Positions 1 to 64,000 of a DNA stretch of 64,000 nt are shown here, one piece after another. The stretch covers positions 1-64,000 of the forward strand of contig NZ_POAF01000003.1 in NCBI RefSeq assembly GCF_003309065.1. Reading direction: 5' to 3'. The DNA is from Glutamicibacter soli. Its GTDB lineage: Bacteria; Actinomycetota; Actinomycetes; Actinomycetales; Micrococcaceae. Every line of letters starts with the position of its first letter. Within the stretch, counting starts at the first letter, position 1. Under the pieces are notes generated by a model. It was not told the DNA's origin and did not search any database. It saw nothing but the letters and a program-made list of their open reading frames with translations. Both the position numbers and the translations under genes were made by a program.

Positions 1-117
1 GTTCGCATCGGTGTTCGCAGCCGCGTTATCCGCAGTGTTCACATCCGTGTTCGCATCGGTGTTCTCAGCCGCGTTATCCGCAGTGTTCACAGCGGTATTA
101 TCCGCAGTGTTATCTGA
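1..117 (-). repeat. Asn-Thr-Asp-Ala repeat coding region
   Basis: The DNA words for NTADNAA, NTDAN and NTDVN recur as imperfect tandem units (gcggataacgcggct and gaacaccgatgcgaac, minus strand). They encode a low-complexity polar stalk between the Ig-like domain and the missing C-terminus. The array continues past the window edge. Such repeats often vary in copy number between strains. Confidence 0.8.
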
Positions 118-1986
118 GACGTTTTCCCCCGAACTTTGAGCTTCGGATTTGAAATCAACCCGATCATTAGTAAGCTCATCTGCTGCGGTGATGAAATGTT
201 CACCTTCAGGAACACCAGTGAAGACGTGCCGCCAGTTGCCGTCAGGATCAACCACTACAGAAACTGCTTCACCACCGTCAAGGGCAACCAGAATCTCAGT
301 ACCAGGCTCGCCCTTGCCCGTCACTTCAACATCACCAGGCTCTAGTACGGAAGAATCTTCTGGCGATAAGATCTCGACCTTTGCCGTCGCCTGATCATCA
401 GCACGAACTTCCGAACGAGCCAGCGAAACTTTATTCGCTTGCTCGCCCATTCCTGGCAGCAAAGTCACGGACAAAGCAGTCACGTAGTCCGCTTCTTGCG
501 TAGAGTCAGGGTCTACGCTCGGATCGTCGATGGTGGTTTTGCCCTGTTCGTTCAGGGTGACTTCAACGATTTCATTCAAAACGCCTTCAAGCACAGGTTC
601 AAGCGGCTTGGTTACGCCATCAACAATGCCCGTGATAGTTCCGGCAAGCCCATCAACCACTGGGTTAAGAACCGGACCGATGGCTCCACCGACGACTCCA
701 ACGACGCCCTCAACGAGCGGTGTGACGAGCGCACCAAGGTTGAGTCCTGCAAGGTTCAAGTTCACAACGGTAGTTGGCTCAGTATCCACTAGCCCAAGGA
801 AGCTTGCGACGCTGCCCGTAATTTTCGCGTCACCCGTTGCCAAAGGTACCAAGAGTCGTGCTTCCAGGCCCAGATCGACCACGATATCAATTTCGTCTAG
901 AGCTGCGACAAGTGCATCTCGCAGATCGGTGATAATACTGGACAGGGCCGAAGTAACTTCATCGGCAATTTCCTGAACCGCTTCCGCGCTAAGAAGCTCA
1001 TAGTTTGCCGTTTTCCCGTTCAGACCACCGGTCGTTACCTTAGACAGATCAACTGAGACTTCTCCTGTGCTCAGGTCGATCGAAACAAGGCCAGTTTCGG
1101 AGGTGATGACGCCTTGCAGCACATCGGTCTTCACCTGGTTCAATGCAGCATCTACACCGTCGAGCGCAACCTTGGAATCAGTAACGCCGATCCGGGCCAA
1201 GGGCCTCAGATCAATATCGATAGCTTCGAGACCAGAAGTAATGGTTCCCAAGACACCATCAGACGACAGCGTCGTATTCAACGTAGTGCCGAGTCCGTCA
1301 ACCACACCGCCAAGTGAGGTAGTCAGCCCTTCAACAGCGGGGCTGCTGATCGTTGCATTGGCGCCAGCGATCAAGTATTCGGTCTTCACGGAACCGTTCG
1401 TCTTCTCAGCAGTCGAGCCGAGAGCGCCAATTTCCAAGGACGCTTCATCAATTAGCGCGTCAGTCAGATTGTCGACCTCAAGTTGCTCAAGCAACTTAGT
1501 CAGATCAATATTCGCCATCATTGAGTCCGAGCCCTCGGCATCCAGCGCAATCGCGCCGTTTGCGCTTACTGCACCGGCTCCAGCCTTGGCGCTGGTGGCC
1601 GATGAAGCCTCAGCGAAAGAATTGAGCACGCCGGCTTGGCCGAGCTGAAGGAGCCCAGTGCCTGCCTCGCCGATAAGTGGAAGTTGCAGACCCTGCCCCA
1701 GATCCAGATTTAGCGCGCCAAGCGCGCTTACGTTCAAAGGTGCGTGTTCCGCAGCCGGTGAACTCGGACTTCCGGAGTGTGCGAATCCTGCATCTGCTAC
1801 AGGAATCGTCAATAGATTAAGGTCGATTGTCCGGCCTAGAGCCTCGGACGTATCTGTCGGTGCCGCATAAGCGGCGGTCACACATGGTGCGATAAACAGA
1901 CTTGTAACTACAGCGCCGGCTAGAACCCGACGAGCAGCACGAGGGGCCGCACCCTTCTTCTCAGGCGGCAAATGACTATCTTGCAC
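1..1986 (-). CDS. Choice-of-anchor G family surface protein (C-terminus off the left edge)
   Basis: Read on the minus strand from a GTG at 1986, preceded by GGGAGG about 7 nt upstream. The first 662 residues are in the window and the frame runs open to position 1. The N-terminus has a basic stretch (AARRV), a hydrophobic core (LAGAVVTSLFIA) and an AYAAP cleavage site, so it is a Sec signal peptide. Then follows a long Leu/Val/Gly/Asp-rich region (LNLDLGQGLQLPLIGEAG, VLNPVVDGLAGTITG) like choice-of-anchor G proteins, then an Ig-like segment (VEILSPEDSSVLEPGDVEV) near residue 530. The visible end is an Asn/Thr/Asp/Ala repeat stalk. The cell-wall anchor, expected C-terminally, lies outside the window. 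Family assignment is by resemblance. A response regulator is divergently placed upstream. Confidence 0.75.
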   Translation of the reverse strand, partial: MQDSHLPPEKKGAAPRAARRVLAGAVVTSLFIAPCVTAAYAAPTDTSEALGRTIDLNLLTIPVADAGFAHSGSPSSPAAEHAPLNVSALGALNLDLGQGLQLPLIGEAGTGLLQLGQAGVLNSFAEASSATSAKAGAGAVSANGAIALDAEGSDSMMANIDLTKLLEQLEVDNLTDALIDEASLEIGALGSTAEKTNGSVKTEYLIAGANATISSPAVEGLTTSLGGVVDGLGTTLNTTLSSDGVLGTITSGLEAIDIDLRPLARIGVTDSKVALDGVDAALNQVKTDVLQGVITSETGLVSIDLSTGEVSVDLSKVTTGGLNGKTANYELLSAEAVQEIADEVTSALSSIITDLRDALVAALDEIDIVVDLGLEARLLVPLATGDAKITGSVASFLGLVDTEPTTVVNLNLAGLNLGALVTPLVEGVVGVVGGAIGPVLNPVVDGLAGTITGIVDGVTKPLEPVLEGVLNEIVEVTLNEQGKTTIDDPSVDPDSTQEADYVTALSVTLLPGMGEQANKVSLARSEVRADDQATAKVEILSPEDSSVLEPGDVEVTGKGEPGTEILVALDGGEAVSVVVDPDGNWRHVFTGVPEGEHFITAADELTNDRVDFKSEAQSSGENVSDNTADNTAVNTADNAAENTDANTDVNTADNAAANTDAN

Positions 1987-2395
1987 CGCAGTCCTCCCTG
2001 GTTGTTTGTGATCGCGGAACTTTAGGCAAGCCCCATATCGACCCTAGGTGCGAGGTATCTGCGCACTCAGGTTTCTTTCAGCTATTTCTTGGCAGATTGA
2101 GGTCATATTTTCTATCCAGTTGGATAATTTCCATCACTAATGGGATAAACTGCGCGGTAACTTATTTCTCTGCTTGCGCGTATCTTCGGCGTTCTCGCCG
2201 GTTAACAGAATTCGTAAAGAGGATTGGCTCACTCTGCAACTGGTCAAGTGAACAATTAACATTTGCCGGTGGGGTTATTTCCTCTAACTGCTTGGCCATA
2301 GAATGAACCTAGTTGCAGCACGGGATCACGCGGGGACGTGAGGGGCAAGATGCTGCAGGCCTGAGTTGACGGAAGCCAAGCCAAGGATGCCCCCA
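1987..2395. other. AT-rich divergent intergenic region
   Basis: This 409-nt region, more AT-rich than its surroundings, separates the surface protein gene (leftward) from the response regulator (rightward) and must hold both promoters. I see an inverted repeat TATCCA-GT-TGGATA at 2113-2126 and a related GGGATAAA about 15 nt further on, but no coding sequence I can support. Confidence 0.5.
2113..2126. promoter_or_regulatory. Inverted repeat TATCCA-N2-TGGATA
   Basis: Perfect 6-bp arms separated by GT lie in the divergent region between the surface protein and the LuxR-type regulator. Position and symmetry suit a binding site for a dimeric regulator, possibly the adjacent response regulator. 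No footprint-type evidence is available. Confidence 0.3.
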
Positions 2396-3061
2396 ATGAC
2401 TGAAATTCGAGTTCATCTTGCCGACAGCGATCATTTTTCGCGTGCCGGAATCGTAGGTGCACTGACAGCAGAACGAGATATCGTCGTTGAATCTATTGCA
2501 GGATCGATGGCTGAAGCGTTGGAGAACGCATCGCAGACAAAGCCAGACATTATTCTATTGGAGACTTCGCTGAGCGGAGACAGCCTTTTCAAGTCCGTCC
2601 GCCAAATCGTAGCCGCGGCGCCAAACAGCAAAGTGGTCGTGTTGGCTACCAGGTACAACCGCGACGAAGTGACACAGGCCTACGATGCGGGAAGCTCAGG
2701 AATCATCTCCAAGAGTTCCATCAGCACGGAATTGCCCAGTGCGCTGCGCATGGTGGCCGCCGGGTACCAGTTGTTCGCTCCGCCAACGGATGGCTGGGAG
2801 TACCCGGTTCGCATGGAGAAGCGCACGGAAAACCAGACGATTATCCGGGCATTGTCCGGACGCGACCGGCAGCTGGTCAGCCTGGTTGCCGCAGGTCTGA
2901 CCAATGTCCAGATTTCCCGTGCGGTGCACATCAGTGAGGGCTCGGTGAAACTCTATCTGGCACGCATCATGGATGAGCTTTCGGTGACAAACCGGGTGCA
3001 GCTTGCAGTCATTGCGGCGGAAACCGGCCTGATCACGTCCGCTGATCTGCAGATTGCCTGA
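2396..3061 (+). CDS. Atypical response regulator, receiver plus LuxR/GerE HTH
   Basis: A 221-residue protein. The ATG at 2396 gives the usual start MTEIRVHLADSD and has AAGGA 8 nt upstream, so I prefer it to the TTG at 2366. The receiver keeps the acidic pair (ADSD) and the conserved Lys (SGIISKS). However, the phosphoacceptor position reads PDIILLETSL, with Glu where Asp is expected, and the switch Thr position reads LAT. The C-terminal GerE helix-turn-helix is intact (ALSGRDRQLVSLVAAGLTN, then ISEGSVKLYLARIMDEL). Glu at this site usually means a phosphorylation-independent or constitutively active-like receiver. It is divergent from the surface protein gene, which it may control. No partner kinase is adjacent. 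Confidence 0.85.
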   Translation: MTEIRVHLADSDHFSRAGIVGALTAERDIVVESIAGSMAEALENASQTKPDIILLETSLSGDSLFKSVRQIVAAAPNSKVVVLATRYNRDEVTQAYDAGSSGIISKSSISTELPSALRMVAAGYQLFAPPTDGWEYPVRMEKRTENQTIIRALSGRDRQLVSLVAAGLTNVQISRAVHISEGSVKLYLARIMDELSVTNRVQLAVIAAETGLITSADLQIA

Positions 3062-3064
3062 GTT

Positions 3065-3787
3065 CTAGTAGACAGTGCGCAGCTGGCTGGCCGGGATCCA
3101 CATTTGTTCACCGTCGCGGTCGATCTGTCGCCAGGCACCCTGTCGGGCGACAATCACCACGGCGGTGTCCGCCTGGAGGATGCGCGCCAAACCGTAGTGG
3201 TCGCCCGGTCCGCGACGTGCGTTCAAGCCGATCGTAGTCAGCGCACGCTGATTGGGAACTGCCATCAATCCGCCCTTTGCAGGTCGGGCCGGCAGCTCGT
3301 GAAGGTACATGCTCGGCACCCAGCCGTGCAGCTTTCCGCATTGGATCTGGGACCACAGCCCCTGCTGGAGCAGCAGACGCACCTTGGCGCCCTGATCGAT
3401 CACCATGAGCACCGGATATCCGGTGCCGCTGCCCTTGCGCAGATTGAGGGTCGCGGTGGTCGAGTGCGTCGTCTCGACCAGGGAGTAACGTGAGAGGGTT
3501 CGTTCGTCGTGATCGTCGTCAGACTGGTTAACCACAGGCTCATCGAACTCCGCCGGAATCGGTTCCAGATAAATGTTCGGCACCCATCCATAAATCTTGT
3601 GAACATAGACGTGCGCCCACGAACCGTGCACCTTGACCAAGGTCAGCTCGGTTCCCTGATCCAAATTGCTTTGCACCAGGTAGTGCCGGCCTGCGCCCTT
3701 GCGCAGTTTCAATGGTGCCGTGGTTCGATGCGTACGCGATGCCGACGACGAACGAGCCGTTGACTGCGAATAACCCATCTGATTCAC
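3065..3787 (-). CDS. Triple bacterial SH3-domain protein
   Basis: About 240 residues with three SH3b-like repeats, each with a Leu-Arg-(Lys/Arg)-Gly-x-Gly signature (LKLRKGAGRHY, LNLRKGSGTGYP, LNARRGPGDHYG). The first two are followed by the closing GWVPN/GWVPS-x-YL element and the third by MWIPASQL. Such domains usually bind peptidoglycan, yet no convincing signal peptide is visible from the GTG at 3787 (GAGG 5 nt upstream) or the ATG at 3778. A TTG further upstream at 3823 would start inside a terminator hairpin and is unlikely. It converges on the response regulator with a 3-nt gap. Confidence 0.7.
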   Translation of the reverse strand: MNQMGYSQSTARSSSASRTHRTTAPLKLRKGAGRHYLVQSNLDQGTELTLVKVHGSWAHVYVHKIYGWVPNIYLEPIPAEFDEPVVNQSDDDHDERTLSRYSLVETTHSTTATLNLRKGSGTGYPVLMVIDQGAKVRLLLQQGLWSQIQCGKLHGWVPSMYLHELPARPAKGGLMAVPNQRALTTIGLNARRGPGDHYGLARILQADTAVVIVARQGAWRQIDRDGEQMWIPASQLRTVY

Positions 3788-3794
3788 GAGCACC

Positions 3795-3843
3795 TCAAAA
3801 AGAAAACTTAGGGGAAGCAACAAATGTCGCTTCCCCTAAGTTT
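3795..3843 (-). terminator. Rho-independent terminator of the ferritin gene
   Basis: Perfect 15-bp arms (AAACTTAGGGGAAGC, 3804-3818, with its complement at 3829-3843) enclose a 10-nt loop. On the minus strand the stem is followed by TCTTTTTG. It sits 38 nt downstream of the ferritin stop codon and just upstream of the SH3 gene, so it insulates the two. Confidence 0.9.
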
Positions 3844-3881
3844 ATTCCATTTTTAGAAGTTGGTTCTTCTGCGTATTAGTT

Positions 3882-4373
3882 TCACTTGCGCGCGCCCAAT
3901 TCGGAATCCAGGCGAAGCAGTCCGTTGCCGTCGTTTCCGATCAAGTTGACACGGTCCAGGATCTCGGAGACCGTGGCTTCTTCTTCGACCTGTTCGTCGA
4001 TGAACCAGTGCAGCAACGGAAGCGAGTCGATATCCCCCTCGGTCTGCGCCAAGCGGTACAGCTCGCGGATCGCTTCCGAGACCTTCTGCTCGTGGGCCAA
4101 GGATGCAGCGAAGGCATCCGCAACGGATTTCACGTTGACTACGGGAGCCGACTGCTCGCCGATCCTCGGGTGTGCCGATCGGTCGGTCATGTGGTCCATG
4201 AACTTTTCAGCATGGACGATTTCTTCAGCGGCCTGGGCTCGGAACCAACCGGCGATGCCAGGAAGGCTCATGATATCCATTTCAACTGCCAGCTGGCGGT
4301 AAACCGTTGCAGCAGTCAGTTCGAGGGTTACCTGCGTGTTGAAGGCTTCTGCCAGTTTTCCTGTAAGTTCCAT
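3882..4373 (-). CDS. Ferritin
   Basis: A 163-residue four-helix protein that stores iron as a ferric mineral in a 24-mer shell. Ferroxidase residues are visible: Glu18 (VTLELTAATVY), Tyr25, Glu50/Glu51 and His54 (AAEEIVHAEKF), a Glu in SLAHEQKVSEA and the Glu/Gln cluster in WFIDEQVEEEATV. The length fits bacterial non-haem ferritins. The start ATG is preceded by TAGTCT exactly 6 nt upstream with TGACAA 16 nt before that, and there is no Shine-Dalgarno, so the mRNA is probably leaderless. A CCTAA-C-TTAGG element about 110 nt upstream could be an iron-regulator site. Confidence 0.93.
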   Translation of the reverse strand: MELTGKLAEAFNTQVTLELTAATVYRQLAVEMDIMSLPGIAGWFRAQAAEEIVHAEKFMDHMTDRSAHPRIGEQSAPVVNVKSVADAFAASLAHEQKVSEAIRELYRLAQTEGDIDSLPLLHWFIDEQVEEEATVSEILDRVNLIGNDGNGLLRLDSELGARK

Positions 4374-4379
4374 GTCTTT

Positions 4380-4407
4380 AGACTAGAACGCTTCAAAACC
4401 GTTGTCA
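4380..4407 (-). promoter_or_regulatory. Leaderless-type promoter of ferritin
   Basis: On the minus strand TGACAA (4407-4402), a 16-nt spacer and TAGTCT (4385-4380), ending 6 nt before the ATG at 4373. Transcription would start at or next to the start codon. Confidence 0.6.
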
Positions 4408-4483
4408 TCGAAGTTTGGACTCACTTAGTCGTACTGGAATTAGGCAATAAACCCTAGTTGGGCCCGGGTTGACATAGCCCGCA

Positions 4484-4499
4484 CTAACCTAACTTAGGG
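4484..4499. promoter_or_regulatory. Candidate iron-box upstream of ferritin
   Basis: CTAACCTAACTTAGGG contains the palindrome CCTAA-C-TTAGG. Its reverse strand starts TTAGGTTAG, like a half-site of the DtxR/IdeR consensus. IdeR activates ferritin genes from upstream sites in mycobacteria, and the location about 110 nt upstream of ferritin fits that. The match to the full 19-bp consensus is poor. Confidence 0.35.
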
Positions 4500-4517
4500 A
4501 AGGCGAACATGCACGTC

Positions 4518-6932
4518 CTATTTGCCCAATCCTGCCCGCCGCAGGGCTTCTGCCATGGCCGTGTTTCCCGAAGGAGCTTCGGCCCGGTTGCCGCCATTCG
4601 GCCGGCCCCGGTTGCCCGAGCGCTGCTGTCCGGAGCGGGAATTCTGTCCGTGGCCGCGCGGGCTGCGCTCGCGCTGCCCGTTCGGCTTGCCGGATTCGCC
4701 GGCGGCCGGCAGCTCATCATCCAGTCGCAGGGTCAACGAGATGCGCTTGCGGGCCGTATCCACCTCCAGCACCTTGACCTTGACGATCTGCCCGGAGCTG
4801 ACCACTTCGCGCGGATCCGAGATGAACTTGGTGCTCATCGCCGACACGTGGATCAGCCCGTCCTGGTGCACACCCAGATCGACGAAGGCGCCGAACGCCG
4901 CCACGTTGGAGACTGTGCCTTCCATGATCATTCCCGGCTTGACGTCGCCGATTGATTCAACGCCTTCCTTCAGCGTCGCAGTGACGAATTCGCCGCGCGG
5001 GTCGCGGGCCGGACGCTGCAGCTCTGCCACCACGTCGCGGATGGTCGGTTCGCCGAACTGCTCGGTGACGAAGTCCGCAGGCTTCAGTTCCTCAAGGCGG
5101 CGGCCCTGCTGCGCGGCGGCCTTCTGCAGTGCGCGGGCCAGGTCGTAGGCTTCCGGGTGCACCGAAGAGGCGTCAAGCGGTTCCTCGCCGCCGGTGATGC
5201 GCAGGAATCCAGCGCACTGCTCGAATGCCTTGGCGCCGAGGCGCGGCACCTTGAGCAGGTCCTTGCGCGTGGCGAAGGGCCCGTTGGCGTTGCGGTGCTC
5301 GACGATGTTGCGGCTCAGCAGCGGTCCGACGCCGGCCACGCGGGCCAGCAGCGACGGGGACGCGGTGTTCACGTCGACGCCCACGGCGTTCACGCAGTCC
5401 TCAACCACGGCGTCCAGCGCGCGGTCGAGCTTCGAGGCGGTGACATCGTGCTGGTACTGGCCCACGCCGATGGACTTGGGGTCGATCTTGACCAGTTCAG
5501 CCAGCGGATCCTGCAACCGGCGGGCGATGGAAACCGCGCCGCGCAGCGACACGTCCATGCCCGGCAGCTCCTGGCTTGCCAGTTCGGAAGCCGAGTACAC
5601 CGAGGCACCGGCCTCCGAGACGATGACCTTGCTGACCTCGGCGGTACCCAGTGCCTTGATGACTTCGGCGGCCAGCCGGTCGGTTTCGCGCCCTGCGGTG
5701 CCGTTGCCCACTGCGATCAAGGTGGTGCCGTGCTTCTGCGCCAGCCGGGTCAGGATCGCGACCGATTCGTTCCACTTGTTCGCCGGTGCGTGCGGGTAGA
5801 TGGTGGCAGTCTCGATGGACTTGCCGGTCAGGTCCACGACTGCGACCTTGACGCCGGTGCGCAGTCCCGGATCCAGCCCCAGAACTGCCTTGTTGCCGGC
5901 CGGTGCGGCCAGCAGCACGTCGCGCAGGTTCGCGGCGAAGATCTTCACCGAGGCGTCCTCGGCTTCCTCGAACAGGCGCGAACGCAGATCCGATTCGAAG
6001 CGGGTGAGCAGGCGGGCCTTCCAGGCCAGGCGCACGGTCTGGGCCAGCCACTTGCCGGCCGGGGCGTCAGCCGGGGCATTGATTCCCAGCGAAGCGGCGA
6101 TCGCGTTCTCGTAGCCTGCGCGGGCCTGGTCAACGGCTTCCGCGTCGCGCGGGTCCGCCTCGGCCAGCTGAAGGTTCAGCACCCCGTCGCGTTCCCCGCG
6201 CAGCAGCGCGAGCACGCGGTGGGATGGCAGGTTGTCCAAGTCCGCCACGTAGTCCAGATAGTCGGAGTACTTGCCTTGGCCTTCCGCTGTGGCTCCGGCG
6301 GCGACGCTGGCGCCGATCTTGCCGTTGGTCCACAGGCGCTCTCGCAGGTCTGCCGCCAGCACGACATCCTGGGAAACCCGCTCGGTGACGATTGAACGGG
6401 CTCCGGAAAGCACCTCCAGATCTGTCGGGAATCCGGCGTCGGCGTTGAGATAGTCGGCGGCAGCGGCCGCCGGGTCGGTCTGCGGATTGGTGAGCAGCAG
6501 GTCCGCCAGCGGCTCCAGGCCGGCTTCGCGGGCAATCTGGGCCTTGGTGCGGCGCTTGGACTTGAACGGGAGGTAGATGTCCTCCAGCTCGGATTTGGTG
6601 CTCGCTGCGGTGATGGCCGCATCGAGCTGGTCGGTCAGCTTGCCGGCTTCGGAAATAGCTTCGCGGACCACCACGCGGCGGTCTTCGAGTTCGCGCAGGT
6701 AGCGCAGGCGTTCTTCGAGCAGTCGCAGCTGGCTGTCGCTGAGCATGCCGGTGACTTCCTTGCGGTAGCGCGCAATGAAGGGCACCGTCGATCCGGAATC
6801 CAGCAGTTCAATAGCGGCCTTGACCTGCCAGGGCTGCACCATCGATTCGACGGACAGTTCCCGGGCCAGCACCTCGATGATGCGCTGTTCGGTGGCATTG
6901 CTGACTGCGTTGTTCTTCTGATCGCTACTCAC
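4518..6932 (-). CDS. tex: Tex family transcription accessory / RNA-binding protein
   Basis: About 804 residues with the Tex layout: an N-terminal Tex domain (VPFIARYRKEVTGML), a YqgF-type RNase-like fold (VLGLDPGLRTGVKVAVVD), a helix-hairpin-helix pair (LLARVAGVGPLLSRNIVEHR, VPRLGAKAFEQCAGFLRI) and a C-terminal S1 RNA-binding domain (GMIMEGTVSNVAAFGAFVD). The last ~60 residues are a Gly/Arg/Asn-rich tail. Tex acts in transcription and RNA handling in the cytoplasm. I favour the GTG at 6932 because CACAAT lies 6 nt upstream, the pattern of other leaderless genes here. An ATG at 6950 would add six residues. It is transcribed toward ferritin. Confidence 0.93.
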   Translation of the reverse strand: MSSDQKNNAVSNATEQRIIEVLARELSVESMVQPWQVKAAIELLDSGSTVPFIARYRKEVTGMLSDSQLRLLEERLRYLRELEDRRVVVREAISEAGKLTDQLDAAITAASTKSELEDIYLPFKSKRRTKAQIAREAGLEPLADLLLTNPQTDPAAAAADYLNADAGFPTDLEVLSGARSIVTERVSQDVVLAADLRERLWTNGKIGASVAAGATAEGQGKYSDYLDYVADLDNLPSHRVLALLRGERDGVLNLQLAEADPRDAEAVDQARAGYENAIAASLGINAPADAPAGKWLAQTVRLAWKARLLTRFESDLRSRLFEEAEDASVKIFAANLRDVLLAAPAGNKAVLGLDPGLRTGVKVAVVDLTGKSIETATIYPHAPANKWNESVAILTRLAQKHGTTLIAVGNGTAGRETDRLAAEVIKALGTAEVSKVIVSEAGASVYSASELASQELPGMDVSLRGAVSIARRLQDPLAELVKIDPKSIGVGQYQHDVTASKLDRALDAVVEDCVNAVGVDVNTASPSLLARVAGVGPLLSRNIVEHRNANGPFATRKDLLKVPRLGAKAFEQCAGFLRITGGEEPLDASSVHPEAYDLARALQKAAAQQGRRLEELKPADFVTEQFGEPTIRDVVAELQRPARDPRGEFVTATLKEGVESIGDVKPGMIMEGTVSNVAAFGAFVDLGVHQDGLIHVSAMSTKFISDPREVVSSGQIVKVKVLEVDTARKRISLTLRLDDELPAAGESGKPNGQRERSPRGHGQNSRSGQQRSGNRGRPNGGNRAEAPSGNTAMAEALRRAGLGK

Positions 6933-7025
6933 CGAACCATTGTGCCCCATGAGCGTTTCGGTTCTAATGATCGACTCGGCTGGCTTTCAGGAGATCCCAA
7001 AAGTTCGCGGCTAAGATTTATTGCC

Positions 7026-7382
7026 ATGGGGAAAGTAAAGGTTCGGAACGCGGCAATCCTGCTTCTGGTGTCATCGGCAACACTCTTCAGCGCGGGCTGC
7101 TCGGTCATCCAGGACACGGCGAATTCGGCGGCCAACGAGCTCACCGATGCGGCGTCCAAGGAAATCGTCCGGCAGGCTTGCGCGCCGATCCAGGACGGTC
7201 GAATCGACGCGAGCGAACTGCGTGTACTGACATCGCTGGTCGGTGCGGTAGAAGGCGGGGGCCTGCCACAGGATCTGGTTGACGTCCTGAACGATCTGGC
7301 CGATTCCGGCGACTCGGTGTCCACCCGATTGCAGGAACGCCTCGTGCAGGCCTGCGACGACGCGACCGCCCAAGCCAACTAG
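7026..7382 (+). CDS. Small predicted lipoprotein
   Basis: 118 residues with a lipoprotein signal: MGKVKVRN, a hydrophobic stretch (AAILLLVSSATLF) and the lipobox FSAGC with Cys25. The mature part is helical and acidic and contains two further Cys (QACAP, QACDD) that could form a disulfide. No domain is recognised. The ATG at 7026 lies 8 nt after TAAGAT, so the mRNA may be nearly leaderless. It is divergent from tex. Function unknown. Confidence 0.7.
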   Translation: MGKVKVRNAAILLLVSSATLFSAGCSVIQDTANSAANELTDAASKEIVRQACAPIQDGRIDASELRVLTSLVGAVEGGGLPQDLVDVLNDLADSGDSVSTRLQERLVQACDDATAQAN

Positions 7383-7409
7383 TGCGCGCGGCCCGCTCAG
7401 GTCCTGGCC

Positions 7410-7421
7410 TAGACTTTTTTC
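7410..7421 (+). promoter_or_regulatory. Leaderless -10 element of the S4-domain gene
   Basis: TAGACT (7410-7415) followed by exactly 6 nt and the ATG at 7422, with no Shine-Dalgarno. The same geometry recurs at many genes in this window. No clear -35 is visible. Confidence 0.5.
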
Positions 7422-7817
7422 ATGCTCGAAATTCCGACAACCGGCAAAATCCGAATTGATGCCTGGCTTTGGGCTGTCCGCGCCTACAAGACGCGGTCCG
7501 AGGCGACGGCTGCCTGCCGCGCCGGCCATGTGAGGCTGAATGGAGTGTCCGCAAAGGCCGCGCAGCCGGTGGTTCCGGGCGACCGCGTGCGTGTGCGCAA
7601 GAACGGCTTCGATCGCGAGCTGGAAGTCGTCGGCCTGATCTCCAAGCGCATGAGCGCCTCCGTGGCCGTGAAATGCTACATCGACCACAGCGAACCGCGC
7701 GAGAAAATCATCGTCCCGCAGGTTCCGGTGCGCGAACGCGGTGCAGGCCGCCCCACCAAGAAGGACCGCCGCGAAATGGATCGTCTGAGGGCCTCCTGGA
7801 TCGACCCCGAAGACTAG
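7422..7817 (+). CDS. S4-domain RNA-binding protein (Hsp15/YlxR-size class)
   Basis: 131 residues. The N-terminal S4 fold is clear: IRIDAWLWAVRAYKTRSEA, then CRAGHVRLNGVSAK and VVPGDRVRVRKNG. The C-terminal tail is basic (GRPTKKDRREMDRLRASW), as in heat-shock protein 15, which recycles stalled 50S subunits carrying nascent chains. Actinobacterial homologues are usually annotated only as RNA-binding S4 proteins. It converges on the S9 peptidase with 18 nt between stops. Confidence 0.88.
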   Translation: MLEIPTTGKIRIDAWLWAVRAYKTRSEATAACRAGHVRLNGVSAKAAQPVVPGDRVRVRKNGFDRELEVVGLISKRMSASVAVKCYIDHSEPREKIIVPQVPVRERGAGRPTKKDRREMDRLRASWIDPED

Positions 7818-7835
7818 GCCGGGTCATCCGCCGCG

Positions 7836-9791
7836 CTACGACAGCTCGATGGCCGGGGCATCGGTTTCGAAGCCGAAGATCTGCGCGTAGAAGGCCAGCG
7901 AGCTTTCCAGGGCGCTGACGATGTTCTCCGATTGGCGGAAACCGTGCTGCTCCCCGGGAAACAGGATGTAGGCATGGGGAATGCCGCGGGCGGCGAGCGC
8001 GTCGGCCACGACCTGCGACTGCGACGGCGGAACCACCAGGTCCTCGTCCCCCTGCAGCAACAGGACCGGACAGGAAATCTTTGACACGTGGTTGATCGGC
8101 GCGCGCTTCTCATACAGCTCCGCGGCTTCGGGGTATGGTCCGACCAGCGAGAACATGTACTGGGACTCGAAATCATGGGTGTCCTGCACCAGGGCGACCA
8201 GGTCCGAGACGCCGTAGCGGCTGATCCCGGCGCGGAACACCTCGGAGTTGGTCAACGCGCTGAGCACCGTCCATCCGCCGGCACTGCCGCCTTCGATGCC
8301 CATGCGCGCCGGATCCGCGATCCCGCGGGCCACCAGCGCCTTGATCACCGAGACGGTATCCGCAACATCCACGACGCCCCACTGGCCGCGCAGGCGGTTG
8401 CGGTAGTCGCGGCCGTATCCGGTGGAGCCGCCGTAGTTCACGTCCACCACGCCGATGCCGCGCGAGGTGTAGTAGGCGATGGTTGCATTCAGCGTGGCCG
8501 CGGCCTGCGCGGTCGGCCCGCCGTGCACGAAGGTGACATAGGGCGGCAGCTCGCCGTCAAGGCCGGTCAAACCGTCCTGGCGCGGGCGGTACAGCAGCGC
8601 GTGGACCGATTGGCCGGCCACGTTCGTGCACTCGAATTCCTCGACCTGCGGCAGCATGGCCGGATCAGGAAGCCGCGCGATGGAACCGGCGACGGCGCGG
8701 TGCTCCAGGGTGTCAAGGTTGACCAGCGTGATCTGCTCGCCCTGGGTCATCGAGGAGGTTCCGGCCAGCAGCCAGCCGTCGCGCACCTGCAGCGGGCGCA
8801 CCCGGGTGAAGGGCAGCGGCAGGTCCTCCAGTCCCCCGGTCAGCGCATGGACCCGTGCCAGCTTGGTGGTACCGGTGCCGTAGGAGCACAGCAGGGTGCG
8901 CTGGTCCTCCAGCACGTACCAGGCACTTCCGACCTGCCACAGCGGTCCGGCGAATTCCGCGGCGCGGTCTACCAGCCGGGTGGCGCGGGCGGAGCTGACC
9001 TGGTGGATGTAGGGATTCCACCAGCCGGATTCGTCGCTGACGTACGCGATGCGGTCCTCGTCCACCCATTCGGGCTGCATGATCGAGATGTCTTGGGCCC
9101 CGGCGATCACGGTGTCTTCCAGCTGCCCGTTGCCTGCCACCTCGGCCAGGTGCAGCTGCGTTCCGTCCCAGGGCATGTTCGGGTGTTCCCAGCTGATCCA
9201 GGTCAGCATCTTTCCCGAGGGGCTCAGCCGGGGCGCGGCCACGAAGCGGGCCGGCGCGGTGAGCACCCGGATACGGGTGGCGTCCTGGGCCGCGGAGCCG
9301 TCCAGCGGGATCTGCACGATGTGGCGCACCGGCTCGGAGCGCAGGTCTTCCATGATGGCCAGCACGCTGCGGTTGGGTCCGTCGATGAACTCCGCGAAGC
9401 GCAGCTGCGGGTTCCCGCCGGACATCGAGTCCGGGGTCAGTGCGATCGGGGTAACCTGCCCGAGCTGCTGCAGGTACACCCGCTGGTCGGCGAAGTTGGT
9501 GAAGACGATGGCGTCCTGCAGGCGCCCGGTGACCAGCTTCCAGCTGGCACCGCCGTACTCGTGGACCCGGGAGCGGACGTTGTAGGGCTTGCTGATCAAC
9601 TCGATTGGTTCACCCGGCTGATCCAGCGGGTAGCTGACCAGGGTGATGCGTCCGCCTTCCGCAGGGCGGCCTTCCTGGACGATGACGTTCTGCCCGTGGA
9701 AGCATGCACCGCCTAGTGGTTTGGTCCCCGCGGCGACGTCGTTCGCGGAAATAGTCGAGGGCCAGGATCCGTAGGGCAGTTTCGAAGGCAT
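7836..9791 (-). CDS. S9 family serine peptidase (prolyl oligopeptidase type)
   Basis: 651 residues with an N-terminal beta-propeller-like half and a C-terminal alpha/beta hydrolase. The catalytic triad is visible: Ser in GIEGGSAGGWTV, Asp in LQGDEDLVVP and His in FPGEQHGFR. The oxyanion region reads YVTFVHGGPTAQA. Members are dipeptidyl- or acylaminoacyl-peptidases. No signal peptide, so it is cytoplasmic. The ATG is preceded by TAGGAT with 6 nt between, again leaderless-like. It is divergent from the DUF1697 gene. Confidence 0.9.
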   Translation of the reverse strand: MPSKLPYGSWPSTISANDVAAGTKPLGGACFHGQNVIVQEGRPAEGGRITLVSYPLDQPGEPIELISKPYNVRSRVHEYGGASWKLVTGRLQDAIVFTNFADQRVYLQQLGQVTPIALTPDSMSGGNPQLRFAEFIDGPNRSVLAIMEDLRSEPVRHIVQIPLDGSAAQDATRIRVLTAPARFVAAPRLSPSGKMLTWISWEHPNMPWDGTQLHLAEVAGNGQLEDTVIAGAQDISIMQPEWVDEDRIAYVSDESGWWNPYIHQVSSARATRLVDRAAEFAGPLWQVGSAWYVLEDQRTLLCSYGTGTTKLARVHALTGGLEDLPLPFTRVRPLQVRDGWLLAGTSSMTQGEQITLVNLDTLEHRAVAGSIARLPDPAMLPQVEEFECTNVAGQSVHALLYRPRQDGLTGLDGELPPYVTFVHGGPTAQAAATLNATIAYYTSRGIGVVDVNYGGSTGYGRDYRNRLRGQWGVVDVADTVSVIKALVARGIADPARMGIEGGSAGGWTVLSALTNSEVFRAGISRYGVSDLVALVQDTHDFESQYMFSLVGPYPEAAELYEKRAPINHVSKISCPVLLLQGDEDLVVPPSQSQVVADALAARGIPHAYILFPGEQHGFRQSENIVSALESSLAFYAQIFGFETDAPAIELS

Positions 9792-9797
9792 GATTCG

Positions 9798-9803
9798 ATC
9801 CTA
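9798..9803 (-). promoter_or_regulatory. Leaderless -10 element of the S9 peptidase gene
   Basis: On the minus strand TAGGAT (9803-9798) ends 6 nt before the ATG at 9791. No ribosome binding site is present. Confidence 0.45.
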
Positions 9804-9865
9804 ACCAGATTTTTGATGCCAAACGACCCTCGACAAGTACAAAGATGTTCGGCTTGGATTAACTC

Positions 9866-10405
9866 ATGACAACTTTTGCGGTCTTTCTGCGCGGCGTGAA
9901 CGTGGGCGGGGTCAAGGTCCTGATGAAGGATTTGGCCTCGTTGCTGGCCGACGGCGGCTTCACCGAGGTGCGCACGCTGCTGGCCAGCGGCAACGTAGTC
10001 CTCGAATCCGAGCTCTCCGAGGCGCAGGCCGTGCAGCGGCGGTGCAACGAGCTGCTGGAGGAGCGCTACGGCCGGAGCATTCCCACACTGATCTATACCC
10101 GGGAGGAGATCCTCCAGCTGGCGCAGCCCTTCGTCCTGGAACTGCCCGAGCCCGCGGCCGAGCACCACGGATACCTCACCCTGTGCGAATCCGCCGCCGA
10201 TGCGGCGGAGCTCTGCGAGCTGGCCCGCGGCCTTGATCCGCAGCCGGCGGTGGACGTGCTGGGCAGGGCTCTGTGCTGGATCGTGCGCAAGGGGCAGAGC
10301 ACCACCGATCCGCTGGCCAAGCTCACCACCGCCCAGGCCCGCAAGCGGGTGATCACGACCCGGAACCACAACACCTTGGTGAAGCTGGCGGCGATTATTC
10401 GCTGA
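9866..10405 (+). CDS. DUF1697 domain-containing protein
   Basis: 179 residues matching DUF1697: the start AVFLRGVNVGGVKVLMKDL, the LLASGNVVLES segment, and a late VIVRKGQS-like element (CWIVRKGQSTTDPLAKL) followed by TTRNHNTLVKL. The biochemical role of the family is not established. It is divergent from the S9 peptidase with about 74 nt between starts. TTGGAT lies 6 nt before the ATG and no Shine-Dalgarno is seen. Confidence 0.88.
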   Translation: MTTFAVFLRGVNVGGVKVLMKDLASLLADGGFTEVRTLLASGNVVLESELSEAQAVQRRCNELLEERYGRSIPTLIYTREEILQLAQPFVLELPEPAAEHHGYLTLCESAADAAELCELARGLDPQPAVDVLGRALCWIVRKGQSTTDPLAKLTTAQARKRVITTRNHNTLVKLAAIIR

Positions 10406-10472
10406 GCGCCTTCACGGGCAATAATTGAGCGTTGCGCTTTTTTGCCGTTGGATCCTCAGTGAAAGTCCGTGA

Positions 10473-11129
10473 ATGCTGACCCTTATCGAACTCGTTGGTA
10501 TTTTCTTTTTTGCCGTCTCAGGATCGCTGATGGCGGCGCGGCGAGGATTCGACATGCTCGGATCGGCGTTCCTCGGCGGCGTCACCGGCCTGGGCGGTGG
10601 CGTGGTCCGCGACCTGATCCTGAACCAGTCCCCCGCCACCTTCGCGCATCCGGTGTATTTCCTGCCGCCGGTGCTGGCAGCGCTGTGCGTGTACGCCTTC
10701 ACTCCTGCGGTACAGAAGCTGCACCGGCTGGTGCAGATCTTCGACGCGGCGGGATTGGGGCTGTTCTGCATGACCGGCACCATGAAGGCGCTGGAGAACG
10801 ACGTGAACCCGGTGACCGCGGTGCTGCTCGGGGTGATCACTGGCGTGGGCGGCGGCATGCTGCGCGATGTCATCTCGAACGTCACCCCGGATTTGTTCAA
10901 CCCCCGCGACGTCTACGCCCTCCCGGCCATCCTCGGCGCCACCGCCACCGCGTTCGCCTGGCACTTCGATGTGCTGAATATCGCGGTTGGCACTGGCATC
11001 GCCGGATTGACCTTCGTCTTGCGGCTGGCCTCGATCCGGTTCGGCTGGAGCGTCCCGCTGGCGGCCGGACATTGGCACCGGCAGCCGAACATCCCGAACC
11101 ACGGCGACGGGCCACGCCGGAACTTCTAG
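10473..11129 (+). CDS. TRIC-type (UPF0126) membrane channel protein
   Basis: 218 residues with about seven membrane segments and the duplicated glycine-rich signature of the family: GSLMAARRGFDMLGSAFLGG, then GLGGGVVRDLILN, and in the second half TGVGGGMLRDVISN. Prokaryotic TRIC proteins are trimeric potassium-selective channels of the cytoplasmic membrane. It is 67 nt downstream of the DUF1697 gene on the same strand and converges on an MFS gene. The ribosome binding site is weak. Confidence 0.9.
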   Translation: MLTLIELVGIFFFAVSGSLMAARRGFDMLGSAFLGGVTGLGGGVVRDLILNQSPATFAHPVYFLPPVLAALCVYAFTPAVQKLHRLVQIFDAAGLGLFCMTGTMKALENDVNPVTAVLLGVITGVGGGMLRDVISNVTPDLFNPRDVYALPAILGATATAFAWHFDVLNIAVGTGIAGLTFVLRLASIRFGWSVPLAAGHWHRQPNIPNHGDGPRRNF

Positions 11130-11148
11130 GCCACGGGCGCCCGGGAAC

Positions 11149-12405
11149 CTACCCGATGCGTTCGAGCCGGCCGGCTTTCTCGGAGCCTTCCACGCTGTCC
11201 TCGATGGTGCGCGACGGGTTGATGATGATCGCGCCGATGAGCATCACCAGCACACAGGCCCCGAGCATCGCGAAGGCAGGGCCCCACGAGCCGGTGGACT
11301 TCTGCACCACGCCGAACAGCAGCGGAACGATGCCCGCGCCGGCGTAACCCAGGCCCTGGGCGAATCCCGAAAGCACGCCGGATCCGTACGTGGTGCGCGA
11401 GCGCAGATTCATCATGAGCAGGGCGATGGCAAAGGTTCCCTGGCCCAGACCGGCCAGGCAGACCCACAGCACGGTGCCTTCGGTGGGAGACAGGTAGATG
11501 CCAAGGTGCCCCGAAACCCAGCAGGCGGTGAAGATCAGCACAGCGATGATCGGATTCTTCAGGCGCGGAACCCACAGCGGCACCAGGAGGGAGACCGGCA
11601 GGCCGAGGATCGCGAACAGGGCCAGCATGTTGCCGGCGGACAGCTCGCTCAGCCCGCGGTCCTGCAGGTACGGCGGCAGCCAGGTGAAGTACACGTAGGT
11701 CTGCGCGGAATTGCCGGCCAGGAAGATGGCCAAGCCCCAGGCGACCTTGGACTTCCACGGATTGATCTTCGCGATTGGCTGCGCCGCGCCGACCGCCTGC
11801 ACCGGCTGGTCCGGGCGGTCCACATTGCGGTCGGCCACCAGCTGGATGATCCACGGCACCAGGACGATCATCGACAGCAGCGCCCAGGAACCGATGGAGA
11901 TCTTCCAGTCGCTGGCGTTGGCCAACGGCACCGAGAACTGCGGGGCCATCCAAGTGCCTACCGCAAGCATCGTGACGTAGCCGCTGGTCACCAGTCCGAT
12001 GCGGTCGGGGAAGTATTTCTTGACCAGCGGCGGGAGCACCACGTTGCCCATGCCGTATCCGGCCAGCGCGATGATCGAAAGCGCCAGGAAGGAATAGACC
12101 TCCGGCATGAAGACGCGAGCCACCTGCCCGACCACGGCCAGCGCGATGGCGGTGATGAGGGTCTTCTCAAGCCCGAAGGAACGGATCAGGCGCGGCGTCA
12201 GCAGACCGAAGCAAGCGAAGACGATGGGCGCCAGGGTGGCGAGCAGGCCGATGGTGAACTCGGTGAATTCGATGTCGACCTGGATCCGGGCCAGCAGCGG
12301 CGGCACGGAAACGACCGCTGCGCGCAGGGACAGGGCCATCAGCAGAATGCCCAGCAGTGCCCCGATTCTTCCCTTGAGTGAGGTTTTCGGGCTGGCATTC
12401 GACAT
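11149..12405 (-). CDS. MFS transporter, CynX/NimT type
   Basis: 418 residues with 12 predicted membrane segments. The order and motifs (LLMALSLRAAVVSVPPLL at the start, FGLLTPRLIRSFGLEKTL after TM2, LPPYLQDRGLS mid-protein) resemble CynX/NimT exporters of cyanate or nitroimidazole-like compounds. The substrate is not predictable. It lies 18 nt downstream of the TetR gene on the same strand, so the two form an operon behind the 30-bp operator. GGAG is 9 nt before the ATG. Confidence 0.85.
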   Translation of the reverse strand: MSNASPKTSLKGRIGALLGILLMALSLRAAVVSVPPLLARIQVDIEFTEFTIGLLATLAPIVFACFGLLTPRLIRSFGLEKTLITAIALAVVGQVARVFMPEVYSFLALSIIALAGYGMGNVVLPPLVKKYFPDRIGLVTSGYVTMLAVGTWMAPQFSVPLANASDWKISIGSWALLSMIVLVPWIIQLVADRNVDRPDQPVQAVGAAQPIAKINPWKSKVAWGLAIFLAGNSAQTYVYFTWLPPYLQDRGLSELSAGNMLALFAILGLPVSLLVPLWVPRLKNPIIAVLIFTACWVSGHLGIYLSPTEGTVLWVCLAGLGQGTFAIALLMMNLRSRTTYGSGVLSGFAQGLGYAGAGIVPLLFGVVQKSTGSWGPAFAMLGACVLVMLIGAIIINPSRTIEDSVEGSEKAGRLERIG

Positions 12406-12423
12406 CGATTGGTTCTCCGCTGA

Positions 12424-12978
12424 CTACTGGTTGTTAGTTCCCAACTTTTTCAGTTGCGGAACCAACTCTAGTAAGTGAGACAGGTTACCTTCAAAATGGC
12501 GGGCGTACCAGGTGCCCGGAGTACCGGAGAAAGCATAAAGCCCCTCGCTGACCAGCATCACCAGATGGGCGATATCCTTGTCGCCGATTTCCTCCATGAG
12601 CGCGGCCAGCCAGCGCTCGTTGATGCTTTCCATCTGCGCGGTGGCCGCTTCAACCCCCGAATGCGCAAGCCTATGCAGGGCCACCAGCAGGCGGTCCAGT
12701 TCGGTGTTCACCTCGGCGCTGGTCCGGATGAAGTAGGCGGCGGGCCCCTCTTCGGCCTGGGCCATGTCCTTCAGGTCGATCAGGATCAGTTCTTCACTTA
12801 ACTTAATAACCGCATCGGCCAGGGCTTCCTTCGAGGCGAAGTGGTACAGCAGCCCGCCCTTGGACACCCCGGCCAGCGCGGCGGTCGCTTCCAGGGTTGC
12901 TGCACGCTCGCCTTCCTCGCAGAGCAATGAGATGTATGCGTCCAGAACCTTGACGCGCGCTGCCGCCGGCCTTGCCAT
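12424..12978 (-). CDS. TetR family transcriptional regulator
   Basis: 184 residues from the ATG at 12978 (TGGAG 4 nt upstream); longer frames add an implausible extension. The HTH reads ATLEATAALAGVSKGGLLYHF, typical of TetR, followed by SKEALADAVI. The C-terminal ligand domain is less conserved. It faces the QacA-like pump across a perfect palindrome, so it probably represses both the pump and its own operon with the CynX-type MFS, in the manner of QacR. Confidence 0.9.
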   Translation of the reverse strand: MARPAAARVKVLDAYISLLCEEGERAATLEATAALAGVSKGGLLYHFASKEALADAVIKLSEELILIDLKDMAQAEEGPAAYFIRTSAEVNTELDRLLVALHRLAHSGVEAATAQMESINERWLAALMEEIGDKDIAHLVMLVSEGLYAFSGTPGTWYARHFEGNLSHLLELVPQLKKLGTNNQ

Positions 12979-13029
12979 GGGACTCCATTCGATTAGTTGA
13001 AGTGATGGATACAACCATACCCAAGAATT

Positions 13030-13059
13030 GTAACTATACCGTCCAGACGGTATAGTTAC
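13030..13059. promoter_or_regulatory. 30-bp perfect palindromic operator (TetR type)
   Basis: Arms of 14 bp, GTAACTATACCGTC (13030-13043) and GACGGTATAGTTAC (13046-13059), are separated by CA. The core TATACCGTC-N2-GACGGTATA is a typical TetR-family operator. It lies exactly between the divergent TetR and QacA-type genes and covers the likely promoter region of both. Confidence 0.9.
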
Positions 13060-13107
13060 GAATTGTTCAGGCATTCAGCCCCGTTAACGATCATCAGGAT
13101 GATACCC

Positions 13108-14625
13108 ATGAGCCCACTGCTCTCCGACCACACCTCAACGCTGTCCAAGCCGCGACGTTGGGCGGCGCTGGTAGCGCTCCTCTTCCCGGTGCTGCTGATT
13201 TCGGTGGACAACACCGTGCTCACCTTCGCGGTTCCGGCGATTTCCGAAGCCCTCTCCCCCAGCGGCGCGCAGCTGCTGTGGATCATCGACATCTACCCGC
13301 TGATCCTCGCCGGCCTGCTGGTGCCGTTCGGCTCGCTGGGCGACCGCATCGGACGCCGCCGGCTGCTGCTGATCGGCGCCTCGGGTTTCGCCATTGTCTC
13401 CGCGCTGGCCTCGTTCGCCACCGACGCGAGCCAGCTGATCGCCGCCCGCGCCCTGCTGGGCATCTTCGGCGCGATGCTGATGCCTGCCACGCTGTCGCTG
13501 ATCCGCAATATCTTCACCGATGACACCGAACGCCGCACCGCGATCGCTGTCTGGGCCTCTGCCTTCTCCGGCGGCTCGGTGCTCGGCCCGATCGTCGGCG
13601 GCCTGCTGCTGGAGCACTTCTGGTGGGGCTCGGTCTTCCTGATCGCCGTCCCGATGCTGCTGCCGCTGCTGATCGGCGGGCTGATCCTGGTTCCGGAGTC
13701 CAAGGACCCGAACCCGGGACGCGTGGATCCGGTCTCGATCCTGCTGATCGTGATGACCCTGCTGCCATTCACCTACGCCATCAAGTCCTTCTCGAGCAGC
13801 CCATGGTACATCCCGCTGGGCGCCCTGGCACTGGCGGTGGTGTGCGGCGTGACCTTCGTGCGGCGCCAGCTGGGCTCCGACAAGCCGATGATCGACGTCC
13901 GCCTGTTCAACAACGGCCGCTTCTCCGGCTCGCTGATCGTGAACCTCATCGGCGTGTTCTCGCTGGTCGGCTTCATCTACTTCGTCTCCCAGCACCTGCA
14001 GCTGATCGCCGGCTACAGCCCGATCGAGGCCGGACTGTTGATGACTCCGGGCCTGATCCTGACCATGGGCTTCGGCCTGCTCTCCGTACCGCTGTCCAAG
14101 CGCTTCGGTTCGCCGAACATCATGATCCTGGGCCTGCTGTTCTCGGCCACGGCCTACACCATGGTGATCGTGGCGGGCAGCAACCCGAACGTCGTGCTGC
14201 TCATGGCAGCCTTCTGCGTGCTGGGCATCGGCATCGGCATGACCGAAACGCTGTCCAACGACATGGCGCTGGCCGCGGTGCCGGCTTCCAAGGCCGGGGC
14301 TGCCTCGGCCATTTCCGAGACCGCGTACGAGGTCGGCGCCGTGCTGGGCACCGCCGTGCTGGGCACCATCCTGAACACTGTCTACAGCTCGAACCTCAAG
14401 GTGCCGGGCAGCATGTCCCCCGATGCGGCGGCCCAGGCGGGCGAAACCCTCAGCGGCGCGCACCACGTGGCTGCGGGTCTGGACCCGGCCTCGGCGCAGG
14501 CCCTGATCGAATCCGCCGCGCAGGCTTTCGACCACGGCGTGCTGTTCACCTCGGGCATCGCCGCGGTGCTTTCGCTGATCGCTGCGGTCATGGTCGTGAA
14601 AATCATCAAACCAGCCGTGAAGTGA
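13108..14625 (+). CDS. MFS multidrug transporter, DHA2 (QacA/SmvA type)
   Basis: 505 residues with 14 predicted membrane segments. Family motifs: VLLISVDNTVLTFAVPAIS in TM1, the loop GSLGDRIGRRRLLLIGAS (motif A) and a motif-C-like stretch SVLGPIVGGLLL. Proton-driven DHA2 pumps of this type export quaternary ammonium compounds, dyes and biguanides. The ATG at 13108 is chosen because it starts MSPLLSDHTST and has AGGA 8 nt upstream; an upstream ATG at 13099 overlaps that site. It is divergent from the TetR gene across the 30-bp operator and is probably induced by the exported drug. Confidence 0.92.
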   Translation: MSPLLSDHTSTLSKPRRWAALVALLFPVLLISVDNTVLTFAVPAISEALSPSGAQLLWIIDIYPLILAGLLVPFGSLGDRIGRRRLLLIGASGFAIVSALASFATDASQLIAARALLGIFGAMLMPATLSLIRNIFTDDTERRTAIAVWASAFSGGSVLGPIVGGLLLEHFWWGSVFLIAVPMLLPLLIGGLILVPESKDPNPGRVDPVSILLIVMTLLPFTYAIKSFSSSPWYIPLGALALAVVCGVTFVRRQLGSDKPMIDVRLFNNGRFSGSLIVNLIGVFSLVGFIYFVSQHLQLIAGYSPIEAGLLMTPGLILTMGFGLLSVPLSKRFGSPNIMILGLLFSATAYTMVIVAGSNPNVVLLMAAFCVLGIGIGMTETLSNDMALAAVPASKAGAASAISETAYEVGAVLGTAVLGTILNTVYSSNLKVPGSMSPDAAAQAGETLSGAHHVAAGLDPASAQALIESAAQAFDHGVLFTSGIAAVLSLIAAVMVVKIIKPAVK

Positions 14626-14677
14626 AGCTTTCGCGACGATATCTCAAATTTTCGATAAATTGCTGCAAAGTTATTCA

Positions 14678-14716
14678 AAAGTCGACTTTGACCACGTAGG
14701 CTAGGCAGTGTAGTTC
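14678..14716 (+). promoter_or_regulatory. Promoter region of the cold-shock gene
   Basis: TTGACC (14688-14693), a 17-nt spacer and TAGTTC (14711-14716). The 12-bp palindrome AAAGTCGACTTT (14678-14689) overlaps the -35. This would give a 5' leader of nearly 200 nt, usual for cspA genes, where the leader acts in temperature control. Confidence 0.45.
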
Positions 14717-14918
14717 CAAAGTAATTCGCGAAGTACCCTTTAGAAGTTTGTGAATGTCGGACCATCCCTGGTTGGCGCGAACCCCTTCTAGACGTGAAGT
14801 GAATGACTTGGCTGCTTCGCAAGTTCACCTCGCGCAACCAGCGTGGAACTTGCGTGGATACAACCAAGCTCGCCGCACAAACCATGGCGAGAAACGTCTG
14901 AAAGGACCAAATAAGAAT

Positions 14919-15122
14919 ATGGCAACCGGAATCGTCAAGTGGTTCAACGCTGAAAAGGGCTTCGGCTTCATCGCTCCAGACAGCGGCGATCCAGACGTCT
15001 TCGCACACTTCACCGCAATCCAGACCCAGGGCTTCCGCACCCTGGACGAGGGCCAGAAGGTTGAGTTCGAAGTAGTTGAGGGTCCAAAGGGTCTGCAGGC
15101 TGCAGACATCCGTGCTCTCTAA
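14919..15122 (+). CDS. cspA: Cold-shock protein (CspA family)
   Basis: 67 residues forming a single cold-shock OB fold that binds single-stranded RNA and DNA and acts as an RNA chaperone. RNP1 (KGFGFIAP) and RNP2 (VFAHFTAI) are intact. The start [12 protein letters not shown] is standard. AAAGGA lies 12 nt upstream, somewhat far. A long untranslated leader precedes it and a strong terminator follows, so it is monocistronic. Confidence 0.97.
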
Positions 15123-15154
15123 AGAAGGTCTTTGGCACTAACGCCTGACTTCAC

Positions 15155-15198
15155 CCGATGGGTGGCTATCCGCAATGGATAGCCACCCATCGGTTTTT
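15155..15198 (+). terminator. Rho-independent terminator of the cold-shock gene
   Basis: Perfect 17-bp stem (CCGATGGGTGGCTATCC at 15155-15171 with its complement at 15177-15193), a 5-nt loop and TTTTT at 15194-15198. Confidence 0.95.
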
Positions 15199-15231
15199 CC
15201 GTGCCCGCCACGGAATAGACGCAGCCGGCAC

Positions 15232-16239
15232 ATGGTTATGCCCAAGGTGAAGCTATCGATTTTGGACCTCGCCCCGGTGTCTCCCGGCGGCTCAATTGCA
15301 GACTCATTCAAATCATCCGTCCGGCTTGCGCAAACCGCTGAACGCCACGGCTACGAACGCATCTGGTACGCCGAACATCACAACATGCCGAACATCGCCT
15401 CCAGTGCGACCTCCGTGCTGATTGGCCACATCGCCCACCACACCGAGCGCATCCGCTTGGGATCCGGCGGCGTCATGCTCCCGAACCACTCGCCGTTGGT
15501 GATCGCGGAGCAGTTTGGCACTTTGGCCACGATTTTCGGCGACCGCATTGATCTGGGACTGGGCCGTGCCCCGGGCACCGACATGACGACCCTTCGCGCA
15601 TTGCGCCGCGATCCGTCGGCCGCGGATTCCTTCCCGCACGACGTGCTGGAACTGCAGGCGTACCTCGCCGGCAAATCCCGCATCCCCTCGGTGCAGGCCA
15701 TCCCCGGGGCCGGAACGAACGTCCCGCTGTACATCCTGGGTTCGTCCTTGTTCGGGGCGAAGCTGGCAGCCCAGCTGGGCCTGCCATATTCCTTCGCATC
15801 GCACTTCGCCCCCGCGGCCCTGCACCAAGCGGTAAAGCTGTACCGCGAGGAATTCACCCCCTCCGAGCAGCTCTCCGAGCCGTACGTCATCGCAGGCGTC
15901 GGTGTGCTGGCCGCGCAGACCAGCGAGCGGGCCCATGAACTGTTCAATGTCGCACGCCGCCACCGCGTGGCCAGTTTCCTGGGCCGCGGAGCGAACAAGG
16001 AGTTCACCGAGGCTGAAATCGACATGCTCATGGACACACCGCAGGCCCAGCAGATCCTGGACATGATGCGGTATTCGGCGGTCGGCACCGGCGAACAGGT
16101 CACCGAGTACCTCGCGCATTTCGCGCAGACAGCCCAGGCTGATGAATTGATCACCGTGCACTACCCGACCGACGAGCAGGCCCGCCTGGAATCGGTCATG
16201 ATCACCGCCGACGCCGCCGAGCTGGTCAGCGCGCGCTGA
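15232..16239 (+). CDS. LLM class flavin-dependent oxidoreductase (luciferase-like)
   Basis: About 335 residues with a bacterial-luciferase-like TIM barrel. The N-terminus [20 protein letters not shown], the [17 protein letters not shown] element and the [23 protein letters not shown] region are hallmarks of the MsnO8-type LLM group, which uses reduced FMN to oxidise organic substrates. The substrate is unknown. Starts at 15232 or 15238 are both possible. The gene begins only 34 nt after the csp terminator and has no clear Shine-Dalgarno. Confidence 0.9.
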
Positions 16240-16704
16240 TCGTCACCCAGCGCCGCACCGCCATGACCAGCAGCACAACCAGCGCCACGGTCAATACTCC
16301 TTCGGCGCCGATGTAGGCGTCGTGCCACAGCGATCCGCCCTCGAAGTTCCCGGACAGCACCGCATCGGTGCGGCGGGACGAGCCGGGGCGGATCGCTGCC
16401 TTCTTCAGCAGCAGCACGAGGCCGGCAATCCCCACGCCCCCTTTCCAGGCCGTGTCGGTGCCGCGCCTGGGTGTGCCGAGCAGCAGGGCGATGAACAGCA
16501 GGATTCCAACGATGTTCAATCGCAAAGACCAGGCGCCCGATGCCCGACCCCAGCGGAATGGTGATCCCCGGGGCGGTGAATTTCAGCGGTGCCTCGATGA
16601 AGGAAATACCGGTCACCAAGCCCAGCCGCAGCGCGGGAGCAAGGACCTGGCTGCTGCGGCCCACAGGGCGGCGCGGTCGGTGCACGTAGGGCCGAAGCGC
16701 TCAT
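16226..16704 (-). pseudogene. Frame-broken small membrane protein gene
   Basis: Three minus-strand frames together give one plausible membrane protein. It starts at an ATG at 16704 with GGGGGG upstream (MSASALRA), continues in a second frame (RAALWAAAARSLLP), then a third (ALRLGLVTGISFIEAPLKF, GITIPLGSGIGRLVFA), and ends in another (LNIVGILLFIALLLG to [10 protein letters not shown] at 16226). The clearest break is near 16525, where removing one A from GCGATTG would join RLVFA to LNIVGILL. Upstream breaks look like one or more additional shifts. The conserved ISFIEAPLKF core suggests a once-functional gene. Decay or sequence error cannot be told apart here. Confidence 0.6.
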
Positions 16705-16710
16705 ACCCCC

Positions 16711-17967
16711 CTACACTACGCGCGAGGGGCCGCCAGTCCTGCGCAGGGACAGCGCCGACCATACCAGCAGCAGCAGGGCAGCCGCCGCACCGGCAATGCA
16801 GAACACCATGATGCTCGGCAGCTGCCCGAAGCGCCCCGCGGCCCAACCCAGCACGATCACCGGCAGCGCGCTGCCCAGATAGGTGACCAGGTAGATGCTG
16901 GAGACGGTCTGCGCATGGGACGCAGGGCTGACAGCATCCACGCACAGGCCGAATGCCGTGCGGAAGGCGATGCCCTGGCCCAAGCCGAGGACCACCATGG
17001 CCAGCACCCCGAGCCAGAGCCAGCCCAGGGTGGCGCCAACGAGCAAGGCAAGGGTCCCGGCGGCCATCAGCCCCAAGCCCAGCGGCAGCAGGATCTTTCC
17101 GCCGCGCACCACGATCTGCGACAGCGCGGCGATACCCAGCGGCAGCCCGGCAACCAGCCCGACGGCCCACAGGGACTGCAGCTCGAAGGCGCCGGCCAGG
17201 TAGCCCGGTGCCAAGGACAGCACGAAACCGAAGATCGCGAAGCTGAGGAAACCGACAAGCGAAGCCATCCAGAACTCGGTGCGGGCGTTGGACGGAATGC
17301 CCACGCGGCGCGGAGCCAGCGCGCGGCTTCTTTCACCGCGGTTCGCCATGGCAATGGCCGGGCGCGCTTGCAGTGTGCCCAGTGGAACCAGGACGACCAG
17401 CAGCAGGACGGCCTGAATCAGGAACACCGTGGAGCGGCCTCCCGGAAGGCCCGCCAGCGCGCCGCCGATCAGTGGTCCGAATGCCACGCCTCCCGACGAA
17501 GCCAGGAGGGTGAAACGCGAAGCCCATTCGGGTTTGCTCGGCAGCAGTTCGCGCAGCGCCGCGGCGCTGGCCCCGGTGGCCAGGGCGACTCCAGCGCCCT
17601 GCAGCCCTCGTCCGAGGCACAGCTGCCACAGGTTCCCGGCCGCTCCGAACGCCAGCGTACCGAGCAGCGAGACCCCGACGGCCAGCACCAGGGCGGCGCG
17701 GCGGCCCACATGGTCCGACCAATGCCCGACCACCAGCAGGAAGAACATCAGGGAGCAGACATAGGAGGCGAAGGCGATCGTGGTGCCCATGGCGCCCAGG
17801 TGCAGGTCGGCCTGCAGCTGGGGATACAGCGGCGTTGCCAGGTTCGCGCCGACCAGCAGCGTGAAGCTGACCAGGATGGTAATGGTCAAGCGGGTGGCGG
17901 TGCCGGGGTTCCATGACATCATGCGCGGCGTGCCGTGCTGCATACGCAGCTCACTGATGACGGACAT
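16711..17967 (-). CDS. MFS transporter
   Basis: 418 residues from the ATG at 17967 (GGGAG 5 nt upstream). Twelve membrane segments are predicted, with a motif-A-like loop after TM2 (VVGHWSDHVGRRAALVLAVG) and an ATGASAAALRELLP segment in TM5 resembling drug/metabolite exporters. The substrate is unknown. It is divergent from an Lrp/AsnC gene whose product may regulate it. A stable hairpin (18011-18040) lies in its leader. Confidence 0.85.
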   Translation of the reverse strand: MSVISELRMQHGTPRMMSWNPGTATRLTITILVSFTLLVGANLATPLYPQLQADLHLGAMGTTIAFASYVCSLMFFLLVVGHWSDHVGRRAALVLAVGVSLLGTLAFGAAGNLWQLCLGRGLQGAGVALATGASAAALRELLPSKPEWASRFTLLASSGGVAFGPLIGGALAGLPGGRSTVFLIQAVLLLVVLVPLGTLQARPAIAMANRGERSRALAPRRVGIPSNARTEFWMASLVGFLSFAIFGFVLSLAPGYLAGAFELQSLWAVGLVAGLPLGIAALSQIVVRGGKILLPLGLGLMAAGTLALLVGATLGWLWLGVLAMVVLGLGQGIAFRTAFGLCVDAVSPASHAQTVSSIYLVTYLGSALPVIVLGWAAGRFGQLPSIMVFCIAGAAAALLLLVWSALSLRRTGGPSRVV

Positions 17968-18010
17968 TGGCGCTCCCGCGGAAATAGCTGTCGGCAGGGG
18001 AAAAATTTTT

Positions 18011-18040
18011 ACCGGTGGGGCCACTCGCTGCCCCACCGGT
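18011..18040 (-). promoter_or_regulatory. Hairpin in the MFS leader
   Basis: Perfect 10-bp arms ACCGGTGGGG and CCCCACCGGT flank a 10-nt loop, followed on the minus strand by AAAAATTTTT. It lies 44 nt before the MFS start codon. It could be an attenuator or a palindromic operator. Confidence 0.45.
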
Positions 18041-18134
18041 TGTTTGAGCGTTCTGCTTGCGTTTGTCTACTACAACAGATCGTTCTCTCACAAATATCCG
18101 CCCTCTGATCTCACCAAGGATTGTTTATTGATAG

Positions 18135-18157
18135 AATTTGAGCAATATGGTCAAATT
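18135..18157. promoter_or_regulatory. Inverted repeat AATTTGA-N9-TCAAATT
   Basis: AT-rich perfect 7-bp arms just upstream of the Lrp/AsnC start codon. The spacing and AT content suit an Lrp-type site, which would make the gene autoregulated. Confidence 0.45.
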
Positions 18158-18188
18158 TAGGGCCTATGGCGGTATCGGGAGTGAGCAA

Positions 18189-18665
18189 ATGGTGCGGTTG
18201 GACGACGTTGACCTGAAGATTCTTCTGGCCCTGATCCGGGATCCACGCATCCAGGTTTCAGAGCTTGCCGACGAAGCCGGGGTCGCCCGCAACACCGCGC
18301 AGTCCCGCCTGCGCCGGCTGCAGCGCTCCGAGGTGCTGCGCGAAGGCGGGCGCGACATCGACCTGGGTGTGCTGGGCTACGACGTGCTGGCCTTCGTCAC
18401 CCTGGAGGTGAACCACCGGGAGCTGGACGCGGTCATCACCGCGCTGCGCCAGATCCCGAACGTGCTGGAAATCCACGAGACCTCCGGGCGCGGAGACGTC
18501 TGGGTCCGCCTCATCGCCACCGACACCCACCAGCTGCAGTCGGTGCTGCGCCAAATCCTGCGCATCAAGGGCGTGACCCGCTCGGAAACGACCTTCGCGT
18601 TGCACTCCCACCTGGCCTATCGCACCGCTCCGCTGCTGGAGCACTACGCCGAGCACGACCACTGA
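18189..18665 (+). CDS. Lrp/AsnC family transcriptional regulator
   Basis: 158 residues. The start ATG at 18189 (GGGAG 8 nt upstream) gives MVRLDDVDLKILLALIRDP, the normal Lrp beginning. The HTH reads VSELADEAGVARNTAQSRLRRL. A C-terminal ligand-binding RAM domain follows (FVTLEVNHRELDAVITAL, ETSGRGDVWVRLIATD). These proteins sense amino acids or related small molecules. It is divergent from the MFS gene, a usual arrangement for a transporter under amino-acid-type control. Confidence 0.9.
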   Translation: MVRLDDVDLKILLALIRDPRIQVSELADEAGVARNTAQSRLRRLQRSEVLREGGRDIDLGVLGYDVLAFVTLEVNHRELDAVITALRQIPNVLEIHETSGRGDVWVRLIATDTHQLQSVLRQILRIKGVTRSETTFALHSHLAYRTAPLLEHYAEHDH

Positions 18666-18696
18666 TCGCAACCACCCGCGACACGCAATTACAAGT

Positions 18697-18726
18697 CTTT
18701 TGTTCAGGTCATAAGGGTTCTAGGCT
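18697..18726 (+). promoter_or_regulatory. Promoter of the acidic small protein gene
   Basis: CTTTTG (18697-18702), an 18-nt spacer and TAGGCT (18721-18726) upstream of the gene at 18797. The leader would be about 65 nt with a normal ribosome binding site. Confidence 0.35.
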
Positions 18727-18796
18727 GGAGCCAAGAGAAGTCACGAGGTATGTGCCCGACTTCCGGCAGATCCTCGTCCAATCGAAGGAGCACGCC

Positions 18797-19060
18797 ATGA
18801 GCCGGGACTTTGAACCCACCGACTTCGCCCCCGAATACGGCAACGACATCTACGAGCCGGACGACGGCCGCGACTCGCAGGCCTACGAGGGATCCAGCGA
18901 CATGCCCGAAACCATGCGCAACATCGACCCGTTGGCCCAGCGCCACTACCTCTATGACGATGACCTGGAAACCGAAGACGAGCTGGACAACGAGTTCAGC
19001 GAGGACGGCCAGGACGACGACGAGGATTCGGAGGACGGCGAGCGCGAAGATGAGGACTAG
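18797..19060 (+). CDS. Hypothetical highly acidic protein
   Basis: 87 residues with GAAGGAG 7 nt before the ATG, so translation is well supported. The protein is very acidic and its last ~35 residues are nearly all Asp/Glu with Ser and Gly (EDGQDDDEDSEDGEREDED). It has no membrane segment or signal and is probably disordered. I do not recognise a family. It lies between an Lrp gene and a LysR gene with no operon link. Confidence 0.7.
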   Translation: MSRDFEPTDFAPEYGNDIYEPDDGRDSQAYEGSSDMPETMRNIDPLAQRHYLYDDDLETEDELDNEFSEDGQDDDEDSEDGEREDED

Positions 19061-19094
19061 CTCACTGACTAAGCGAAGGTTGGGCTGAAGGTCT

Positions 19095-19106
19095 TAGACT
19101 TTAGAA
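19095..19106 (+). promoter_or_regulatory. Leaderless -10 element of the LysR gene
   Basis: TAGACT (19095-19100) followed by 6 nt and the GTG at 19107. Same hexamer and same spacing as the S4-domain gene. Confidence 0.5.
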
Positions 19107-20012
19107 GTGATTAATCCAGTTCACTTGCGTACCCTGCTCGAGGTGGTTGCACACCGTTCATTCGCGACCGCCGCGACCCGCTTGGGCTATACCGCCAGCG
19201 CCGTCTCCCAGCAGATGACCGCCCTGGAACGCAGCACGGGCACCACCCTGTTCGTCCGCGGCGCCCGTTCCATCACCCCGACCGCCGGAGCGCTGCGCAT
19301 GGTGCGCCACGCGAAACGTGTCCTCACGGATCTCGACGCCCTCATGGCGGACGTCGCGACCATCTCCACCGATTCGGCGGAGAACGAGGAAATCAAGCTC
19401 GGCATCTTCCCGTCGCTGGCGACCTTCGCGCTGCCGCAGATCCTCACCGCCGAGGACTGGCCCTCGCTGGGCATCAACCTGCGCCTGTGGATCGGCGAAC
19501 CACAGCAGACCGTGGCCGGGCTGGGCAGCGGCGGCGACCTGGACCTGGCGCTCATCTTCCAGGTGGGCCCCGGCGGCCTGTCCTGGCCAGCCTCCCTGGA
19601 ACGCACCTGGCTGGGCGACGACCAGTTCCGCGTGGTCATCCCTTCCTCCTGGCCGATCGCCGAGGACGCCCGGCTGACCGTGGACCAGCTGGCCGAATGG
19701 CCCTGGATCTTCCACCACCCCGGCACCTCGGACGCGACGCTGATCTCGCGGCTGTTCGCCTCCTACAACATTCATCCGCAGGTCTCGGCCTACTGCGACG
19801 ACTTCAACGCCTCGCTGAGCCTGGTCGCCTCCGGGCTGGGCGCGGCGCTGGTGCCCGACCTGGCCATGGCCAACGCCCCGGAAGGCATCCGCATCGTCGA
19901 CGCCCCGGAAATCCGGCTGGCCCGCTCCATCTTCGCGCTGAAACCGGAGAATTCGAAGAAGCCGAAGGCTGACCTGGTTTTGGACCGCCTCGCCCAGGTG
20001 CTGGCCCACTAG
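19107..20012 (+). CDS. LysR family transcriptional regulator
   Basis: 301 residues. The winged HTH begins NPVHLRTLLEVVAHRSFATA and contains YTASAVSQQMTALERSTGTTLF. The effector domain follows (EIKLGIFPSLATFALPQIL). The GTG start is fixed by the -10 hexamer 6 nt upstream. The next gene on the same strand, an enoyl-CoA hydratase family member, starts 48 nt downstream and may be co-transcribed. The effector is unknown. Confidence 0.9.
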   Translation: MINPVHLRTLLEVVAHRSFATAATRLGYTASAVSQQMTALERSTGTTLFVRGARSITPTAGALRMVRHAKRVLTDLDALMADVATISTDSAENEEIKLGIFPSLATFALPQILTAEDWPSLGINLRLWIGEPQQTVAGLGSGGDLDLALIFQVGPGGLSWPASLERTWLGDDQFRVVIPSSWPIAEDARLTVDQLAEWPWIFHHPGTSDATLISRLFASYNIHPQVSAYCDDFNASLSLVASGLGAALVPDLAMANAPEGIRIVDAPEIRLARSIFALKPENSKKPKADLVLDRLAQVLAH

Positions 20013-20060
20013 GCTTAAGCCAACAACACTCGTTCAAGAACTCAGCAGGGCAGGTACTTC

Positions 20061-21122
20061 GTGGCGCACGACAGCAATTCTCCGGCAGAACCATTGGTCA
20101 TTTCGACGGTCTACGGCGCATTGGGCCATCTGAAACTGAACCGCCCCGCGAAGCTGAACGCACTGAACCTCCAGATGCTGCTGGAGCTGCACCGCGTGCT
20201 CAAGGCCTGGGCCGAGGACCCGAAGATCTCCACGGTGCTGCTCACCGGGCGCGGATCGCGCGGATTCTGCGCCGGCGGGGACATCGCCGACTTCCACGCC
20301 GCGGTGACCACCGGACGCCACGAGGACTTCCTCAACCTGCTGTCCAACGAGTTCGACACCGACCAGCTCATCGCCTCCTACCCCAAGCCGCTGGTCACCC
20401 TGGCGCACGGCATCACCATGGGCGGCGGCATCGGCCTGGCCAGCCATGCGCCGGTGCGTCTGGTGACCGCCGGGGCCCGCATGGGCATGCCGGAGGCCAA
20501 GATCGGCTACACCCCGGATGTCGGCGGCAGCCACCTGCTGGCCAACATGCCCGGCCACTTCGGCGAATACTTCGCCATGACCGCGGACTCCTTCACCGGC
20601 GCGGACGCCGTCTACCTGGGCTTCGCCGACGTCGTGGTCTCGGAGGAGTTCGCCGCAAACATCCTTGACCACCTCGACGAATACATGGGCCTGAACGCCG
20701 GGGACCTGGCCGCGGCGATCGAGGTGATGCACGGCGCGGCGGAATCCCACCGGCTTGAACTGGACCAGGGCTGGGTGGACCACGCCTTCAGCGCCGCCAG
20801 CCCGGAGGACGTCGTGCAGCGTCTGGAGCAGATGGTGCACCCGCATGCCAAGCAGGCGGCCGCTCTGATCGCCCAGAACTCCCCCACCTCCGTCGCCTCG
20901 GCGTTCCATGCGGTGCGCGCCGCCCGCGCCGAGGACAACCTGCGTTCGGCGCTGGACCGCGAGCTGCGGCTGGCCGCGCACCTGATGCACCGGCCCGACC
21001 TGGCCGAGGGAATCCGCGCCCAGGTCATCGACAAGGACCGCAACCCCTCGTGGACCCCGGGCACCCTGGAAGCCGTCGACCAGGACGCGCTGCTGGAGCT
21101 GATGGACCCGGCCGATGCCTAG
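20061..21122 (+). CDS. Enoyl-CoA hydratase/isomerase family protein, 3-hydroxyisobutyryl-CoA hydrolase-like
   Basis: 353 residues of crotonase fold. The oxyanion-hole segments are GSRGFCAGGDIADFHAA and TLAHGITMGGGIGLASHA, and the MPEAKIGYTPDVGGSHLLA motif plus the length point to the 3-hydroxyisobutyryl-CoA hydrolase subgroup (valine catabolism) rather than a ~260-residue hydratase. Cytoplasmic. The GTG start follows CAGGGCAGG. Its stop overlaps the stop of the convergent flavoprotein gene in one CTAG (21119-21122). Confidence 0.88.
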   Translation: MAHDSNSPAEPLVISTVYGALGHLKLNRPAKLNALNLQMLLELHRVLKAWAEDPKISTVLLTGRGSRGFCAGGDIADFHAAVTTGRHEDFLNLLSNEFDTDQLIASYPKPLVTLAHGITMGGGIGLASHAPVRLVTAGARMGMPEAKIGYTPDVGGSHLLANMPGHFGEYFAMTADSFTGADAVYLGFADVVVSEEFAANILDHLDEYMGLNAGDLAAAIEVMHGAAESHRLELDQGWVDHAFSAASPEDVVQRLEQMVHPHAKQAAALIAQNSPTSVASAFHAVRAARAEDNLRSALDRELRLAAHLMHRPDLAEGIRAQVIDKDRNPSWTPGTLEAVDQDALLELMDPADA

Positions 21123-22918
21123 GGCTGCTGCGGCTCGTGCTGCTGGTCCACGAGCTGGTTCCCGGGCTGCCCTTCGGGACGCGTGACGTCCTGGTGCACC
21201 GGATGCACTTTCGTGGAGTTGCGCGGCTCCACGCGCGGTGCGCTGACCGCGTCGGCCGGTTCCTCTTCCCGCCGGGGCGGTTCGATGCCCACCCCGCGCG
21301 GCACCCCGTAGGGCACCGGTACGAATTCGCCGAAGTGGTCCGGATCCGCTTCCTGCCAGTCCTTGACCCAGGAAGCCGGCGGATTCTCCAGCAGCTCGTT
21401 GGGGCGCAGCCAGTGGAACAGCTCCGCATAGGAACGGGTTGATTGCAGGTTCACCCGGCGGCGCAGCATCCGCGTGTTCAGCTGCTCCGGACTGGTCAGT
21501 CCCATGGACGCCATCAGCTGGCCGGCTTCCGTGACCGTGAGCCGGTGGTAGTTGTACACGCGGTGCCCCTTGTCCTGGACGTCCAGCGCGCGTTCCAGGC
21601 GCTTGTTCTGCGTGGTCACGCCCACCGGGCAATGGTTGGTGTGGCACTGCTGGGCCTGGATGCAGCCGGTGGCCATCATCATGGAGCGGGCGGCGAAGGT
21701 GAAGTCGGCGCCCTGGATCAGCCGCTTGACGATATCCGAGCCGCTGGCCACCTTGCCGGCGGCCGCAAGCCGGATCTCCTCGCGCAACCCGGTGCCCACC
21801 AGGATCGTGTGCACCAGCATCAGCGCCTCCGTCAGCGGGGTGCCTACATGGTCCTCGTACTCGATCGGCGCCGCACCGGTGCCGCCTTCGGCGCCGTCCA
21901 CGGTGATGAAGTCGACCAGGGTCCCGGTCTCCAGCATCGCCTTGCAGATCGCCATCACGTCGGTGCGCGAGCCCACGCAGAACTTGATGCCCACCGGCTT
22001 GCCGCCGCTGAGCTCGCGCAGCAGGGCCACGAACTCCAGCAGCTCGCGCGGGGTGGAGAATTCAGGGTGGCTCGCCGGGGAGATACAGTCCTGCCCCATG
22101 GGGACGCCGCGCGCCTCGGCGATCTCTTCGTTGATCTTCGCCGCCGGCAGCACGCCGCCCAAACCGGGCTTGGCGCCCTGGGAGATCTTGATGGTGATGC
22201 CCTTGACTTCCTCGCGGCTGGCCTTGGCGCGGAAGGTTTCCGGCGCGAAGCGCCCCTCCTCGGTGCGGCAGCCGAAGTACCCGGAGCCGATCTCCCAGAA
22301 AAGGTCTGCGCCGTACTCCAGATGGTATTTGGTCAGCCCGCCTTCGCCGGTCTCCTGCACGAATCCGCCCATGGAAGCGCCCTTGTTCATCGCCATGACA
22401 GCGTGGGAGGACAGCGCACCGAAACTCATCGAGGAGATATTCAGCAGCGAGATTTCATAGGGACGGGTGCATTGGCTGGAGCCGATACGGACCTTGTGCT
22501 GCTCGGAGGGCGGCGCCACCGGCGCGGTGGAGTGCACCAGGTACTCGTGCCCCACCCGGTTCACGTCAAGCTCGGTGCCGAAGGCCTTGTGGCTGTCCAC
22601 CCCCTTGGCGCGGGCGTAGACCACCGAACGGGTATCCCGGCTGAATGGCTTCCCATCGGTGTTTCGCTCGATGAAGTACTGCTGGATCTCTGGCCGGATG
22701 AACTCGAACAGGTAGCGTGCATGGCCGACGATCGGGAAATTGCGCAGGATCGCGTGGCGTTTCTGCACCAGATCGTGGATGCCCAGGGCCACCAGCAGGC
22801 CGGTCAGCCCCACTAGGATCCACCAGACCCACTCCCCGGAGGTTCCCGCGAGGATTGCCGTGATGACGAAGCCCGCCACCAGCACAGCTAAAAACAGGAG
22901 GACAACTATGCGCATCAT
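21119..22918 (-). CDS. FMN-binding glutamate-synthase-like membrane protein
   Basis: 599 residues. Two N-terminal membrane segments (IVVLLFLAVLVAGFVITAIL and VWWILVGLTGLLVALGI) precede a glutamate-synthase central/FMN domain: SFGALSSHAVMAMNKGA, KISQGAKPGLGGVLP, FITVDGAEGGTGAAP. A Cys cluster (CIQAQQCHTNHCPVG) matches the iron-sulfur ligands of the family. It has no glutaminase domain, so it is a stand-alone oxidoreductase of unknown substrate. TAGGCT lies 6 nt before the ATG with CTGACA 18 nt further up, giving a leaderless mRNA. Confidence 0.9.
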   Translation of the reverse strand: MMRIVVLLFLAVLVAGFVITAILAGTSGEWVWWILVGLTGLLVALGIHDLVQKRHAILRNFPIVGHARYLFEFIRPEIQQYFIERNTDGKPFSRDTRSVVYARAKGVDSHKAFGTELDVNRVGHEYLVHSTAPVAPPSEQHKVRIGSSQCTRPYEISLLNISSMSFGALSSHAVMAMNKGASMGGFVQETGEGGLTKYHLEYGADLFWEIGSGYFGCRTEEGRFAPETFRAKASREEVKGITIKISQGAKPGLGGVLPAAKINEEIAEARGVPMGQDCISPASHPEFSTPRELLEFVALLRELSGGKPVGIKFCVGSRTDVMAICKAMLETGTLVDFITVDGAEGGTGAAPIEYEDHVGTPLTEALMLVHTILVGTGLREEIRLAAAGKVASGSDIVKRLIQGADFTFAARSMMMATGCIQAQQCHTNHCPVGVTTQNKRLERALDVQDKGHRVYNYHRLTVTEAGQLMASMGLTSPEQLNTRMLRRRVNLQSTRSYAELFHWLRPNELLENPPASWVKDWQEADPDHFGEFVPVPYGVPRGVGIEPPRREEEPADAVSAPRVEPRNSTKVHPVHQDVTRPEGQPGNQLVDQQHEPQQP

Positions 22919-22924
22919 GTGGCG

Positions 22925-22954
22925 AGCCTAACCCCGCACGGGGTTCCCTGTCAG
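22925..22954 (-). promoter_or_regulatory. Leaderless promoter of the glutamate-synthase-like gene
   Basis: On the minus strand CTGACA (22954-22949), an 18-nt spacer and TAGGCT (22930-22925), ending 6 nt before the ATG at 22918. Confidence 0.6.
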
Positions 22955-22986
22955 GTGCGCCGGGGAAATAGTCGCCTTGCGCCAAG

Positions 22987-24765
22987 CTAGTTCGCAGGTT
23001 CGATCCGGTCGGCTTCGCGCACTGCCATGCGGCTGAACAGCGAATCCGGCTGGGCCAGCAGCTGCTCAGGGGTGCCGGATTCGGCAACCTGCCCCTCGCG
23101 CAGCACCACGATCCGGTCGGCCCCGTGCAGGATGGAGATCCGGTGGCTGATCATCAGCACCGCCATTCCCGCGGTGCGCCGGGCTTCGACCGCCGCGAGC
23201 ACCAGCTGCTCGCTGGCGGCGTCCAGCGCGCTGGTCGACTCGTCGAGGATCAGCACCTTCGGGCGGCGGATCAGCGCGCGGGCCAGAGCCAGACGCTGGC
23301 GCTGCCCGCCGGAGAGCCGGGTGGCACGGTCCCCCAGCCTGGTGTCCAGGCCCTGCTTCTGGCTTGCCAGCCAGGTTCCCAGGCCCAGCTCTTCGAGCAC
23401 GGCGACCAGCTCGGCGTCCTCGATGTGCTCCAGGCCCAGCAGCAGGTTCTCGCGCAGCGTGCCGCGCACCATGACCGCCTCCTGGGACACCAGCAGCAGG
23501 TGAGAGCGCACCTCGCGCAGCGGCGCGCTCTCCAGCGGGATTCCGCCATAGGAGCATTCACCGGTGCTGGGCACCGCGCGGACCAGCGCGGAAGCCGCGG
23601 TGGACTTGCCCGATCCGCTGTCTCCCACCAGCGCCACCAGCTGCCCGGGAGCCAGCTGAAGGTCTAGGCCGGAAAGCACGGTGTCCTTCCCGTAGGCCAC
23701 GGAAAGGCCCCTGACCGACAGCGTGCCTGATTCAGGCAGCAGCCGCGGCATATCAGGTTCGGCCACCTGCGGCTCGCCCAGCGCCATGGCATGCAGCCGC
23801 TTGGCGCTGGCCAGCGAGTCCTGCAGCCCCAGTACGAAGCCGTCCACCGCGCGCACCGCCTCATAGGAAGGCACCGCGATCACCGTGAGCACCAGCAGCG
23901 CCCCCAGTTCGTGGTCCCGGGCCGCGACCACCAGCAGCGCGAGCACGCTGCCCCAGATGACCGCCTGGGACAGCGCGGCGCGCAGGCCGGTGATGCGTCC
24001 GGCGCGCAGGGTGTCCGCCGTGGAGGGCTTGGCCGTCCCGTTGAAGCGGGCGAGCATCCGTGGCCCCGCCTCGTAGCCGTGGACCACGTCGATGCCGTTG
24101 AGCAGCTCGGCCAGCTGCTGGTTCTGGATGCCGCGCACACGCGCCTGCCCAGCGGCGGCCCGGCGCAGCGTCGGGATGCCCAGCGCCGGGATCACCAGGC
24201 CCAGCAGCACGTAGCCTGCCAGCAGGACCACCGCAGCAGCGCTGCCGAAGGACGACCAGGTCCACCAGGTGACGGCGCCGCTGACCACCACGGCTGAGAC
24301 CGCCGGCGGCAGGGTGTGGGCGAAGAACACCTCGACCCGGTCCACATCGCGGGTGGCGACGGCCAGCAGGCCGCCGGAATTCCGGCTCCGCGCGGCGAAG
24401 GGCGCCTGGTGCTCGGCGGCCGCATACAGCGTGTTGCGCAGCCGCGACAGCGACAGGAACGCCACCTTGTGCCCGACGTACTGCTCGCCGTAGCGCAGCG
24501 CCCCCTTGGCCAGGCCGAGCGCGAGGATGCCCAGCGCCAGTGCGGTCCAGGAGGCGGAGATGCCGAGCACCTGGATCCCGGCGGCCTTGGCCAGGCCCAG
24601 CGCGGCGACCAGGTAGATGCCCAGCGAGGCGAAGCGGGTCAGGCAGGAAAGCAGGCAGGCCAGGGCCAGCGGCGGCAGCAGGTCGGAGGTGGCCCCGACA
24701 AGCCAGCGCAGCGTGGCGGCGGTCCCGGGCTCCGGCGCGGCCGGGGCGGTTGGCTGGGGCCTCAT
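22987..24765 (-). CDS. cydC: ABC transporter permease/ATPase, CydC type
   Basis: 592 residues: six membrane segments then an ATPase domain with Walker A (LVGDSGSGKSTAAS), signature (RLSGGQRQRLALARALI) and Walker B (VLILDESTSALD; the usual Glu-Pro reads Glu-Ser). Type I half-transporter exporting cysteine/glutathione-type thiols as a CydDC heterodimer, needed for assembly of cytochrome bd. It begins directly after the CydD-type stop codon. Assignment to CydC rests on pairing and size; cydAB is not in the window, so a different exporter pair is possible. Confidence 0.7.
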   Translation of the reverse strand: MRPQPTAPAAPEPGTAATLRWLVGATSDLLPPLALACLLSCLTRFASLGIYLVAALGLAKAAGIQVLGISASWTALALGILALGLAKGALRYGEQYVGHKVAFLSLSRLRNTLYAAAEHQAPFAARSRNSGGLLAVATRDVDRVEVFFAHTLPPAVSAVVVSGAVTWWTWSSFGSAAAVVLLAGYVLLGLVIPALGIPTLRRAAAGQARVRGIQNQQLAELLNGIDVVHGYEAGPRMLARFNGTAKPSTADTLRAGRITGLRAALSQAVIWGSVLALLVVAARDHELGALLVLTVIAVPSYEAVRAVDGFVLGLQDSLASAKRLHAMALGEPQVAEPDMPRLLPESGTLSVRGLSVAYGKDTVLSGLDLQLAPGQLVALVGDSGSGKSTAASALVRAVPSTGECSYGGIPLESAPLREVRSHLLLVSQEAVMVRGTLRENLLLGLEHIEDAELVAVLEELGLGTWLASQKQGLDTRLGDRATRLSGGQRQRLALARALIRRPKVLILDESTSALDAASEQLVLAAVEARRTAGMAVLMISHRISILHGADRIVVLREGQVAESGTPEQLLAQPDSLFSRMAVREADRIEPAN

Positions 24766-26499
24766 CTACTTGTCCCTTCCGCTGTGGGCGGTGCGCAGCC
24801 CGCGGGCGCGCTGCGTGAAATGTTCCATGGCGCGTTTCAGGTAGCCGTCTTGGGCCAGCAGGGCCTGCCGGTCCCCGGACTGGATGATCCGCCCGCCGTC
24901 CATCACGATGACCCGGTCGTAGTCGGCCAGCAGGCCCAGCCGGTGGGTGACGGTGACGGTGGTGATGGAGCGATCCAGGCCGCGCAGGGTCGCCAGCACC
25001 TCGGCCTCGGTCTGCACGTCCAGCGAGCTGGTGGGCTCGTCGAGCAGCAGCAGCGGGCGGCCGGCCAGCAGCGCCCGGGCCAGCGCCAGGCGCTGGGCCT
25101 GGCCGCCGGACAGCCGCGCCCCGGATTCGCCCAGCGGCTCGTCGAGCCTCCTGGTCGCCTGGTCGCCCAGCCAGCCGCCGAGCCCTGCCTGCTCCAGCGC
25201 GTGGACCATCTGGGCATTGGTGGCCAGCGGGGCGGCCAGCTGCAGGTTCTCGCGCAGCGTCAGGGCGAAGAGCGTCGCGTGCTGCTCCACCACCGCCGCG
25301 TTGTGCTTCAGCGTGGCGGGCCCCATGCCGTGGCGGCCGTCGTGGATGATGCCCTCGTCCGGTTCCAGCTGCCCCTGCAGCACTCGCAGCAGCGTGGTCT
25401 TGCCGCTGCCCGAAGGGCCGATCACCGCGGTGCGCGAGCCGGCCGGGAACACCGCGTTGACGCCACGCAGCGTGCGGTGCTCGCCGTCGTAGCTCGCGCC
25501 GACGTTCTCCAGCACCAGATCCCCGGTGTGCAGGTCGATATCCAGCGGCCGGGCGACTGACTGGTGCACCGGGATCTCTTCGATCTCGGCGATCTTCTTC
25601 TCCGCGCTGCGCCCGGTCAGGCCGATGTAGAAGAAGCTGCCCACGTAGTTCACCGGGGCGAGCATCAGGAAGCTGAGGATGACCAGCGCGGCCGCTTCGC
25701 CGGTGGTGAAGGCCCCGCTGCCCAAACGCCACCAGGCCAGGATCGAGGCGGTGGACAGCAGCAGGATGGCGAAGCTGGCGTCGATGACCAGCAGCACGAT
25801 CTGGTTGCGGGCCAGCAGCTTCATGACCTGCCGGCGCACCCGCTCGGAGGCCCTGGCCACCCGGCGCCCCATCCAGCCTCCGGCGCCGTTGAGCTTGAGC
25901 ATGCCCAGCGAGCGCAGCGCGTCGAGGAAGGTCGCCGTCAGGATGCCCTGCGCCCGGCGGTATTCGCCGGAGGAGGCGCTGAACAGCTTCTGGAATCCGA
26001 GCACGATCAGCGGGACCAGGGCGGTGGGCAGCAGCATCAGCCCCGCGGAGAGCGGGTCGATGAACAGCGCGATGAACACCAGCACCAGCACCGGGGTGGA
26101 CACCGCGGCGATCGCCGGGCCCATGAAGGCGGTGCGGTACTTGACCGAGCGGTCCACCGAGTCCATGGCCGCCTGCACCAGCTCGCCTTCCCCGGCGCGC
26201 CGCACGGCCAGCGGGCCGATGGCCAGGTAGTGCTGCAGCAGCCGGGTGCGGTGGTGCTCGGTCAGCTGACGGCCCGCCTGCGCGGCGAGCACCGGAACCA
26301 GCCAGGCGCACACCGCGACGGTGAGCAGTTCGCCGACGGCGCCGAGGTACCAGCCGGCATCCGGCATGCCGCCGGCGGCGACGACGTCGATGGCGCGGCC
26401 GATGAGGACCGCCAGCCCCGCGGTGCCGGCCGCTCCGAGCAGGCTGAGCGCGACCACCAGTGCCGTGGACGCCGAGAAAAGACCAAAGACCCTATGCAC
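24766..26499 (-). CDS. cydD: ABC transporter permease/ATPase, CydD type
   Basis: About 577 residues from the GTG at 26499, placed there because TAGGAT ends 7 nt upstream and the resulting N-terminus (MHRVFGLFSASTALVVALSL) starts just before TM1. The longer frame to 26706 lacks support. The ATPase half has Walker A (VIGPSGSGKTTLLRV), signature (LSGGQAQRLALARALL) and Walker B (LLLLDEPTSSLD). It pairs with the next gene as the second half of a heterodimeric exporter and is divergent from a thioesterase gene. Confidence 0.7.
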   Translation of the reverse strand: MHRVFGLFSASTALVVALSLLGAAGTAGLAVLIGRAIDVVAAGGMPDAGWYLGAVGELLTVAVCAWLVPVLAAQAGRQLTEHHRTRLLQHYLAIGPLAVRRAGEGELVQAAMDSVDRSVKYRTAFMGPAIAAVSTPVLVLVFIALFIDPLSAGLMLLPTALVPLIVLGFQKLFSASSGEYRRAQGILTATFLDALRSLGMLKLNGAGGWMGRRVARASERVRRQVMKLLARNQIVLLVIDASFAILLLSTASILAWWRLGSGAFTTGEAAALVILSFLMLAPVNYVGSFFYIGLTGRSAEKKIAEIEEIPVHQSVARPLDIDLHTGDLVLENVGASYDGEHRTLRGVNAVFPAGSRTAVIGPSGSGKTTLLRVLQGQLEPDEGIIHDGRHGMGPATLKHNAAVVEQHATLFALTLRENLQLAAPLATNAQMVHALEQAGLGGWLGDQATRRLDEPLGESGARLSGGQAQRLALARALLAGRPLLLLDEPTSSLDVQTEAEVLATLRGLDRSITTVTVTHRLGLLADYDRVIVMDGGRIIQSGDRQALLAQDGYLKRAMEHFTQRARGLRTAHSGRDK

Positions 26500-26506
26500 A
26501 GCTTCA

Positions 26507-26512
26507 ATCCTA
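26507..26512 (-). promoter_or_regulatory. Leaderless -10 element of the CydD-type gene
   Basis: On the minus strand TAGGAT (26512-26507) followed by 7 nt and the GTG at 26499. Confidence 0.45.
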
Positions 26513-26547
26513 GGCCAGCGCCCGCGGCGGGGCCGGGATGTCACAGA

Positions 26548-26577
26548 TTGCCCGCAGGGTTTCGCATCAGTCAGACT
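26548..26577 (+). promoter_or_regulatory. Leaderless-type promoter of the thioesterase gene
   Basis: TTGCCC (26548-26553), an 18-nt spacer and CAGACT (26572-26577), ending 7 nt before the ATG at 26585. It overlaps the divergent CydD-type promoter region. Confidence 0.45.
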
Positions 26578-26584
26578 TGAACGC

Positions 26585-27598
26585 ATGATGAGTCCTGCAC
26601 CTGCCACCCGACCGAATTCGGTGACCCTTCGCTTCCTGGCGGCCCCGATGGATGTCGGGGTGGCCGGCACGGTCTCCGCCGGCACCGTGCTGGAATGGGT
26701 CGACAAGGCCGCCTACGCCGCGGCCGTGGGCTGGTCCTCCAGCTACTGCGTCACCGCCTACGTGGGGAACATCCGCTTCGAGGATCCCATCAGCTCCGGC
26801 GACCTGGTGGAGGTCACCGCTTCGGTGGTCTACACCGGCAGCACCTCCATGCACATCCGCACCGAGGTCTCCTTCTCGGATCCGCGCGAGCTGCGCCCCA
26901 CCATGTCCACCACCTGCCTGGTGATCTTCGTGGCGGTGGACGGCAACGGCAAGCCCACCGCGGTGCCGAACTACGTTCCCGAATCCCTGCGGGAGATCGA
27001 GCTGCGCAACAACGCGCTGGCCCGCATCGAGGTCCGCAACCAGATCGTCGCCTCGATGAAGGACCAGGTCTACTCGAACGCCGGCACCGCCGAGCGCGTA
27101 GTCCTGCGCTTCATGGCCTCGCCCACCGACGTGAACTGGGGCGGCAAGGTGCACGGCGGCATCGTGATGAAGTGGATCGACGAGGCCGCGGCACTGTGCG
27201 CCTCGCGCTACTGCGGGCTGGACACCGTCGCGGTGTTCTCCGGCGGCATCCGCTTCTACCGCCCGTTGTTCATCGGGGACCTGGTGGAGGTCGAGGCCCG
27301 CTTGGTCTACACCGGCACCAAGGGCATGCACATCGCGGTGCACGTGCGCTCGGGCAACCCGAAGACCCGCGAAATGAACCTGACCACCTACTGCCTGACC
27401 ATCATGGTCACCCGCGACGAGACCGGCACCGCGGTGCCGGTCAAGCCATGGATCCCGGTCACCGAGGAGGACCACCGCCTGCACGACCACGCGCTGGAGC
27501 TGCTGACCATCCGCGCCAACGCCCCCGGCGGCTACACCCCGACCCACCTGGCGCACGATCCGGGGCAGGCCGGCGCAGCCCAGGAGCAGTCCAAGTGA
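26585..27598 (+). CDS. Acyl-CoA thioesterase with two hotdog domains
   Basis: 337 residues containing two tandem hotdog domains of the BFIT/YciA type. Each has a GTVSAGTVLEWVDKAAYAAA or GGKVHGGIVMKWIDEAAALC helix, an (I/V)RF(E/Y) strand and a GDLVEVTASVVYTG or GDLVEVEARLVYTG motif. The Asp in the WVDKA/WIDEA helix is the family catalytic residue. It hydrolyses acyl-CoA to fatty acid and CoA. The stop overlaps the GTG of trpF (GTGA), so the two are translationally coupled, an unusual partner. Confidence 0.88.
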   Translation: MMSPAPATRPNSVTLRFLAAPMDVGVAGTVSAGTVLEWVDKAAYAAAVGWSSSYCVTAYVGNIRFEDPISSGDLVEVTASVVYTGSTSMHIRTEVSFSDPRELRPTMSTTCLVIFVAVDGNGKPTAVPNYVPESLREIELRNNALARIEVRNQIVASMKDQVYSNAGTAERVVLRFMASPTDVNWGGKVHGGIVMKWIDEAAALCASRYCGLDTVAVFSGGIRFYRPLFIGDLVEVEARLVYTGTKGMHIAVHVRSGNPKTREMNLTTYCLTIMVTRDETGTAVPVKPWIPVTEEDHRLHDHALELLTIRANAPGGYTPTHLAHDPGQAGAAQEQSK

Positions 27599-28209
27599 GC
27601 GCTTCGCCCTTCGTGAAGGTCTGCGGGCTGTCCACCGCACAGGACGTCGCGGCCGCCGTGGCCCACGGCGCCGACGCCCTGGGCTTCGTGCTGACCCCCA
27701 GCCCGCGCGAGGTCTCCCCCGCCCTGGCCGCCGAACTGCTCTCCGCTGTTCCCGCCGCGGTGGCCACGGTGGCGGTATTCCGCTCCGAGGACGCGGACAC
27801 CGCGATCCGGCTCTCCCGGCAGGCCGGCGTCGGCTGGATCCAGCTGCACGGACGGCGCACCCCTGAGGACATCGCCGCGGTCAAGGCTGCTGGATTCCAT
27901 GCGATCCGCGCCGTGCGCATGGATGCCGGAGCAAGCGAGTTCGAGGACTGGGGCGAGGACTTCCTGCTGATCGACGCAGCCGTTCCCGGCAGCGGCGAAA
28001 GCTGGGACTACGCCGCGGTGCGCGAGCTGGCGGCGGGGCGCCGCTGGCTGGTGGCCGGGGGGCTGCATTCCGGCAACGTGGCCGGCGCGCTGGAGCAATC
28101 GCAGGCCTCCGGCGCGGATGTCTCCTCCGGGGTGGAATCCTCGCGCGGGGTCAAGGACCCGCAGCTGATCGCCGCGTTTCTCGACGCCGCGAAGACCATA
28201 GCCGGCTAG
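27595..28209 (+). CDS. trpF: Phosphoribosylanthranilate isomerase
   Basis: 204 residues forming a TIM barrel. The catalytic Cys is in FVKVCGLSTAQDV, the catalytic Asp in FLLIDAAVPGSGESWDY, and the phosphate loop is WLVAGGLHSGNVAGAL. It converts N-(5-phosphoribosyl)anthranilate to CdRP in tryptophan synthesis. No other trp gene is nearby, as often for trpF in actinobacteria. The GTG start overlaps the thioesterase stop. Its TAG shares CTAG with the convergent gene's stop (28206-28209). Confidence 0.93.
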   Translation: MSASPFVKVCGLSTAQDVAAAVAHGADALGFVLTPSPREVSPALAAELLSAVPAAVATVAVFRSEDADTAIRLSRQAGVGWIQLHGRRTPEDIAAVKAAGFHAIRAVRMDAGASEFEDWGEDFLLIDAAVPGSGESWDYAAVRELAAGRRWLVAGGLHSGNVAGALEQSQASGADVSSGVESSRGVKDPQLIAAFLDAAKTIAG

Positions 28210-28757
28210 CCCAGCCAGTTGTGCGGCGCGGGCTTGCGGGAGCCTGGCAGCGCGCCGTTTTCGCGCCAGTCGTGCAGCCACTGCGGGACCACACGGTCCG
28301 CGGGAACCTCCAGCCCCACCGCCTGCATGATCTCCTCGTTGGACACCGCGCCCTTCTTCGAGGTCATGCGGGTCGCGATGTAGGCGCGGGCGTAGATCTC
28401 CCCGTCGACCACGATGCGCTGCTCGAAGTAGATGCATTTCTCGTCCAGCCCCAGCAAGCGGGTTTCCTGGGAGAACTTCTTGCCCAGCTCGACGGATTTG
28501 CGGAAGGTGATGGTTTCGCACTGCACCACCGGGGTCCACTTCTTCTTGCGCAGGATGTCCCAGACGCCCGAGCGGAACATCAGGTCGAAGCGGCCCAGGT
28601 CGAAGATCGAGAAGTACATGCCGTTGTTGATGTGGCCTGCGAAGTCGATGTCGGTCAGCGTGGCCCGCATGCTCACCGAGCCGGTGTCGAACATCGACAG
28701 CTTCGGTGCTTTCTTGCTTTTGAAGAACACCATCAGGATTCGAAAAATCATGTGCAT
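28206..28757 (-). CDS. Thioesterase family protein (single hotdog, 4HBT_2/THEM6-like)
   Basis: 183 residues with one hotdog fold: ATLTDIDFAGHINNGMYFSIFDLGRFDL carries the Asp and the HINNG turn typical of 4-hydroxybenzoyl-CoA-thioesterase-like proteins, followed by VQCETITFRKSVELGKKF. The N-terminus (MIFRILMVFF) is hydrophobic and could touch the membrane. TAATGT ends 6 nt before the ATG at 28757, so it is leaderless. A palindrome TTACCG-N2-CGGTAA overlaps that -10. Confidence 0.85.
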   Translation of the reverse strand: MHMIFRILMVFFKSKKAPKLSMFDTGSVSMRATLTDIDFAGHINNGMYFSIFDLGRFDLMFRSGVWDILRKKKWTPVVQCETITFRKSVELGKKFSQETRLLGLDEKCIYFEQRIVVDGEIYARAYIATRMTSKKGAVSNEEIMQAVGLEVPADRVVPQWLHDWRENGALPGSRKPAPHNWLG

Positions 28758-28763
28758 ACCATC

Positions 28764-28769
28764 ACATTA
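28764..28769 (-). promoter_or_regulatory. Leaderless -10 element of the hotdog gene
   Basis: On the minus strand TAATGT (28769-28764) then 6 nt and the ATG at 28757. Confidence 0.45.
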
Positions 28770-28780
28770 CCGTTCGGTAA
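28767..28780. promoter_or_regulatory. Palindrome TTACCG-TT-CGGTAA, candidate TetR-type operator
   Basis: Perfect 6-bp arms with a 2-nt centre overlap the upstream edge of the -10 of the hotdog gene. The ACCG-N2-CGGT core resembles operators of TetR regulators of fatty-acid genes, so repression by a fatty-acid sensor encoded elsewhere is plausible. Confidence 0.5.
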
Positions 28781-28861
28781 CTTGTTTTCCCAGTTGTTTC
28801 CTCCGCTCTCAACCTTTGGCCTAATCCTGCCGGATCACGCGTTTTCCCCTCGCCGCCCGCT

Positions 28862-28879
28862 AAAGTCGAAAGCGACTTT
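28862..28879. promoter_or_regulatory. Inverted repeat AAAGTCG-N4-CGACTTT
   Basis: Perfect 7-bp arms (28862-28868 and 28873-28879) 30 nt upstream of the histidine kinase start. It could be an autoregulatory site for the downstream response regulator. The same half-site occurs at 14678-14689. Confidence 0.4.
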
Positions 28880-28908
28880 TGAACGACGCACTTGTCCAAG
28901 GAGCCGCC

Positions 28909-30276
28909 ATGCGCCGACTGACCGACTACGTCCACCGGCGGCTTCCTTCCCTCCCGCCCGCCGACTGGGAACGCCCGGCCCCCGACAAGGCCGGCCTGCG
29001 CCGCGACATGTTCGCCGCGCTGGGGCTGCTGGCCTTCGCCATCGTGATGCAGCAGCTGAGCCTCTCGCTGACCGAGGTCGAGCACGCCCCATCTCAGGGG
29101 GCGTCGCTGGCAGTGCTGTCGGCGATGATCCTGCCGCTGATGTTCCGCAGGCGCTGGCCGATTTCCATGATGCTTCTGGGCTCCGCCGCCTTCATGGTCA
29201 GCGGCACCTCGGAGGCCTACATGGTCACCATGCAGATCTGCGCGCAGCTTGCCTACTTCCTGGGCCTGTACACTGCCGTCACCTGGTCGCGGAACCGCCG
29301 CGCGCTGTGGAGCATCTTGAGCATCGTGCTGCTGGCCATGGCCGTCTGGATCATCATCGACCTGTTCACCTCGGACCTGATGAAATCCATGGACGTCAGC
29401 ATGGTGGACAACCCCGCCGGCGACATCCCGGCGGATATCGCCTTCCCGCTGTACACCTTCCTGATCAACCTGCTGTTCTTCGGCGGCTCCATCTTCCTCG
29501 GGCTGGTCAGCTGGTCCAATGCCTACGCCAACGAACTGGTCAAGACCCAAGCGCAGCGCATCGCCGACCAGTCCCAGCAACTGGCGGACCGCGCGGTGAA
29601 CGAGGAGCGCCTGCGCATCGCCCGCGAGCTGCACGACGTGATCGCCCACCACATCGCCTCGGTCGGGGTCCAGGCCGGCGCCGCGCGCATGGTCCAGCGG
29701 CGCGACCCGGAAAAAGCCGCCGAGCTCATGAAGGGCATCGAGGACTCGGCGCGCAGCGCCGTGGGCGAGACCCGCGCGCTGCTCGGCGTGCTGCGCGAAA
29801 GCGGGGGCGACATGCTGCCTGATTCCGGCGGCGACGCGCGCCGGCCTGAACCGTCGATGAAGCAGCTGCCGACGCTGCTGGCGGAGAACCGCGCGCAAGG
29901 CCTGGCCGTCGAGCTCTCCCGTGCCGAGCACACCCCCGGCTACCTGGACTCGCTGCCCGCCGGCGTGTCCCTGGCCCTCTACCGGATCTGCGGCGAGGCC
30001 CTGGCCAATGTCCGCCGGCACTCCACCGCCCGCCGCGCCACCCTGAGCCTGCGCTCGGGCGTCGACGAGCAGGGCCCGTGGGTCGAAGCAGAGATCACCG
30101 ACGAGGGAACTACGCTCCCTGACAGCTCCGGCAGCGGCTTCGGCTTGCGCGGCATCCGAGAGCGGGCCAATCTGCACCACGGTCTGGTGGAGATCGGCCC
30201 GCGCGTCCCGCACGGCTGGCGCACCCGGGCGCGGCTGCGGGTGGTGGCCGGCGCGGAAACTACACTGGTGCCATGA
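28909..30276 (+). CDS. Sensor histidine kinase (NarL-type, HisKA_3)
   Basis: 455 residues with AAGGAG 5 nt before the ATG. Six hydrophobic segments lie between residues 40 and 210 with little extracytoplasmic sequence, so the signal is probably sensed in the membrane. The phosphoacceptor helix is ERLRIARELHDVIAHHIASV (His in ELHDV). The ATPase domain has an N-box (GEALANVRRHSTARRATLSL) and a G-box (GSGFGLRGIRERANLH). Its end overlaps the start of the response regulator by 4 nt (ATGA), so the pair is coupled. Confidence 0.93.
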   Translation: MRRLTDYVHRRLPSLPPADWERPAPDKAGLRRDMFAALGLLAFAIVMQQLSLSLTEVEHAPSQGASLAVLSAMILPLMFRRRWPISMMLLGSAAFMVSGTSEAYMVTMQICAQLAYFLGLYTAVTWSRNRRALWSILSIVLLAMAVWIIIDLFTSDLMKSMDVSMVDNPAGDIPADIAFPLYTFLINLLFFGGSIFLGLVSWSNAYANELVKTQAQRIADQSQQLADRAVNEERLRIARELHDVIAHHIASVGVQAGAARMVQRRDPEKAAELMKGIEDSARSAVGETRALLGVLRESGGDMLPDSGGDARRPEPSMKQLPTLLAENRAQGLAVELSRAEHTPGYLDSLPAGVSLALYRICGEALANVRRHSTARRATLSLRSGVDEQGPWVEAEITDEGTTLPDSSGSGFGLRGIRERANLHHGLVEIGPRVPHGWRTRARLRVVAGAETTLVP

Positions 30277-30929
30277 GCAAGATATCCGTCGTGATCTGCG
30301 ACGACCAGCCTCTGATCGTCTCCTCGCTGAAGCTGATCCTGGAAACCGACCCGCAGATCAGCGTGGTGGGCACCGCTGAGAACGGCGAGCAGGGGGTGGC
30401 GCTGGTCACCGAGCTGAATCCAAGCGTGGTCCTGATGGACATCCAGATGCCGCAGCTGGACGGCATCGCCGCCACCTCCCGGATCAGCCGGGACACCGAC
30501 ACCAAGGTCGTGGTGCTGACCACGTTCAACCGCGACGACTACCTCTTCGACGCCCTGGACGCCGGGGCCAGCGGCTTCCTGCTGAAGAACACCGACCCGG
30601 AAACGCTGATCACCGCAGTGCACCAGGTCGCCGCGGGCCACGGCCTGCTCTCCCCCGAGGTCACCCTCAAGCTCATCCGCCACCGCTCCGCCCCGGCCGA
30701 GGCGGCGCCGGACGCGGACGGGCAGGACCTGCTCTCCGCCCTGACCGAACGCGAGCTGCAGGTGCTCACCGAGCTGGCCAAGGGCAAGAACAACCAGGAG
30801 ATCGCCGCGGTGCTCTCCCTGTCGGAGGCGACGGTGAAGACCCACCTGTCGAACCTGCTGGCGAAACTGCATCTGAGGGACCGGGTCCAGGGTGTGCTCT
30901 TCGCCCACCGCGTCGGACTCATCCAATAG
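30273..30929 (+). CDS. Response regulator, NarL/LuxR type
   Basis: 218 residues. The receiver is canonical: acidic pair VICDDQPLI, phosphoacceptor Asp in SVVLMDIQMPQLDG, Thr in VVVLTTFNRDDY and Lys in SGFLLKNTD. A GerE HTH follows (LTERELQVLTELAKGKNNQEIA, SEATVKTHLSNLLAKL). It is the partner of the overlapping kinase, and the next two genes (ABC exporter) are its likely targets. A TACACT lies 6 nt before the ATG inside the kinase gene, which could allow separate leaderless expression. Confidence 0.95.
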   Translation: MSKISVVICDDQPLIVSSLKLILETDPQISVVGTAENGEQGVALVTELNPSVVLMDIQMPQLDGIAATSRISRDTDTKVVVLTTFNRDDYLFDALDAGASGFLLKNTDPETLITAVHQVAAGHGLLSPEVTLKLIRHRSAPAEAAPDADGQDLLSALTERELQVLTELAKGKNNQEIAAVLSLSEATVKTHLSNLLAKLHLRDRVQGVLFAHRVGLIQ

Positions 30930-31011
30930 TTTCAGCCTGCAGAGTGAGCCCCGCCGCCGCCTGGATTCCTAGGCTAGGAGGTAGACAAGGCACAGCAGCT
31001 AAAGGATGACC

Positions 31012-31893
31012 ATGCTAGAGGTACACAACGTGTCGCGTTCCTTCGCGGAGCGGCTTGTGTTGGACGACGTCAATTTCACCGTGCCGCGCGGCGCGCTGAC
31101 CGGCTTCGTCGGCGCCAACGGGGCCGGCAAGACCACCACGATGCGCATCATCATGGGGCTGCTGAAGGCCAGTTCGGGCACCGTGAGCCTGGACGGGAAG
31201 CCGCTGGAGGGCGATACCCGCCCCCACTTCGGCTACATGCCCGAGGAGCGCGGACTGTATCCCAAGCAGCCGATCATCGACCAGCTGGTGTACCTCGGCC
31301 AGCTGCATTCGCTCTCCCGGTCCGAGGCCCGCCGCCGCGCCATGGAGCTGCTGGCCCGCTTCGGCCTGGACGACCGCGCCAAGTCCAAGCTCGAATCCCT
31401 CTCGCTGGGCAACCAGCAGCGCGTCCAGGTCGCCGCGGCGCTGCTGCATGAGCCGGAGGTGCTGATCCTCGACGAACCCTTCAGCGGCTTGGACCCCATT
31501 GCGGTGGACTCCATGAGCTCCATCCTGCGCGACTACGCTTCCCGCGGCGTCCCGGTGCTGTTCTCCTCCCACCAGCTGGACCTGCTCGACGTGCTGGTCG
31601 ACCACCTGGTCATCATCCAGGACGGCCGCATCCTGGCCAACGCCTCCGCCGAGGACCTGCGAGCATCGCAGGCCACCCGCCACAAGCTCTCGCTCGGCGC
31701 GGACGCCGGATGGCTGCGCGACGAGCCCGGGGTCGAGGTGATCGACATCTCCGGCTCCCGGGCACTGGTGAACTTCCAGACCGAGACCGACTCCCAGCGC
31801 GTGCTGCGCGAGGCCCTGTCGCTGGGCACCGTCACCGAGTTCGCGATCCACCGCCCCGCCCTGGCCGACATCTACCGGGAGATCATCAAATGA
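31012..31893 (+). CDS. ABC transporter ATP-binding protein (NatA-like)
   Basis: 293 residues. Walker A is GFVGANGAGKTTTMRII, the signature region SLSLGNQQRVQVAAALL and Walker B VLILDEPFSGLDPIAV, with the D-loop Asp and switch His (FSSHQLD). The C-terminal part matches the DUF4162-type extension of Nat/drug exporters. The ATG at 31012 is chosen over 31006 because AAAGG then sits 6 nt away. Its stop overlaps the permease start. Located right after a two-component system. Confidence 0.92.
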   Translation: MLEVHNVSRSFAERLVLDDVNFTVPRGALTGFVGANGAGKTTTMRIIMGLLKASSGTVSLDGKPLEGDTRPHFGYMPEERGLYPKQPIIDQLVYLGQLHSLSRSEARRRAMELLARFGLDDRAKSKLESLSLGNQQRVQVAAALLHEPEVLILDEPFSGLDPIAVDSMSSILRDYASRGVPVLFSSHQLDLLDVLVDHLVIIQDGRILANASAEDLRASQATRHKLSLGADAGWLRDEPGVEVIDISGSRALVNFQTETDSQRVLREALSLGTVTEFAIHRPALADIYREIIK

Positions 31894-33062
31894 ACACCAC
31901 CTCCGCCCCCTGGCTGATCGTGGCCCTGCGCGAAGTCGAGACGAAGCTCAAGGACAAGGCCTTCGTCATCTCCACCCTCGGCACCCTGGCGCTGATCATC
32001 GGCGCCGTCGCGCTCACCGGATTCCTGGGCAGCAAGTCCGCGGACTACTCCGTGGCCGCCACCGACCCGCTCAGCTACCAGGTGCTCACCGAGGCCCAGG
32101 ACCAGCGCCCGGAGAACATGAGCCTTGCCATCTCCCAGCTCGACCCCGGACAGGCCCGTGACCAGGTTCAGTCGCAGGACATCGACGCGATGCTGGCCTC
32201 CTCCGCCGACCAGCGCAGCATGACGCTCACCGGCTTCGACGAGCTCGACGCCGATCTGGAACAGCTGGTCTCCACCGCGATGCGCACGGTGCTCACCGAC
32301 CAGCTATTGTCCGCCCAAGGGCTGGACGCCTTCGCGCTGCCGACGGCGGATGACCTGGAAACCGAGCAGTTGCAGGGAGATTCCGAACGCAGCTCGATGA
32401 TCCGCGCGATGGCCTTCATCTTCTCCTTCCTCTTCTACATGGCGGCGCTGATCTTCGGCATGCCGATCGCCAACTCGGTGATCGAGGAGAAGCAGAACCG
32501 CGTGGTCGAGATCCTTGCCAGCACCGTCAGGCTGCGCCAGCTGCTGGCCGGCAAGATCATCGGCAACGTCATCCTGGCCATGGTCCAGCTGCTCGTGTTC
32601 CTCGGTGTCGGCCTGCTGGCGGCCTACCTGGCGCCGGGCGAGATCCCGTTCCTCGGCGTGGTCTCCACCGTGGCCGGATGGTTCGTTGTCTTCTTCCTCG
32701 GCGGGTTCATGCTGCTCGCGGGCATCTGGGCAGCGCTGGGCGCACTGGCCACCCGCACCGAGGACCTGCAGCAGTCCAGCGGCCCGATCATCGGCGCGCT
32801 GGTGGCGGTGATGTTCATTGGCATCTACGCCAAGGGCGGCTTCCTGGTCCTCGCCTCGTATATCCCGATCGCCTCTTCGGTGGCGATGCCCATCCGCATG
32901 CTGTCCGGGGACGTGGCCCTGTGGGAACCGCTGCTGTCGCTGGCCGTGCTGCTGGCCGCGTGCTGGGCCGTGCTGCTCTTCTCCGAACGCATCTACCGCC
33001 GCGCGGTCATGCACACCGGCGGGGCACTGACCCTTCGCAGGGCCATGAAGCTCGAGCTCTAG
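31890..33062 (+). CDS. ABC transporter permease (NatB-like)
   Basis: 390 residues. One membrane segment near the N-terminus (TLALIIGAVALTGFLG), a ~150-residue extracytoplasmic loop, then five to six segments from about residue 175 (MAFIFSFLFYMAALIFGMPIANSV, followed by the cytoplasmic EEKQNRVVEILAST motif). That motif is the hallmark of ABC-2/NatB permeases. Translation is coupled to the ATPase by ATGA. The pair probably exports sodium or an antimicrobial-type compound. Confidence 0.9.
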   Translation: MNTTSAPWLIVALREVETKLKDKAFVISTLGTLALIIGAVALTGFLGSKSADYSVAATDPLSYQVLTEAQDQRPENMSLAISQLDPGQARDQVQSQDIDAMLASSADQRSMTLTGFDELDADLEQLVSTAMRTVLTDQLLSAQGLDAFALPTADDLETEQLQGDSERSSMIRAMAFIFSFLFYMAALIFGMPIANSVIEEKQNRVVEILASTVRLRQLLAGKIIGNVILAMVQLLVFLGVGLLAAYLAPGEIPFLGVVSTVAGWFVVFFLGGFMLLAGIWAALGALATRTEDLQQSSGPIIGALVAVMFIGIYAKGGFLVLASYIPIASSVAMPIRMLSGDVALWEPLLSLAVLLAACWAVLLFSERIYRRAVMHTGGALTLRRAMKLEL

Positions 33063-33118
33063 CGCCAGCTGCCGGAAAACCGCACGTCGCGGATCAGCCG
33101 GTGCACAGGCGGGGTCGC

Positions 33119-33131
33119 TAAAATCATTCGG
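33119..33131 (+). promoter_or_regulatory. Leaderless -10 element of the membrane protein gene
   Basis: TAAAAT (33119-33124) followed by 7 nt and the GTG at 33132. Confidence 0.5.
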
Positions 33132-33737
33132 GTGCGAGAAGAGAAACCCCTTGTGAATTTGTCCGCCCGGCTGATCGTCGTTTGGCTGGTGGCCCTGAGC
33201 GGAATCATCGGCTCAACCATCCTGGCCACCGCGCACTACGTCTTCGATACCGGCGTGCTGTCGGTCATCGCCCTGTGGGCCCTCCGGGTTCTCGTGCTCG
33301 CAAGCTTCTGGCTGCTGCCGCTGCCGCGGGACACGAAGATCTTCGGCATCGGGCTGGTGCTGCTGTCTTTGGTCCTCGACGTGCTGCTCAAGTTTCCGGT
33401 GCTAGGTTCGGTGCAAGACGCGGACTGGTTCCTGGTCTCGGCACTGGACCTCACCGGCGCGTACGCCGGCTACTTCACCGTCTGGGGCCTGCTGCTGCCG
33501 GTGCTGAGCATGACCGGTTGGTTCATCCTGCGCCAGCGCCGGCTGGCTGGCTGGCTGGTCGGACTGGCTTCCACCCTGGGCATGGGCTTCGCGGTGCAGG
33601 CTGTCTCCCGATCCGTGGACGGAACCTTCACCCTCTTCGCCGTGGTCACCGTCGCCCGCTACATCGTGCCTGCCGCACTGGCGGCTCTGGCCGATTTCGC
33701 TGTGGCACGCTATTCGGCGCGGGTGCTCCCGCGCTGA
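33132..33737 (+). CDS. Hypothetical multi-pass membrane protein
   Basis: 201 residues with about five to six membrane segments (LIVVWLVALSGIIGSTILA, VIALWALRVLVLASFWLLPL, IFGIGLVLLSLVLDVLL, then GYFTVWGLLLPVLSMTGWF and the C-terminal ones). I do not recognise a family. The GTG start is supported by TAAAAT 7 nt upstream. It is the last normal gene before a gene-poor stretch. Confidence 0.7.
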   Translation: MREEKPLVNLSARLIVVWLVALSGIIGSTILATAHYVFDTGVLSVIALWALRVLVLASFWLLPLPRDTKIFGIGLVLLSLVLDVLLKFPVLGSVQDADWFLVSALDLTGAYAGYFTVWGLLLPVLSMTGWFILRQRRLAGWLVGLASTLGMGFAVQAVSRSVDGTFTLFAVVTVARYIVPAALAALADFAVARYSARVLPR

Positions 33738-34325
33738 TTGCCGAACATGCCGGATCGCTGGCAACGGATCCCGGGGAATCCCGGCAGGCGGCGAGGGCGC
33801 AAGACAGGCCCTTATGGAACTGGCCAAGCAGGCTGCGGACGGCACCGCCAGCGCTGCGAGAATCTTTACCCGCCCTGCCATTTGCCAGGCCCCGGAATCC
33901 GGGCTTTTCCACGACTTCAAGGGTTCAACGACCGGCGCGTTATTGCGCAGCTGGCATGCGGGAACGAGAACTACCTGCCGGGGGTTCGCAGCCGAACGCA
34001 GTTGCCTCCCAAGCTAGGGCGAGACGGAGGGCACTGTAGTTTCACTTCCTTCCCCGCTGGTTGATGCCTGCACGCCGCCTTCGTCTGCTTGAGATGTGCT
34101 TGCTGGCGCGTGGAACCGGCTGTCCCATCCCGCCACCGGGATCCAGGGGAACGCGCTGCACGGAGCCTACGGGTCGAAGAGCCGTCAGCCGCCAAGGCCA
34201 GGGCATGCCAGAGGGCTGGCTCGTGCCGCAGGCGGACCCGCGATTCGCAGAGGCTGCCGCGCAATTATTTGCGGACGAATCGTCAACGAGGTGATTCAGG
34301 GATTCCCAAGAAGGCAGGGAACAAG

Positions 34326-34464
34326 ATGAACCGAGATCGAGTGGACGCTAGTCCCGAAGAAAAATGAAGTACTTAGCAAGGAGACCAAAGAGGAAGAGGA
34401 GGCCCTGGCCCGCGAGTGGGAGAAGGAATCGTTCCCGGCCTCGGATCCACCGGCAGATTACTAA
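34326..34464 (+). pseudogene. Small acidic protein gene with a +1 frameshift in an A run
   Basis: An ATG at 34326 with AGGGA 5 nt upstream opens MNRDRVDASPEEK and stops at 34367. In the next frame the sequence continues NEVLSKETKEEEEALAREW and then EKESFPASDPPADY to a TAA at 34462-34464. Reading the A5 run at 34360-34364 as A4 joins them into a 45-residue protein. The W-x-x-x-SFPASDPP tail is a familiar ending of very small acidic bacterial proteins, which supports it being real. It may be a mutation, a sequencing error or a programmed shift. Confidence 0.6.
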
Positions 34465-34641
34465 GAGTGCGGAACTCTTGCCCATGTCCTTCGAGTGGAT
34501 ACTCCCAGATAGCGTCAAAACGCTCGTGAGGTGCCCTTTGCGGATGCGTGCTTTCGTCGAGTAATTTTCCACGCATTTGCGTATGCAGATCCGGAAGGGC
34601 AGTACCGTGGGCAACGGATCCCGCGCTGCGGTAACTTTTGC

Positions 34642-34682
34642 GAGGAAGCATCCCATTGCCCAATGGGATGTTCCTCCTTTTA
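34642..34682 (+). terminator. Rho-independent terminator
   Basis: A long stem (GAGGAA, bulged G, CATCCCATTG pairing with CAATGGGATG, TTCCTC) with a CC loop, then CTTTTA. Oriented rightward, it follows the broken small gene by about 180 nt. Confidence 0.75.
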
Positions 34683-35035
34683 AGAGGCTTCGTCCGCTTG
34701 CTCTGTCTCTGCTGCTTCCTCTCCAATGCCGGCAAGCAGGCATGGCAGTCACGTTGCCTGGCGGAGCACAGCACCGGCAGATCTTGGCCAACGGTCCGCC
34801 CTGCCCTTTTTCGAGCTGCTGGTGAATCTGCGCGCAGAGTCCGGAAGACCATCGGGACACAGGACGCGCATGGCCCGGTCATCTCGATCGCCGCTCAAGC
34901 TCGACGTCCCAGCGTTCTTGGCGATGGCTCTCTCGTTGATGCACGGCCACGTCAGCAAACCCCCGACTGCACATTCTCCCACGCAGGAGAAACGCATCCC
35001 TGGCCTCCGGGCCTTGGCGGATGGCGGATCAAGGC

Positions 35036-35359
35036 TCATTCCCTGATGCGCTCATTCGTCCCCTCGGCAGACTGTTCGGCAAGCTGCTCCCGTAGGCCGA
35101 TATTTTCAGCTTCCAGCTCCAAGATGATGCCGATGCCGGCCAGATTCACGCCCTGCTCGATCAGCTCAGATATCTGCTTCAGCCGGGCCAAATCTTCCGC
35201 GTGGTACCTGCGCGTGCCCCCGCTGGTCCGTGCTGGGGTGATCAAGCCTCGCACTTCATAAAGCCTGACAGTTTGCACGCTCACCCCCACGCTCTGCGCA
35301 GCGGTGGCAATGGAATGCGTTCGAGAGGCACCTTCTGGGTGTGCAGAATTTTTTGACAT
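35036..35359 (-). CDS. hspR: MerR family regulator, HspR-like
   Basis: 107 residues. The MerR HTH reads HSIATAAQSVGVSVQTVRLYEVRGLITPAR, then SGGTRRYHAEDLARLKQISEL, which is the HspR form (heat-shock repressor). A short coiled coil follows (LELEAENIGLREQLAEQ). HspR normally represses dnaK or small heat-shock genes together with chaperones. Here it is divergent from hsp20, its probable target. AAGG lies 6 nt before the ATG. Confidence 0.85.
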   Translation of the reverse strand: MSKNSAHPEGASRTHSIATAAQSVGVSVQTVRLYEVRGLITPARTSGGTRRYHAEDLARLKQISELIEQGVNLAGIGIILELEAENIGLREQLAEQSAEGTNERIRE

Positions 35360-35376
35360 TTTTTACCTTGCGTAGC

Positions 35377-35406
35377 TTGCGTGATCTCTGATTCCCATGC
35401 TATAAA
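35377..35406 (+). promoter_or_regulatory. Promoter of hsp20
   Basis: TTGCGT (35377-35382), an 18-nt spacer and TATAAA (35401-35406). TTGCGT is the second copy of a direct repeat CTTGCGT spaced 9 nt apart. Confidence 0.55.
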
Positions 35407-35414
35407 ATCTACAT

Positions 35415-35434
35415 CGTTAGGTATAGATCTAACG
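35415..35434. promoter_or_regulatory. Inverted repeat CGTTAG-N8-CTAACG, candidate heat-shock operator
   Basis: Perfect 6-bp arms just downstream of the hsp20 -10, at the expected transcription start. Its position would block transcription. It does not match the CTTGAGT-N7-ACTCAAG HAIR consensus of other HspR proteins. Confidence 0.5.
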
Positions 35435-35486
35435 GAAAGTGAATTGCACCATCATAGAGTGTCACACCAGAAAGGAATGAGTTCAG

Positions 35487-35921
35487 ATGATGCAGACCGA
35501 GGTACTTCGCGATTTCGACCGCTTGGTACAGCGAGCTTTCAACACCCAACTCAGCTCTGAGCCCGTCCACCCGATGCCAATGGAGGCATGGCGGGACGAA
35601 GACGGATTCCATGCTGAATTCGATCTACCAGGCATCGATGCCGAGCAGATCGACATGGCCGTGGAAAAGAACATCTTGACCATCCGCGCCGAGCGCACCA
35701 AGCCGGAAGGCCGTCAGTACGTGACCGGTTCGGAAAGACTGTGGGGCCACTTCACCCGCGAACTGGTGCTGGGGGATCATTTGGATACCGAGAGCATCCA
35801 AGCCTCCTATGTCGATGGCGTGCTGAGGCTGGATATTGATGTGGCCGAAAGTGCCAAGCCCCGCCGTATCCAGGTTGCGGTCAACCGCGGCGGGAAAGAC
35901 CCCAAGGAATTAACCAGCTAG
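35487..35921 (+). CDS. Hsp20/alpha-crystallin small heat-shock protein
   Basis: 144 residues. The alpha-crystallin domain spans about 30-125 (MEAWRDEDGFHAEFDLPGID, then VEKNILTIRAERTKPEG and the closing SYVDGVLRLDIDVAE, where the usual A-x-x-x-G-V-L motif is seen as ASYVDGVL). It is an ATP-independent holdase in the cytoplasm. AAAGGA lies about 10 nt upstream. Divergent hspR, a strong promoter and a palindrome at the start site indicate heat-inducible repression. Confidence 0.95.
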   Translation: MMQTEVLRDFDRLVQRAFNTQLSSEPVHPMPMEAWRDEDGFHAEFDLPGIDAEQIDMAVEKNILTIRAERTKPEGRQYVTGSERLWGHFTRELVLGDHLDTESIQASYVDGVLRLDIDVAESAKPRRIQVAVNRGGKDPKELTS

Positions 35922-36855
35922 TCAAGGATGCCCCTGAGGGGCATGCGCGGAGATGATGTGTCATGTCTGCCTTCATTGATCCGGTGTTCCACCCGTTGGT
36001 CATTGATGACGAGTTGCTTCTGGCCATATACGAGCTCGAGCTATCCACGGCACCACGTCAGGACCAGCCGCCGCGAGCGCGCCGACGAACCGCGCTCGAC
36101 GGTGTTCCGCGGCCCAGTCAGCGGTGTCCGGAAGCAGAGAACGATACCCGAGTGAGTGAAAGGTCAGTACGCGCCATCGGACCTGCAAGGGTTTATTCGC
36201 GTTCACCACCGGTAGCCGGTGAGCCTGGCCGAAGAACCTGAACAGAGTGGTCGACAGGGGTGCGTCCGAACCGAAGACCGGGCGCACCCCTTCGGAACGA
36301 GCAGCAACGGTTCGCACCAAGAACGACCCGTTGGCCAGAATTCGTTCAGCGGCGCTCGGATGCCTGAACCGACCCAGGACCGCGAAAAGCGAAGCGGCCT
36401 CGTCCGGCTTCCTTGGCCTATGGCCAAGAAGGACGCATCCACACCGGGGACACTGGATCAACCCCAAAGACCGATCCGAGTTGAACGAACTGATCGTACG
36501 GGAGGACGGCTCCGGGTGCCGACCGCGACCAGGGCGCATTGCAGTGCCGATCCCCAGCGGCATGCAGTCATCGTCCTAGGCCGGCACAGTGCCCCGCTGG
36601 CGGCTCCAGCCCACCTTGAGCGGTACCGGAGAAGCAATCGATTTGCTGCCGGCGAGCGGATGGCCCGACCCCGCCCGCCGCCCGCTAAATGGTTGGAAGC
36701 TGTGAATCAGGCGGAATCGCCGCGACAAGAATACGCAGGGCCTATGATTCGTGGTGACTCAGCTACCGACATAGAACACAGATTAGCTCTCGCACTTGGC
36801 GAATACCTGAGATTGCAAGGACTTGCTGCGGACATGAACGACAGGAGCACATGCG
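35922..36855. other. Gene-poor stretch after hsp20
   Basis: 934 nt with no frame I can support along its length. A frame from 35963 begins protein-like (MSAFIDPVFHPLVIDDELLL) and then turns into Arg/Pro-rich noise. Another segment (THPHRGHWINPKDRSELNEL) near 36440-36500 also looks coding but is bounded by poor sequence. This may be decayed genes or DNA with frameshifts. Confidence 0.5.
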
Positions 36856-37359
36856 ATGTTTCACCAAGAATTGCGGACCCACACGGCCGAAGAACTTAGG
36901 AATCTGTTGACGTCACCCCATGCGCAGGAGCACCTTCGCCGCTATGGTTGGCAGCCTGCGATGCCCATAGTCATCACTGCACCCTACGAAACGCTGGACA
37001 CCGCGATGGGGCTGGTATCCACCTACAACTCGGCGGTCCTTATCGGATGTTATGACCCGTATTCGGACGAGCTCACCCTGTGGCAAGTTTCCGGGCCGGA
37101 ATCCACCGAGCATCCCGAAGACGGCGTTGAACTCAAGCGCAATGAAGCGTACACCTTCCGGGAAATGTGTCAGAAAGCGATGCAGAGCCCCGCAGTGCGC
37201 TTCCGGCCCAAGGGATGGAACCATGATGTCCGCGTTCGAGAAATTCCGCTGTTTGCCCGCAGTGACCGCCTAACGTGCAGCCACGAACAGATGATCCATT
37301 CCTCCCGGAAGCACACGCGCCCACTCGAACATATCCCCCTGGGCACTTCTGGTACCTAG
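36856..37359 (+). CDS. Hypothetical protein
   Basis: 167 residues from an ATG with GGAG 8 nt upstream. The first ~120 residues look like a folded soluble protein (LRNLLTSPHAQEHLRRYGWQ, MPIVITAPYETLDTAMGLVS, AVLIGCYDPYSDELTLWQV). The last ~40 are His/Arg/Ser-rich and may not belong. No family recognised. Codon use is less GC-biased than neighbours, consistent with acquisition together with the flanking gene-poor DNA. Confidence 0.45.
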   Translation: MFHQELRTHTAEELRNLLTSPHAQEHLRRYGWQPAMPIVITAPYETLDTAMGLVSTYNSAVLIGCYDPYSDELTLWQVSGPESTEHPEDGVELKRNEAYTFREMCQKAMQSPAVRFRPKGWNHDVRVREIPLFARSDRLTCSHEQMIHSSRKHTRPLEHIPLGTSGT

Positions 37360-37632
37360 CTTCGAGCGTTCCGCTCCTTCCGCGTGGCCTCCCAGAGGCG
37401 GCACGGGAAGATCGGCATCGAGGATATGGGACAACACGACGTGCCCTGCTCCGAGGCCCCATGCGTGCCGGCCAAACCAGCAATGCTCGGCCAGGCATCG
37501 CCGTGGCCTTGGCAGCGCATCGCGCGTTCATGCCCACTGGTCAGTGGACCTCGATTAAACCCGCAGGCCGCGGTGAGCTCCCCTTGTCGGGGAACTCACC
37601 GCGGCCTGTCTTCGACCTGGTGCTGACGGCGC
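37360..37632. other. Intergenic region downstream of putA
   Basis: 273 nt without a supported gene. It contains the putA terminator hairpin at 37565-37607; nothing else is recognisable. Confidence 0.5.
37565..37607 (-). terminator. Terminator hairpin of putA
   Basis: AGGCCGCGGTGAG pairs perfectly with CTCACCGCGGCCT. The inner CTCCCC/GGGGAA continues the stem with one mismatch. Only a weak T stretch (GGGTTTAATC) follows on the minus strand. It lies 26 nt past the putA stop. Confidence 0.75.
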
Positions 37633-40600
37633 CTAGATCAACGAGTCGCTCAGGTGGTTCGGAGTGCCGAAGCGGTGGGCGGTGATGGACACTGCCTGCT
37701 CGTGCAGGAACGGGAGCAGCTCCACACGACCGGCGCCGGTGACGTTCGAGGCGTAGATCGCCACGTCAGGCTTGCCGTTGGTGGCCTCTGCAACTTCGGA
37801 GAGCGACCCGCCGATCAGGCGGATGCGGGCCGAGGACTGCGGACCGGTCTTGGCTGCCAGCTTGGCGGCGCGGGCCGCGAAGCCCGCTGCGTCTTCGCGC
37901 ACCACGGTGACCGAGTGCTCGGCCAGCAGGTTGCGCACGCCGCGCGGCAGCTCGACGTCAGCGGAGAACACCACGCGCGATCCCGCGGTCACGCCGGCGG
38001 CCAGCACGCGCAGCGCCTCGGCAATGCCGTGGCCGCTGGTCTCGTTCTCGTAGCGCACGGTCACGTCCACCGGGCGGTAGCGGAACACGTTGCGCTCGGC
38101 CTGCAGACCTGAACGGTCCTTGGCCTGGTTGAACTCGGTGTTCCACCACAGCTTGTCGCTGCCCAGGGCTGCGGACAGCCACTGGGTGTCGGCCTCGTCC
38201 AGACCCGCGGTGATCAGCAGGCGCTCATCGAAGGTGGACAGCGCGGCGGTCTCGGTGACCGGCGCATCGGTCCACGAACCCATGCCGACCAGGTAGTTCG
38301 GGCCGCCAGCCTTGGTGCCGGCGCCGATGGCCGACTTCTTCCATCCGCCGAACGGCTGGCGCTGCACGATGGCGCCAGTGATGCCGCGGTTCACGTAGAT
38401 GTTGCCGGCCTGGATGTTCTCCAGCCAGTAGGCCAGTTCGTCCTGGTCCAGCGAGTGCAGGCCCGAGGTCAGGCCGTAGTCGATCTCATTGACCATGGCC
38501 ACTGCTTCTTCCAGGGTCTCGGCAGTCATCACGCCGAGGATCGGGCCGAAGTACTCGGTCAGGTGGTACTCGCTGCCGCGCTTCACGCCGTAGCGCACGC
38601 CCGGGGAGTACAGCTTGCCCGAGTCGTCGAGCTGCTCGGGCTTCAGTTCCCAGCGCTCTCCGGCGCCCAGGGTGGTCAGGCCGCGCTTGAGCTTCTCGCC
38701 CGGCTCGCCGATCAGCGGGCCCATCTGCGACTCGGGGTTCCACGGGTAGCCGACCTTCAGCGACTTGACCGCGTCGATCAGCTGGCTGTTGAAGCGGCGC
38801 GAGGTGGCCACCGAGCCGACCAGCACGACCAGCGAGGAGGCCGAGCACTTCTGGCCTGCGTGGCCGAAGGCCGACTGCACCACATCCTTGGCCGCCAGGT
38901 CGAGGTCCGCATGCGGGGTGACGATGATGGCGTTCTTGCCCGAGGTCTCCGCAAGCAGCGGCAGGTCCTTGCGGAAGGAGCGGAACAGCTCGGCGGTCTC
39001 GTAGCCGCCGGTCAGGATCAGGCGGTCGACGCGGGCGTCGGAGACCAGCTGGGTGCCCAGCTCGCGCTCACCGACGAAGACCAGCTGCAGCACGTCCTTC
39101 GGCACGCCGGCGTCCCACAGGGCCTTGACCATGACGGCGCCGATGCGCGCGGCCTGGCTGGCAGGCTTGATGATGACGGCGGAACCCGCGGCCAGGGCCG
39201 ACAGGGTGGAGCCGGCAGGGATCGCCATCGGGAAGTTCCACGGCGGGGTGACCACGGTCAGCTTGGACGGCACAAAGGTCGCACCGTCGACGGAGTCCAG
39301 GTCGCGGCCGCGCTGGGCGTAGTAGTGGGCGAAGTCGATCGCCTCGGAGACTTCCACGTCGCCCTGGTCGATGGTCTTCCCGCACTCGGAGCCGAGCACC
39401 TCGAGCATGGTGGCGCGGCGCTCTTCGAAGAGCTGGCCGGCGCGGTGCAGGATCTCGGCGCGCTTGGCCGAGCCCAGTGCCTGCCAGCCGGCGGCGGCGT
39501 CCACGCCCATGGCGATGGCCTCATCCAGTTCCGAGGAGGAGTGGATGGTGTGCGAGGAGACCAGGTCCTTGCCCAGCGACGAGTCCTGCATCTTGGCCAG
39601 GATCTCGCGGCCCCAGGCGCGGTTCTGGGCCAGGTCCGGATCGGTGTCCGGGGTGTTGAAGAACCCGGTGGTGCCCTCGATCAGGCCCTGGACCTTCCCG
39701 GCCAGCGCCTCGTCCTGGATCTGGCGGTTCTGCACGCGGTGCGGAGCCGGGACCTGCTCGCTCATGGCCTCCAGGGAAGCCAGGAAGCGGTCCTTCTCGC
39801 GCTGGAACAGCGCCTCGTTCTTCTCCAGCTCGAAGACCGCGGACATGAAGTTCTCCTGGCTGGCGCCCTCTTCGAGGCGGCGGATCAGGTAGGCGATCGC
39901 CACGTCGAATTCTTCCGGGTGCACCACCGGGGTGTAGAGCAGCAACTCGCCGACCTCGCGGCGCACCGCCTCGGCCTGGCCGGTGGCCATGCCCAGCAGC
40001 ATCTCGAACTCGATGCCCTTGGTGACGCCGCGGGACTTGGCCAGCAGCCAGGCCAGGGCCACGTCGAACAGGTTGTGGCCGGCCACGCCGATGCGCACGT
40101 TCTTCACGTGCTCCGGGCGCAGCGCGTAGTCGATGACCATCTTGTAGCTGGTGTCGGAGTCCTGCTTGGTGTGCCAGGTGGCCAGCGGCCAGCCGTGGAT
40201 GTCGGCTTCCATGGTTTCCATCGGCAGGTTTGCGCCCTTGACCACACGCACCTTGATCGGTGCGCCGCCATCGGCCACGCGGGCCGAGGCGAAGTCCTGC
40301 AGCTGGATCATGGCGCCCAGGGCATCCGGCAGGTAGGCCTGCAGCACGATGCCGGCTTCCAGGTTCTTGAACTCGTCCATGGACAGGATCCTGGTGAAGA
40401 CCGCGATGGTCAGCTCCAGGTCCTTGTACTCTTCCATGTCCAGGTTGATGAATTTCTTCTTGGAGCCGCGGTTGGCCAGCTCGTAGAGCGGCTTGAGCTT
40501 CTCGATGATGTGCTCCACCGCCTCGTCGAAGGCCCAGTGGTTGTGCGGGGCCACGGTGGCGGAGACCTTGATGGACACGTAGTCCACGTCGTCGCGGGCC

Positions 40601-41151
40601 AGCAGCTTGGTGGTGCCCTCCAGGCGGCGGGCTGCTTCGCCCTCGCCCAGGATGGCCTCGCCCAGCAGGTTGACGTTCAGGTTGACGCCTTCGCGCTTGA
40701 TCTTGGAGATCGCGCCGCCCAGCTTGGCGTCGGAGGCGTCGATGATCAGGTGGCCGACCATCTCGCGCAGCACCTTGCGGGCCGCCGGAACCACGATCTG
40801 CGGCACGATCGGCGCCATGACGCCGCCCAGGCCAACTGCCTTGCGCATGTACCACGGCAGGAAGGCCGGCACCTTCGGGGCCAGGGCCTTGAGGTTGGCG
40901 GCGGCGACGTTCAGGTCCTCGGGACGGATCACGCCGTCGACGAAGCCGACGGTGAAGTCCAGGCCGTTGGGGTCCTTGAGCACTCCGGCCAGGCGGGCGG
41001 CGGAGGCGTCGGTCGGGAACTGCGCGGCTTCGGTGAGCCAGCGGCGGACCAGCTTGATGGCGTCGTCGGCCAGTTCGGCCGGGGTGGTCATGGTGTTGCC
41101 GGCGGCGTCGACGGCCGGCGGCACGAGGTGCTGGGTGTTGGTGGAAGACAC
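37633..41151 (-). CDS. putA: Bifunctional proline dehydrogenase / L-glutamate-gamma-semialdehyde dehydrogenase
   Basis: 1172 residues oxidising proline to glutamate. The N-terminal FAD proline-dehydrogenase barrel (about 60-480) shows YVSIKVSATVAPHNHW, FINLDMEEYKDLELT and RVVKGANLPMET. The aldehyde dehydrogenase domain has PPWNFPMAIPAGS, the Glu in PLLAETSGKNAI and the catalytic Cys in GHAGQKCSASS. There is no N-terminal ribbon-helix-helix DNA-binding domain, so it does not regulate its own gene. The GTG at 41151 has AAGGGA 7 nt upstream; the in-frame extension to 41193 lacks support. It is divergent from a LysR gene and close to putP. Confidence 0.95.
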   Translation of the reverse strand: MSSTNTQHLVPPAVDAAGNTMTTPAELADDAIKLVRRWLTEAAQFPTDASAARLAGVLKDPNGLDFTVGFVDGVIRPEDLNVAAANLKALAPKVPAFLPWYMRKAVGLGGVMAPIVPQIVVPAARKVLREMVGHLIIDASDAKLGGAISKIKREGVNLNVNLLGEAILGEGEAARRLEGTTKLLARDDVDYVSIKVSATVAPHNHWAFDEAVEHIIEKLKPLYELANRGSKKKFINLDMEEYKDLELTIAVFTRILSMDEFKNLEAGIVLQAYLPDALGAMIQLQDFASARVADGGAPIKVRVVKGANLPMETMEADIHGWPLATWHTKQDSDTSYKMVIDYALRPEHVKNVRIGVAGHNLFDVALAWLLAKSRGVTKGIEFEMLLGMATGQAEAVRREVGELLLYTPVVHPEEFDVAIAYLIRRLEEGASQENFMSAVFELEKNEALFQREKDRFLASLEAMSEQVPAPHRVQNRQIQDEALAGKVQGLIEGTTGFFNTPDTDPDLAQNRAWGREILAKMQDSSLGKDLVSSHTIHSSSELDEAIAMGVDAAAGWQALGSAKRAEILHRAGQLFEERRATMLEVLGSECGKTIDQGDVEVSEAIDFAHYYAQRGRDLDSVDGATFVPSKLTVVTPPWNFPMAIPAGSTLSALAAGSAVIIKPASQAARIGAVMVKALWDAGVPKDVLQLVFVGERELGTQLVSDARVDRLILTGGYETAELFRSFRKDLPLLAETSGKNAIIVTPHADLDLAAKDVVQSAFGHAGQKCSASSLVVLVGSVATSRRFNSQLIDAVKSLKVGYPWNPESQMGPLIGEPGEKLKRGLTTLGAGERWELKPEQLDDSGKLYSPGVRYGVKRGSEYHLTEYFGPILGVMTAETLEEAVAMVNEIDYGLTSGLHSLDQDELAYWLENIQAGNIYVNRGITGAIVQRQPFGGWKKSAIGAGTKAGGPNYLVGMGSWTDAPVTETAALSTFDERLLITAGLDEADTQWLSAALGSDKLWWNTEFNQAKDRSGLQAERNVFRYRPVDVTVRYENETSGHGIAEALRVLAAGVTAGSRVVFSADVELPRGVRNLLAEHSVTVVREDAAGFAARAAKLAAKTGPQSSARIRLIGGSLSEVAEATNGKPDVAIYASNVTGAGRVELLPFLHEQAVSITAHRFGTPNHLSDSLI

Positions 41152-41286
41152 TTGTGGTCCCTTCGATGCGGTTCGTACATGGGGGTTCGGCACCGAACGC
41201 TCAGGTCGTTTTTGGGCTGTGCTGGCCGCCTGCTCCGGTCAGGAACCACGCGCCACGCGAAGCTGTGTGCAAGATTGAGTATGACC

Positions 41287-41307
41287 CTTTTGCGGGTTAA
41301 GCAAAAG
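41287..41307. promoter_or_regulatory. Inverted repeat CTTTTGC-N7-GCAAAAG, put operator candidate
   Basis: Perfect 7-bp arms between putA and the divergent LysR gene, lying within a possible putA promoter (TTGCTT and CATACT on the minus strand). A second imperfect repeat CCGAA-N8-TTCGG lies at 41317-41334. Both suit a LysR-type regulator binding two sites. Confidence 0.55.
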
Positions 41308-41389
41308 TGAACAAAACCGAAGGATTTCATTCGGGTTTGCTAATGTTTCCACAGGGTCTGAAATTCACCGGAAAACGCGGGGGTAAACC

Positions 41390-42346
41390 ATGCTTGAACT
41401 GCGCCGATTGCGGCTGCTTCGGGAATTGAGCATCCGCGGCACCATCGCGGAGGTCGCCGACGTGCTCAGCTACTCCCCTTCCTCGGTTTCGCAGCAGCTC
41501 ACCCAGCTGGAGGCGGAAGCGGGCGTGGAGCTGCTGCGCCGCACCGGACGCACGCTGCAGCTGACCCCGCAGGCCCAGGTCCTGGTGGCCCACACCGAGG
41601 AACTGCTTGGCTCCATGGAGCGGGCCGAAGCGGCGCTGGCCGCCACCTTGTCCACGGTCACCGGTACCGTGCGCCTGGCCGTGTTCCAAACCGCCATGCT
41701 GGCCCTGATGCCGCCGGTACTGCGCGAGCTGCGCACCACCTACCCGCGCCTGCGGGTGGAGATGAGCCAGCAGGAGCCGGCCGAGGCGCTGCACGAAACC
41801 AGCAGCCGCAACTTCGACCTGGTGGTCGCCGAGCAGTACCCCGGGCACGCCGCACCGCACTATGAAAACCTCGACCGACGAGTGCTGACGCACGACGCCA
41901 TCCGGTTGGCGCTGCCGGCCCGGGGTGCGGCGGGCAATGCCGAATTCGACCGGGTCGCCACCTTGGAGCACGCCGCGCACCTGCCCTGGGTGATGGAGCC
42001 GGAGGGTGCGGCCAGCCGCCACTGGGCCGAGCAGTCCTGCCGGCTGGCCGGCTTCGAGCCGGACGTGCGCTACGAAACCGCGGACCTGCAGGCCCATCTG
42101 CAGCTGGTGGCGTCCGGCAACGCGGTGGCGCTGCTGCCCGCACTGGTGCTGCGCACCGATTCCGGGACGCTGCGCGCGGTCGAGCTGCCGGGCGCGCCGA
42201 TGCGCACCATCTTCACCGCCATGCGGCATTCCTCGACCCAGTCCCCGGCCATGCAGGCGGTGCGCTCGCTGCTGCACCGGCAGCCTGGAATGATCGACGA
42301 GCAGGGTTCGGCCGACCCGCCGCCGACCAAACGGCTCCTTCGATGA
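41390..42346 (+). CDS. LysR family regulator, probable control of proline genes
   Basis: 318 residues. The winged HTH is at the very start (RLLRELSIRGTIAEVADVLS, YSPSSVSQQLTQLEAEAGVE), followed by the effector domain (TGTVRLAVFQTAMLALMPPV). GGGGG lies a few nt before the ATG. Position between divergent putA and downstream putP makes proline regulation the obvious inference, but the effector is not shown by sequence. Confidence 0.88.
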   Translation: MLELRRLRLLRELSIRGTIAEVADVLSYSPSSVSQQLTQLEAEAGVELLRRTGRTLQLTPQAQVLVAHTEELLGSMERAEAALAATLSTVTGTVRLAVFQTAMLALMPPVLRELRTTYPRLRVEMSQQEPAEALHETSSRNFDLVVAEQYPGHAAPHYENLDRRVLTHDAIRLALPARGAAGNAEFDRVATLEHAAHLPWVMEPEGAASRHWAEQSCRLAGFEPDVRYETADLQAHLQLVASGNAVALLPALVLRTDSGTLRAVELPGAPMRTIFTAMRHSSTQSPAMQAVRSLLHRQPGMIDEQGSADPPPTKRLLR

Positions 42347-42487
42347 GTTGGGTCACATTTCGGTAACAACGCTCCGGACGGAACGCGACAAACCCTCCAA
42401 TTGGTGCCATAGTGGTGACTCGCACCACAAGACCCGCGTCCCGCCCCGGTACATCATCGCGGCGGGCAGAACAGGTTATGAGGAAAC

Positions 42488-43993
42488 ATGTCCGACCAGA
42501 CTTTTCAGATGATCGCGATCGCGATCTACATGGCCGCCATGCTTGGCATCGGCTATATCGCGTATCGCCGCACCAACAACATCGATGACTACATGCTGGC
42601 CGACCGCGGCCTGAAGCCCTGGGTGGCCGCGCTGTCGGCTGGCGCCTCGGACATGTCCGGCTGGCTGCTCATGGGCCTGCCCGGTGCCATCTACCTGGGC
42701 GGCATGCACGAAGCCTGGATCGCCATCGGCCTGCTCATCGGCGCCTGGCTGAACTGGAAGTTCGTGGCCCCGCGCCTGCGCTCCTACACCGCCATCGCGC
42801 AGAACGCGATCACCATCCCGAGCTACTTCGAGAAGCGCCTGAAGGACGGCACGCACATGCTGCGCATTGCCTCCTCGATCATCATCCTGGGCTTCTTCAC
42901 CTTCTATGTCTCCTCGGGCATGGTGGCCGCCGGCAAGTTCTTCGACTCCACCTTCAACTGGCCGTACATGACCGGCCTGCTGTTCGTCGCCGGCATCACC
43001 CTGCTGTACACGCTGTTCGGCGGCTTCCTGGGCGCCTCGCTGACCGACATGGTCCAGGGCCTGCTGATGTTCGCGGCCCTGGTCGCGGTGCCGATCGTGG
43101 CAGTCCTGCAGGTCGGAGACATCAATACCCTGGGCCAGCGCATCACCGACGCCAACCCGGTGGCCTTCAACCTGTTCTCCTCCTTCGACGGCAACGGCAC
43201 CTTCCTGGCCATCGTCGCGATCTTCTCCACCGCAGCCTGGGGCTTCGGCTACTTCGGCCAGCCGCACATCCTGGTGCGCTTCATGGCGCTGCGCACCCCG
43301 GCCGAGGCCAAGAGCGCACGCCGCATCGGCATCGGCTGGATGTTCCTGACCACCCTGGGCGCGGTGTGCACCGCACTGATCGGCATCGCCTACTTCGCCG
43401 ACGCCCCGCTGGACAAGTCCAGCAGCGAGACCGTCTTCCTGCTGCTCAGCCAGGTCTTCTTCCACCCGCTGATCGCCGGCCTGGTGTTGGCGGCGGTGCT
43501 GGCGGCGATCATGTCCACCATGTCCTCGCAGCTGATCGTCTGCTCCTCCGCGCTGGTGGAGGACCTGTACAACATCGCCGGCCGCAAGGCCTCCCCGAAG
43601 GCCCTGGTGAATCTGGGCCGCGCCGGCGTGCTGGTTATCGCGGTCATCGCCGTGCTGCTGGCGCTGGACCCGAATTCATCGATCCTCAAGCTCGTATCGT
43701 TTGCCTGGGCTGGCTTCGGCGGCGCCTTCGGCCCGATTGTGCTGCTGAGCCTGTACTGGCGCAAGCTGACCGCCATAGGCGCCTTCGCCGGCATGGTCTC
43801 CGGCGCCGTGGTCGTCTTCGTCTGGGGCAACATCCCAGATCTTTCGAATGCAATGTATGAAATCGTTCCTGGCTTCGCTATCAACCTGCTGGTTGCCTGG
43901 CTGGTGTCCCTGGGCACCTACCGCCACAACGAGCAGGTGCAGGAAGAATTCACCGAAATGGAGAACGAGCTCGGCGTCAAGGTCACCGCCTAA
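42488..43993 (+). CDS. putP: Sodium/proline symporter
   Basis: 501 residues with 13 predicted membrane segments (SSS family). Marker motifs: DDYMLADRGLKPWVAALSAG with SDMSGWLLMGLPGAIYLGG, which is the PutP sodium-site region, and GFGYFGQPHILVRFMA. It takes up proline with sodium for PutA. GAGGAAAC lies directly upstream. It is 141 nt after the LysR gene, with a GTGGTG-N5-CACCAC repeat (42412-42428) between. A terminator follows. Confidence 0.95.
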   Translation: MSDQTFQMIAIAIYMAAMLGIGYIAYRRTNNIDDYMLADRGLKPWVAALSAGASDMSGWLLMGLPGAIYLGGMHEAWIAIGLLIGAWLNWKFVAPRLRSYTAIAQNAITIPSYFEKRLKDGTHMLRIASSIIILGFFTFYVSSGMVAAGKFFDSTFNWPYMTGLLFVAGITLLYTLFGGFLGASLTDMVQGLLMFAALVAVPIVAVLQVGDINTLGQRITDANPVAFNLFSSFDGNGTFLAIVAIFSTAAWGFGYFGQPHILVRFMALRTPAEAKSARRIGIGWMFLTTLGAVCTALIGIAYFADAPLDKSSSETVFLLLSQVFFHPLIAGLVLAAVLAAIMSTMSSQLIVCSSALVEDLYNIAGRKASPKALVNLGRAGVLVIAVIAVLLALDPNSSILKLVSFAWAGFGGAFGPIVLLSLYWRKLTAIGAFAGMVSGAVVVFVWGNIPDLSNAMYEIVPGFAINLLVAWLVSLGTYRHNEQVQEEFTEMENELGVKVTA

Positions 43994-44018
43994 GCGCCGC
44001 CCGCGCCAACCTGCATAT

Positions 44019-44066
44019 GGCTCCCGCCATCCCCGGACCCAGGGGACGGCGGGAGCCGTTGTTTTC
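44019..44066 (+). terminator. Terminator of putP
   Basis: GGCTCCCGCC pairs with GGCGGGAGCC and the inner CCCC with GGGG around a short loop. GTTGTTTT follows. Confidence 0.85.
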
Positions 44067-44183
44067 CCCGAACAGCAGATCGCGTAACAGTCCGAGCACA
44101 CGTCCGGTTCCTGCCCACCGAACAGCCTTCCACCAAGTAGCCTTGGGATAAGCCGCAAGCTCCACGACGCAGGGGGAATCTCG

Positions 44184-45584
44184 ATGAGCAGCACCAAGAA
44201 GTTCACGCACTGGCAGCGCACTGAGTCGCAGTTCCTGGCGGCGGGCGCCGACGCCGTGTATTCGATCGTCGGAAACCTCTCGCAGACCGGGCACTGGATG
44301 AAGCAGCTGGGCTTCACGGTGCATGACGACCAGCGCGGAGTCGGCACCAAGGTGGACCTGCTGCCTCCGGGCAAGGTCTTCGGCCCGTTGCACCGGGCCA
44401 CCGCGCCGTCCGGCTCCATCACCCGCCGCAACCAGGCCGCACGCATGGTCGAGTTCACCCAGCCTCAGCCCGGCGGTTCCATGGTGCTGCGCTGGCGCGT
44501 CGACGAGCACGAAGGCGGCTGCATGCTGCACTTCACCGTCGAGCTGCACGGACCGGGCACCACCGCCTTCAAGTTCACCGTGGGCAAGGACCTGTGCGAG
44601 GACTTCGCCGTGTCCGCAGCCCGGCTCTACCGGCTGATCGCCCACACCGCGCACATCAAGCTCAACGCCCATGTGGTCATTGCCGGCGGGCGCGGGTTCC
44701 TGGGCCGCAACCTCGCCGCGGACCTGGTCTGCCGAGGTGCCTCGGTGGCGGTGCTTTCGCGCACCCGCGAGGCTGATTTCCCCACCGAACAGTACATCTG
44801 GGATGGGCAGCACCAGGGTCCGTGGACCGGTGCCTTCGCCAGCGACCGACCGGTGCACCTGGTCAACCTGGCCGGCGAGCGCGTGGACAAGCGCAACACC
44901 GCCCAGAATATCGCCGAACTGACAGATTCGAGGGTGCGCACCACCCGTACGCTGGCCGAGGCCACCGCCAAGGGCTCGAAGCTGGCCACCTGGATCCAGT
45001 CCAGCACCACCGCGATCTTCTCCGATGCCGGCGAAACGGAACTCACCGAGTCCAGCCCCATCCCCACCGGCGAGCAGGCGCTGCCCGAGATGACCGGTGT
45101 TGCCGCCGCGTGGGAGAAGGCGTTCACCCAGGCTCAGGTCAATGCCGAGCACCGCTACATCCTGCGCACCTCCCTGGTCATGCATCCGGACGCCCCGTTG
45201 CTCGGCCCGCTGAATCTGCTGGCGAACACCGGGCTGGGCGGAAAGCTGGGCCACGGCAAGCAGTGGTTCAGCTGGATCGGCATGGATGATTGGCTGCACG
45301 TCATCCGTTGCCTGCTGCGCCTTGAAGCACCTGAAATCCCCGACGGAATCGTGCACGCCACGGCCCCGAATCCGCTGCGCAACGAGGAAGTGATGACAGC
45401 CCTGCGCTCGCTGGCCGGGATGCCCGGTGTGCCGACCGGGAGCCTGATTCCCACGGTGGGCGCGGCGGTCATGGGCACCAATGCCCGGGTCATCCTGACA
45501 GGACGCAAGGCGACCAGCACTGTCCTTCGCGACGCAGGTTTCGAATTCAAGGAGCTGGATTTCGCGGCGACCGTTGGTCGCTAG
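44184..45584 (+). CDS. TIGR01777 family SDR/epimerase with N-terminal SRPBCC domain
   Basis: 466 residues. Residues 1-155 form an SRPBCC-like domain (SIVGNLSQTGHWMKQLGF, MVLRWRVDEHEGGCMLHF). An extended SDR Rossmann domain then begins with HVVIAGGRGFLGRNLAADLV (GxxGxxG) and contains LVNLAGERVDKR and IQSSTTAIFSDAG. A C-terminal DUF1731 segment closes it (TAPNPLRNEEVMTALRSLAG). The reaction is unknown. GGGGG precedes the ATG. Confidence 0.92.
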   Translation: MSSTKKFTHWQRTESQFLAAGADAVYSIVGNLSQTGHWMKQLGFTVHDDQRGVGTKVDLLPPGKVFGPLHRATAPSGSITRRNQAARMVEFTQPQPGGSMVLRWRVDEHEGGCMLHFTVELHGPGTTAFKFTVGKDLCEDFAVSAARLYRLIAHTAHIKLNAHVVIAGGRGFLGRNLAADLVCRGASVAVLSRTREADFPTEQYIWDGQHQGPWTGAFASDRPVHLVNLAGERVDKRNTAQNIAELTDSRVRTTRTLAEATAKGSKLATWIQSSTTAIFSDAGETELTESSPIPTGEQALPEMTGVAAAWEKAFTQAQVNAEHRYILRTSLVMHPDAPLLGPLNLLANTGLGGKLGHGKQWFSWIGMDDWLHVIRCLLRLEAPEIPDGIVHATAPNPLRNEEVMTALRSLAGMPGVPTGSLIPTVGAAVMGTNARVILTGRKATSTVLRDAGFEFKELDFAATVGR

Positions 45585-45604
45585 CCGGATCCGGGATAGG
45601 TCGG

Positions 45605-45751
45605 TGGATCTTTCGTAGATCCTCCGGCCTTCGCCATGTCATTTCGGGTCACAAAAGCTCAGGCCGAGGCGCTGCCCGCAGCTTCGCGCCATGTCACCGG
45701 GCGGCAGCGGGCGACACCGGCCAATGTTCATCGGCCGTTCACCGCCCGGTG
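45605..45751 (+). ncRNA. Structured leader upstream of the ATP-grasp/NylB-like operon
   Basis: The 262-nt gap before the ATP-grasp gene contains a small hairpin (GGATCT-N5-AGATCC, 45605-45621) and a nested structure: outer stem CACCGGGCGG (45695-45704) with CCGCCCGGTG (45742-45751), inner stem CGGCC (45718-45722) with GGCCG (45733-45737). All arms pair perfectly. It could be a cis-regulatory RNA. It matches no riboswitch class I know. Confidence 0.4.
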
Positions 45752-45846
45752 TTCCGGCGCTCACCGCAAGCGCTGAGCATGAAACTGTCACACCCCGTGC
45801 GCGCAGTGACCTGCCTCTTGACCGTTTGAGAAGGACCGACTCCGAC

Positions 45847-47469
45847 ATGGCCAATGTTCTCGAAGCTTCATCCCACATCACACGTCCACGAATCCCGAAG
45901 CCCAGCGAGCTGTCCAAGCTGCGCCATCAGGTCCAGGCCACCGAAGGCTTGAACGCGAATGTCGCTACCGACGCCGCCTACAACGACGAGCCCCATCCCG
46001 AAGCGGCCCCGCAGGTGCTGCCTTTCGGACGGCAGCTGAAGAACATGAGCGAGGTGCGCCATTTCTTCCGGACCAATCAGACGCCGATCTATTTCATTGG
46101 CGCGACCCCGGTGAACCTGCTGGGGCTGGACCGCTGGGTTCGAAAGTTCAGCTACATCACCTATTACGACGGGTGGGACGGACAACATCCACGCGTCTTC
46201 ACCCCCAGTGAGAAACCCTATGTCGAATTCGACAGCGCCGAGGAGATCAACAACTGGCTGCTGGAGAACTCGGAGGTCCGCGAATTCATCGACTCCCAGC
46301 GCACCGTCGGCGGGCCGAAGCCCAAGGTCGCCATGGTGTTTTTCAACGAAGAGACCGAATCCATCTGCGAAGAGCTAGGCTACGACCTGATCCTTCCCCC
46401 GGCTGCGCTGCGCACCGAACTTGATTCAAAAATCGTCACTACCAAGCTGGGCAACGCCGCCGGAGCTCCCTCGGTGCCCAATGTGCTGGGCACCGCTTCC
46501 AGCTACCACGAGCTGATGGCCTTGGCGCGCAAGGGCAAGCTCGGAAACGACCTGGTGGTGCAAACCCCCTACGGCGATTCGGGCAAGACAACATTCTTCA
46601 TCGCCAACGAAGAGAACTGGAACCAGTATTCGAAGTACATTCTCGGCGAAGACCTCAAGGTCATGAAGCGCATCAACAACCAGCCGGTGGCCGTCGAGGC
46701 GGTCCTGACCCGCTGCGGCACCGTGGTGGGACCGATCCTCACCGAACTGGCCGGTTACAAGGAGCTCACTCCCTACAAGGGAGGGTGGTGCGGCAATGAA
46801 ATGCACCCAGATATCCTCACGGACTCGCAGCGAGCGCGGGCCATTGAGCTGGTGCGAAACGTCGGCAGCGGCCTGCAGAATACCGGGTACCGCGGCTTCT
46901 TCGAAGTCGACGTGCTGGTGGACACCGACACCGATGAGGTGTACCTGGGCGAATTGAATCCGCGCATCTCAGGGGCCAGCGCAATCACCAATGTCACCGC
47001 CGGCGCCTACGCGGACGTTCCGCTGTTCCTCTTCCACCTGCTGGAGTACCTCGACGTGGACTTCAAGCTGGACGTGGACGAGATCAACGAACGCTGGCAG
47101 GAGATGTCCGGGGCTGACGTATGGAGCCACATGATCATCAAGGAAACCGACGACATCCTCCAGTACCTGACCCACGCGCCGCGCACGGGCAACTACTACC
47201 TCGATTCCCGCGGCAAACTGCAATTCTCCCGCTCGGCCCTGGACTGGCACCAGCTTCAGAACCACAAGGAAGCGTTTTTCCTGCGCATCTACGGCGAGCA
47301 CGACTACCGTTGGAAGGGAGCCGATCTTGGGGTCCTGGTCACCAAGGCCAAGCTTCAGTACGAAGGCAAAAAGAAAACCAAACTCACCATCGATGCCAAG
47401 CATTTCATTTCCTCCATCCGCTCCCAGTACAAGGGCATCGACGTTCCTCCCAATGACAATGGACATTGA
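45847..47469 (+). CDS. ATP-grasp enzyme (biotin-carboxylase-like, unassigned ligase)
   Basis: 540 residues. The ATP-grasp core shows a nucleotide-binding lysine region (VVQTPYGDSGKTTFFIANEE), KVMKRINNQPVAVEAVLT, and the metal-binding end FEVDVLVDTDTDEVYLGELN followed by PRISGASAITN. It lacks the biotin carboxylase HCS motifs and other acetyl-CoA carboxylase parts, so it more probably joins a carboxylate to an amine. The 130-residue N-terminal part (FRTNQTPIYFIGATPVNLLG) is not recognised. The next gene, a NylB-like amide hydrolase, overlaps it by 17 nt. The ATG at 45847 follows AAGGA. Confidence 0.8.
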   Translation: MANVLEASSHITRPRIPKPSELSKLRHQVQATEGLNANVATDAAYNDEPHPEAAPQVLPFGRQLKNMSEVRHFFRTNQTPIYFIGATPVNLLGLDRWVRKFSYITYYDGWDGQHPRVFTPSEKPYVEFDSAEEINNWLLENSEVREFIDSQRTVGGPKPKVAMVFFNEETESICEELGYDLILPPAALRTELDSKIVTTKLGNAAGAPSVPNVLGTASSYHELMALARKGKLGNDLVVQTPYGDSGKTTFFIANEENWNQYSKYILGEDLKVMKRINNQPVAVEAVLTRCGTVVGPILTELAGYKELTPYKGGWCGNEMHPDILTDSQRARAIELVRNVGSGLQNTGYRGFFEVDVLVDTDTDEVYLGELNPRISGASAITNVTAGAYADVPLFLFHLLEYLDVDFKLDVDEINERWQEMSGADVWSHMIIKETDDILQYLTHAPRTGNYYLDSRGKLQFSRSALDWHQLQNHKEAFFLRIYGEHDYRWKGADLGVLVTKAKLQYEGKKKTKLTIDAKHFISSIRSQYKGIDVPPNDNGH

Positions 47470-48691
47470 TTCGGCGGGCCCTCCCGGCGATGGCGTCCTT
47501 CCCGCCCGGCCTGAACCCGCAGGCGCCCTGTCCATCGCCAACTGGCAGGCCCCGCAGAACGTCAAGCGCTCGTTCCAGAACATCGCACGCATCCACCCGA
47601 CCGTACGGGTCTCCCGCGGCGATGGGCCGATCGTCAAGCTGCCGCTGGCCGAGGAGAAGCTCGGCAAGCTCGAGGTCGCCAAATCCAGCTTCACCGATCC
47701 AGCCCTGACGGTGCGAGGAGTCATCCACGCGACGAATACCGACGCGGTGCTCGTCATCCACAACGGACGGATCCTATGGGAGAAGTACTACAACACGATG
47801 ACCGCGCAGAGCGACCATCTGCTGATGTCGGTGAGCAAGACGCTGGTGGGCACCTTGGCCGGCGCACTCGCCGATGCCGGGCTGCTGGATGTGTCCCGGC
47901 AGGTGTGCAGCTACGTTCCGTCGCTGGCGCGCACCGGTTATGCCGGGGCCAGCGTGCGCGACATCCTCGATATGCGCTCGGGCATCCAGTTTTCGGAGGA
48001 GTATCTGGATCCCAACGCCGAGGTGCGTCTGCTGGAAGAGGCCATCGGCTGGGCGCCGGAGCGCGGATCAATCGGCCCGGTCGGGATGTACGACTTCCTG
48101 CTGACGCTCAAGGCCAAGGGACCCCATGGCGGACCGTTTGAGTACCGGTCCTGTGAAACCGACGTGCTGGGCTGGGTCTGCGAGGCTGCTGGCGGAGCTC
48201 CGATGCAGCAGCTGCTCTCCGAATACGTGTGGTCGAAGCTCGGCGCCCAGCAGGATCTGCTGATGGGTGTGGACCAATTCGGGACCGGAATGTTCGACGG
48301 CGGCTTCAACACCACGCTGCGGGATCTGGCCCGCTTCGGGCACCTCTACGTCAACGGCGGCCGCGCACTGACCGGGAAAGCGGTGCTTTCTCCGGCGTGG
48401 ATTGAGGATACCTTCCGGCAAAGCGATGAGCTGTTCCAGGCGTTCGCCCAGTCGCCGGGAGAGAACCTGATGCCCGGTGGCCGGTACCGCAACCAGATCT
48501 GGTTCCCCAATCCCGCCACGAATGCGGCGGTGGCGCTGGGCATCCACGGGCAGATGATCTACATGGATCCCGCGGTGAAGCTGGTGGCGGTCAAGCTCTC
48601 CAGCTGGCCCTTGCCGCAGGATGCTTCCAAGCTCTTCCCCACCCTGCGGGCGTTCGAGGCCGTGGCACGGCACTTGGGATGCCCGGCCTGA
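47453..48691 (+). CDS. Serine hydrolase, beta-lactamase fold (NylB-like)
   Basis: About 412 residues. The nucleophile motif is SVSK (LLMSVSKTLVG), followed by a Tyr motif (FEYRSCETDVLG) and a late HGQ (ALGIHGQMIYMD) in place of the KTG of beta-lactamases. This set matches 6-aminohexanoate-dimer hydrolase (NylB) and related esterases/amidases. No signal peptide, so cytoplasmic. Starts at 47453 or 47459 lie inside the ATP-grasp gene, so the two are coupled. Making and hydrolysing the same type of amide bond would fit the pair. Confidence 0.85.
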   Translation: MTMDIDSAGPPGDGVLPARPEPAGALSIANWQAPQNVKRSFQNIARIHPTVRVSRGDGPIVKLPLAEEKLGKLEVAKSSFTDPALTVRGVIHATNTDAVLVIHNGRILWEKYYNTMTAQSDHLLMSVSKTLVGTLAGALADAGLLDVSRQVCSYVPSLARTGYAGASVRDILDMRSGIQFSEEYLDPNAEVRLLEEAIGWAPERGSIGPVGMYDFLLTLKAKGPHGGPFEYRSCETDVLGWVCEAAGGAPMQQLLSEYVWSKLGAQQDLLMGVDQFGTGMFDGGFNTTLRDLARFGHLYVNGGRALTGKAVLSPAWIEDTFRQSDELFQAFAQSPGENLMPGGRYRNQIWFPNPATNAAVALGIHGQMIYMDPAVKLVAVKLSSWPLPQDASKLFPTLRAFEAVARHLGCPA

Positions 48692-48707
48692 ACCCGTAGG
48701 CCGCAAA

Positions 48708-48748
48708 GCAACGCCCCGGCCGCTCTCTGGCAGCGTCCGGGGCGTTGC
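48708..48748. terminator. Bidirectional terminator hairpin
   Basis: GCAACGCCCCGG pairs perfectly with CCGGGGCGTTGC across a 17-nt loop, between the convergent serine hydrolase and decarboxylase genes. There is no U tract on either side. Confidence 0.6.
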
Positions 48749-48762
48749 GGCGGGCTGCGCCG

Positions 48763-51498
48763 CTAGCTGTCGGCGGCGAATTCGCGCAGCGCGCGGTTCG
48801 TGAAGACCTGGTAGCCCAGGTCCGGATGGTATCCGTGGATCTCGCGGGTATCGAGCACGTCCATGTAGCGCATGATCTCCATGGTGACGACCTGCCCCGG
48901 CACCAGCACCGGGAAGCCCGGCGGGTACGGCGTGACGAACACCGCGGAAACCACCCGTTGCCCGGCGCCGATGCGCTCCTTGATCTGGGCCGAGGAGAGG
49001 AACTGGGTGGCCGGGTCCTGATACGTCAGGTAGTAGGCGGCGCGCATGTTGCCGCTGCCGCCACCACCGGCGAACTGCGGGGCAAATGAGCTGAAATCGG
49101 GAAGCGGGATCTGTCCCGGCCCCTCCACGGTGCCCATGGCCAGCACGCGGCCGTCGATCCGGCTCTGGCGTTCCAGGCCCTCGGCGATCTTCACCAGCAC
49201 CTCGATCAGGTGCGCCGCGGCCGAACGGGTCGTGCCGATATTGGTCATCAGCAGCACCGAGCTGCGGCTGGTCTTGTTGACCTGGATCGAATGCCCGTCC
49301 ATCAGGTAGGTGTGCTTGAACGTGTCCCCGTCCACTTCGGTCCGGCTGATGTCCAGCGTCAACCGCGACGGGTCGACCACCAGCTCGTCCTGCTGCCAGG
49401 ATTCGTCCCAGACCGCCAGCCCGTCCCGCACCGGATTCACCGTCCGCGTGCAGCGGTATTCCTCCGGGATCAGGTCCGCGGTGTTCAGGATGCGGAAGTA
49501 CTTGCTCAGCAGCTTGTTCCGGCTGACTGCCCTGGCGATCGACTGGGCGAGGTCCACCTGCCGCTGGACCAGCGCGTAGCCTTCAAGTTCCGCCTGCCGG
49601 CGCCCGATATCCAGCGAAGCGAGGATCTGGTAGTTCGGCGAGGTCGAGGTGTGGGTCATGTAGGCTTCGCGGAACGTATTCAGGTTCCTGGCCGCGAAAT
49701 CCTGGTCGTAGATGTGGATCATGGATCCCTGGCGCAGGGAGGTCAGGGTCTTGTGCGTCGATTGGGTTGAATACACCCGCAGGCGGACGGCCTCGGGATC
49801 CGGAATCAGCCGGGTGCGCAACCAGGCTTCGTCGTTGGCTGGATCCTGCGCGGTACCGGGCTCGGGCAGCGCGGCGGCCTGGGCCGCGTAGCGCTCCTGG
49901 TACTCTACGGTCTCCATTTGCGCTTCCATACGGGCCGCGGCGGTCATGCCGGTGCGCTGGCGGTAGACCGGATGGAAGCCGGCGAAGGCGAACCAGGCCT
50001 CGTCCCAGAGGAACACGAGGTCGGGCTTGATGGCGAGGCATTCCTCCATGACCCGGCGCGGATCGTAGATGATGCCGTCGAAGGTGCAGTTGGTCAGCGT
50101 CAGCATCTTGACCTTGTGCAGCAGCCCCTCGCGGCGCAGCTGCAGCAGCCGGCCCTTGATTTCCTGAAGCGGCACCGCGCCGTACATGGAGTGCTCGTTG
50201 AGCGGGTAGGCCTCCAGATAGCTCACGTTCGCCCCGGCCAGCACCAGCGAATAGTGGTGCGACTTGTGGCAGTTGCGGTCCACCAGCACGATGTCCCCCG
50301 GGGCGAGGATCGACTGGTGCACGATCTTGTTCGCGGTCGAGGTCCCGTTGGTGACGAAGTAGGTGCGGTGGCTCCGGAAGGCCCGGGCCGCCAGTTCGTG
50401 GGCCTTCTTGATGGAGCTCTGCGGGTCCAGCAACGAGTCCAGCCCGCCGGAAGTCGCCGAGGTCTCGGCCAGCAGCAGGTTCTTGCCGTAGAAGTCCACC
50501 AGGTCGCGCGCCCACGGCGAATTCTTCACCGAGGCGGCCCGGGAGATCGGCAGCGCGTGGAAGACCCCGCCCGGGCGCTTGGCGTACTTCTGCAGCGCGG
50601 CGAAGAACGGGGTGTCGTAGCGGTCGGTGATCTCGGCGAGGATCGACAGATGCAAATCCATGCGGTCATTGCGCGAGAAAATGCGGCGGAAGCGCCCGGT
50701 GATCTCATGGGCGATGGATTCAAGCGCAACCCCGGCGATCAGGTACACCGGCAGCTCGGGGCGCAGCTTCTCCAGGATCTGTTCCAGGTCCAGCAGCCCC
50801 TGGATCTGGCGCCGGGAGGTGAAGTATCCCGCCATCCGCCCGGCGATGAAGTTCTGCAGCGTGGAACTGAGCCGGCGGCTGGATTCCAGCGAATACCTGG
50901 CCGAAAGCACCACCGACTGGATCGAGGGGTTGATGACGATCGCCGCCAGCGCGTCCTCGACGCTGGGAACCACCACGAAGTTGTAGTGGAACGGATCGGT
51001 GCGCTGGCGCTGCTCGAGGATTTCCTCCTTGAAGCGTTCGATTTCCTCCGCCGGGCCATTGTCCACCAGCAGGATCTCGACCTGCGGAACCGTGCGCGCG
51101 CCGTGCTGCTGGGGGCCGCCATGGGAGGCGCCTCGTTCAGCAGGCTCGGGCGCGGCGCTGTCATGGCCATCGGCATCGAAGTACTGGGTCTGGGTCCGGA
51201 AGGTCTGGTTGGCCTGGTAGACCAGATGCATGGCGTCCTCGTAGTGCCCGTCGGACATCAGGGCGGCCACGCGGTTGAAGTATTCAAGCCCCGGATTGGC
51301 CCAATAGGGTTCGATCGCGGACAGCAGCCCGAGCAGCCGCCCGGCTTCCTGCTCGTTCTCCCGTCGTCCGGCTTCGTCGACCGGGATGGAGGCGATCTCG
51401 CTGAGTACGTAGCCCAGGTGTTCCCACGCGTCTTTGCGTTTTCTCCACGCGCTCTCCGGCGTCGCGATTGCCTGCTTGTTGCTCTTGGCTAACCTCAT
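48763..51498 (-). CDS. PLP-dependent Orn/Lys/Arg-type decarboxylase
   Basis: 911 residues of fold-type I. An N-terminal wing-like receiver-fold region (VEILLVDNGPAEEIERFKEE to about residue 260) precedes the core. The core shows TYFVTNGTSTANKIVHQS (phosphate loop), LVDRNCHKSHHYSL, VFLWDEAWFAF (Asp499) and the PLP Lys583 in STQSTHKTLTSLRQGSMIHI. It decarboxylates a basic amino acid to a diamine; which one cannot be told. Longer than the usual 710-750 residues. The ATG at 51498 (GTG at 51504 possible) has a distant GAGAGGA. It converges on the ATP-grasp operon. Confidence 0.88.
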   Translation of the reverse strand: MRLAKSNKQAIATPESAWRKRKDAWEHLGYVLSEIASIPVDEAGRRENEQEAGRLLGLLSAIEPYWANPGLEYFNRVAALMSDGHYEDAMHLVYQANQTFRTQTQYFDADGHDSAAPEPAERGASHGGPQQHGARTVPQVEILLVDNGPAEEIERFKEEILEQRQRTDPFHYNFVVVPSVEDALAAIVINPSIQSVVLSARYSLESSRRLSSTLQNFIAGRMAGYFTSRRQIQGLLDLEQILEKLRPELPVYLIAGVALESIAHEITGRFRRIFSRNDRMDLHLSILAEITDRYDTPFFAALQKYAKRPGGVFHALPISRAASVKNSPWARDLVDFYGKNLLLAETSATSGGLDSLLDPQSSIKKAHELAARAFRSHRTYFVTNGTSTANKIVHQSILAPGDIVLVDRNCHKSHHYSLVLAGANVSYLEAYPLNEHSMYGAVPLQEIKGRLLQLRREGLLHKVKMLTLTNCTFDGIIYDPRRVMEECLAIKPDLVFLWDEAWFAFAGFHPVYRQRTGMTAAARMEAQMETVEYQERYAAQAAALPEPGTAQDPANDEAWLRTRLIPDPEAVRLRVYSTQSTHKTLTSLRQGSMIHIYDQDFAARNLNTFREAYMTHTSTSPNYQILASLDIGRRQAELEGYALVQRQVDLAQSIARAVSRNKLLSKYFRILNTADLIPEEYRCTRTVNPVRDGLAVWDESWQQDELVVDPSRLTLDISRTEVDGDTFKHTYLMDGHSIQVNKTSRSSVLLMTNIGTTRSAAAHLIEVLVKIAEGLERQSRIDGRVLAMGTVEGPGQIPLPDFSSFAPQFAGGGGSGNMRAAYYLTYQDPATQFLSSAQIKERIGAGQRVVSAVFVTPYPPGFPVLVPGQVVTMEIMRYMDVLDTREIHGYHPDLGYQVFTNRALREFAADS

Positions 51499-51765
51499 CG
51501 TCACGGTTGCCGTTGTCCTCTCAGCTCTGCAGCACGAACCGATGCTCGATCGGTGACGGAAGCGTCCTGCGCTGCCTTCTAATCGAGACAATAGGCGAAA
51601 TCTTGCGCCCTTTTGAGGGCCAGAAGCGCATATGACGGATTATGATCGGCTATCAGCCAAGAATTCTCCTTCCGTTAACCGGCTTCGCGTTCGCCGCAAC
51701 CGGGCTACTGCGCTGGCCCCGCCAACGGGACCTATCGGGTCCTGTCGGCTGCCGGGTGCGTCCGG

Positions 51766-52731
51766 CTACCGTCCGCTGGCCGTGGAGACGAGCCGTCCTC
51801 CGCGCTTGCGGGCACCGAGCACCACCGAGGTGCGCAGCTGTACCATCTGCCCCCAGTCGGTCTGCGCGATGAAGCGGTACAAGTCCTGCTGGGAAGGCAC
51901 CGTCACGTCGACCAGCAATTGCGCGTCCCCGGCGATGGCCGCCAGATAGCGCACCTGCGGCAGCTGGCTCAGGCGCTGGCCCAACTCGTCGATGCGCTCC
52001 GGGGAGACCTGCACCCATAGCAGCGCTTCGACCGGAAGTCCCAGCAAGGCAGGCTCCACCAGCGTGCGGATGCTGATGTGCTCCCCGCGCAGCAGCGCCT
52101 CCACCCGGCGCGATACCGACGATTCCCCGAGTTTCACCTGGCGGGAGATCGCCTCGATGCTCGCCCTGCCGTCGCGGCGCAACGCATCGATGATCGTCAG
52201 GTCCGTTGCGTCCAGCGCCTCGGTCGGATGCCATTCGGTGCGTTCGCCCCCGACCTCCGGCTCCAGCATCCGCAACTGCGCGGTGCTCAGGTTCCCGGCC
52301 CTCCAGCCCCTGATGGTCTTGAAGAATTTCAGGATCGGATACACCTGGATCTGGCTCAGCCCCGGGGTCGCCGGCAGCTGGAGGGTCAGGATGTCTTCCA
52401 GTCCCCCGTCGTAGTGCAGTTCGCTGACCACGTCGCTCTGCCCCGTCACCATATAGGTGAAGCTCGTGTCAGCTCGGGCCGACAGTGCCTCGCTGGCCAC
52501 CGGAACCGTGCCCGGAACGCAGTTCAAGGCCGCGATCACCGCTCCGGCACGATGGCGGATGGCGGCGATGTTCACCTTGCCGTCCTCCAACAACGCGGCC
52601 CCGTGCCGCGCCACCGTGCGTTCTGGCTCGTCCAGGACCTTGGCGATTTTGCGCCAGGTGGCCCGGCCGTCGACCTGGAGGGCCATGACTATGCGTTGCT
52701 CGAGTTCGCCCAACTCCTGAAAATCAACCAT
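51766..52731 (-). CDS. Lrp/AsnC family regulator with two tandem modules
   Basis: 321 residues from the ATG at 52731. There are two HTH domains: LGELEQRIVMALQVDGRATW with KIAKVLDEPERTVARHGAAL, and DLTIIDALRRDGRASIEAI with VKLGESSVSRRVEALLRG. Each is followed by a RAM-like ligand domain (TSFTYMVTGQSDVVSEL; AGDAQLLVDVTVPSQQDLYR). A fused Lrp pair, about twice normal length. It is divergent from the DUF5058 operon across a 9-bp inverted repeat and 267 nt upstream of the decarboxylase on the same strand. Confidence 0.9.
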   Translation of the reverse strand: MVDFQELGELEQRIVMALQVDGRATWRKIAKVLDEPERTVARHGAALLEDGKVNIAAIRHRAGAVIAALNCVPGTVPVASEALSARADTSFTYMVTGQSDVVSELHYDGGLEDILTLQLPATPGLSQIQVYPILKFFKTIRGWRAGNLSTAQLRMLEPEVGGERTEWHPTEALDATDLTIIDALRRDGRASIEAISRQVKLGESSVSRRVEALLRGEHISIRTLVEPALLGLPVEALLWVQVSPERIDELGQRLSQLPQVRYLAAIAGDAQLLVDVTVPSQQDLYRFIAQTDWGQMVQLRTSVVLGARKRGGRLVSTASGR

Positions 52732-52866
52732 GACTTCAACTTTCGGGCTAATCCGACCGGGGCGCAACATTCGTCCGTCGGCTGACCGGCAGATGACGAA
52801 TTCAGTTGCCAATTGCCCTATTGAACGACATCTGGACCCTCGAAATGCGGGAAATCGTCAGACACT

Positions 52867-52891
52867 TGGCAAGAATCCCCATTTCTTGCCA
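52867..52891. promoter_or_regulatory. Inverted repeat TGGCAAGAA-N7-TTCTTGCCA
   Basis: Perfect 9-bp arms in the 240-nt divergent region between the tandem Lrp regulator and the DUF5058 operon. This is the best symmetric site there and the likely operator. Confidence 0.65.
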
Positions 52892-52971
52892 TCGATGGGC
52901 ATGCTCGGTCACCGTTAAAGCTACGAGATCCACCTCACACCGCACCTCGACCTCCCCCGCAAGGAACCACC

Positions 52972-53718
52972 ATGCAAACGCCTTTAGCAGTGGCAGCCGC
53001 CGACCCGAGCTCGACGAACATCTGGGCCATCGCCAACACGCCGTTCCTCTGGATCTGTGTCCTGGGCGTCTTCGCCGTCATCTTCGTCCAGACAGTGCTC
53101 TACGCCAAGGCCGCCACGGCCGCCGCACCGCACATCGAGATGCCGGTCCGCGAGCTGAAGGAGGCGTTCCGCGCTGGCGCGGTGGCCTCCATCGGCCCGT
53201 CGCTGGCAGTGGTGCTGGTCGCCATCGCGCTGCTGGCGCTGTTCGGCACCCCGGCGGTGCTGGTGCGCATCGGCCTGATCGGCTCGGCCGCCGCCGAAAC
53301 CGCCTCGGCCAGCATCGCCGCCGGAACCATGGGCGCCTCGCTGGGCGGGGACAGCTACACCCAGCAGGTCTTCGCCGTCGCGTTCATGGCCATGAGCCTG
53401 TCCGGCGCGATGTGGATGCTTTGCACGCTGATCATGACCCCGCTGCTGAAGAAGGGCGGCAAGTCGCTGGCCAAGCGCAACCCGGCGGTCATGGCCCTGA
53501 TTCCCACCGCCGCGCTGCTCGGCGCGTTCTCCGCGCTGACCATCGCCGAACTGCCGAAATCCAACGTGCACCTGATCCTGGTCGGGATTTCAGCCGCCGC
53601 TATGGGCCTGTGCCTGTACCTGGCCAAGGCCCTGCACCAGAAATGGCTCAAGGAATGGGCGCTGGGAATCTCCATCGTCATCGCCCTCGTATCCGCCTAC
53701 TACCTGCATACCGCCTAA
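52972..53718 (+). CDS. DUF5058 family membrane protein
   Basis: 248 residues with about five membrane segments. Family-like stretches are ANTPFLWICVLGVFAVIFVQ at the start, VASIGPSLAVVLVAIALLAL and FGTPAVLVRIGLIGSAAAET. The function of DUF5058 is unknown; the glycine/alanine-rich helical core looks like a transporter half. AAGGA lies 6 nt before the ATG. The next gene, another membrane protein, starts 9 nt downstream and an M20 amidohydrolase follows, so the three form an operon. Confidence 0.85.
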   Translation: MQTPLAVAAADPSSTNIWAIANTPFLWICVLGVFAVIFVQTVLYAKAATAAAPHIEMPVRELKEAFRAGAVASIGPSLAVVLVAIALLALFGTPAVLVRIGLIGSAAAETASASIAAGTMGASLGGDSYTQQVFAVAFMAMSLSGAMWMLCTLIMTPLLKKGGKSLAKRNPAVMALIPTAALLGAFSALTIAELPKSNVHLILVGISAAAMGLCLYLAKALHQKWLKEWALGISIVIALVSAYYLHTA

Positions 53719-53727
53719 GGATTGACC

Positions 53728-54447
53728 ATGAGCGCAACCTCGCTTTCCGCCAATGCCGCAGCCTCCATGGAGCGCTTCGACCGGCAGACCAGCCGCTACG
53801 GCTCCATCACCATGGCCCTGGGGTTGATCCTCTCGCTGGCCGGCCCGATCTACATCGCGTTCTTCAGCGGCATGGAAGTGACCGCCAGCATGGTCTGGGT
53901 GGCGCTGCTGGCAGTGGCCGCCACCTTCGGGGTGCTGTGGGTAGTCGAGCCGCTGACCTACTTCCCGATCCTCGGTTCCGCCGCCATGTACCAGGCGTTC
54001 ATGATCGGCAACATTTCCAACAAGCTGCTCCCGGCGGCCATCGTGGCCCAGTCTGCCATTGACGCGAAGCCGGGCACCAAGCGCGGCGACCTGGCCGCGG
54101 TGATGGCCATCTGCGGCGCCGCCACCGTGCACCTGACCAGCCTGCTGCTGTTCGTGGGCGTGCTGGGCACCTGGCTGGTGCACAGCATCCCCGTCGAGGT
54201 CATCGAGGTCGCCCGCCTGTACATCCTGCCTTCGCTGATGGGCGCGGTGCTGGTGCAGTGCATCGTCTCCATGAAGGCGCTGCGCCCGACCATCGTCGCG
54301 GTCGTCGCGGCCCTGCTGGTGAACTTCGTGGTGGTCCCGCTGGCCCCGGCCACCGGCGCCTTCGCCACCGCTTTGGTCGTCATCGCCTCCATTGTCTTCT
54401 CCTGGGTGCTGCGCAAGCGCACCACCCAGGCTTCCTCCGAGCACTAG
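53728..54447 (+). CDS. Membrane protein partner of DUF5058
   Basis: 239 residues with about six membrane segments (ITMALGLILSLAGPIYIAFF, MVWVALLAVAATFGVLWVV, VHLTSLLLFVGVLGTWLV and others) and a conserved-looking loop LTYFPILGSAAMYQAFMIGN. No named family recognised. It begins 9 nt after the DUF5058 gene (AAGG 8 nt upstream of the ATG), so the two probably make one transporter with two different subunits. Confidence 0.8.
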   Translation: MSATSLSANAAASMERFDRQTSRYGSITMALGLILSLAGPIYIAFFSGMEVTASMVWVALLAVAATFGVLWVVEPLTYFPILGSAAMYQAFMIGNISNKLLPAAIVAQSAIDAKPGTKRGDLAAVMAICGAATVHLTSLLLFVGVLGTWLVHSIPVEVIEVARLYILPSLMGAVLVQCIVSMKALRPTIVAVVAALLVNFVVVPLAPATGAFATALVVIASIVFSWVLRKRTTQASSEH

Positions 54448-54491
54448 CTGCCTTCCGCGAACCAGCCACTACAAGCAACCAGGACCCCGCC

Positions 54492-55700
54492 ATGAGCCAC
54501 TCCCTCAAACCGACCGCCGACATCCAGGCCGCCGTCCACGCTGACTACCTTCACCTGCACGCAAACCCCGAGTTGTCCATGCAGGAGCACCAGACCGCCG
54601 CCTACATCGAATCGAGGCTGGCCGCGCTGGGCATCGAGCACTTCCGCTGCGGCGGCACCGGGGTGGTCGGCGTGCTGCGCAACGGGCCAGGCCCGGTCAT
54701 CGCCTTCCGCGCCGACTCCGACGGGCTGCCGATCAAGGAAGCCACCGGCGCGGAGTACGCCTCCACCGCGGTAGGCCAGCTCGCTGATGGCACCGAGGTG
54801 CCGCTGATGCACGGCTGCGGGCACGACACCCACGTGGCCAGCGCGCTGGGCGCCGCGGCGGTGCTGGCGCAGGGCACCGAAGGCTGGTCGGGCACCGTGG
54901 TCTTGGTGTTCCAGCCCGGCGAGGAGACCGGCGCCGGGGCGGCGGCCATGCTGGCCGACGGGCTGTGGGACAAGGCCCCGGTGCCCGAGGTGGTGCTGGG
55001 ACAGCACGTTTTCCCCTTCGCCGCAGGCACCATCCACTTAACCCCTGAATCCGCCATGGCGCTGGCCGATTCGCTGGAGATCACGCTGCACGGCACCCAG
55101 GCCCACGGCTCCCAACCGCAGGACTCGATCGACCCGATCGTGCTCGGTGCGCACATCATCACCCGGCTGCAGACCATTACCTCGCGCGAGCTGGATCCGC
55201 GGGACGCCGCGGTGGTCACCTGCGGCTCCTTCCACGCGGGCCTGAAGGAGAACATCATTCCTGACCGGGCGGTGTTCACGCTGAACATCCGCACGCTCAC
55301 CGAGGCGGTGCGCGAGAAGGTGCTGGCGGCGGTGACCCGCATCGTCACCGCGGAGGCGGCCGCCTCCGCCGCGCCACAGCCCGAGATCACCACGCTGTAC
55401 CGCTTCCCGCGCCTGTTCAACGACCCGGAGCAGACCGGCAATGTCGCCACCGCGCTGGCCAGCGAGTTCGGCGAGGACCGGGTCAAGCTGGTGGCCCCGC
55501 TGATGGGCTCCGAGGACTTCGGCGCGCTGGGAGACGCCATCGGGGTGCCGAACGTGTTCTGGATGTTCGGCGGCGCGGATCCGTCGGACCCGGCGCCGGC
55601 TGGCAACCATTCGCCATTCTTCCTGCCCGAGTACCGCGGCGCCTTGGACACCGGCGTACGCGCGGCACTGGCGGGCATCGGGCACTACGTGGGCTGCTAA
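54492..55700 (+). CDS. M20 family amidohydrolase/metallopeptidase
   Basis: 402 residues. Zinc ligands and catalytic residues: AFRADSDGLPIKEATG, MHGCGHDTHVASALG, FQPGEETGAGAAAM (catalytic Glu pair) and the late LMGSEDFG. The dimerisation domain starts near GTQAHGSQPQDSIDPI. This is the M20D group that cleaves N-acyl or indole-acetyl amino acids (hippurate/IAA-amino-acid hydrolase type). AGGA lies 7 nt before the ATG. With the two upstream membrane genes it suggests uptake followed by deacylation. Confidence 0.92.
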   Translation: MSHSLKPTADIQAAVHADYLHLHANPELSMQEHQTAAYIESRLAALGIEHFRCGGTGVVGVLRNGPGPVIAFRADSDGLPIKEATGAEYASTAVGQLADGTEVPLMHGCGHDTHVASALGAAAVLAQGTEGWSGTVVLVFQPGEETGAGAAAMLADGLWDKAPVPEVVLGQHVFPFAAGTIHLTPESAMALADSLEITLHGTQAHGSQPQDSIDPIVLGAHIITRLQTITSRELDPRDAAVVTCGSFHAGLKENIIPDRAVFTLNIRTLTEAVREKVLAAVTRIVTAEAAASAAPQPEITTLYRFPRLFNDPEQTGNVATALASEFGEDRVKLVAPLMGSEDFGALGDAIGVPNVFWMFGGADPSDPAPAGNHSPFFLPEYRGALDTGVRAALAGIGHYVGC

Positions 55701-55706
55701 GGGCGG

Positions 55707-56522
55707 CTACAGGCTGCTGCGCCCCTCCAGGTAGGCGCGCAGCACCTGCAGCACCCCGTGTTCGGTGTTGGCCGGGGCGGTGAAGTTCGCCGCCTGCGCC
55801 ACCTGCGGGTGAGCATTGGCCATGGCGAAGGAATAGCGCGCCCGGCCCATCATCTCCAGGTCGTTCGGGTAGTCTCCGAACACCGCGGTCTGCTCGGCGC
55901 TGATCTGCAGCGACTCCTGCAGCCGGCCCAGGGCCAGGCCCTTGTGCACGCCGTGGTTCATGGCATCCACCCAGTGGCTTCCGGAAACCACGACCTGAAG
56001 CGGGACATCCAGCGCCGCGGCCATCTGCGCGACCTTGCCGGTGCCCACGTTCACCGCCATCTTAATGATGTCATCCTGCACCAGGTGCAGATCCTGGACC
56101 ACTTCCACCGCGCGGTAGTAGGGGGCGATGGCCCGGGCGAAGGCCGCATCGCCGCGCTCCACGTAGGCGGTGCGCCGTCCGCACAGCACCAGTCCCGCGT
56201 CCAGCTCCCGCTGGCCGCGTACCGCGTCGACGACCGCCGCCACCGGCTGGGGGTCGATGATGTTCGAATACACCTCGGTCTGCCCGCGCATCACCACGGT
56301 GCCGTTCTCCGCGATGATCGGGATCACGCCCAGCCGGGCGAACTGCTCGCTGAGGGTCGCGTACTGGCGGCCCGAGGCGGGTACGAAATGCACTCCGCGC
56401 TCCTGCAGGTCGGCAATGACCTGCCAGGCCTCGTCGGGGATCATCCCTGCCCCGTCCAGGAAGGTGCCGTCCATGTCGACGGCGACGAGCTTGAGGCGGG
56501 CGGCGGGGTCAATGGTATGCAT
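55707..56522 (-). CDS. HAD-IIB (Cof-type) phosphatase
   Basis: 271 residues. HAD motif I is VAVDMDGTFLD, motif II FVPASGRQYATL, motif III DDIIKMAVNVGTG and motif IV FGDYPNDLEMM. Cof-type enzymes dephosphorylate sugar phosphates and cofactors in the cytoplasm. It starts 28 nt after the glucokinase gene with AGGA in front, so they share an operon. Confidence 0.92.
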   Translation of the reverse strand: MHTIDPAARLKLVAVDMDGTFLDGAGMIPDEAWQVIADLQERGVHFVPASGRQYATLSEQFARLGVIPIIAENGTVVMRGQTEVYSNIIDPQPVAAVVDAVRGQRELDAGLVLCGRRTAYVERGDAAFARAIAPYYRAVEVVQDLHLVQDDIIKMAVNVGTGKVAQMAAALDVPLQVVVSGSHWVDAMNHGVHKGLALGRLQESLQISAEQTAVFGDYPNDLEMMGRARYSFAMANAHPQVAQAANFTAPANTEHGVLQVLRAYLEGRSSL

Positions 56523-56550
56523 CGGTTCCTATTTCGGTGGCGGGTGGCCG

Positions 56551-57345
56551 CTAGTGGTTCATCGCCCGGTGCGCGGCTCCAAGCACTCCGGCGGCGTTGT
56601 TGTACTGCGCCGGCACGATGCGTGCGCGCAGTTTCAGCTGCGGCATGAATTTCTCGTGGTCCGCCGAGACCGCCCCGCCGATCACGATCAGGTCGGGGCT
56701 GCACAGGAATTCCACGTGGGCCAGGTAGCGCTGCAGGCGCTGGACGTACTGCTCCCAGCTCAGGTTCTCCTCGCGGATCACCCGGGCCGCGGCGCGGGAT
56801 TCGGCATCCGCCCCGTCGATTTCCAGGTGGCCGAATTCGACGTTGGGGAACAGCAGCCCGTCGCGGAAGAACGCCGAGCCGATGCCGGTGCCCAGGGTCA
56901 GCACCAGGGTGCTGCCGGCGCGCGGCCTCCCGTCGAGGCTGCCTGCGCCGGCGAAGACCTCGGCCATGCCGGCGGCGTCCGCGTCGTTCAACACGCTCAC
57001 CTCGCGGCCCAGCACGCCGCCGATCAGGGCGACCGCATCCAGCCCGATCCATGCGCTGTCGATGTTCGCTGCGGAGTGCACCACCCCGCCGATCACGATG
57101 CCCGGCACCGTGACGCCCACCGGCACGCCGGCCAGGTCGCTGCCTGCCTGCTCCTGCAGGCCGGTCACGATGTCCGCCATCGCCTGGGCGACGGCGTCCG
57201 GATGCGCGCCGGCAGGGGTGGGCGCGTGGCTGAAGGTGCTCTCGACGAGTTTTCCTTCAGAGTCCACCATGCCGTACTTGATGGACGAGCCGCCCATATC
57301 CAGGCCGATGGCTGCATAGGGCGAGGCCGAGGCGGAAGCTGGCAT
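56551..57345 (-). CDS. ppgK: Polyphosphate glucokinase (ROK family)
   Basis: 264 residues. The ATP/polyphosphate loop is AIGLDMGGSSIKYGMVD, with LTLGTGIGSAFF and the EFGHLEIDGADAESRAA plus EFLCSPDLIVIGGAVSADHE segments that match actinobacterial PpgK rather than glucose ROK kinases with a zinc Cys cluster (none here). It phosphorylates glucose using polyphosphate or ATP. The ATG at 57345 has GGAG 5 nt upstream. A ROK repressor is encoded just upstream on the same strand. Confidence 0.88.
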   Translation of the reverse strand: MPASASASPYAAIGLDMGGSSIKYGMVDSEGKLVESTFSHAPTPAGAHPDAVAQAMADIVTGLQEQAGSDLAGVPVGVTVPGIVIGGVVHSAANIDSAWIGLDAVALIGGVLGREVSVLNDADAAGMAEVFAGAGSLDGRPRAGSTLVLTLGTGIGSAFFRDGLLFPNVEFGHLEIDGADAESRAAARVIREENLSWEQYVQRLQRYLAHVEFLCSPDLIVIGGAVSADHEKFMPQLKLRARIVPAQYNNAAGVLGAAHRAMNH

Positions 57346-57377
57346 AAGAACTCCATTCAAAATATTAAGGACTCTTT

Positions 57378-57406
57378 ACAATATCTAGCGCCCGGCCTGC
57401 GGTCAA
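57378..57406 (-). promoter_or_regulatory. Promoter of ppgK
   Basis: On the minus strand TTGACC (57406-57401), a 17-nt spacer and TATTGT (57383-57378). AT-rich sequence with partial symmetry (AATATT ... AATAT) covers the -10 and could bind the ROK repressor encoded next door. Confidence 0.55.
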
Positions 57407-57423
57407 TGGTGCGACGTGGCGGC

Positions 57424-58494
57424 TCACGCGTGGCGGTAGGCGCTCCACAGCTCGGCCAGCGCTCGGCGGCGCGCGGCGGCCAGGGCCCCGTCCAACGCCC
57501 CGGTCCCGCCCTGCGGCGAATACTCGATGTCGGGACCTGCCAGCGGCACGATGCCGCGCAGCCGCTCCGCCAGCTTCTCGGTCAGCGCGGCGCTGGCCCC
57601 GGGGCCGGTGACCACCAGCGCGTCGGGATCCAGGTAGCCGAGCAGATTGCCCAGCACCTGCCCCAGCGGCTCAAGCAGCGCCGGCCACATCCGCGGATCG
57701 CTCAGCTTCTCGAACAGGACCCTGGTTCCCACCAGTCCCCCGGAATCCAGGTGCTCCAGCAGGGTGCGTCCCTGCAGCCGCTGGGTTTCCAGCTCGCCGA
57801 CCAGGCCATGGCGCCCGCGGTACACCCGGCCCTCGATCACCAGCGCGGAGCCGAGGCCCGCGCCCAGGTAGAGCAGCAGCATGGAGCCGGCGCGCCGGGA
57901 GTATTCGGCCACGGCCATCCAGTTCACGTCGTTGTCCAGCAGCGTGGCAGGCGAATCGAACAGCCCGGCCAGATCGGCGCCGGACGCCGCGAAGATCGGG
58001 GTGGGCACCACCCGCGTGGTGCCGTCCTCGCCGTGCAGCACCGGGGCGGCCTGGCTGATGCCCGCGGCCAGCCGCGGCGAGCCGAGCTCGGCCTGCAGCT
58101 CGTCGCGCAGCGCCCGGGCGGTGTCCAGCAGCTGCTCGGCGCCGGTGGAGGTCTGCACCGGGCTGATGCGCTCGGCCAGCACGGTGCCGGTCACGTCGCT
58201 CGCACGCAGCGCCAGCCGCTCGGCGCTCAGATCCACCCCCAGCACGTGCCCGTAGGCGGTGCGCAGGGCGTAGCGTTCGGGAATGCGACCGCGCTTGCCC
58301 TCGGCGCTGGAACGGCCCTCGGACACCAGCCCGAACTCCTGCAGGCGCAGGATCGACTGCGACGCGGTGGGCTTGGAGATGCCAAGCCGCGCGGAGATCT
58401 CGGTGCGCGTGGCAGGGGCCTGGGCCAGCAGCCCGAACACCCGTTCGTCGGTCAGCGCCGCCAAGGCCCGTGGACCCGCGTTCTCAGCGCTCAA
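57424..58494 (-). CDS. ROK family transcriptional repressor
   Basis: 356 residues. The N-terminal HTH reads RVFGLLAQAPATRTEISARL and GISKPTASQSILRLQEFGLV. The ROK kinase-like domain follows (VLGVDLSAERLALRASDVTG, LLYLGAGLGSALVIEGRVYRG) but appears to lack the HCGxxGCxE-type metal cluster of classical ROK members. It starts at TTG, overlapping the stop of the tyrosine phosphatase by 3 nt. It probably regulates the ppgK-HAD operon through a sugar signal. Confidence 0.9.
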   Translation of the reverse strand: MSAENAGPRALAALTDERVFGLLAQAPATRTEISARLGISKPTASQSILRLQEFGLVSEGRSSAEGKRGRIPERYALRTAYGHVLGVDLSAERLALRASDVTGTVLAERISPVQTSTGAEQLLDTARALRDELQAELGSPRLAAGISQAAPVLHGEDGTTRVVPTPIFAASGADLAGLFDSPATLLDNDVNWMAVAEYSRRAGSMLLLYLGAGLGSALVIEGRVYRGRHGLVGELETQRLQGRTLLEHLDSGGLVGTRVLFEKLSDPRMWPALLEPLGQVLGNLLGYLDPDALVVTGPGASAALTEKLAERLRGIVPLAGPDIEYSPQGGTGALDGALAAARRRALAELWSAYRHA

Positions 58495-59183
58495 CTGGCC
58501 ACCACCAGCTTCTCGCCCAGGGTTTCGAGCTGCGCGCGGCCAAGCCCGTGCAAGAGCAGGTAGTCGGCGATCGACCCGGTGCGCCGGGCCGCGTCCAGCG
58601 CCTTGTCCAGTCCGGCCACGGAGGTGCCGACCAGCAGCGTGCGCATCTGCTCGGTCATCGCCACCCCGTGCTCGCCCATGCGCCGGGTCATGGCCGCCAG
58701 CCAGTCCCCGGACAGCGCCGCGGTGGAGGCGGCGTAGTCTTCCATGACCGCGTCCTTGTCCGCGCCCACCGCCATCAGCACCATGGCCACGCCCACGCCG
58801 GTGCGGTCCTTGCCAGCGGTGCAGTGCACCAGGGTGGCGCCGGATTCGGCGATGCCCGCGGCCAGCGTGGCCCAGGTGGGGCCGTGCAGCTCGACCAGCG
58901 GCTCGTAGATCTCATCCAGCGTGGACAGGTGGCCCACCGCGCCTTCCAGCAGCGGCAGGTGGGTGCGGATGGTGCCGGCGAAGCTGGCAGGGAAACCGGG
59001 CAGGTATGCGGTCTCCTGGGTGCTGCGCAGGTCGTAGATGCGCTCGATGCGCTGCTGCGCCACCCAGTCGGCCAGCTGCTGGTCGACCAGATGCGGGGCG
59101 GCGGAGCGGAAGAGCACCCCGGCGGCGATGCGCCCGCCCGCGGCGGGCATTCCCCCTGCTTCACGGAGGTTGGAAAGGAACAT
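58491..59183 (-). CDS. Tyrosine-protein phosphatase (dual-specificity, MptpB/Tps-like)
   Basis: 230 residues. The P-loop is LVHCTAGKDRTGVGVAMVLM, with the Cys nucleophile and the Lys-Asp after it that marks the PtpB-type phosphatases with lipid-phosphatase activity. N-terminal FRSAAPHLVDQQLADWV and IYDLRSTQE fit the family. I place the start at the ATG 59183 because TAGGAT ends 6 nt before it. It overlaps the ROK gene by 4 nt (shared TTGA) and is divergent from an alcohol dehydrogenase gene. Confidence 0.9.
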   Translation of the reverse strand: MFLSNLREAGGMPAAGGRIAAGVLFRSAAPHLVDQQLADWVAQQRIERIYDLRSTQETAYLPGFPASFAGTIRTHLPLLEGAVGHLSTLDEIYEPLVELHGPTWATLAAGIAESGATLVHCTAGKDRTGVGVAMVLMAVGADKDAVMEDYAASTAALSGDWLAAMTRRMGEHGVAMTEQMRTLLVGTSVAGLDKALDAARRTGSIADYLLLHGLGRAQLETLGEKLVVAS

Positions 59184-59189
59184 GCTCAC

Positions 59190-59220
59190 ATCCTAGGCTT
59201 GAACCAGCAACCCATGCCAA
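59190..59220 (-). promoter_or_regulatory. Leaderless promoter of the tyrosine phosphatase gene
   Basis: On the minus strand TTGGCA (59220-59215), a 19-nt spacer and TAGGAT (59195-59190), ending 6 nt before the ATG at 59183. The spacer is long for a sigma-70-type promoter. Confidence 0.45.
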
Positions 59221-59233
59221 CGCAAGGAGCATC

Positions 59234-60265
59234 ATGCGCGCCACCTATCTGCTCGGAGACTGCGCGGTTGAACTGCGCGAGGTGCCGGATCCGGTGCTGC
59301 TGGAGCCGACCGACGCCCTGGTCGACATCACCGCAAGCTGCATCTGCGGCTCGGACCTGCACCACTACCACGGCCCGGCGGTCGCCGCCCGCCCGATCGG
59401 CCACGAATTCGTCGGCCGGGTCGCCGAGGTAGGCTCCGCAGTGTCCACTCTCAAGCCCGGCGACTTCGTGATCGCCCCCTTCACCATCAACTGCGGCAGC
59501 TGCGAATTCTGCCTGCAGGGGCTGACCACTTCCTGCCTGCGCGCCGGCTCCTGGGGCCGCACCAACTCCCGGGACTCCGCCTGCCAGGCCGAGGCCATCC
59601 GTGTCCCGCTGGCCGACGGCACGCTGTTCAAGGTCGACGCCGCCGTCGACGACGCGCTGCTTCCCAGCCTGCTGGCGCTGTCCGACGTCTACGGCACCGG
59701 CTACCATGCAGCGCGCAGCGCCGGGGTCCGCGAAGGCGACACCGTGGCGGTCATCGGCGACGGCGCGGTGGGGCTGCTGGCGGTGCTCGCTGCCAGCCAG
59801 CTGGGCGCCGAGCGCATCATCCTCATGGGCCGGCACGCGGACCGCACGGATCTGGGCCGCGAGTTCGGGGCCACCGACGTGGTCTCCGAGCGCGGCGAGG
59901 AAGGCATCGCCACGGTGCGCGAGATGACCGGCCACGGCGCGGGCAAGGTGCTGGAGGCCGTGGGGCTGCTGCCGGCCTTCGAGCAGGCCATCGGCATCGT
60001 GCGCCCGGGCGGGACGATCTCCCGGGTGGGTGTGCCGCAGTACGCCACCGGGCCGGTGGGCCGCGAGTTCTTCGGCCCCAACGTGACCCTGACCGGCGGG
60101 GTGGCCCCGGTGCGCAGCTACATCGGCGACCTGTTGCCCGGGGTGCTGGAAGGGCGGGCCAACCCCGGCCGCGTCTTCGACAGCGTGCTGCCGCTGGACC
60201 GGGTGGCCGAGGGCTACGCGGCCATGGAGGCGCGCACCTGCCTGAAGGTCATGCTGCGTGGCTAG
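59234..60265 (+). CDS. Zinc-dependent alcohol dehydrogenase
   Basis: 343 residues of the MDR superfamily. Catalytic zinc ligands are in SCICGSDLHHYHG and IGHEFVG, the structural zinc site in NCGSCEFCLQGLTTSC, and the NAD(P) loop in VAVIGDGAVGLLAVLAASQL. Oxidises an alcohol to aldehyde or ketone; substrate unknown. AAGGAG lies 6 nt before the ATG. Its stop overlaps the start of the CHY zinc-finger gene. Confidence 0.92.
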   Translation: MRATYLLGDCAVELREVPDPVLLEPTDALVDITASCICGSDLHHYHGPAVAARPIGHEFVGRVAEVGSAVSTLKPGDFVIAPFTINCGSCEFCLQGLTTSCLRAGSWGRTNSRDSACQAEAIRVPLADGTLFKVDAAVDDALLPSLLALSDVYGTGYHAARSAGVREGDTVAVIGDGAVGLLAVLAASQLGAERIILMGRHADRTDLGREFGATDVVSERGEEGIATVREMTGHGAGKVLEAVGLLPAFEQAIGIVRPGGTISRVGVPQYATGPVGREFFGPNVTLTGGVAPVRSYIGDLLPGVLEGRANPGRVFDSVLPLDRVAEGYAAMEARTCLKVMLRG

Positions 60266-60596
60266 CGGATCCCGGCAGGTGCGCGGGGTGGACATGGATT
60301 CGCAGACCCGCTGCGCGCACTACCGCCAGCTCATCGACGTCATCGCGCTGCGCCATGCCTGCTGCGATGCCTGGTACCCCTGCCACCTGTGCCACCGGGA
60401 GCTGGCCGACCACCCGGCGGTGCCGTGGCCGGCGGCGCGCGGGACCGAACCGGCGGTGCTCTGCGGGGTGTGCGGGCACGAGATGACAGCGGCCGAATAC
60501 CTGGGCACCGGGTCCTGCCCGGCCTGCCAGGCGTTGTTCAACCCCGGGTGCAAGGCGCACGCCCCGCTGTACTTCGAGCCGCCGCTGCGGCCCTAG
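60258..60596 (+). CDS. CHY zinc-finger protein
   Basis: 112 residues with nine Cys and several His arranged like the CHY domain: RCAHYRQLIDVIALRHACCD, WYPCHLCHRELADHP, VLCGVCGHEMTAAEYL and SCPACQALFNPGCKAH. It should bind three zinc ions. Actinobacterial members are small stand-alone CHY proteins of unknown role. The GTG at 60258 overlaps the dehydrogenase stop. Its TAG shares CTAG with the mycothione reductase stop (60593-60596). Confidence 0.9.
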   Translation: MASGSRQVRGVDMDSQTRCAHYRQLIDVIALRHACCDAWYPCHLCHRELADHPAVPWPAARGTEPAVLCGVCGHEMTAAEYLGTGSCPACQALFNPGCKAHAPLYFEPPLRP

Positions 60597-61957
60597 AGCC
60601 TTCCTGACTCCGGGACCTCCAGCCCCAGCAACGCGTTCTCCGCGACTTCCATGAGCGCCGGGTGGATCCAGTACTGCCCGCGTGCCAGGGTGTGCGCGTC
60701 GATGCCCAGGTTCATGGCGGTGACCAGCGGTTGGATCAGGTTCGCCGCCTCGTAGCCGAGCACGTGGGCGCCCAGGATGCGTCCGTCGCGCTTGTCCGCG
60801 ACGACCTTGAACAAGCCCTGCTCGTCCTCCATGGCCCAGCCGTAGGCGGTGTCCGCGTACTTCTGGGTCTTGGCCGTGGCATGCTCGCCGATTTCGGCGC
60901 GGGCCTGGGCCTCGGTCAGCCCGATATGCGCGATTTCCGGGTGGGTGAAGACCGCGGCGGGGATGTCGGCTTCCGAGACTTCGCGCAGGTCCCCGGGGTG
61001 CTCCAGGTTGTGGGCGACCACGCGCGCCTGGTGGTTGGCCGCGTGCTTCAGCTGCTGCTCGCTGCTGATATCTCCCAGCGCGTAGAGGCCGGGGACCGGT
61101 TCCCCACTGCGCATCACCCGCTGGAACTGGTCCACCTGCAGCCGGCCGTCCGGGTGCAAGTCAAGGCCCGCCGGCGCGGTGAACTCGGTGTTCGGGCGGC
61201 GTCCGGTGGCGACCAGCACGGCGTCCGCGGTGAAGGTCCCGGCCTCGGTGCGCACGCTCAGCCCTTGCGGCCCGGCGGCAATTGACCGCGGCTCCGCATG
61301 CAGCTTCACGTCCCAGTCAACCTGGGTATTAAAAGCCTCGCAGATTTCCTCGTCCAGGTATTTGAGCAGCTTGTCCCCGCGCACCAGCTGGGTCACCTCG
61401 GTGCCCAGCCCGGCGAAGATCGACGCGAATTCGCAGGCGATGAATCCGGCGCCGATCACCAGCAACCGCCGGGGCTGCTCGATGCGCATGATGGTGTCCG
61501 AGGTGTGCACCCCGGGAAGGTCGATGCCCTCGATGTCCGGCAGCACCGGGGAGGATCCGGCAGCCAGCACGATCTGCTCCGCGTGGATTTTTTCGCCCTC
61601 CTCGGTGAGCAGGGTGTGCTCGTCGAGCAGCTGCACGCGGCCCAACAGCCGGACGTTGTCCGCCTGCTGGCGGTAGTCCAGCCCGCCGGCGGAGATCGGG
61701 TCGATGCGCGCGAAGATGCGGTCGCGGATGGCGGCGAAGTCGGCACGTCCCGGGGGCAGCTGGATCCCGAGCTTCTCGGCTTCCTGCCAGGTGCGCGCCA
61801 GCTGGGCGGGCCTGACGAACATCTTGGTGGGGATGCATCCCACGTTCAGGCAGGTGCCGCCGAAGACGCCGGATTCGGCGATCGCGACCTGCTTGCCGTC
61901 CCAGAAGGGGGTGAGCAACGAGTTGCCCGAGCCGGAGCCCACGATCGCCAAATCCAC
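60593..61957 (-). CDS. mtr: Mycothione reductase
   Basis: 454 residues of the FAD/NADPH disulfide-reductase family. FAD loop VDLAIVGSGSGNSLL, redox disulfide GGTCLNVGCIPTKM, NADPH loop LLVIGAGFIACEFASIF, and the C-terminal catalytic His-Glu in WIHPALMEVAENAL. The GSGSGN start and length match mycothione reductase, which keeps mycothiol reduced in actinobacteria. GTG start 3 nt after the universal stress protein stop, with GGAGG 8 nt upstream inside that gene, so co-transcribed. Confidence 0.92.
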   Translation of the reverse strand: MDLAIVGSGSGNSLLTPFWDGKQVAIAESGVFGGTCLNVGCIPTKMFVRPAQLARTWQEAEKLGIQLPPGRADFAAIRDRIFARIDPISAGGLDYRQQADNVRLLGRVQLLDEHTLLTEEGEKIHAEQIVLAAGSSPVLPDIEGIDLPGVHTSDTIMRIEQPRRLLVIGAGFIACEFASIFAGLGTEVTQLVRGDKLLKYLDEEICEAFNTQVDWDVKLHAEPRSIAAGPQGLSVRTEAGTFTADAVLVATGRRPNTEFTAPAGLDLHPDGRLQVDQFQRVMRSGEPVPGLYALGDISSEQQLKHAANHQARVVAHNLEHPGDLREVSEADIPAAVFTHPEIAHIGLTEAQARAEIGEHATAKTQKYADTAYGWAMEDEQGLFKVVADKRDGRILGAHVLGYEAANLIQPLVTAMNLGIDAHTLARGQYWIHPALMEVAENALLGLEVPESGRL

Positions 61958-61960
61958 GGC

Positions 61961-62404
61961 CTAGGCCTCCGGCAGGTTGATGATCTGCTGCGGGACGACC
62001 AGCACCGGGCGGGTCTGCTTCTGCGCCAGCGCCACCGCGATCGAGCCGTCGATGAACTGGGCCAGCTTGTTGCGGATGCCCGGGCGGCGGGTGCCGATCA
62101 CGATCATGCGTGCGTCGACCTCCTCGGCCACTGCCATCAGCACCTTGGCGGGATCGCCTGGCACGTTGTGCAGCTCGTAGTCCACGCCGGCCAGGTGCTC
62201 GGCGACCAGTTCGGCCAGCTCGGCCGGGAAGTCGGCTTCTGCGGTGCCCAGCACGTTGCTTTCCGGAAGGCGTTCGGTGACGTACCGGCCGGAATCCGCG
62301 TAGATCACCTGGACCTTGGCCCTCAGGTCCGCGGCGATCGACGCGGCGGTGGCCAGGACGGATGGGGCTTGGCCGGGTTCGATGCCGACTACAACAGTGC
62401 TCAT
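61961..62404 (-). CDS. Universal stress protein (UspA family)
   Basis: 147 residues. The ATP-binding motif appears as MIVIGTRRPGIRNKLAQFIDGSIA, a variant of G-x2-G-x9-G-S/T, and the start is VVVGIEPGQAPSVLATAAS. AAGGAG lies 5 nt before the ATG. It sits between the P1 peptidase and mycothione reductase genes in one run and is likely part of the same redox-stress operon. Confidence 0.92.
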   Translation of the reverse strand: MSTVVVGIEPGQAPSVLATAASIAADLRAKVQVIYADSGRYVTERLPESNVLGTAEADFPAELAELVAEHLAGVDYELHNVPGDPAKVLMAVAEEVDARMIVIGTRRPGIRNKLAQFIDGSIAVALAQKQTRPVLVVPQQIINLPEA

Positions 62405-62449
62405 TGGCGCTCCTTCGTTCTGACTACCAAATTACCCTGTTCCCCGCCA

Positions 62450-63355
62450 TCAGGCATCTTTGCGCGCCGCGCAGGCGATGGCGCGGGCGGTGGCAGAAAG
62501 GGCCAGCAGGCGCACCGTGTCCACGTCCGCGTCCACCCGTCCGGTGGCGGCGGCGATGAACGCGTCCCCGTCCAGCCTGGTGTGCGGCGGCTGCAGGGCG
62601 CGGGCCAGGCCGTCATGGGCGCCCTGGGCGATCAGGTGGCAGCCGGTTTTGTCCAGCTTCGCATTGGTGAACACCACCCCGATGGTGGTGTTGGTGCGCG
62701 GGGGCTGCGCCCCGCCGCTGCGGGCCGCCGCGGCCAGCGCCTCGAACACCGGTACGGAGTCCAGGGACGGCTCCTCGCCCGGAGCCAGCACGTCGCCGAA
62801 GGCGTTGACCGCGCACAGCGCGCCGACGACCAGCTCGCCGAGGCGCTGCTCCGCGTAGACCAGCCCGCCCGGGTAGGAGTCCTCCCGGCGCCAGCGTCCG
62901 GCGCGGGCCCCGGTGCCGGCGCCCAGCGCCCCGACGGCGACCCTCCCGGCGGATTCGGGCGCGGCGGCGGCCGCGGCGGCCAGGTAGCCGGACTCGGCAT
63001 CCGGCCGCGCGGTGCCCTCGGCCAGGTCGAACAGGCCCAAGGTGGGCACAATGGGCACCCGCCCGGCGGGGGTCTGCACCCCGCGCCCCTGTTCCTGCAG
63101 GAAGCGCATGACCCCGTCCGCGCTGGCCAGCCCGAAGGCCGACCCGCCGGTGAGCAGCGCCGCGTCGACCTGCTGCACGGTCATCAGCGGGCCCAGCACA
63201 TCCAGCTCGCGGGAGGCAGGGGCCCCGCCGCGCACCTCCACGGAGGCGACGGTGCCCTGGTCGAACAACACGACCGTGCACCCGGTGCCCTCGGTGCTCC
63301 AGTGCCCGATCGACACCCCGGGGACGGTGACCTCCAGGTCGCCTGGGGCCGGCAC
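62450..63355 (-). CDS. P1 family peptidase (DmpA/S58 aminopeptidase)
   Basis: 301 residues. The family start is VPGVSIGHWSTEGTGCTVVLFD; ALLTGGSAFGLASADGVMRF, VPIVPTLGLFDL and the self-processing region before the nucleophile (RTNTTIGVVFTNAKLDKTG) are all present. Such enzymes cleave themselves and then remove N-terminal residues from peptides. The GTG start lies 2 nt after the stop of the ferredoxin reductase gene, so they are coupled. Confidence 0.9.
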   Translation of the reverse strand: MPAPGDLEVTVPGVSIGHWSTEGTGCTVVLFDQGTVASVEVRGGAPASRELDVLGPLMTVQQVDAALLTGGSAFGLASADGVMRFLQEQGRGVQTPAGRVPIVPTLGLFDLAEGTARPDAESGYLAAAAAAAPESAGRVAVGALGAGTGARAGRWRREDSYPGGLVYAEQRLGELVVGALCAVNAFGDVLAPGEEPSLDSVPVFEALAAAARSGGAQPPRTNTTIGVVFTNAKLDKTGCHLIAQGAHDGLARALQPPHTRLDGDAFIAAATGRVDADVDTVRLLALSATARAIACAARKDA

Positions 63356-63357
63356 GC

Positions 63358-64000
63358 CTACAGGTCCCCCAGCTCGATGGCCGTGTCTTCCAGCCGCGCC
63401 GGATCGATCTGCCGGCCCACCAGCCCGCGCAGTGTGTCGTTCACATCCCAGATGTTCACGTTCGCGGCGGCGGTGATCCGGCCTTCGCGCAGCCAGAAGA
63501 TGATGAACTCGTTCTCGGAGCCGCGCAGCACGGTCTCGTCCCCCGGCGCGGCGTTCCCGACGTACTCCATGCCCAGGTCGTACTGGTCGGTGAAGAAGTA
63601 GGGCAGCCAGTCGTAGGCCTGGTCCGCCCCGGTGAGCGTGGCGGCCGCGAGCTTGCCTTGGCGGATCGCGTTGTCCCAGTGCTCCACCTGCAGCTGGCGG
63701 CGCAGCCGGGTATTGAACGCCTGGGCGACGTCCCCGATGGCCAGGATCTTCGAGTCGCTGCTGCGCAGCGAGGCGTCCACCACCACGCCGCGGTCGACGT
63801 CCAGCCCCGCGGTTTCGGCCAGCTCCACGTTGGGCACCGCGCCGATGGCCAGCAGCACCACGTCGGCGCGGCTGCTGCCGATGTCGGAGATGACCTGCAG
63901 GTGCCCGTCGGCCAGCTCGATGCCTTGCACCCGGGTGCCGGTGCGCACATCCACGCCGTGGCCCTGGTGCAGCTCCAGCAGGTGGTGGCCGAAGCGTTCG
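63358..64000 (-). CDS. FAD-dependent ferredoxin reductase-like protein (N-terminus off the right edge)
   Basis: The frame is open to the right edge. Visible part: HHLLELHQGHGVDVRTGTRV, the second FAD contact LLAIGAVPNVELAETAGLDV and KILAIGDVAQAFNTRLRRQL, VEHWDNAIRQGKLAAATLTG, then a Reductase_C domain (LPYFFTDQYDLGMEYVGNAA). This matches rubredoxin/ferredoxin reductases that feed cytochrome P450s or dioxygenases. About 213 residues are present; roughly half is missing. First gene of the run into the P1 peptidase. Confidence 0.88.
   Translation of the reverse strand, partial: ERFGHHLLELHQGHGVDVRTGTRVQGIELADGHLQVISDIGSSRADVVLLAIGAVPNVELAETAGLDVDRGVVVDASLRSSDSKILAIGDVAQAFNTRLRRQLQVEHWDNAIRQGKLAAATLTGADQAYDWLPYFFTDQYDLGMEYVGNAAPGDETVLRGSENEFIIFWLREGRITAAANVNIWDVNDTLRGLVGRQIDPARLEDTAIELGDL

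Follow-up and report, generated by a model that had tools for sequence, protein, structure and literature searches.

A predicted ATP-grasp ligase gene (LIG) and the gene for a predicted NylB-like SxxK amide hydrolase (NYL) form a real pair in Glutamicibacter soli, and the coupling of LIG to an amide hydrolase is widespread. With about as much confidence as doubt, we propose a catabolic route through N-acylated diamines in which LIG adds the cap and NYL removes it. It looks like a so far undescribed way of breaking down lysine- and arginine-derived diamines. The proposal is supported to date by the gene coupling, the alternation of hydrolase partners, the gene neighbourhood, the co-occurrence of LIG with an Orn/Lys/Arg decarboxylase family PLP enzyme (OKR), the missing biotin-carboxylase motif and the intact NylB catalytic residues. 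In the window, by which we mean the whole 64,000-nucleotide stretch analysed (contig NZ_POAF01000003.1, positions 1 to 64,000), LIG lies at 45847..47469 on the forward strand (540 aa, family PRK06524/NF005096; ATG at 45847, stop codon at 47467-47469) and NYL at 47453..48691 on the same strand (412 aa, PF00144; ATG at 47453, stop codon at 48689-48691). These ORF coordinates bear out the 17-nt overlap between the 3' end of LIG and the start of NYL described in an earlier note on this DNA, through which the two genes are likely to be translationally coupled.

The earlier note had staked its reading on the two genes being adjacent in other genomes, and they are: an amide hydrolase was found within 1.5 kb of LIG in 95 of 105 loci (NylB-like in 77, C45/Ntn in 22 and both in 4), a count in which one site appears twice (L043/L157), two contigs come from one assembly (L106/L107), several loci are from close congeners, and from which L173 was excluded as a duplicate of L088. 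This conservation strongly supports the suggested coupling of a bond-forming with a bond-cleaving enzyme. As to the dedicated amide or oligomer metabolite that was also suggested, an amide fits, and no pointer to an oligomer was seen. Of at least 538 relatives the best 80 were taken as loci L045-L124, so that close relatives dominate. The ORF caller used prefers GC-rich third positions, and it may place some starts too far upstream or report spurious frames. The hydrolase gene was co-directional and downstream of LIG in 63 loci for NYL and in 20 for C45. Among the 10 loci devoid of a hydrolase, the sequence of 4 ends less than 300 nt from LIG; L064, L067 and L115 have room downstream, yet a hydrolase was absent in the stretch fetched, which counts against the proposed route. 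The C45 partner accompanies proteobacterial LIGs and those of a separate actinobacterial clade, and NYL is the partner in most other actinobacteria. On a quick, midpoint-rooted LIG tree with several long branches, covering 102 of the 105 loci (L107, L121 and L157 left out), the partner state (NYL, C45 or both) changed at least 6 times. The C45/Ntn hydrolase is unrelated to the NylB-like type. Alignment A3 comprised 33 of 40 rows, L116 being omitted for a stop codon and L051, L063, L068, L086, L090 and L123 by choice.

LIG scored 710.3 bits against the NF005096/PRK06524 model, above its curated cut-off of 684, and thus belongs to this family. The NCBI name for the family is 'biotin carboxylase'. 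ExNxRxQVEH is the bicarbonate/biotin-site motif of biotin carboxylases, and it is present in all five genuine biotin-dependent-type enzymes of the G. soli genome that were examined; LIG reads ELNPRISGAS at this site, with SGAS replacing QVEH. A biotinyl motif was not found in LIG (in the stretches inspected, three of the five genuine enzymes have one), and among the 8 neighbouring window genes scanned there was neither a biotinyl domain nor a carboxyltransferase partner, in agreement with the absence of a carboxylase partner noted earlier. The motif led us to reject LIG as a standard biotin carboxylase, the outcome on which the earlier reading would have fallen, and because LIG does not carry it the family name is not supported. 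With at least 538 LIG relatives in the genome collection (538 of the 585 pattern-matching stretches among those listed encode one), the standard name is probably wrong for a large family. The LIG profile is distant kin of biotin carboxylase and of the CPSase ATP-binding domain (hhalign against three genuine biotin carboxylases, probability 96% over 223 columns), and this kinship is what speaks for LIG being instead a biotin-independent N-carboxylase, similar to PurK or carbamoyl-phosphate synthetase, that would carboxylate an amine or guanidine with no amide formed. We regard that as the least probable reading of all, since QVEH is replaced and a carbamate would need no amide hydrolase, the usual partner of LIG.

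The likeness of NYL to 6-aminohexanoate-dimer hydrolase that had been pointed out earlier was upheld by a phmmer match of 225 bits (E 1.5e-65), an identity to NylB of about 37%, and the SVSK (residues 126-129) and HGQ (residues 365-367) motifs. The presence of the catalytic S126, K129 and Y231 places NYL among the SxxK/PF00144 hydrolases. The corresponding NylB residues S112, K115, Y170 and Y215 (NylB numbering) were kept in 73 of 73 LIG-adjacent NYLs; position 181 was E in 65 and position 266 was D in 72 of these, and R175 was present in all of them. NYL, although of the same family as NylB, differs from it, beyond the low identity, in extra conserved Arg residues, in having no nylon context, and in carrying E and D in the window protein where NylB has D and N; Asp181 and Asn266 are described, in the part of the source covered, as needed for Ahx-dimer activity (PMC7019077), and NYL does not have this combination. 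Its conserved residues would, we infer, fit an acyl group bearing amino and carboxylate groups. What leaves in the NylB reaction is an omega-amino acid, similar to GABA or 5-aminovalerate. By eye, no signal-peptide-like start was seen in NYL.

OKR, the proposed diamine maker, lies at 48763..51591 on the reverse strand, convergent with LIG-NYL, and upstream of it on the same strand a Lrp/AsnC regulator (51766..52812, reverse strand) is possibly part of the unit. The regulator is directly beside OKR in 3 of the 5 Glutamicibacter loci with OKR by the pair (window included), and one gene further in 1 more. OKR was distributed exactly as LIG, in the same 18 of 58 relatives. In a family sample of 197 genomes, OKR was present in 29 of 33 LIG genomes, in 11 of them unlinked and far from LIG; 157 genomes had neither gene, and 4 with LIG only and 7 with OKR only count against the proposed route, as do genera g8 and g277, where the two genes occur in different genomes. 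Fisher tests of this co-occurrence ignore kinship, and their p-values are therefore too small. OKR also adjoins LIG in rhizobia, Roseobacter and Cupriavidus.

Genes recurring near LIG included those for Orn/Lys/Arg decarboxylase, agmatine deiminase, agmatinase and Cu amine oxidase, together with GABA transaminase, aldehyde dehydrogenase and glutaryl-CoA dehydrogenase. Counted over 86 of 87 loci (L121, which is without a called LIG ORF, was left out) and with NYL and C45 excluded, amine-pathway clusters accounted for 48 of the 326 genes closest to LIG (within 2.5 kb), for 29 of 310 in the next distance class (2.5-5 kb), for 16 of 331 at 5-7.5 kb and for 19 of 234 farther out. The rise close to LIG (14.7% vs 4.8-9.4%) is modest, which weighs against the route. 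At least one such cluster was present in 49 of the 86 loci; the 37 with none at all count against the proposed route. Oxidation and transaminase genes accompany the pair in relatives. L054 and L056 hold clusters of agmatine deiminase, nitrilase, NAD-GDH, aldehyde dehydrogenase (ALDH), transaminase, Cu amine oxidase and permease, most of them also in L052/L053, and L095, L109 and L120 hold transaminase, ALDH, CoA-transferase and glutaryl-CoA dehydrogenase clusters; here the family names were assigned on L054 and L109 genes and single cluster representatives, the clusters called ALDH, permease and CaiB each stand for a broad family, and for the deiminase, nitrilase and CoA-transferase the name is that of the best match, which scored under the curated cut-off. 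Further observations weigh against the route: no transaminase, ALDH or Cu amine oxidase gene lies beside the pair in the window, where OKR is the only amine gene next door; the sole Cu amine oxidase gene of the G. soli genome is on another contig; and the genes around the pair mostly have no amine link in Brevibacterium, Kocuria, Leucobacter and Microbacterium. Such neutral neighbourhoods in several genera, and the amino-acid permeases and peptide transporters close by, would suit a pair that takes part in the general turnover of peptides or D-amino-acid conjugates, with the amine genes mere neighbours in a catabolic region. Against it stand the co-occurrence with an often unlinked decarboxylase and the diamine genes that recur beside the pair across several genera, and we consider it very unlikely, if a shade less so than N-carboxylation.

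The recurring context is that of diamine and basic-amino-acid catabolism, which makes a short-lived intermediate of catabolism a likelier role for the amide than an end product. In the proposed capping route, OKR, or agmatine deiminase/agmatinase in other lineages, would supply putrescine, cadaverine or agmatine. With ATP, LIG would convert the carboxylate of a small acid, most likely an amino acid, into an acyl phosphate and join it to the diamine at one of its amino groups. The free end would then be oxidised by either a Cu amine oxidase or an aminotransferase, followed by an aldehyde dehydrogenase, while the cap would stop cyclisation to pyrroline or piperideine. NYL, or elsewhere the non-homologous C45 Ntn hydrolase, would cleave the amide, setting GABA or 5-aminovalerate free and making the cap available again, and a class III transaminase and aldehyde dehydrogenase would lead to succinate, or to glutarate and on through CoA-transferase and glutaryl-CoA dehydrogenase.

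The same two activities could also serve a reversible capping of polyamines for storage or detoxification, in which LIG caps and NYL uncaps when needed with no oxidation between. The glutathionylspermidine synthetase/amidase of E. coli is a precedent for a ligase and an amidase on a polyamine (PMC9397018, in the section covered), and many loci hold just the two genes in a neutral neighbourhood. The transaminase, ALDH, Cu amine oxidase, GABA transaminase, CoA-transferase and glutaryl-CoA dehydrogenase neighbours point instead to full degradation, and we hold storage or detoxification to be unlikely, though the strongest of the competing readings.

Control by phosphate status would be more in keeping with such a stress response than with a pathway for using a carbon source. 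GTTCACC 7-mer direct repeats with 4-nt spacing are given as the actinobacterial Pho regulon site in the text covered of PMC4415409, and a perfect predicted PHO box of this type, GTTCATC-N4-GTTCACC, lies at 45726..45743 (forward strand), 103 nt upstream of the LIG start codon. It is one of only two perfect boxes in the 3.84-Mb genome, the other lying between phoU and a kinase/response-regulator pair. Allowing up to one mismatch gave 14 sites, against 2 when the pattern was reversed. Of the 12 sites with a single mismatch, 2 lie ahead of genes for a PstS-type protein and a PHO4 transporter, and by eye no adjoining phosphate gene was recognised at the remaining 10. Many of the congeneric leaders conserve the box, and, counting the G. 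soli locus, it is exact at 7 of the 17 LIG loci of the genus. It was rejected as a feature of LIG in general, the best upstream scores outside Glutamicibacter being at most 12/14, the same as for other genes. This genus-specific box would imply an unexpected link to phosphate status. The proposed diamine route leaves it unexplained.

The LIG leader is 262 nt long, as had been stated, and its fold is somewhat more stable than those of shuffles (z -2.84; 2 of 200 were as good). Its nested stem (45686..45760, forward strand) was said to have perfect arms; the 10-nt core is perfect, but the 19-nt arms (45686-45704/45742-45760) are 79% complementary overall, and those of a hairpin directly past the stop codon of the upstream gene (45598-45611/45617-45630) 86%. 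This hairpin (45598..45630, forward strand) is a probable terminator lacking a T-run. Among 16 aligned congeneric leaders its pairs have letters on both sides in only 2-4, and it is complete only in the window and G. protophormiae. Congeners do not conserve the larger stem either, with pairing in 48.8% of its cells. No Rfam match was obtained at E<=1 in 40000-55000. A conserved RNA leader or riboswitch was thus rejected, and the structured leader proposed earlier gained no support as a conserved element. The pair count exceeded shuffles on 3 of 5 measures (0/500), and also slid versions, a weak result with the structure taken from one of the aligned sequences, and covariation of the stems is unproven. 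The PHO box and the terminator-like hairpin explain the leader better than a structured RNA.

In rhizobia, LIG belongs to a module of OKR-LIG-C45-ABC transporter-amidase-RpiR-NYL, beside nifHDKEN on NZ_CP016290. This module could speak for a small biosynthetic system in which LIG would turn a diamine or basic amino acid into an amide for secretion or storage, comparable in rhizobia to an opine or rhizopine, and the hydrolase would serve in its maturation or recycling. The rhizobial transporter has a substrate-binding protein, indicating uptake, and no biosynthetic cluster was recognised in the 16 actinobacterial loci examined in detail; a biosynthetic role thus appears improbable, more so than storage. 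The transporter is of the oligopeptide type and the module lies on a symbiosis plasmid. In the CATCH-N study (PMC7268258), adiC SMa0684 and arcABC are named among the symbiosis-essential pSymA genes, and its text contains no word starting with 'hydrolase' or 'carboxylase'.

No ATP-grasp ligase and NylB-like hydrolase pair in diamine catabolism was found among the matches listed from the open-access PMC literature, a scope that mostly leaves subscription papers outside, nor did the name PRK06524 appear there. ATP-grasp with C45 family peptidase matched azaserine biosynthesis only, and ATP-grasp with putrescine and cadaverine matched only a Penicillium transcriptome and E-64 biosynthesis. The latter was rejected as a precedent for a diamine-using ATP-grasp enzyme: in the text covered, its ATP-grasp enzyme joins an acid to an amino acid, and the diamine is added by an ANL-type synthetase (PMC12568646). 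PDB 8RLJ as a functional hint, from the part covered of PMC13269358, led nowhere.

On the larger scale, it is a tentative suggestion, with doubt somewhat the heavier, that this is a new diamine catabolism of Actinomycetota and Pseudomonadota, rhizobial symbiosis plasmids included, in which LIG caps putrescine, cadaverine or agmatine and a NylB-like or C45 hydrolase uncaps the oxidised product. If true, an unassigned enzyme family would gain a function, and soil actinobacteria and rhizobia a testable amine route. The native substrates of NylB-like enzymes would then be N-acyl-omega-amino acids, which would give the nylon-oligomer hydrolase a natural origin. Nylonase is often discussed as a case of new enzyme function, and its ancestors would thereby gain a candidate class of natural substrates.

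Among known systems, Drosophila Ebony/Tan shares the pairing of an N-acyl amine ligase with a C45-type hydrolase that cleaves its product, beta-alanyl-dopamine, but Ebony is NRPS-like and LIG is ATP-grasp. Glutathionylspermidine synthetase/amidase (GspSA), in which an ATP-grasp-type ligase is fused in one protein with a CHAP amidase, likewise sets a ligase and an amidase on one polyamine amide. In contrast, LIG and NYL are separate genes, and the glutathionylspermidine-synthetase Pfam model gave no match to LIG at E<=0.001 and none among 33 aligned members at E<=1. PuuA has a glutamine-synthetase fold and the Puu/Pau hydrolase belongs to C26, neither of which applies to LIG-NYL: LIG is ATP-grasp-like and its hydrolase SxxK (NylB-like, PF00144) or C45 Ntn, so that the enzymes are unrelated. 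The G. soli genome also encodes two members of the glutamine-synthetase family and a hydrolase with a weak likeness to PuuD, so that a Puu-type route may exist beside LIG-NYL, a point against the proposal. It is the cap-oxidise-uncap logic that the proposed route would share with Puu/Pau (PuuA/PauA, PuuB/C and PuuD/PauD, with GlnA2/GlnA3 in Streptomyces), where, in the sections covered, a ligase caps the diamine, which is oxidised and uncapped by a hydrolase before GABA transaminase and semialdehyde dehydrogenase act (PMC9397018), and the GlnA2 products of Streptomyces gamma-glutamylation are described (PMC8998196).

In the window, the gene for the ATP-grasp protein (LIG; forward strand, ATG at 45847, stop codon at 47467-47469) and that for a NylB-like amide hydrolase (NYL; forward strand, ATG at 47453, to 48691) share 17 nt of their reading frames, and these coordinates agree with the overlap between an ATP-grasp and a serine hydrolase gene described in the earlier note. 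Downstream, and convergent to the pair, lies a gene for an Orn/Lys/Arg decarboxylase family PLP enzyme (OKR, 48763-51591), with an Lrp/AsnC regulator gene beyond it (51766-52812), while a TIGR01777-type oxidoreductase, PutP and a LysR regulator are encoded upstream of LIG. Divergent from the AsnC regulator, 52972-55700 encodes a DUF5058 membrane protein, an unassigned protein and an M20 peptidase, which accompany the block in some congeners. The genome measures 3.84 Mb, and among the best 80 of at least 538 relatives of the LIG protein, the nearest named one is that of G. protophormiae (96% identity).

LIG loci were collected from genome contigs (the same 80 best relatives), plasmids and a phylum sample, in which LIG was found in 15 of 396 genomes. 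The adjacency described in the earlier note extends well beyond this genome, as either NYL or C45, an unrelated Ntn-type amide hydrolase, lies within 1.5 kb of LIG at 95 of 105 loci (NYL alone at 73, C45 alone at 18, both at 4). Among the 10 others, four stop within 300 nt past LIG, two (L097 and L124) carry NYL or C45 at 4-6 kb, one (L041) has transposase genes downstream of LIG, and three (L064, L067 and L115) contain neither hydrolase in the fetched stretch. Two mycobacterial assemblies (L064 with L099, L067 with L095) each carry a pair of LIG genes, of which one is accompanied by NYL and a Cu amine oxidase and the other has no hydrolase in the fetched stretch. In a tree of 102 LIGs, built by a quick method with a midpoint root and several long branches, C45 was the partner in Pseudomonadota and in a separate clade of actinobacteria, and NYL that in most of the remaining actinobacteria; a few loci departed from this pattern, and the partner changed among NYL, C45 and both at least six times. 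Pairing with an amide hydrolase is thus the usual state of LIG, and since the partner is nearly always such an enzyme, yet of two unrelated kinds, this suggests that the amide bond itself is what matters.

LIG scored 710.3 bits against NF005096/PRK06524 (cut-off 684), a family named 'biotin carboxylase' by NCBI, and a single-sequence Pfam search gave no match at E<=0.001. Because its profile matched those of three true biotin carboxylases encoded in this genome (probability 96%, 223 columns) and pyruvate carboxylase headed a PDB profile search (E 4.3e-9), LIG is placed as a distant ATP-grasp relative. The earlier note had left room for a standard biotin carboxylase. This identity is ruled out by ELNPRISGAS, which in LIG replaces the ExNxRxQVEH motif present in all five genuine enzymes examined from this genome, and by the lack of a biotinyl motif in LIG. 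Residues T308, P309, G312, G313, W314, G316, N317, E369, N371, P372 and R373 were invariant among 33 LIG members.

The likening of the hydrolase to 6-aminohexanoate-dimer hydrolase was borne out by a match to NylB (about 37% identity, 225 bits), which marks NYL as a NylB relative. S112, K115, Y170 and Y215 (NylB numbering) are kept in all 73 LIG-adjacent NYL proteins. In contrast, two residues of NylB with a reported importance in hydrolysing the Ahx dimer (PMC7019077), Asp181 and Asn266, are replaced by Glu in 65 and by Asp in 72 of the 73, respectively. Four arginines (numbered as in the window protein), R169 (72/73), R175 (73/73), R192 (68/73) and R346 (66/73), stand where NylB has other residues. 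From these residues we infer that the acyl part of the NYL substrate may bear a positively charged group together with one or more carboxylates, as an amino acid does.

The genes around LIG point towards the breakdown of amines. In the 10-kb stretches fetched for 86 loci, neighbour clusters included aldehyde dehydrogenase (27 loci), amino-acid permease (16), class III transaminase (13), OKR (12), CoA-transferase (10), glutaryl-CoA-dehydrogenase type (8), Cu amine oxidase (7), agmatinase family (5), NAD-glutamate dehydrogenase (5) and agmatine deiminase (4). At one locus (L109), the transaminase exceeded the GABA-transaminase cut-off (537.7 vs 506.65), the acyl-CoA dehydrogenase matched glutaryl-CoA dehydrogenase 3SWO (746 bits), and the best model for the CoA-transferase was succinate-glutarate CoA-transferase (360 bits, under the cut-off of 750). 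The deiminase and nitrilase of another (L054) best matched agmatine deiminase and N-carbamoylputrescine amidase, both under cut-off; the names of the remaining clusters rest on single representatives. With NYL and C45 excluded, amine-pathway genes made up 48/326 genes within 2.5 kb of LIG, 29/310 at 2.5-5 kb, 16/331 at 5-7.5 kb and 19/234 beyond, a modest enrichment close to LIG. At least one such cluster was present at 49 of the 86 loci, at least two kinds at 25 and none at 37. On Shinella and Roseateles plasmids LIG-C45 lies, per annotation, within an arginine catabolic operon. In Brevibacterium, Kocuria, Leucobacter and Microbacterium the pair lies mostly amid genes without an amine link, the exceptions being aldehyde dehydrogenase at some Brevibacterium loci and a transaminase at one Leucobacter locus; one Kocuria-like genome has OKR about 5 kb from LIG.

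OKR accompanies LIG even when unlinked. LIG (over cut-off) and OKR marked an identical set of 18 among 58 relatives, and the single congener without LIG (G010) also lacked OKR. In raw counts that ignore kinship, 29 of 197 family genomes had both, 4 LIG only, 7 OKR only and 157 neither; outside the genus the figures were 18, 4, 7 and 156. In 11 of the 29 genomes with both (G001, G004, G006, G008, G022, G449, G456, G476, G483, G499 and G518), the two genes were separated by some 34 kb or more, or were on different contigs. Two genera (g8 and g277), with LIG and OKR in different genomes, count against co-occurrence. In four Glutamicibacter genomes (L183, L184, L185 and L187) where OKR does not adjoin LIG, it has a gene of one same cluster for neighbour in all four, which in L183, the only one scanned, NCBIfam identified as histidine ammonia-lyase, and in three a PanD-like gene, judged by eye.

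The stable fold of the 262-nt leader of LIG (z -2.84) stems from a terminator-like hairpin (45598-45630) and a nested stem. The latter, put forward earlier as a structured element, is not conserved among 16 leaders. The hairpin, which starts 13 nt past the stop codon of the upstream gene, is complete only in the window and G. protophormiae, between which a single pair differs at both positions (T-A in the former, C-G in the latter), and is probably the terminator of that gene. More conserved than either element is GTTCATCGGCCGTTCACC at 45726-45743. PHO boxes of S. coelicolor are described as direct repeats with GTTCACC as the most conserved motif plus four less conserved bases (PMC4415409). 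Of the two perfect PHO-box sites in the genome, one is this site in the LIG leader, within the promoter of the amine-related LIG operon, and the other is flanked by phoU and by genes for a sensor kinase and a response regulator, taken here to be senX3-regX3. Among the 12 sites with one mismatch, a gene for a PstS-type binding protein follows one and that for a PHO4 transporter another; by eye, no phosphate gene was recognised at the other 10. The box is exact at 7 of 17 congeneric LIG loci and, among the loci examined, was detectable upstream of LIG in Glutamicibacter only. The leader also holds a possible 16-codon upstream ORF, MKLSHPVRAVTCLLTV (45779-45829), and GAGCATGAAACTGTCAC around its start is kept in many congeners.

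The order OKR-LIG-C45-ABC transporter-amidase-RpiR-NYL is common to two R. leguminosarum plasmids and S. meliloti RU11 pSymA. On the symbiosis plasmid NZ_CP016290.1 this module, with a peptide ABC transporter, lies at L155:10205-31006, and nifHDKEN follows OKR with one small hypothetical gene in between. Searches by tblastn with NifH, NifD, NifK and NifE proteins gave no match in the 40-kb pSymA or 34-kb CB782 stretch, and the nif neighbourhood is therefore shown for one plasmid only. In R. leguminosarum CB782 the amidase matches in pieces only, and a second LIG-like gene stands in tandem (L156:12708-15357, CP007070.1). The CATCH-N work reports pSymA arginine genes as important in symbiosis, and no mention of the LIG ligase was seen there (PMC7268258).

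A place for the pair in the catabolism of diamines or basic amino acids is likely. In the most economical model, which we consider evenly balanced between right and wrong, LIG would cap a diamine, oxidation would follow, and NYL or C45 would then remove the cap. Compared with the Puu route, the gamma-glutamylation route of diamine breakdown (PMC9397018), the places of the PuuA ligase and PuuD hydrolase would be taken by LIG and by NYL or C45. As two genes of the glutamine-synthetase family and one with a weak likeness to PuuD are also present in the genome, a Puu-type route and the LIG-NYL route may coexist in it.
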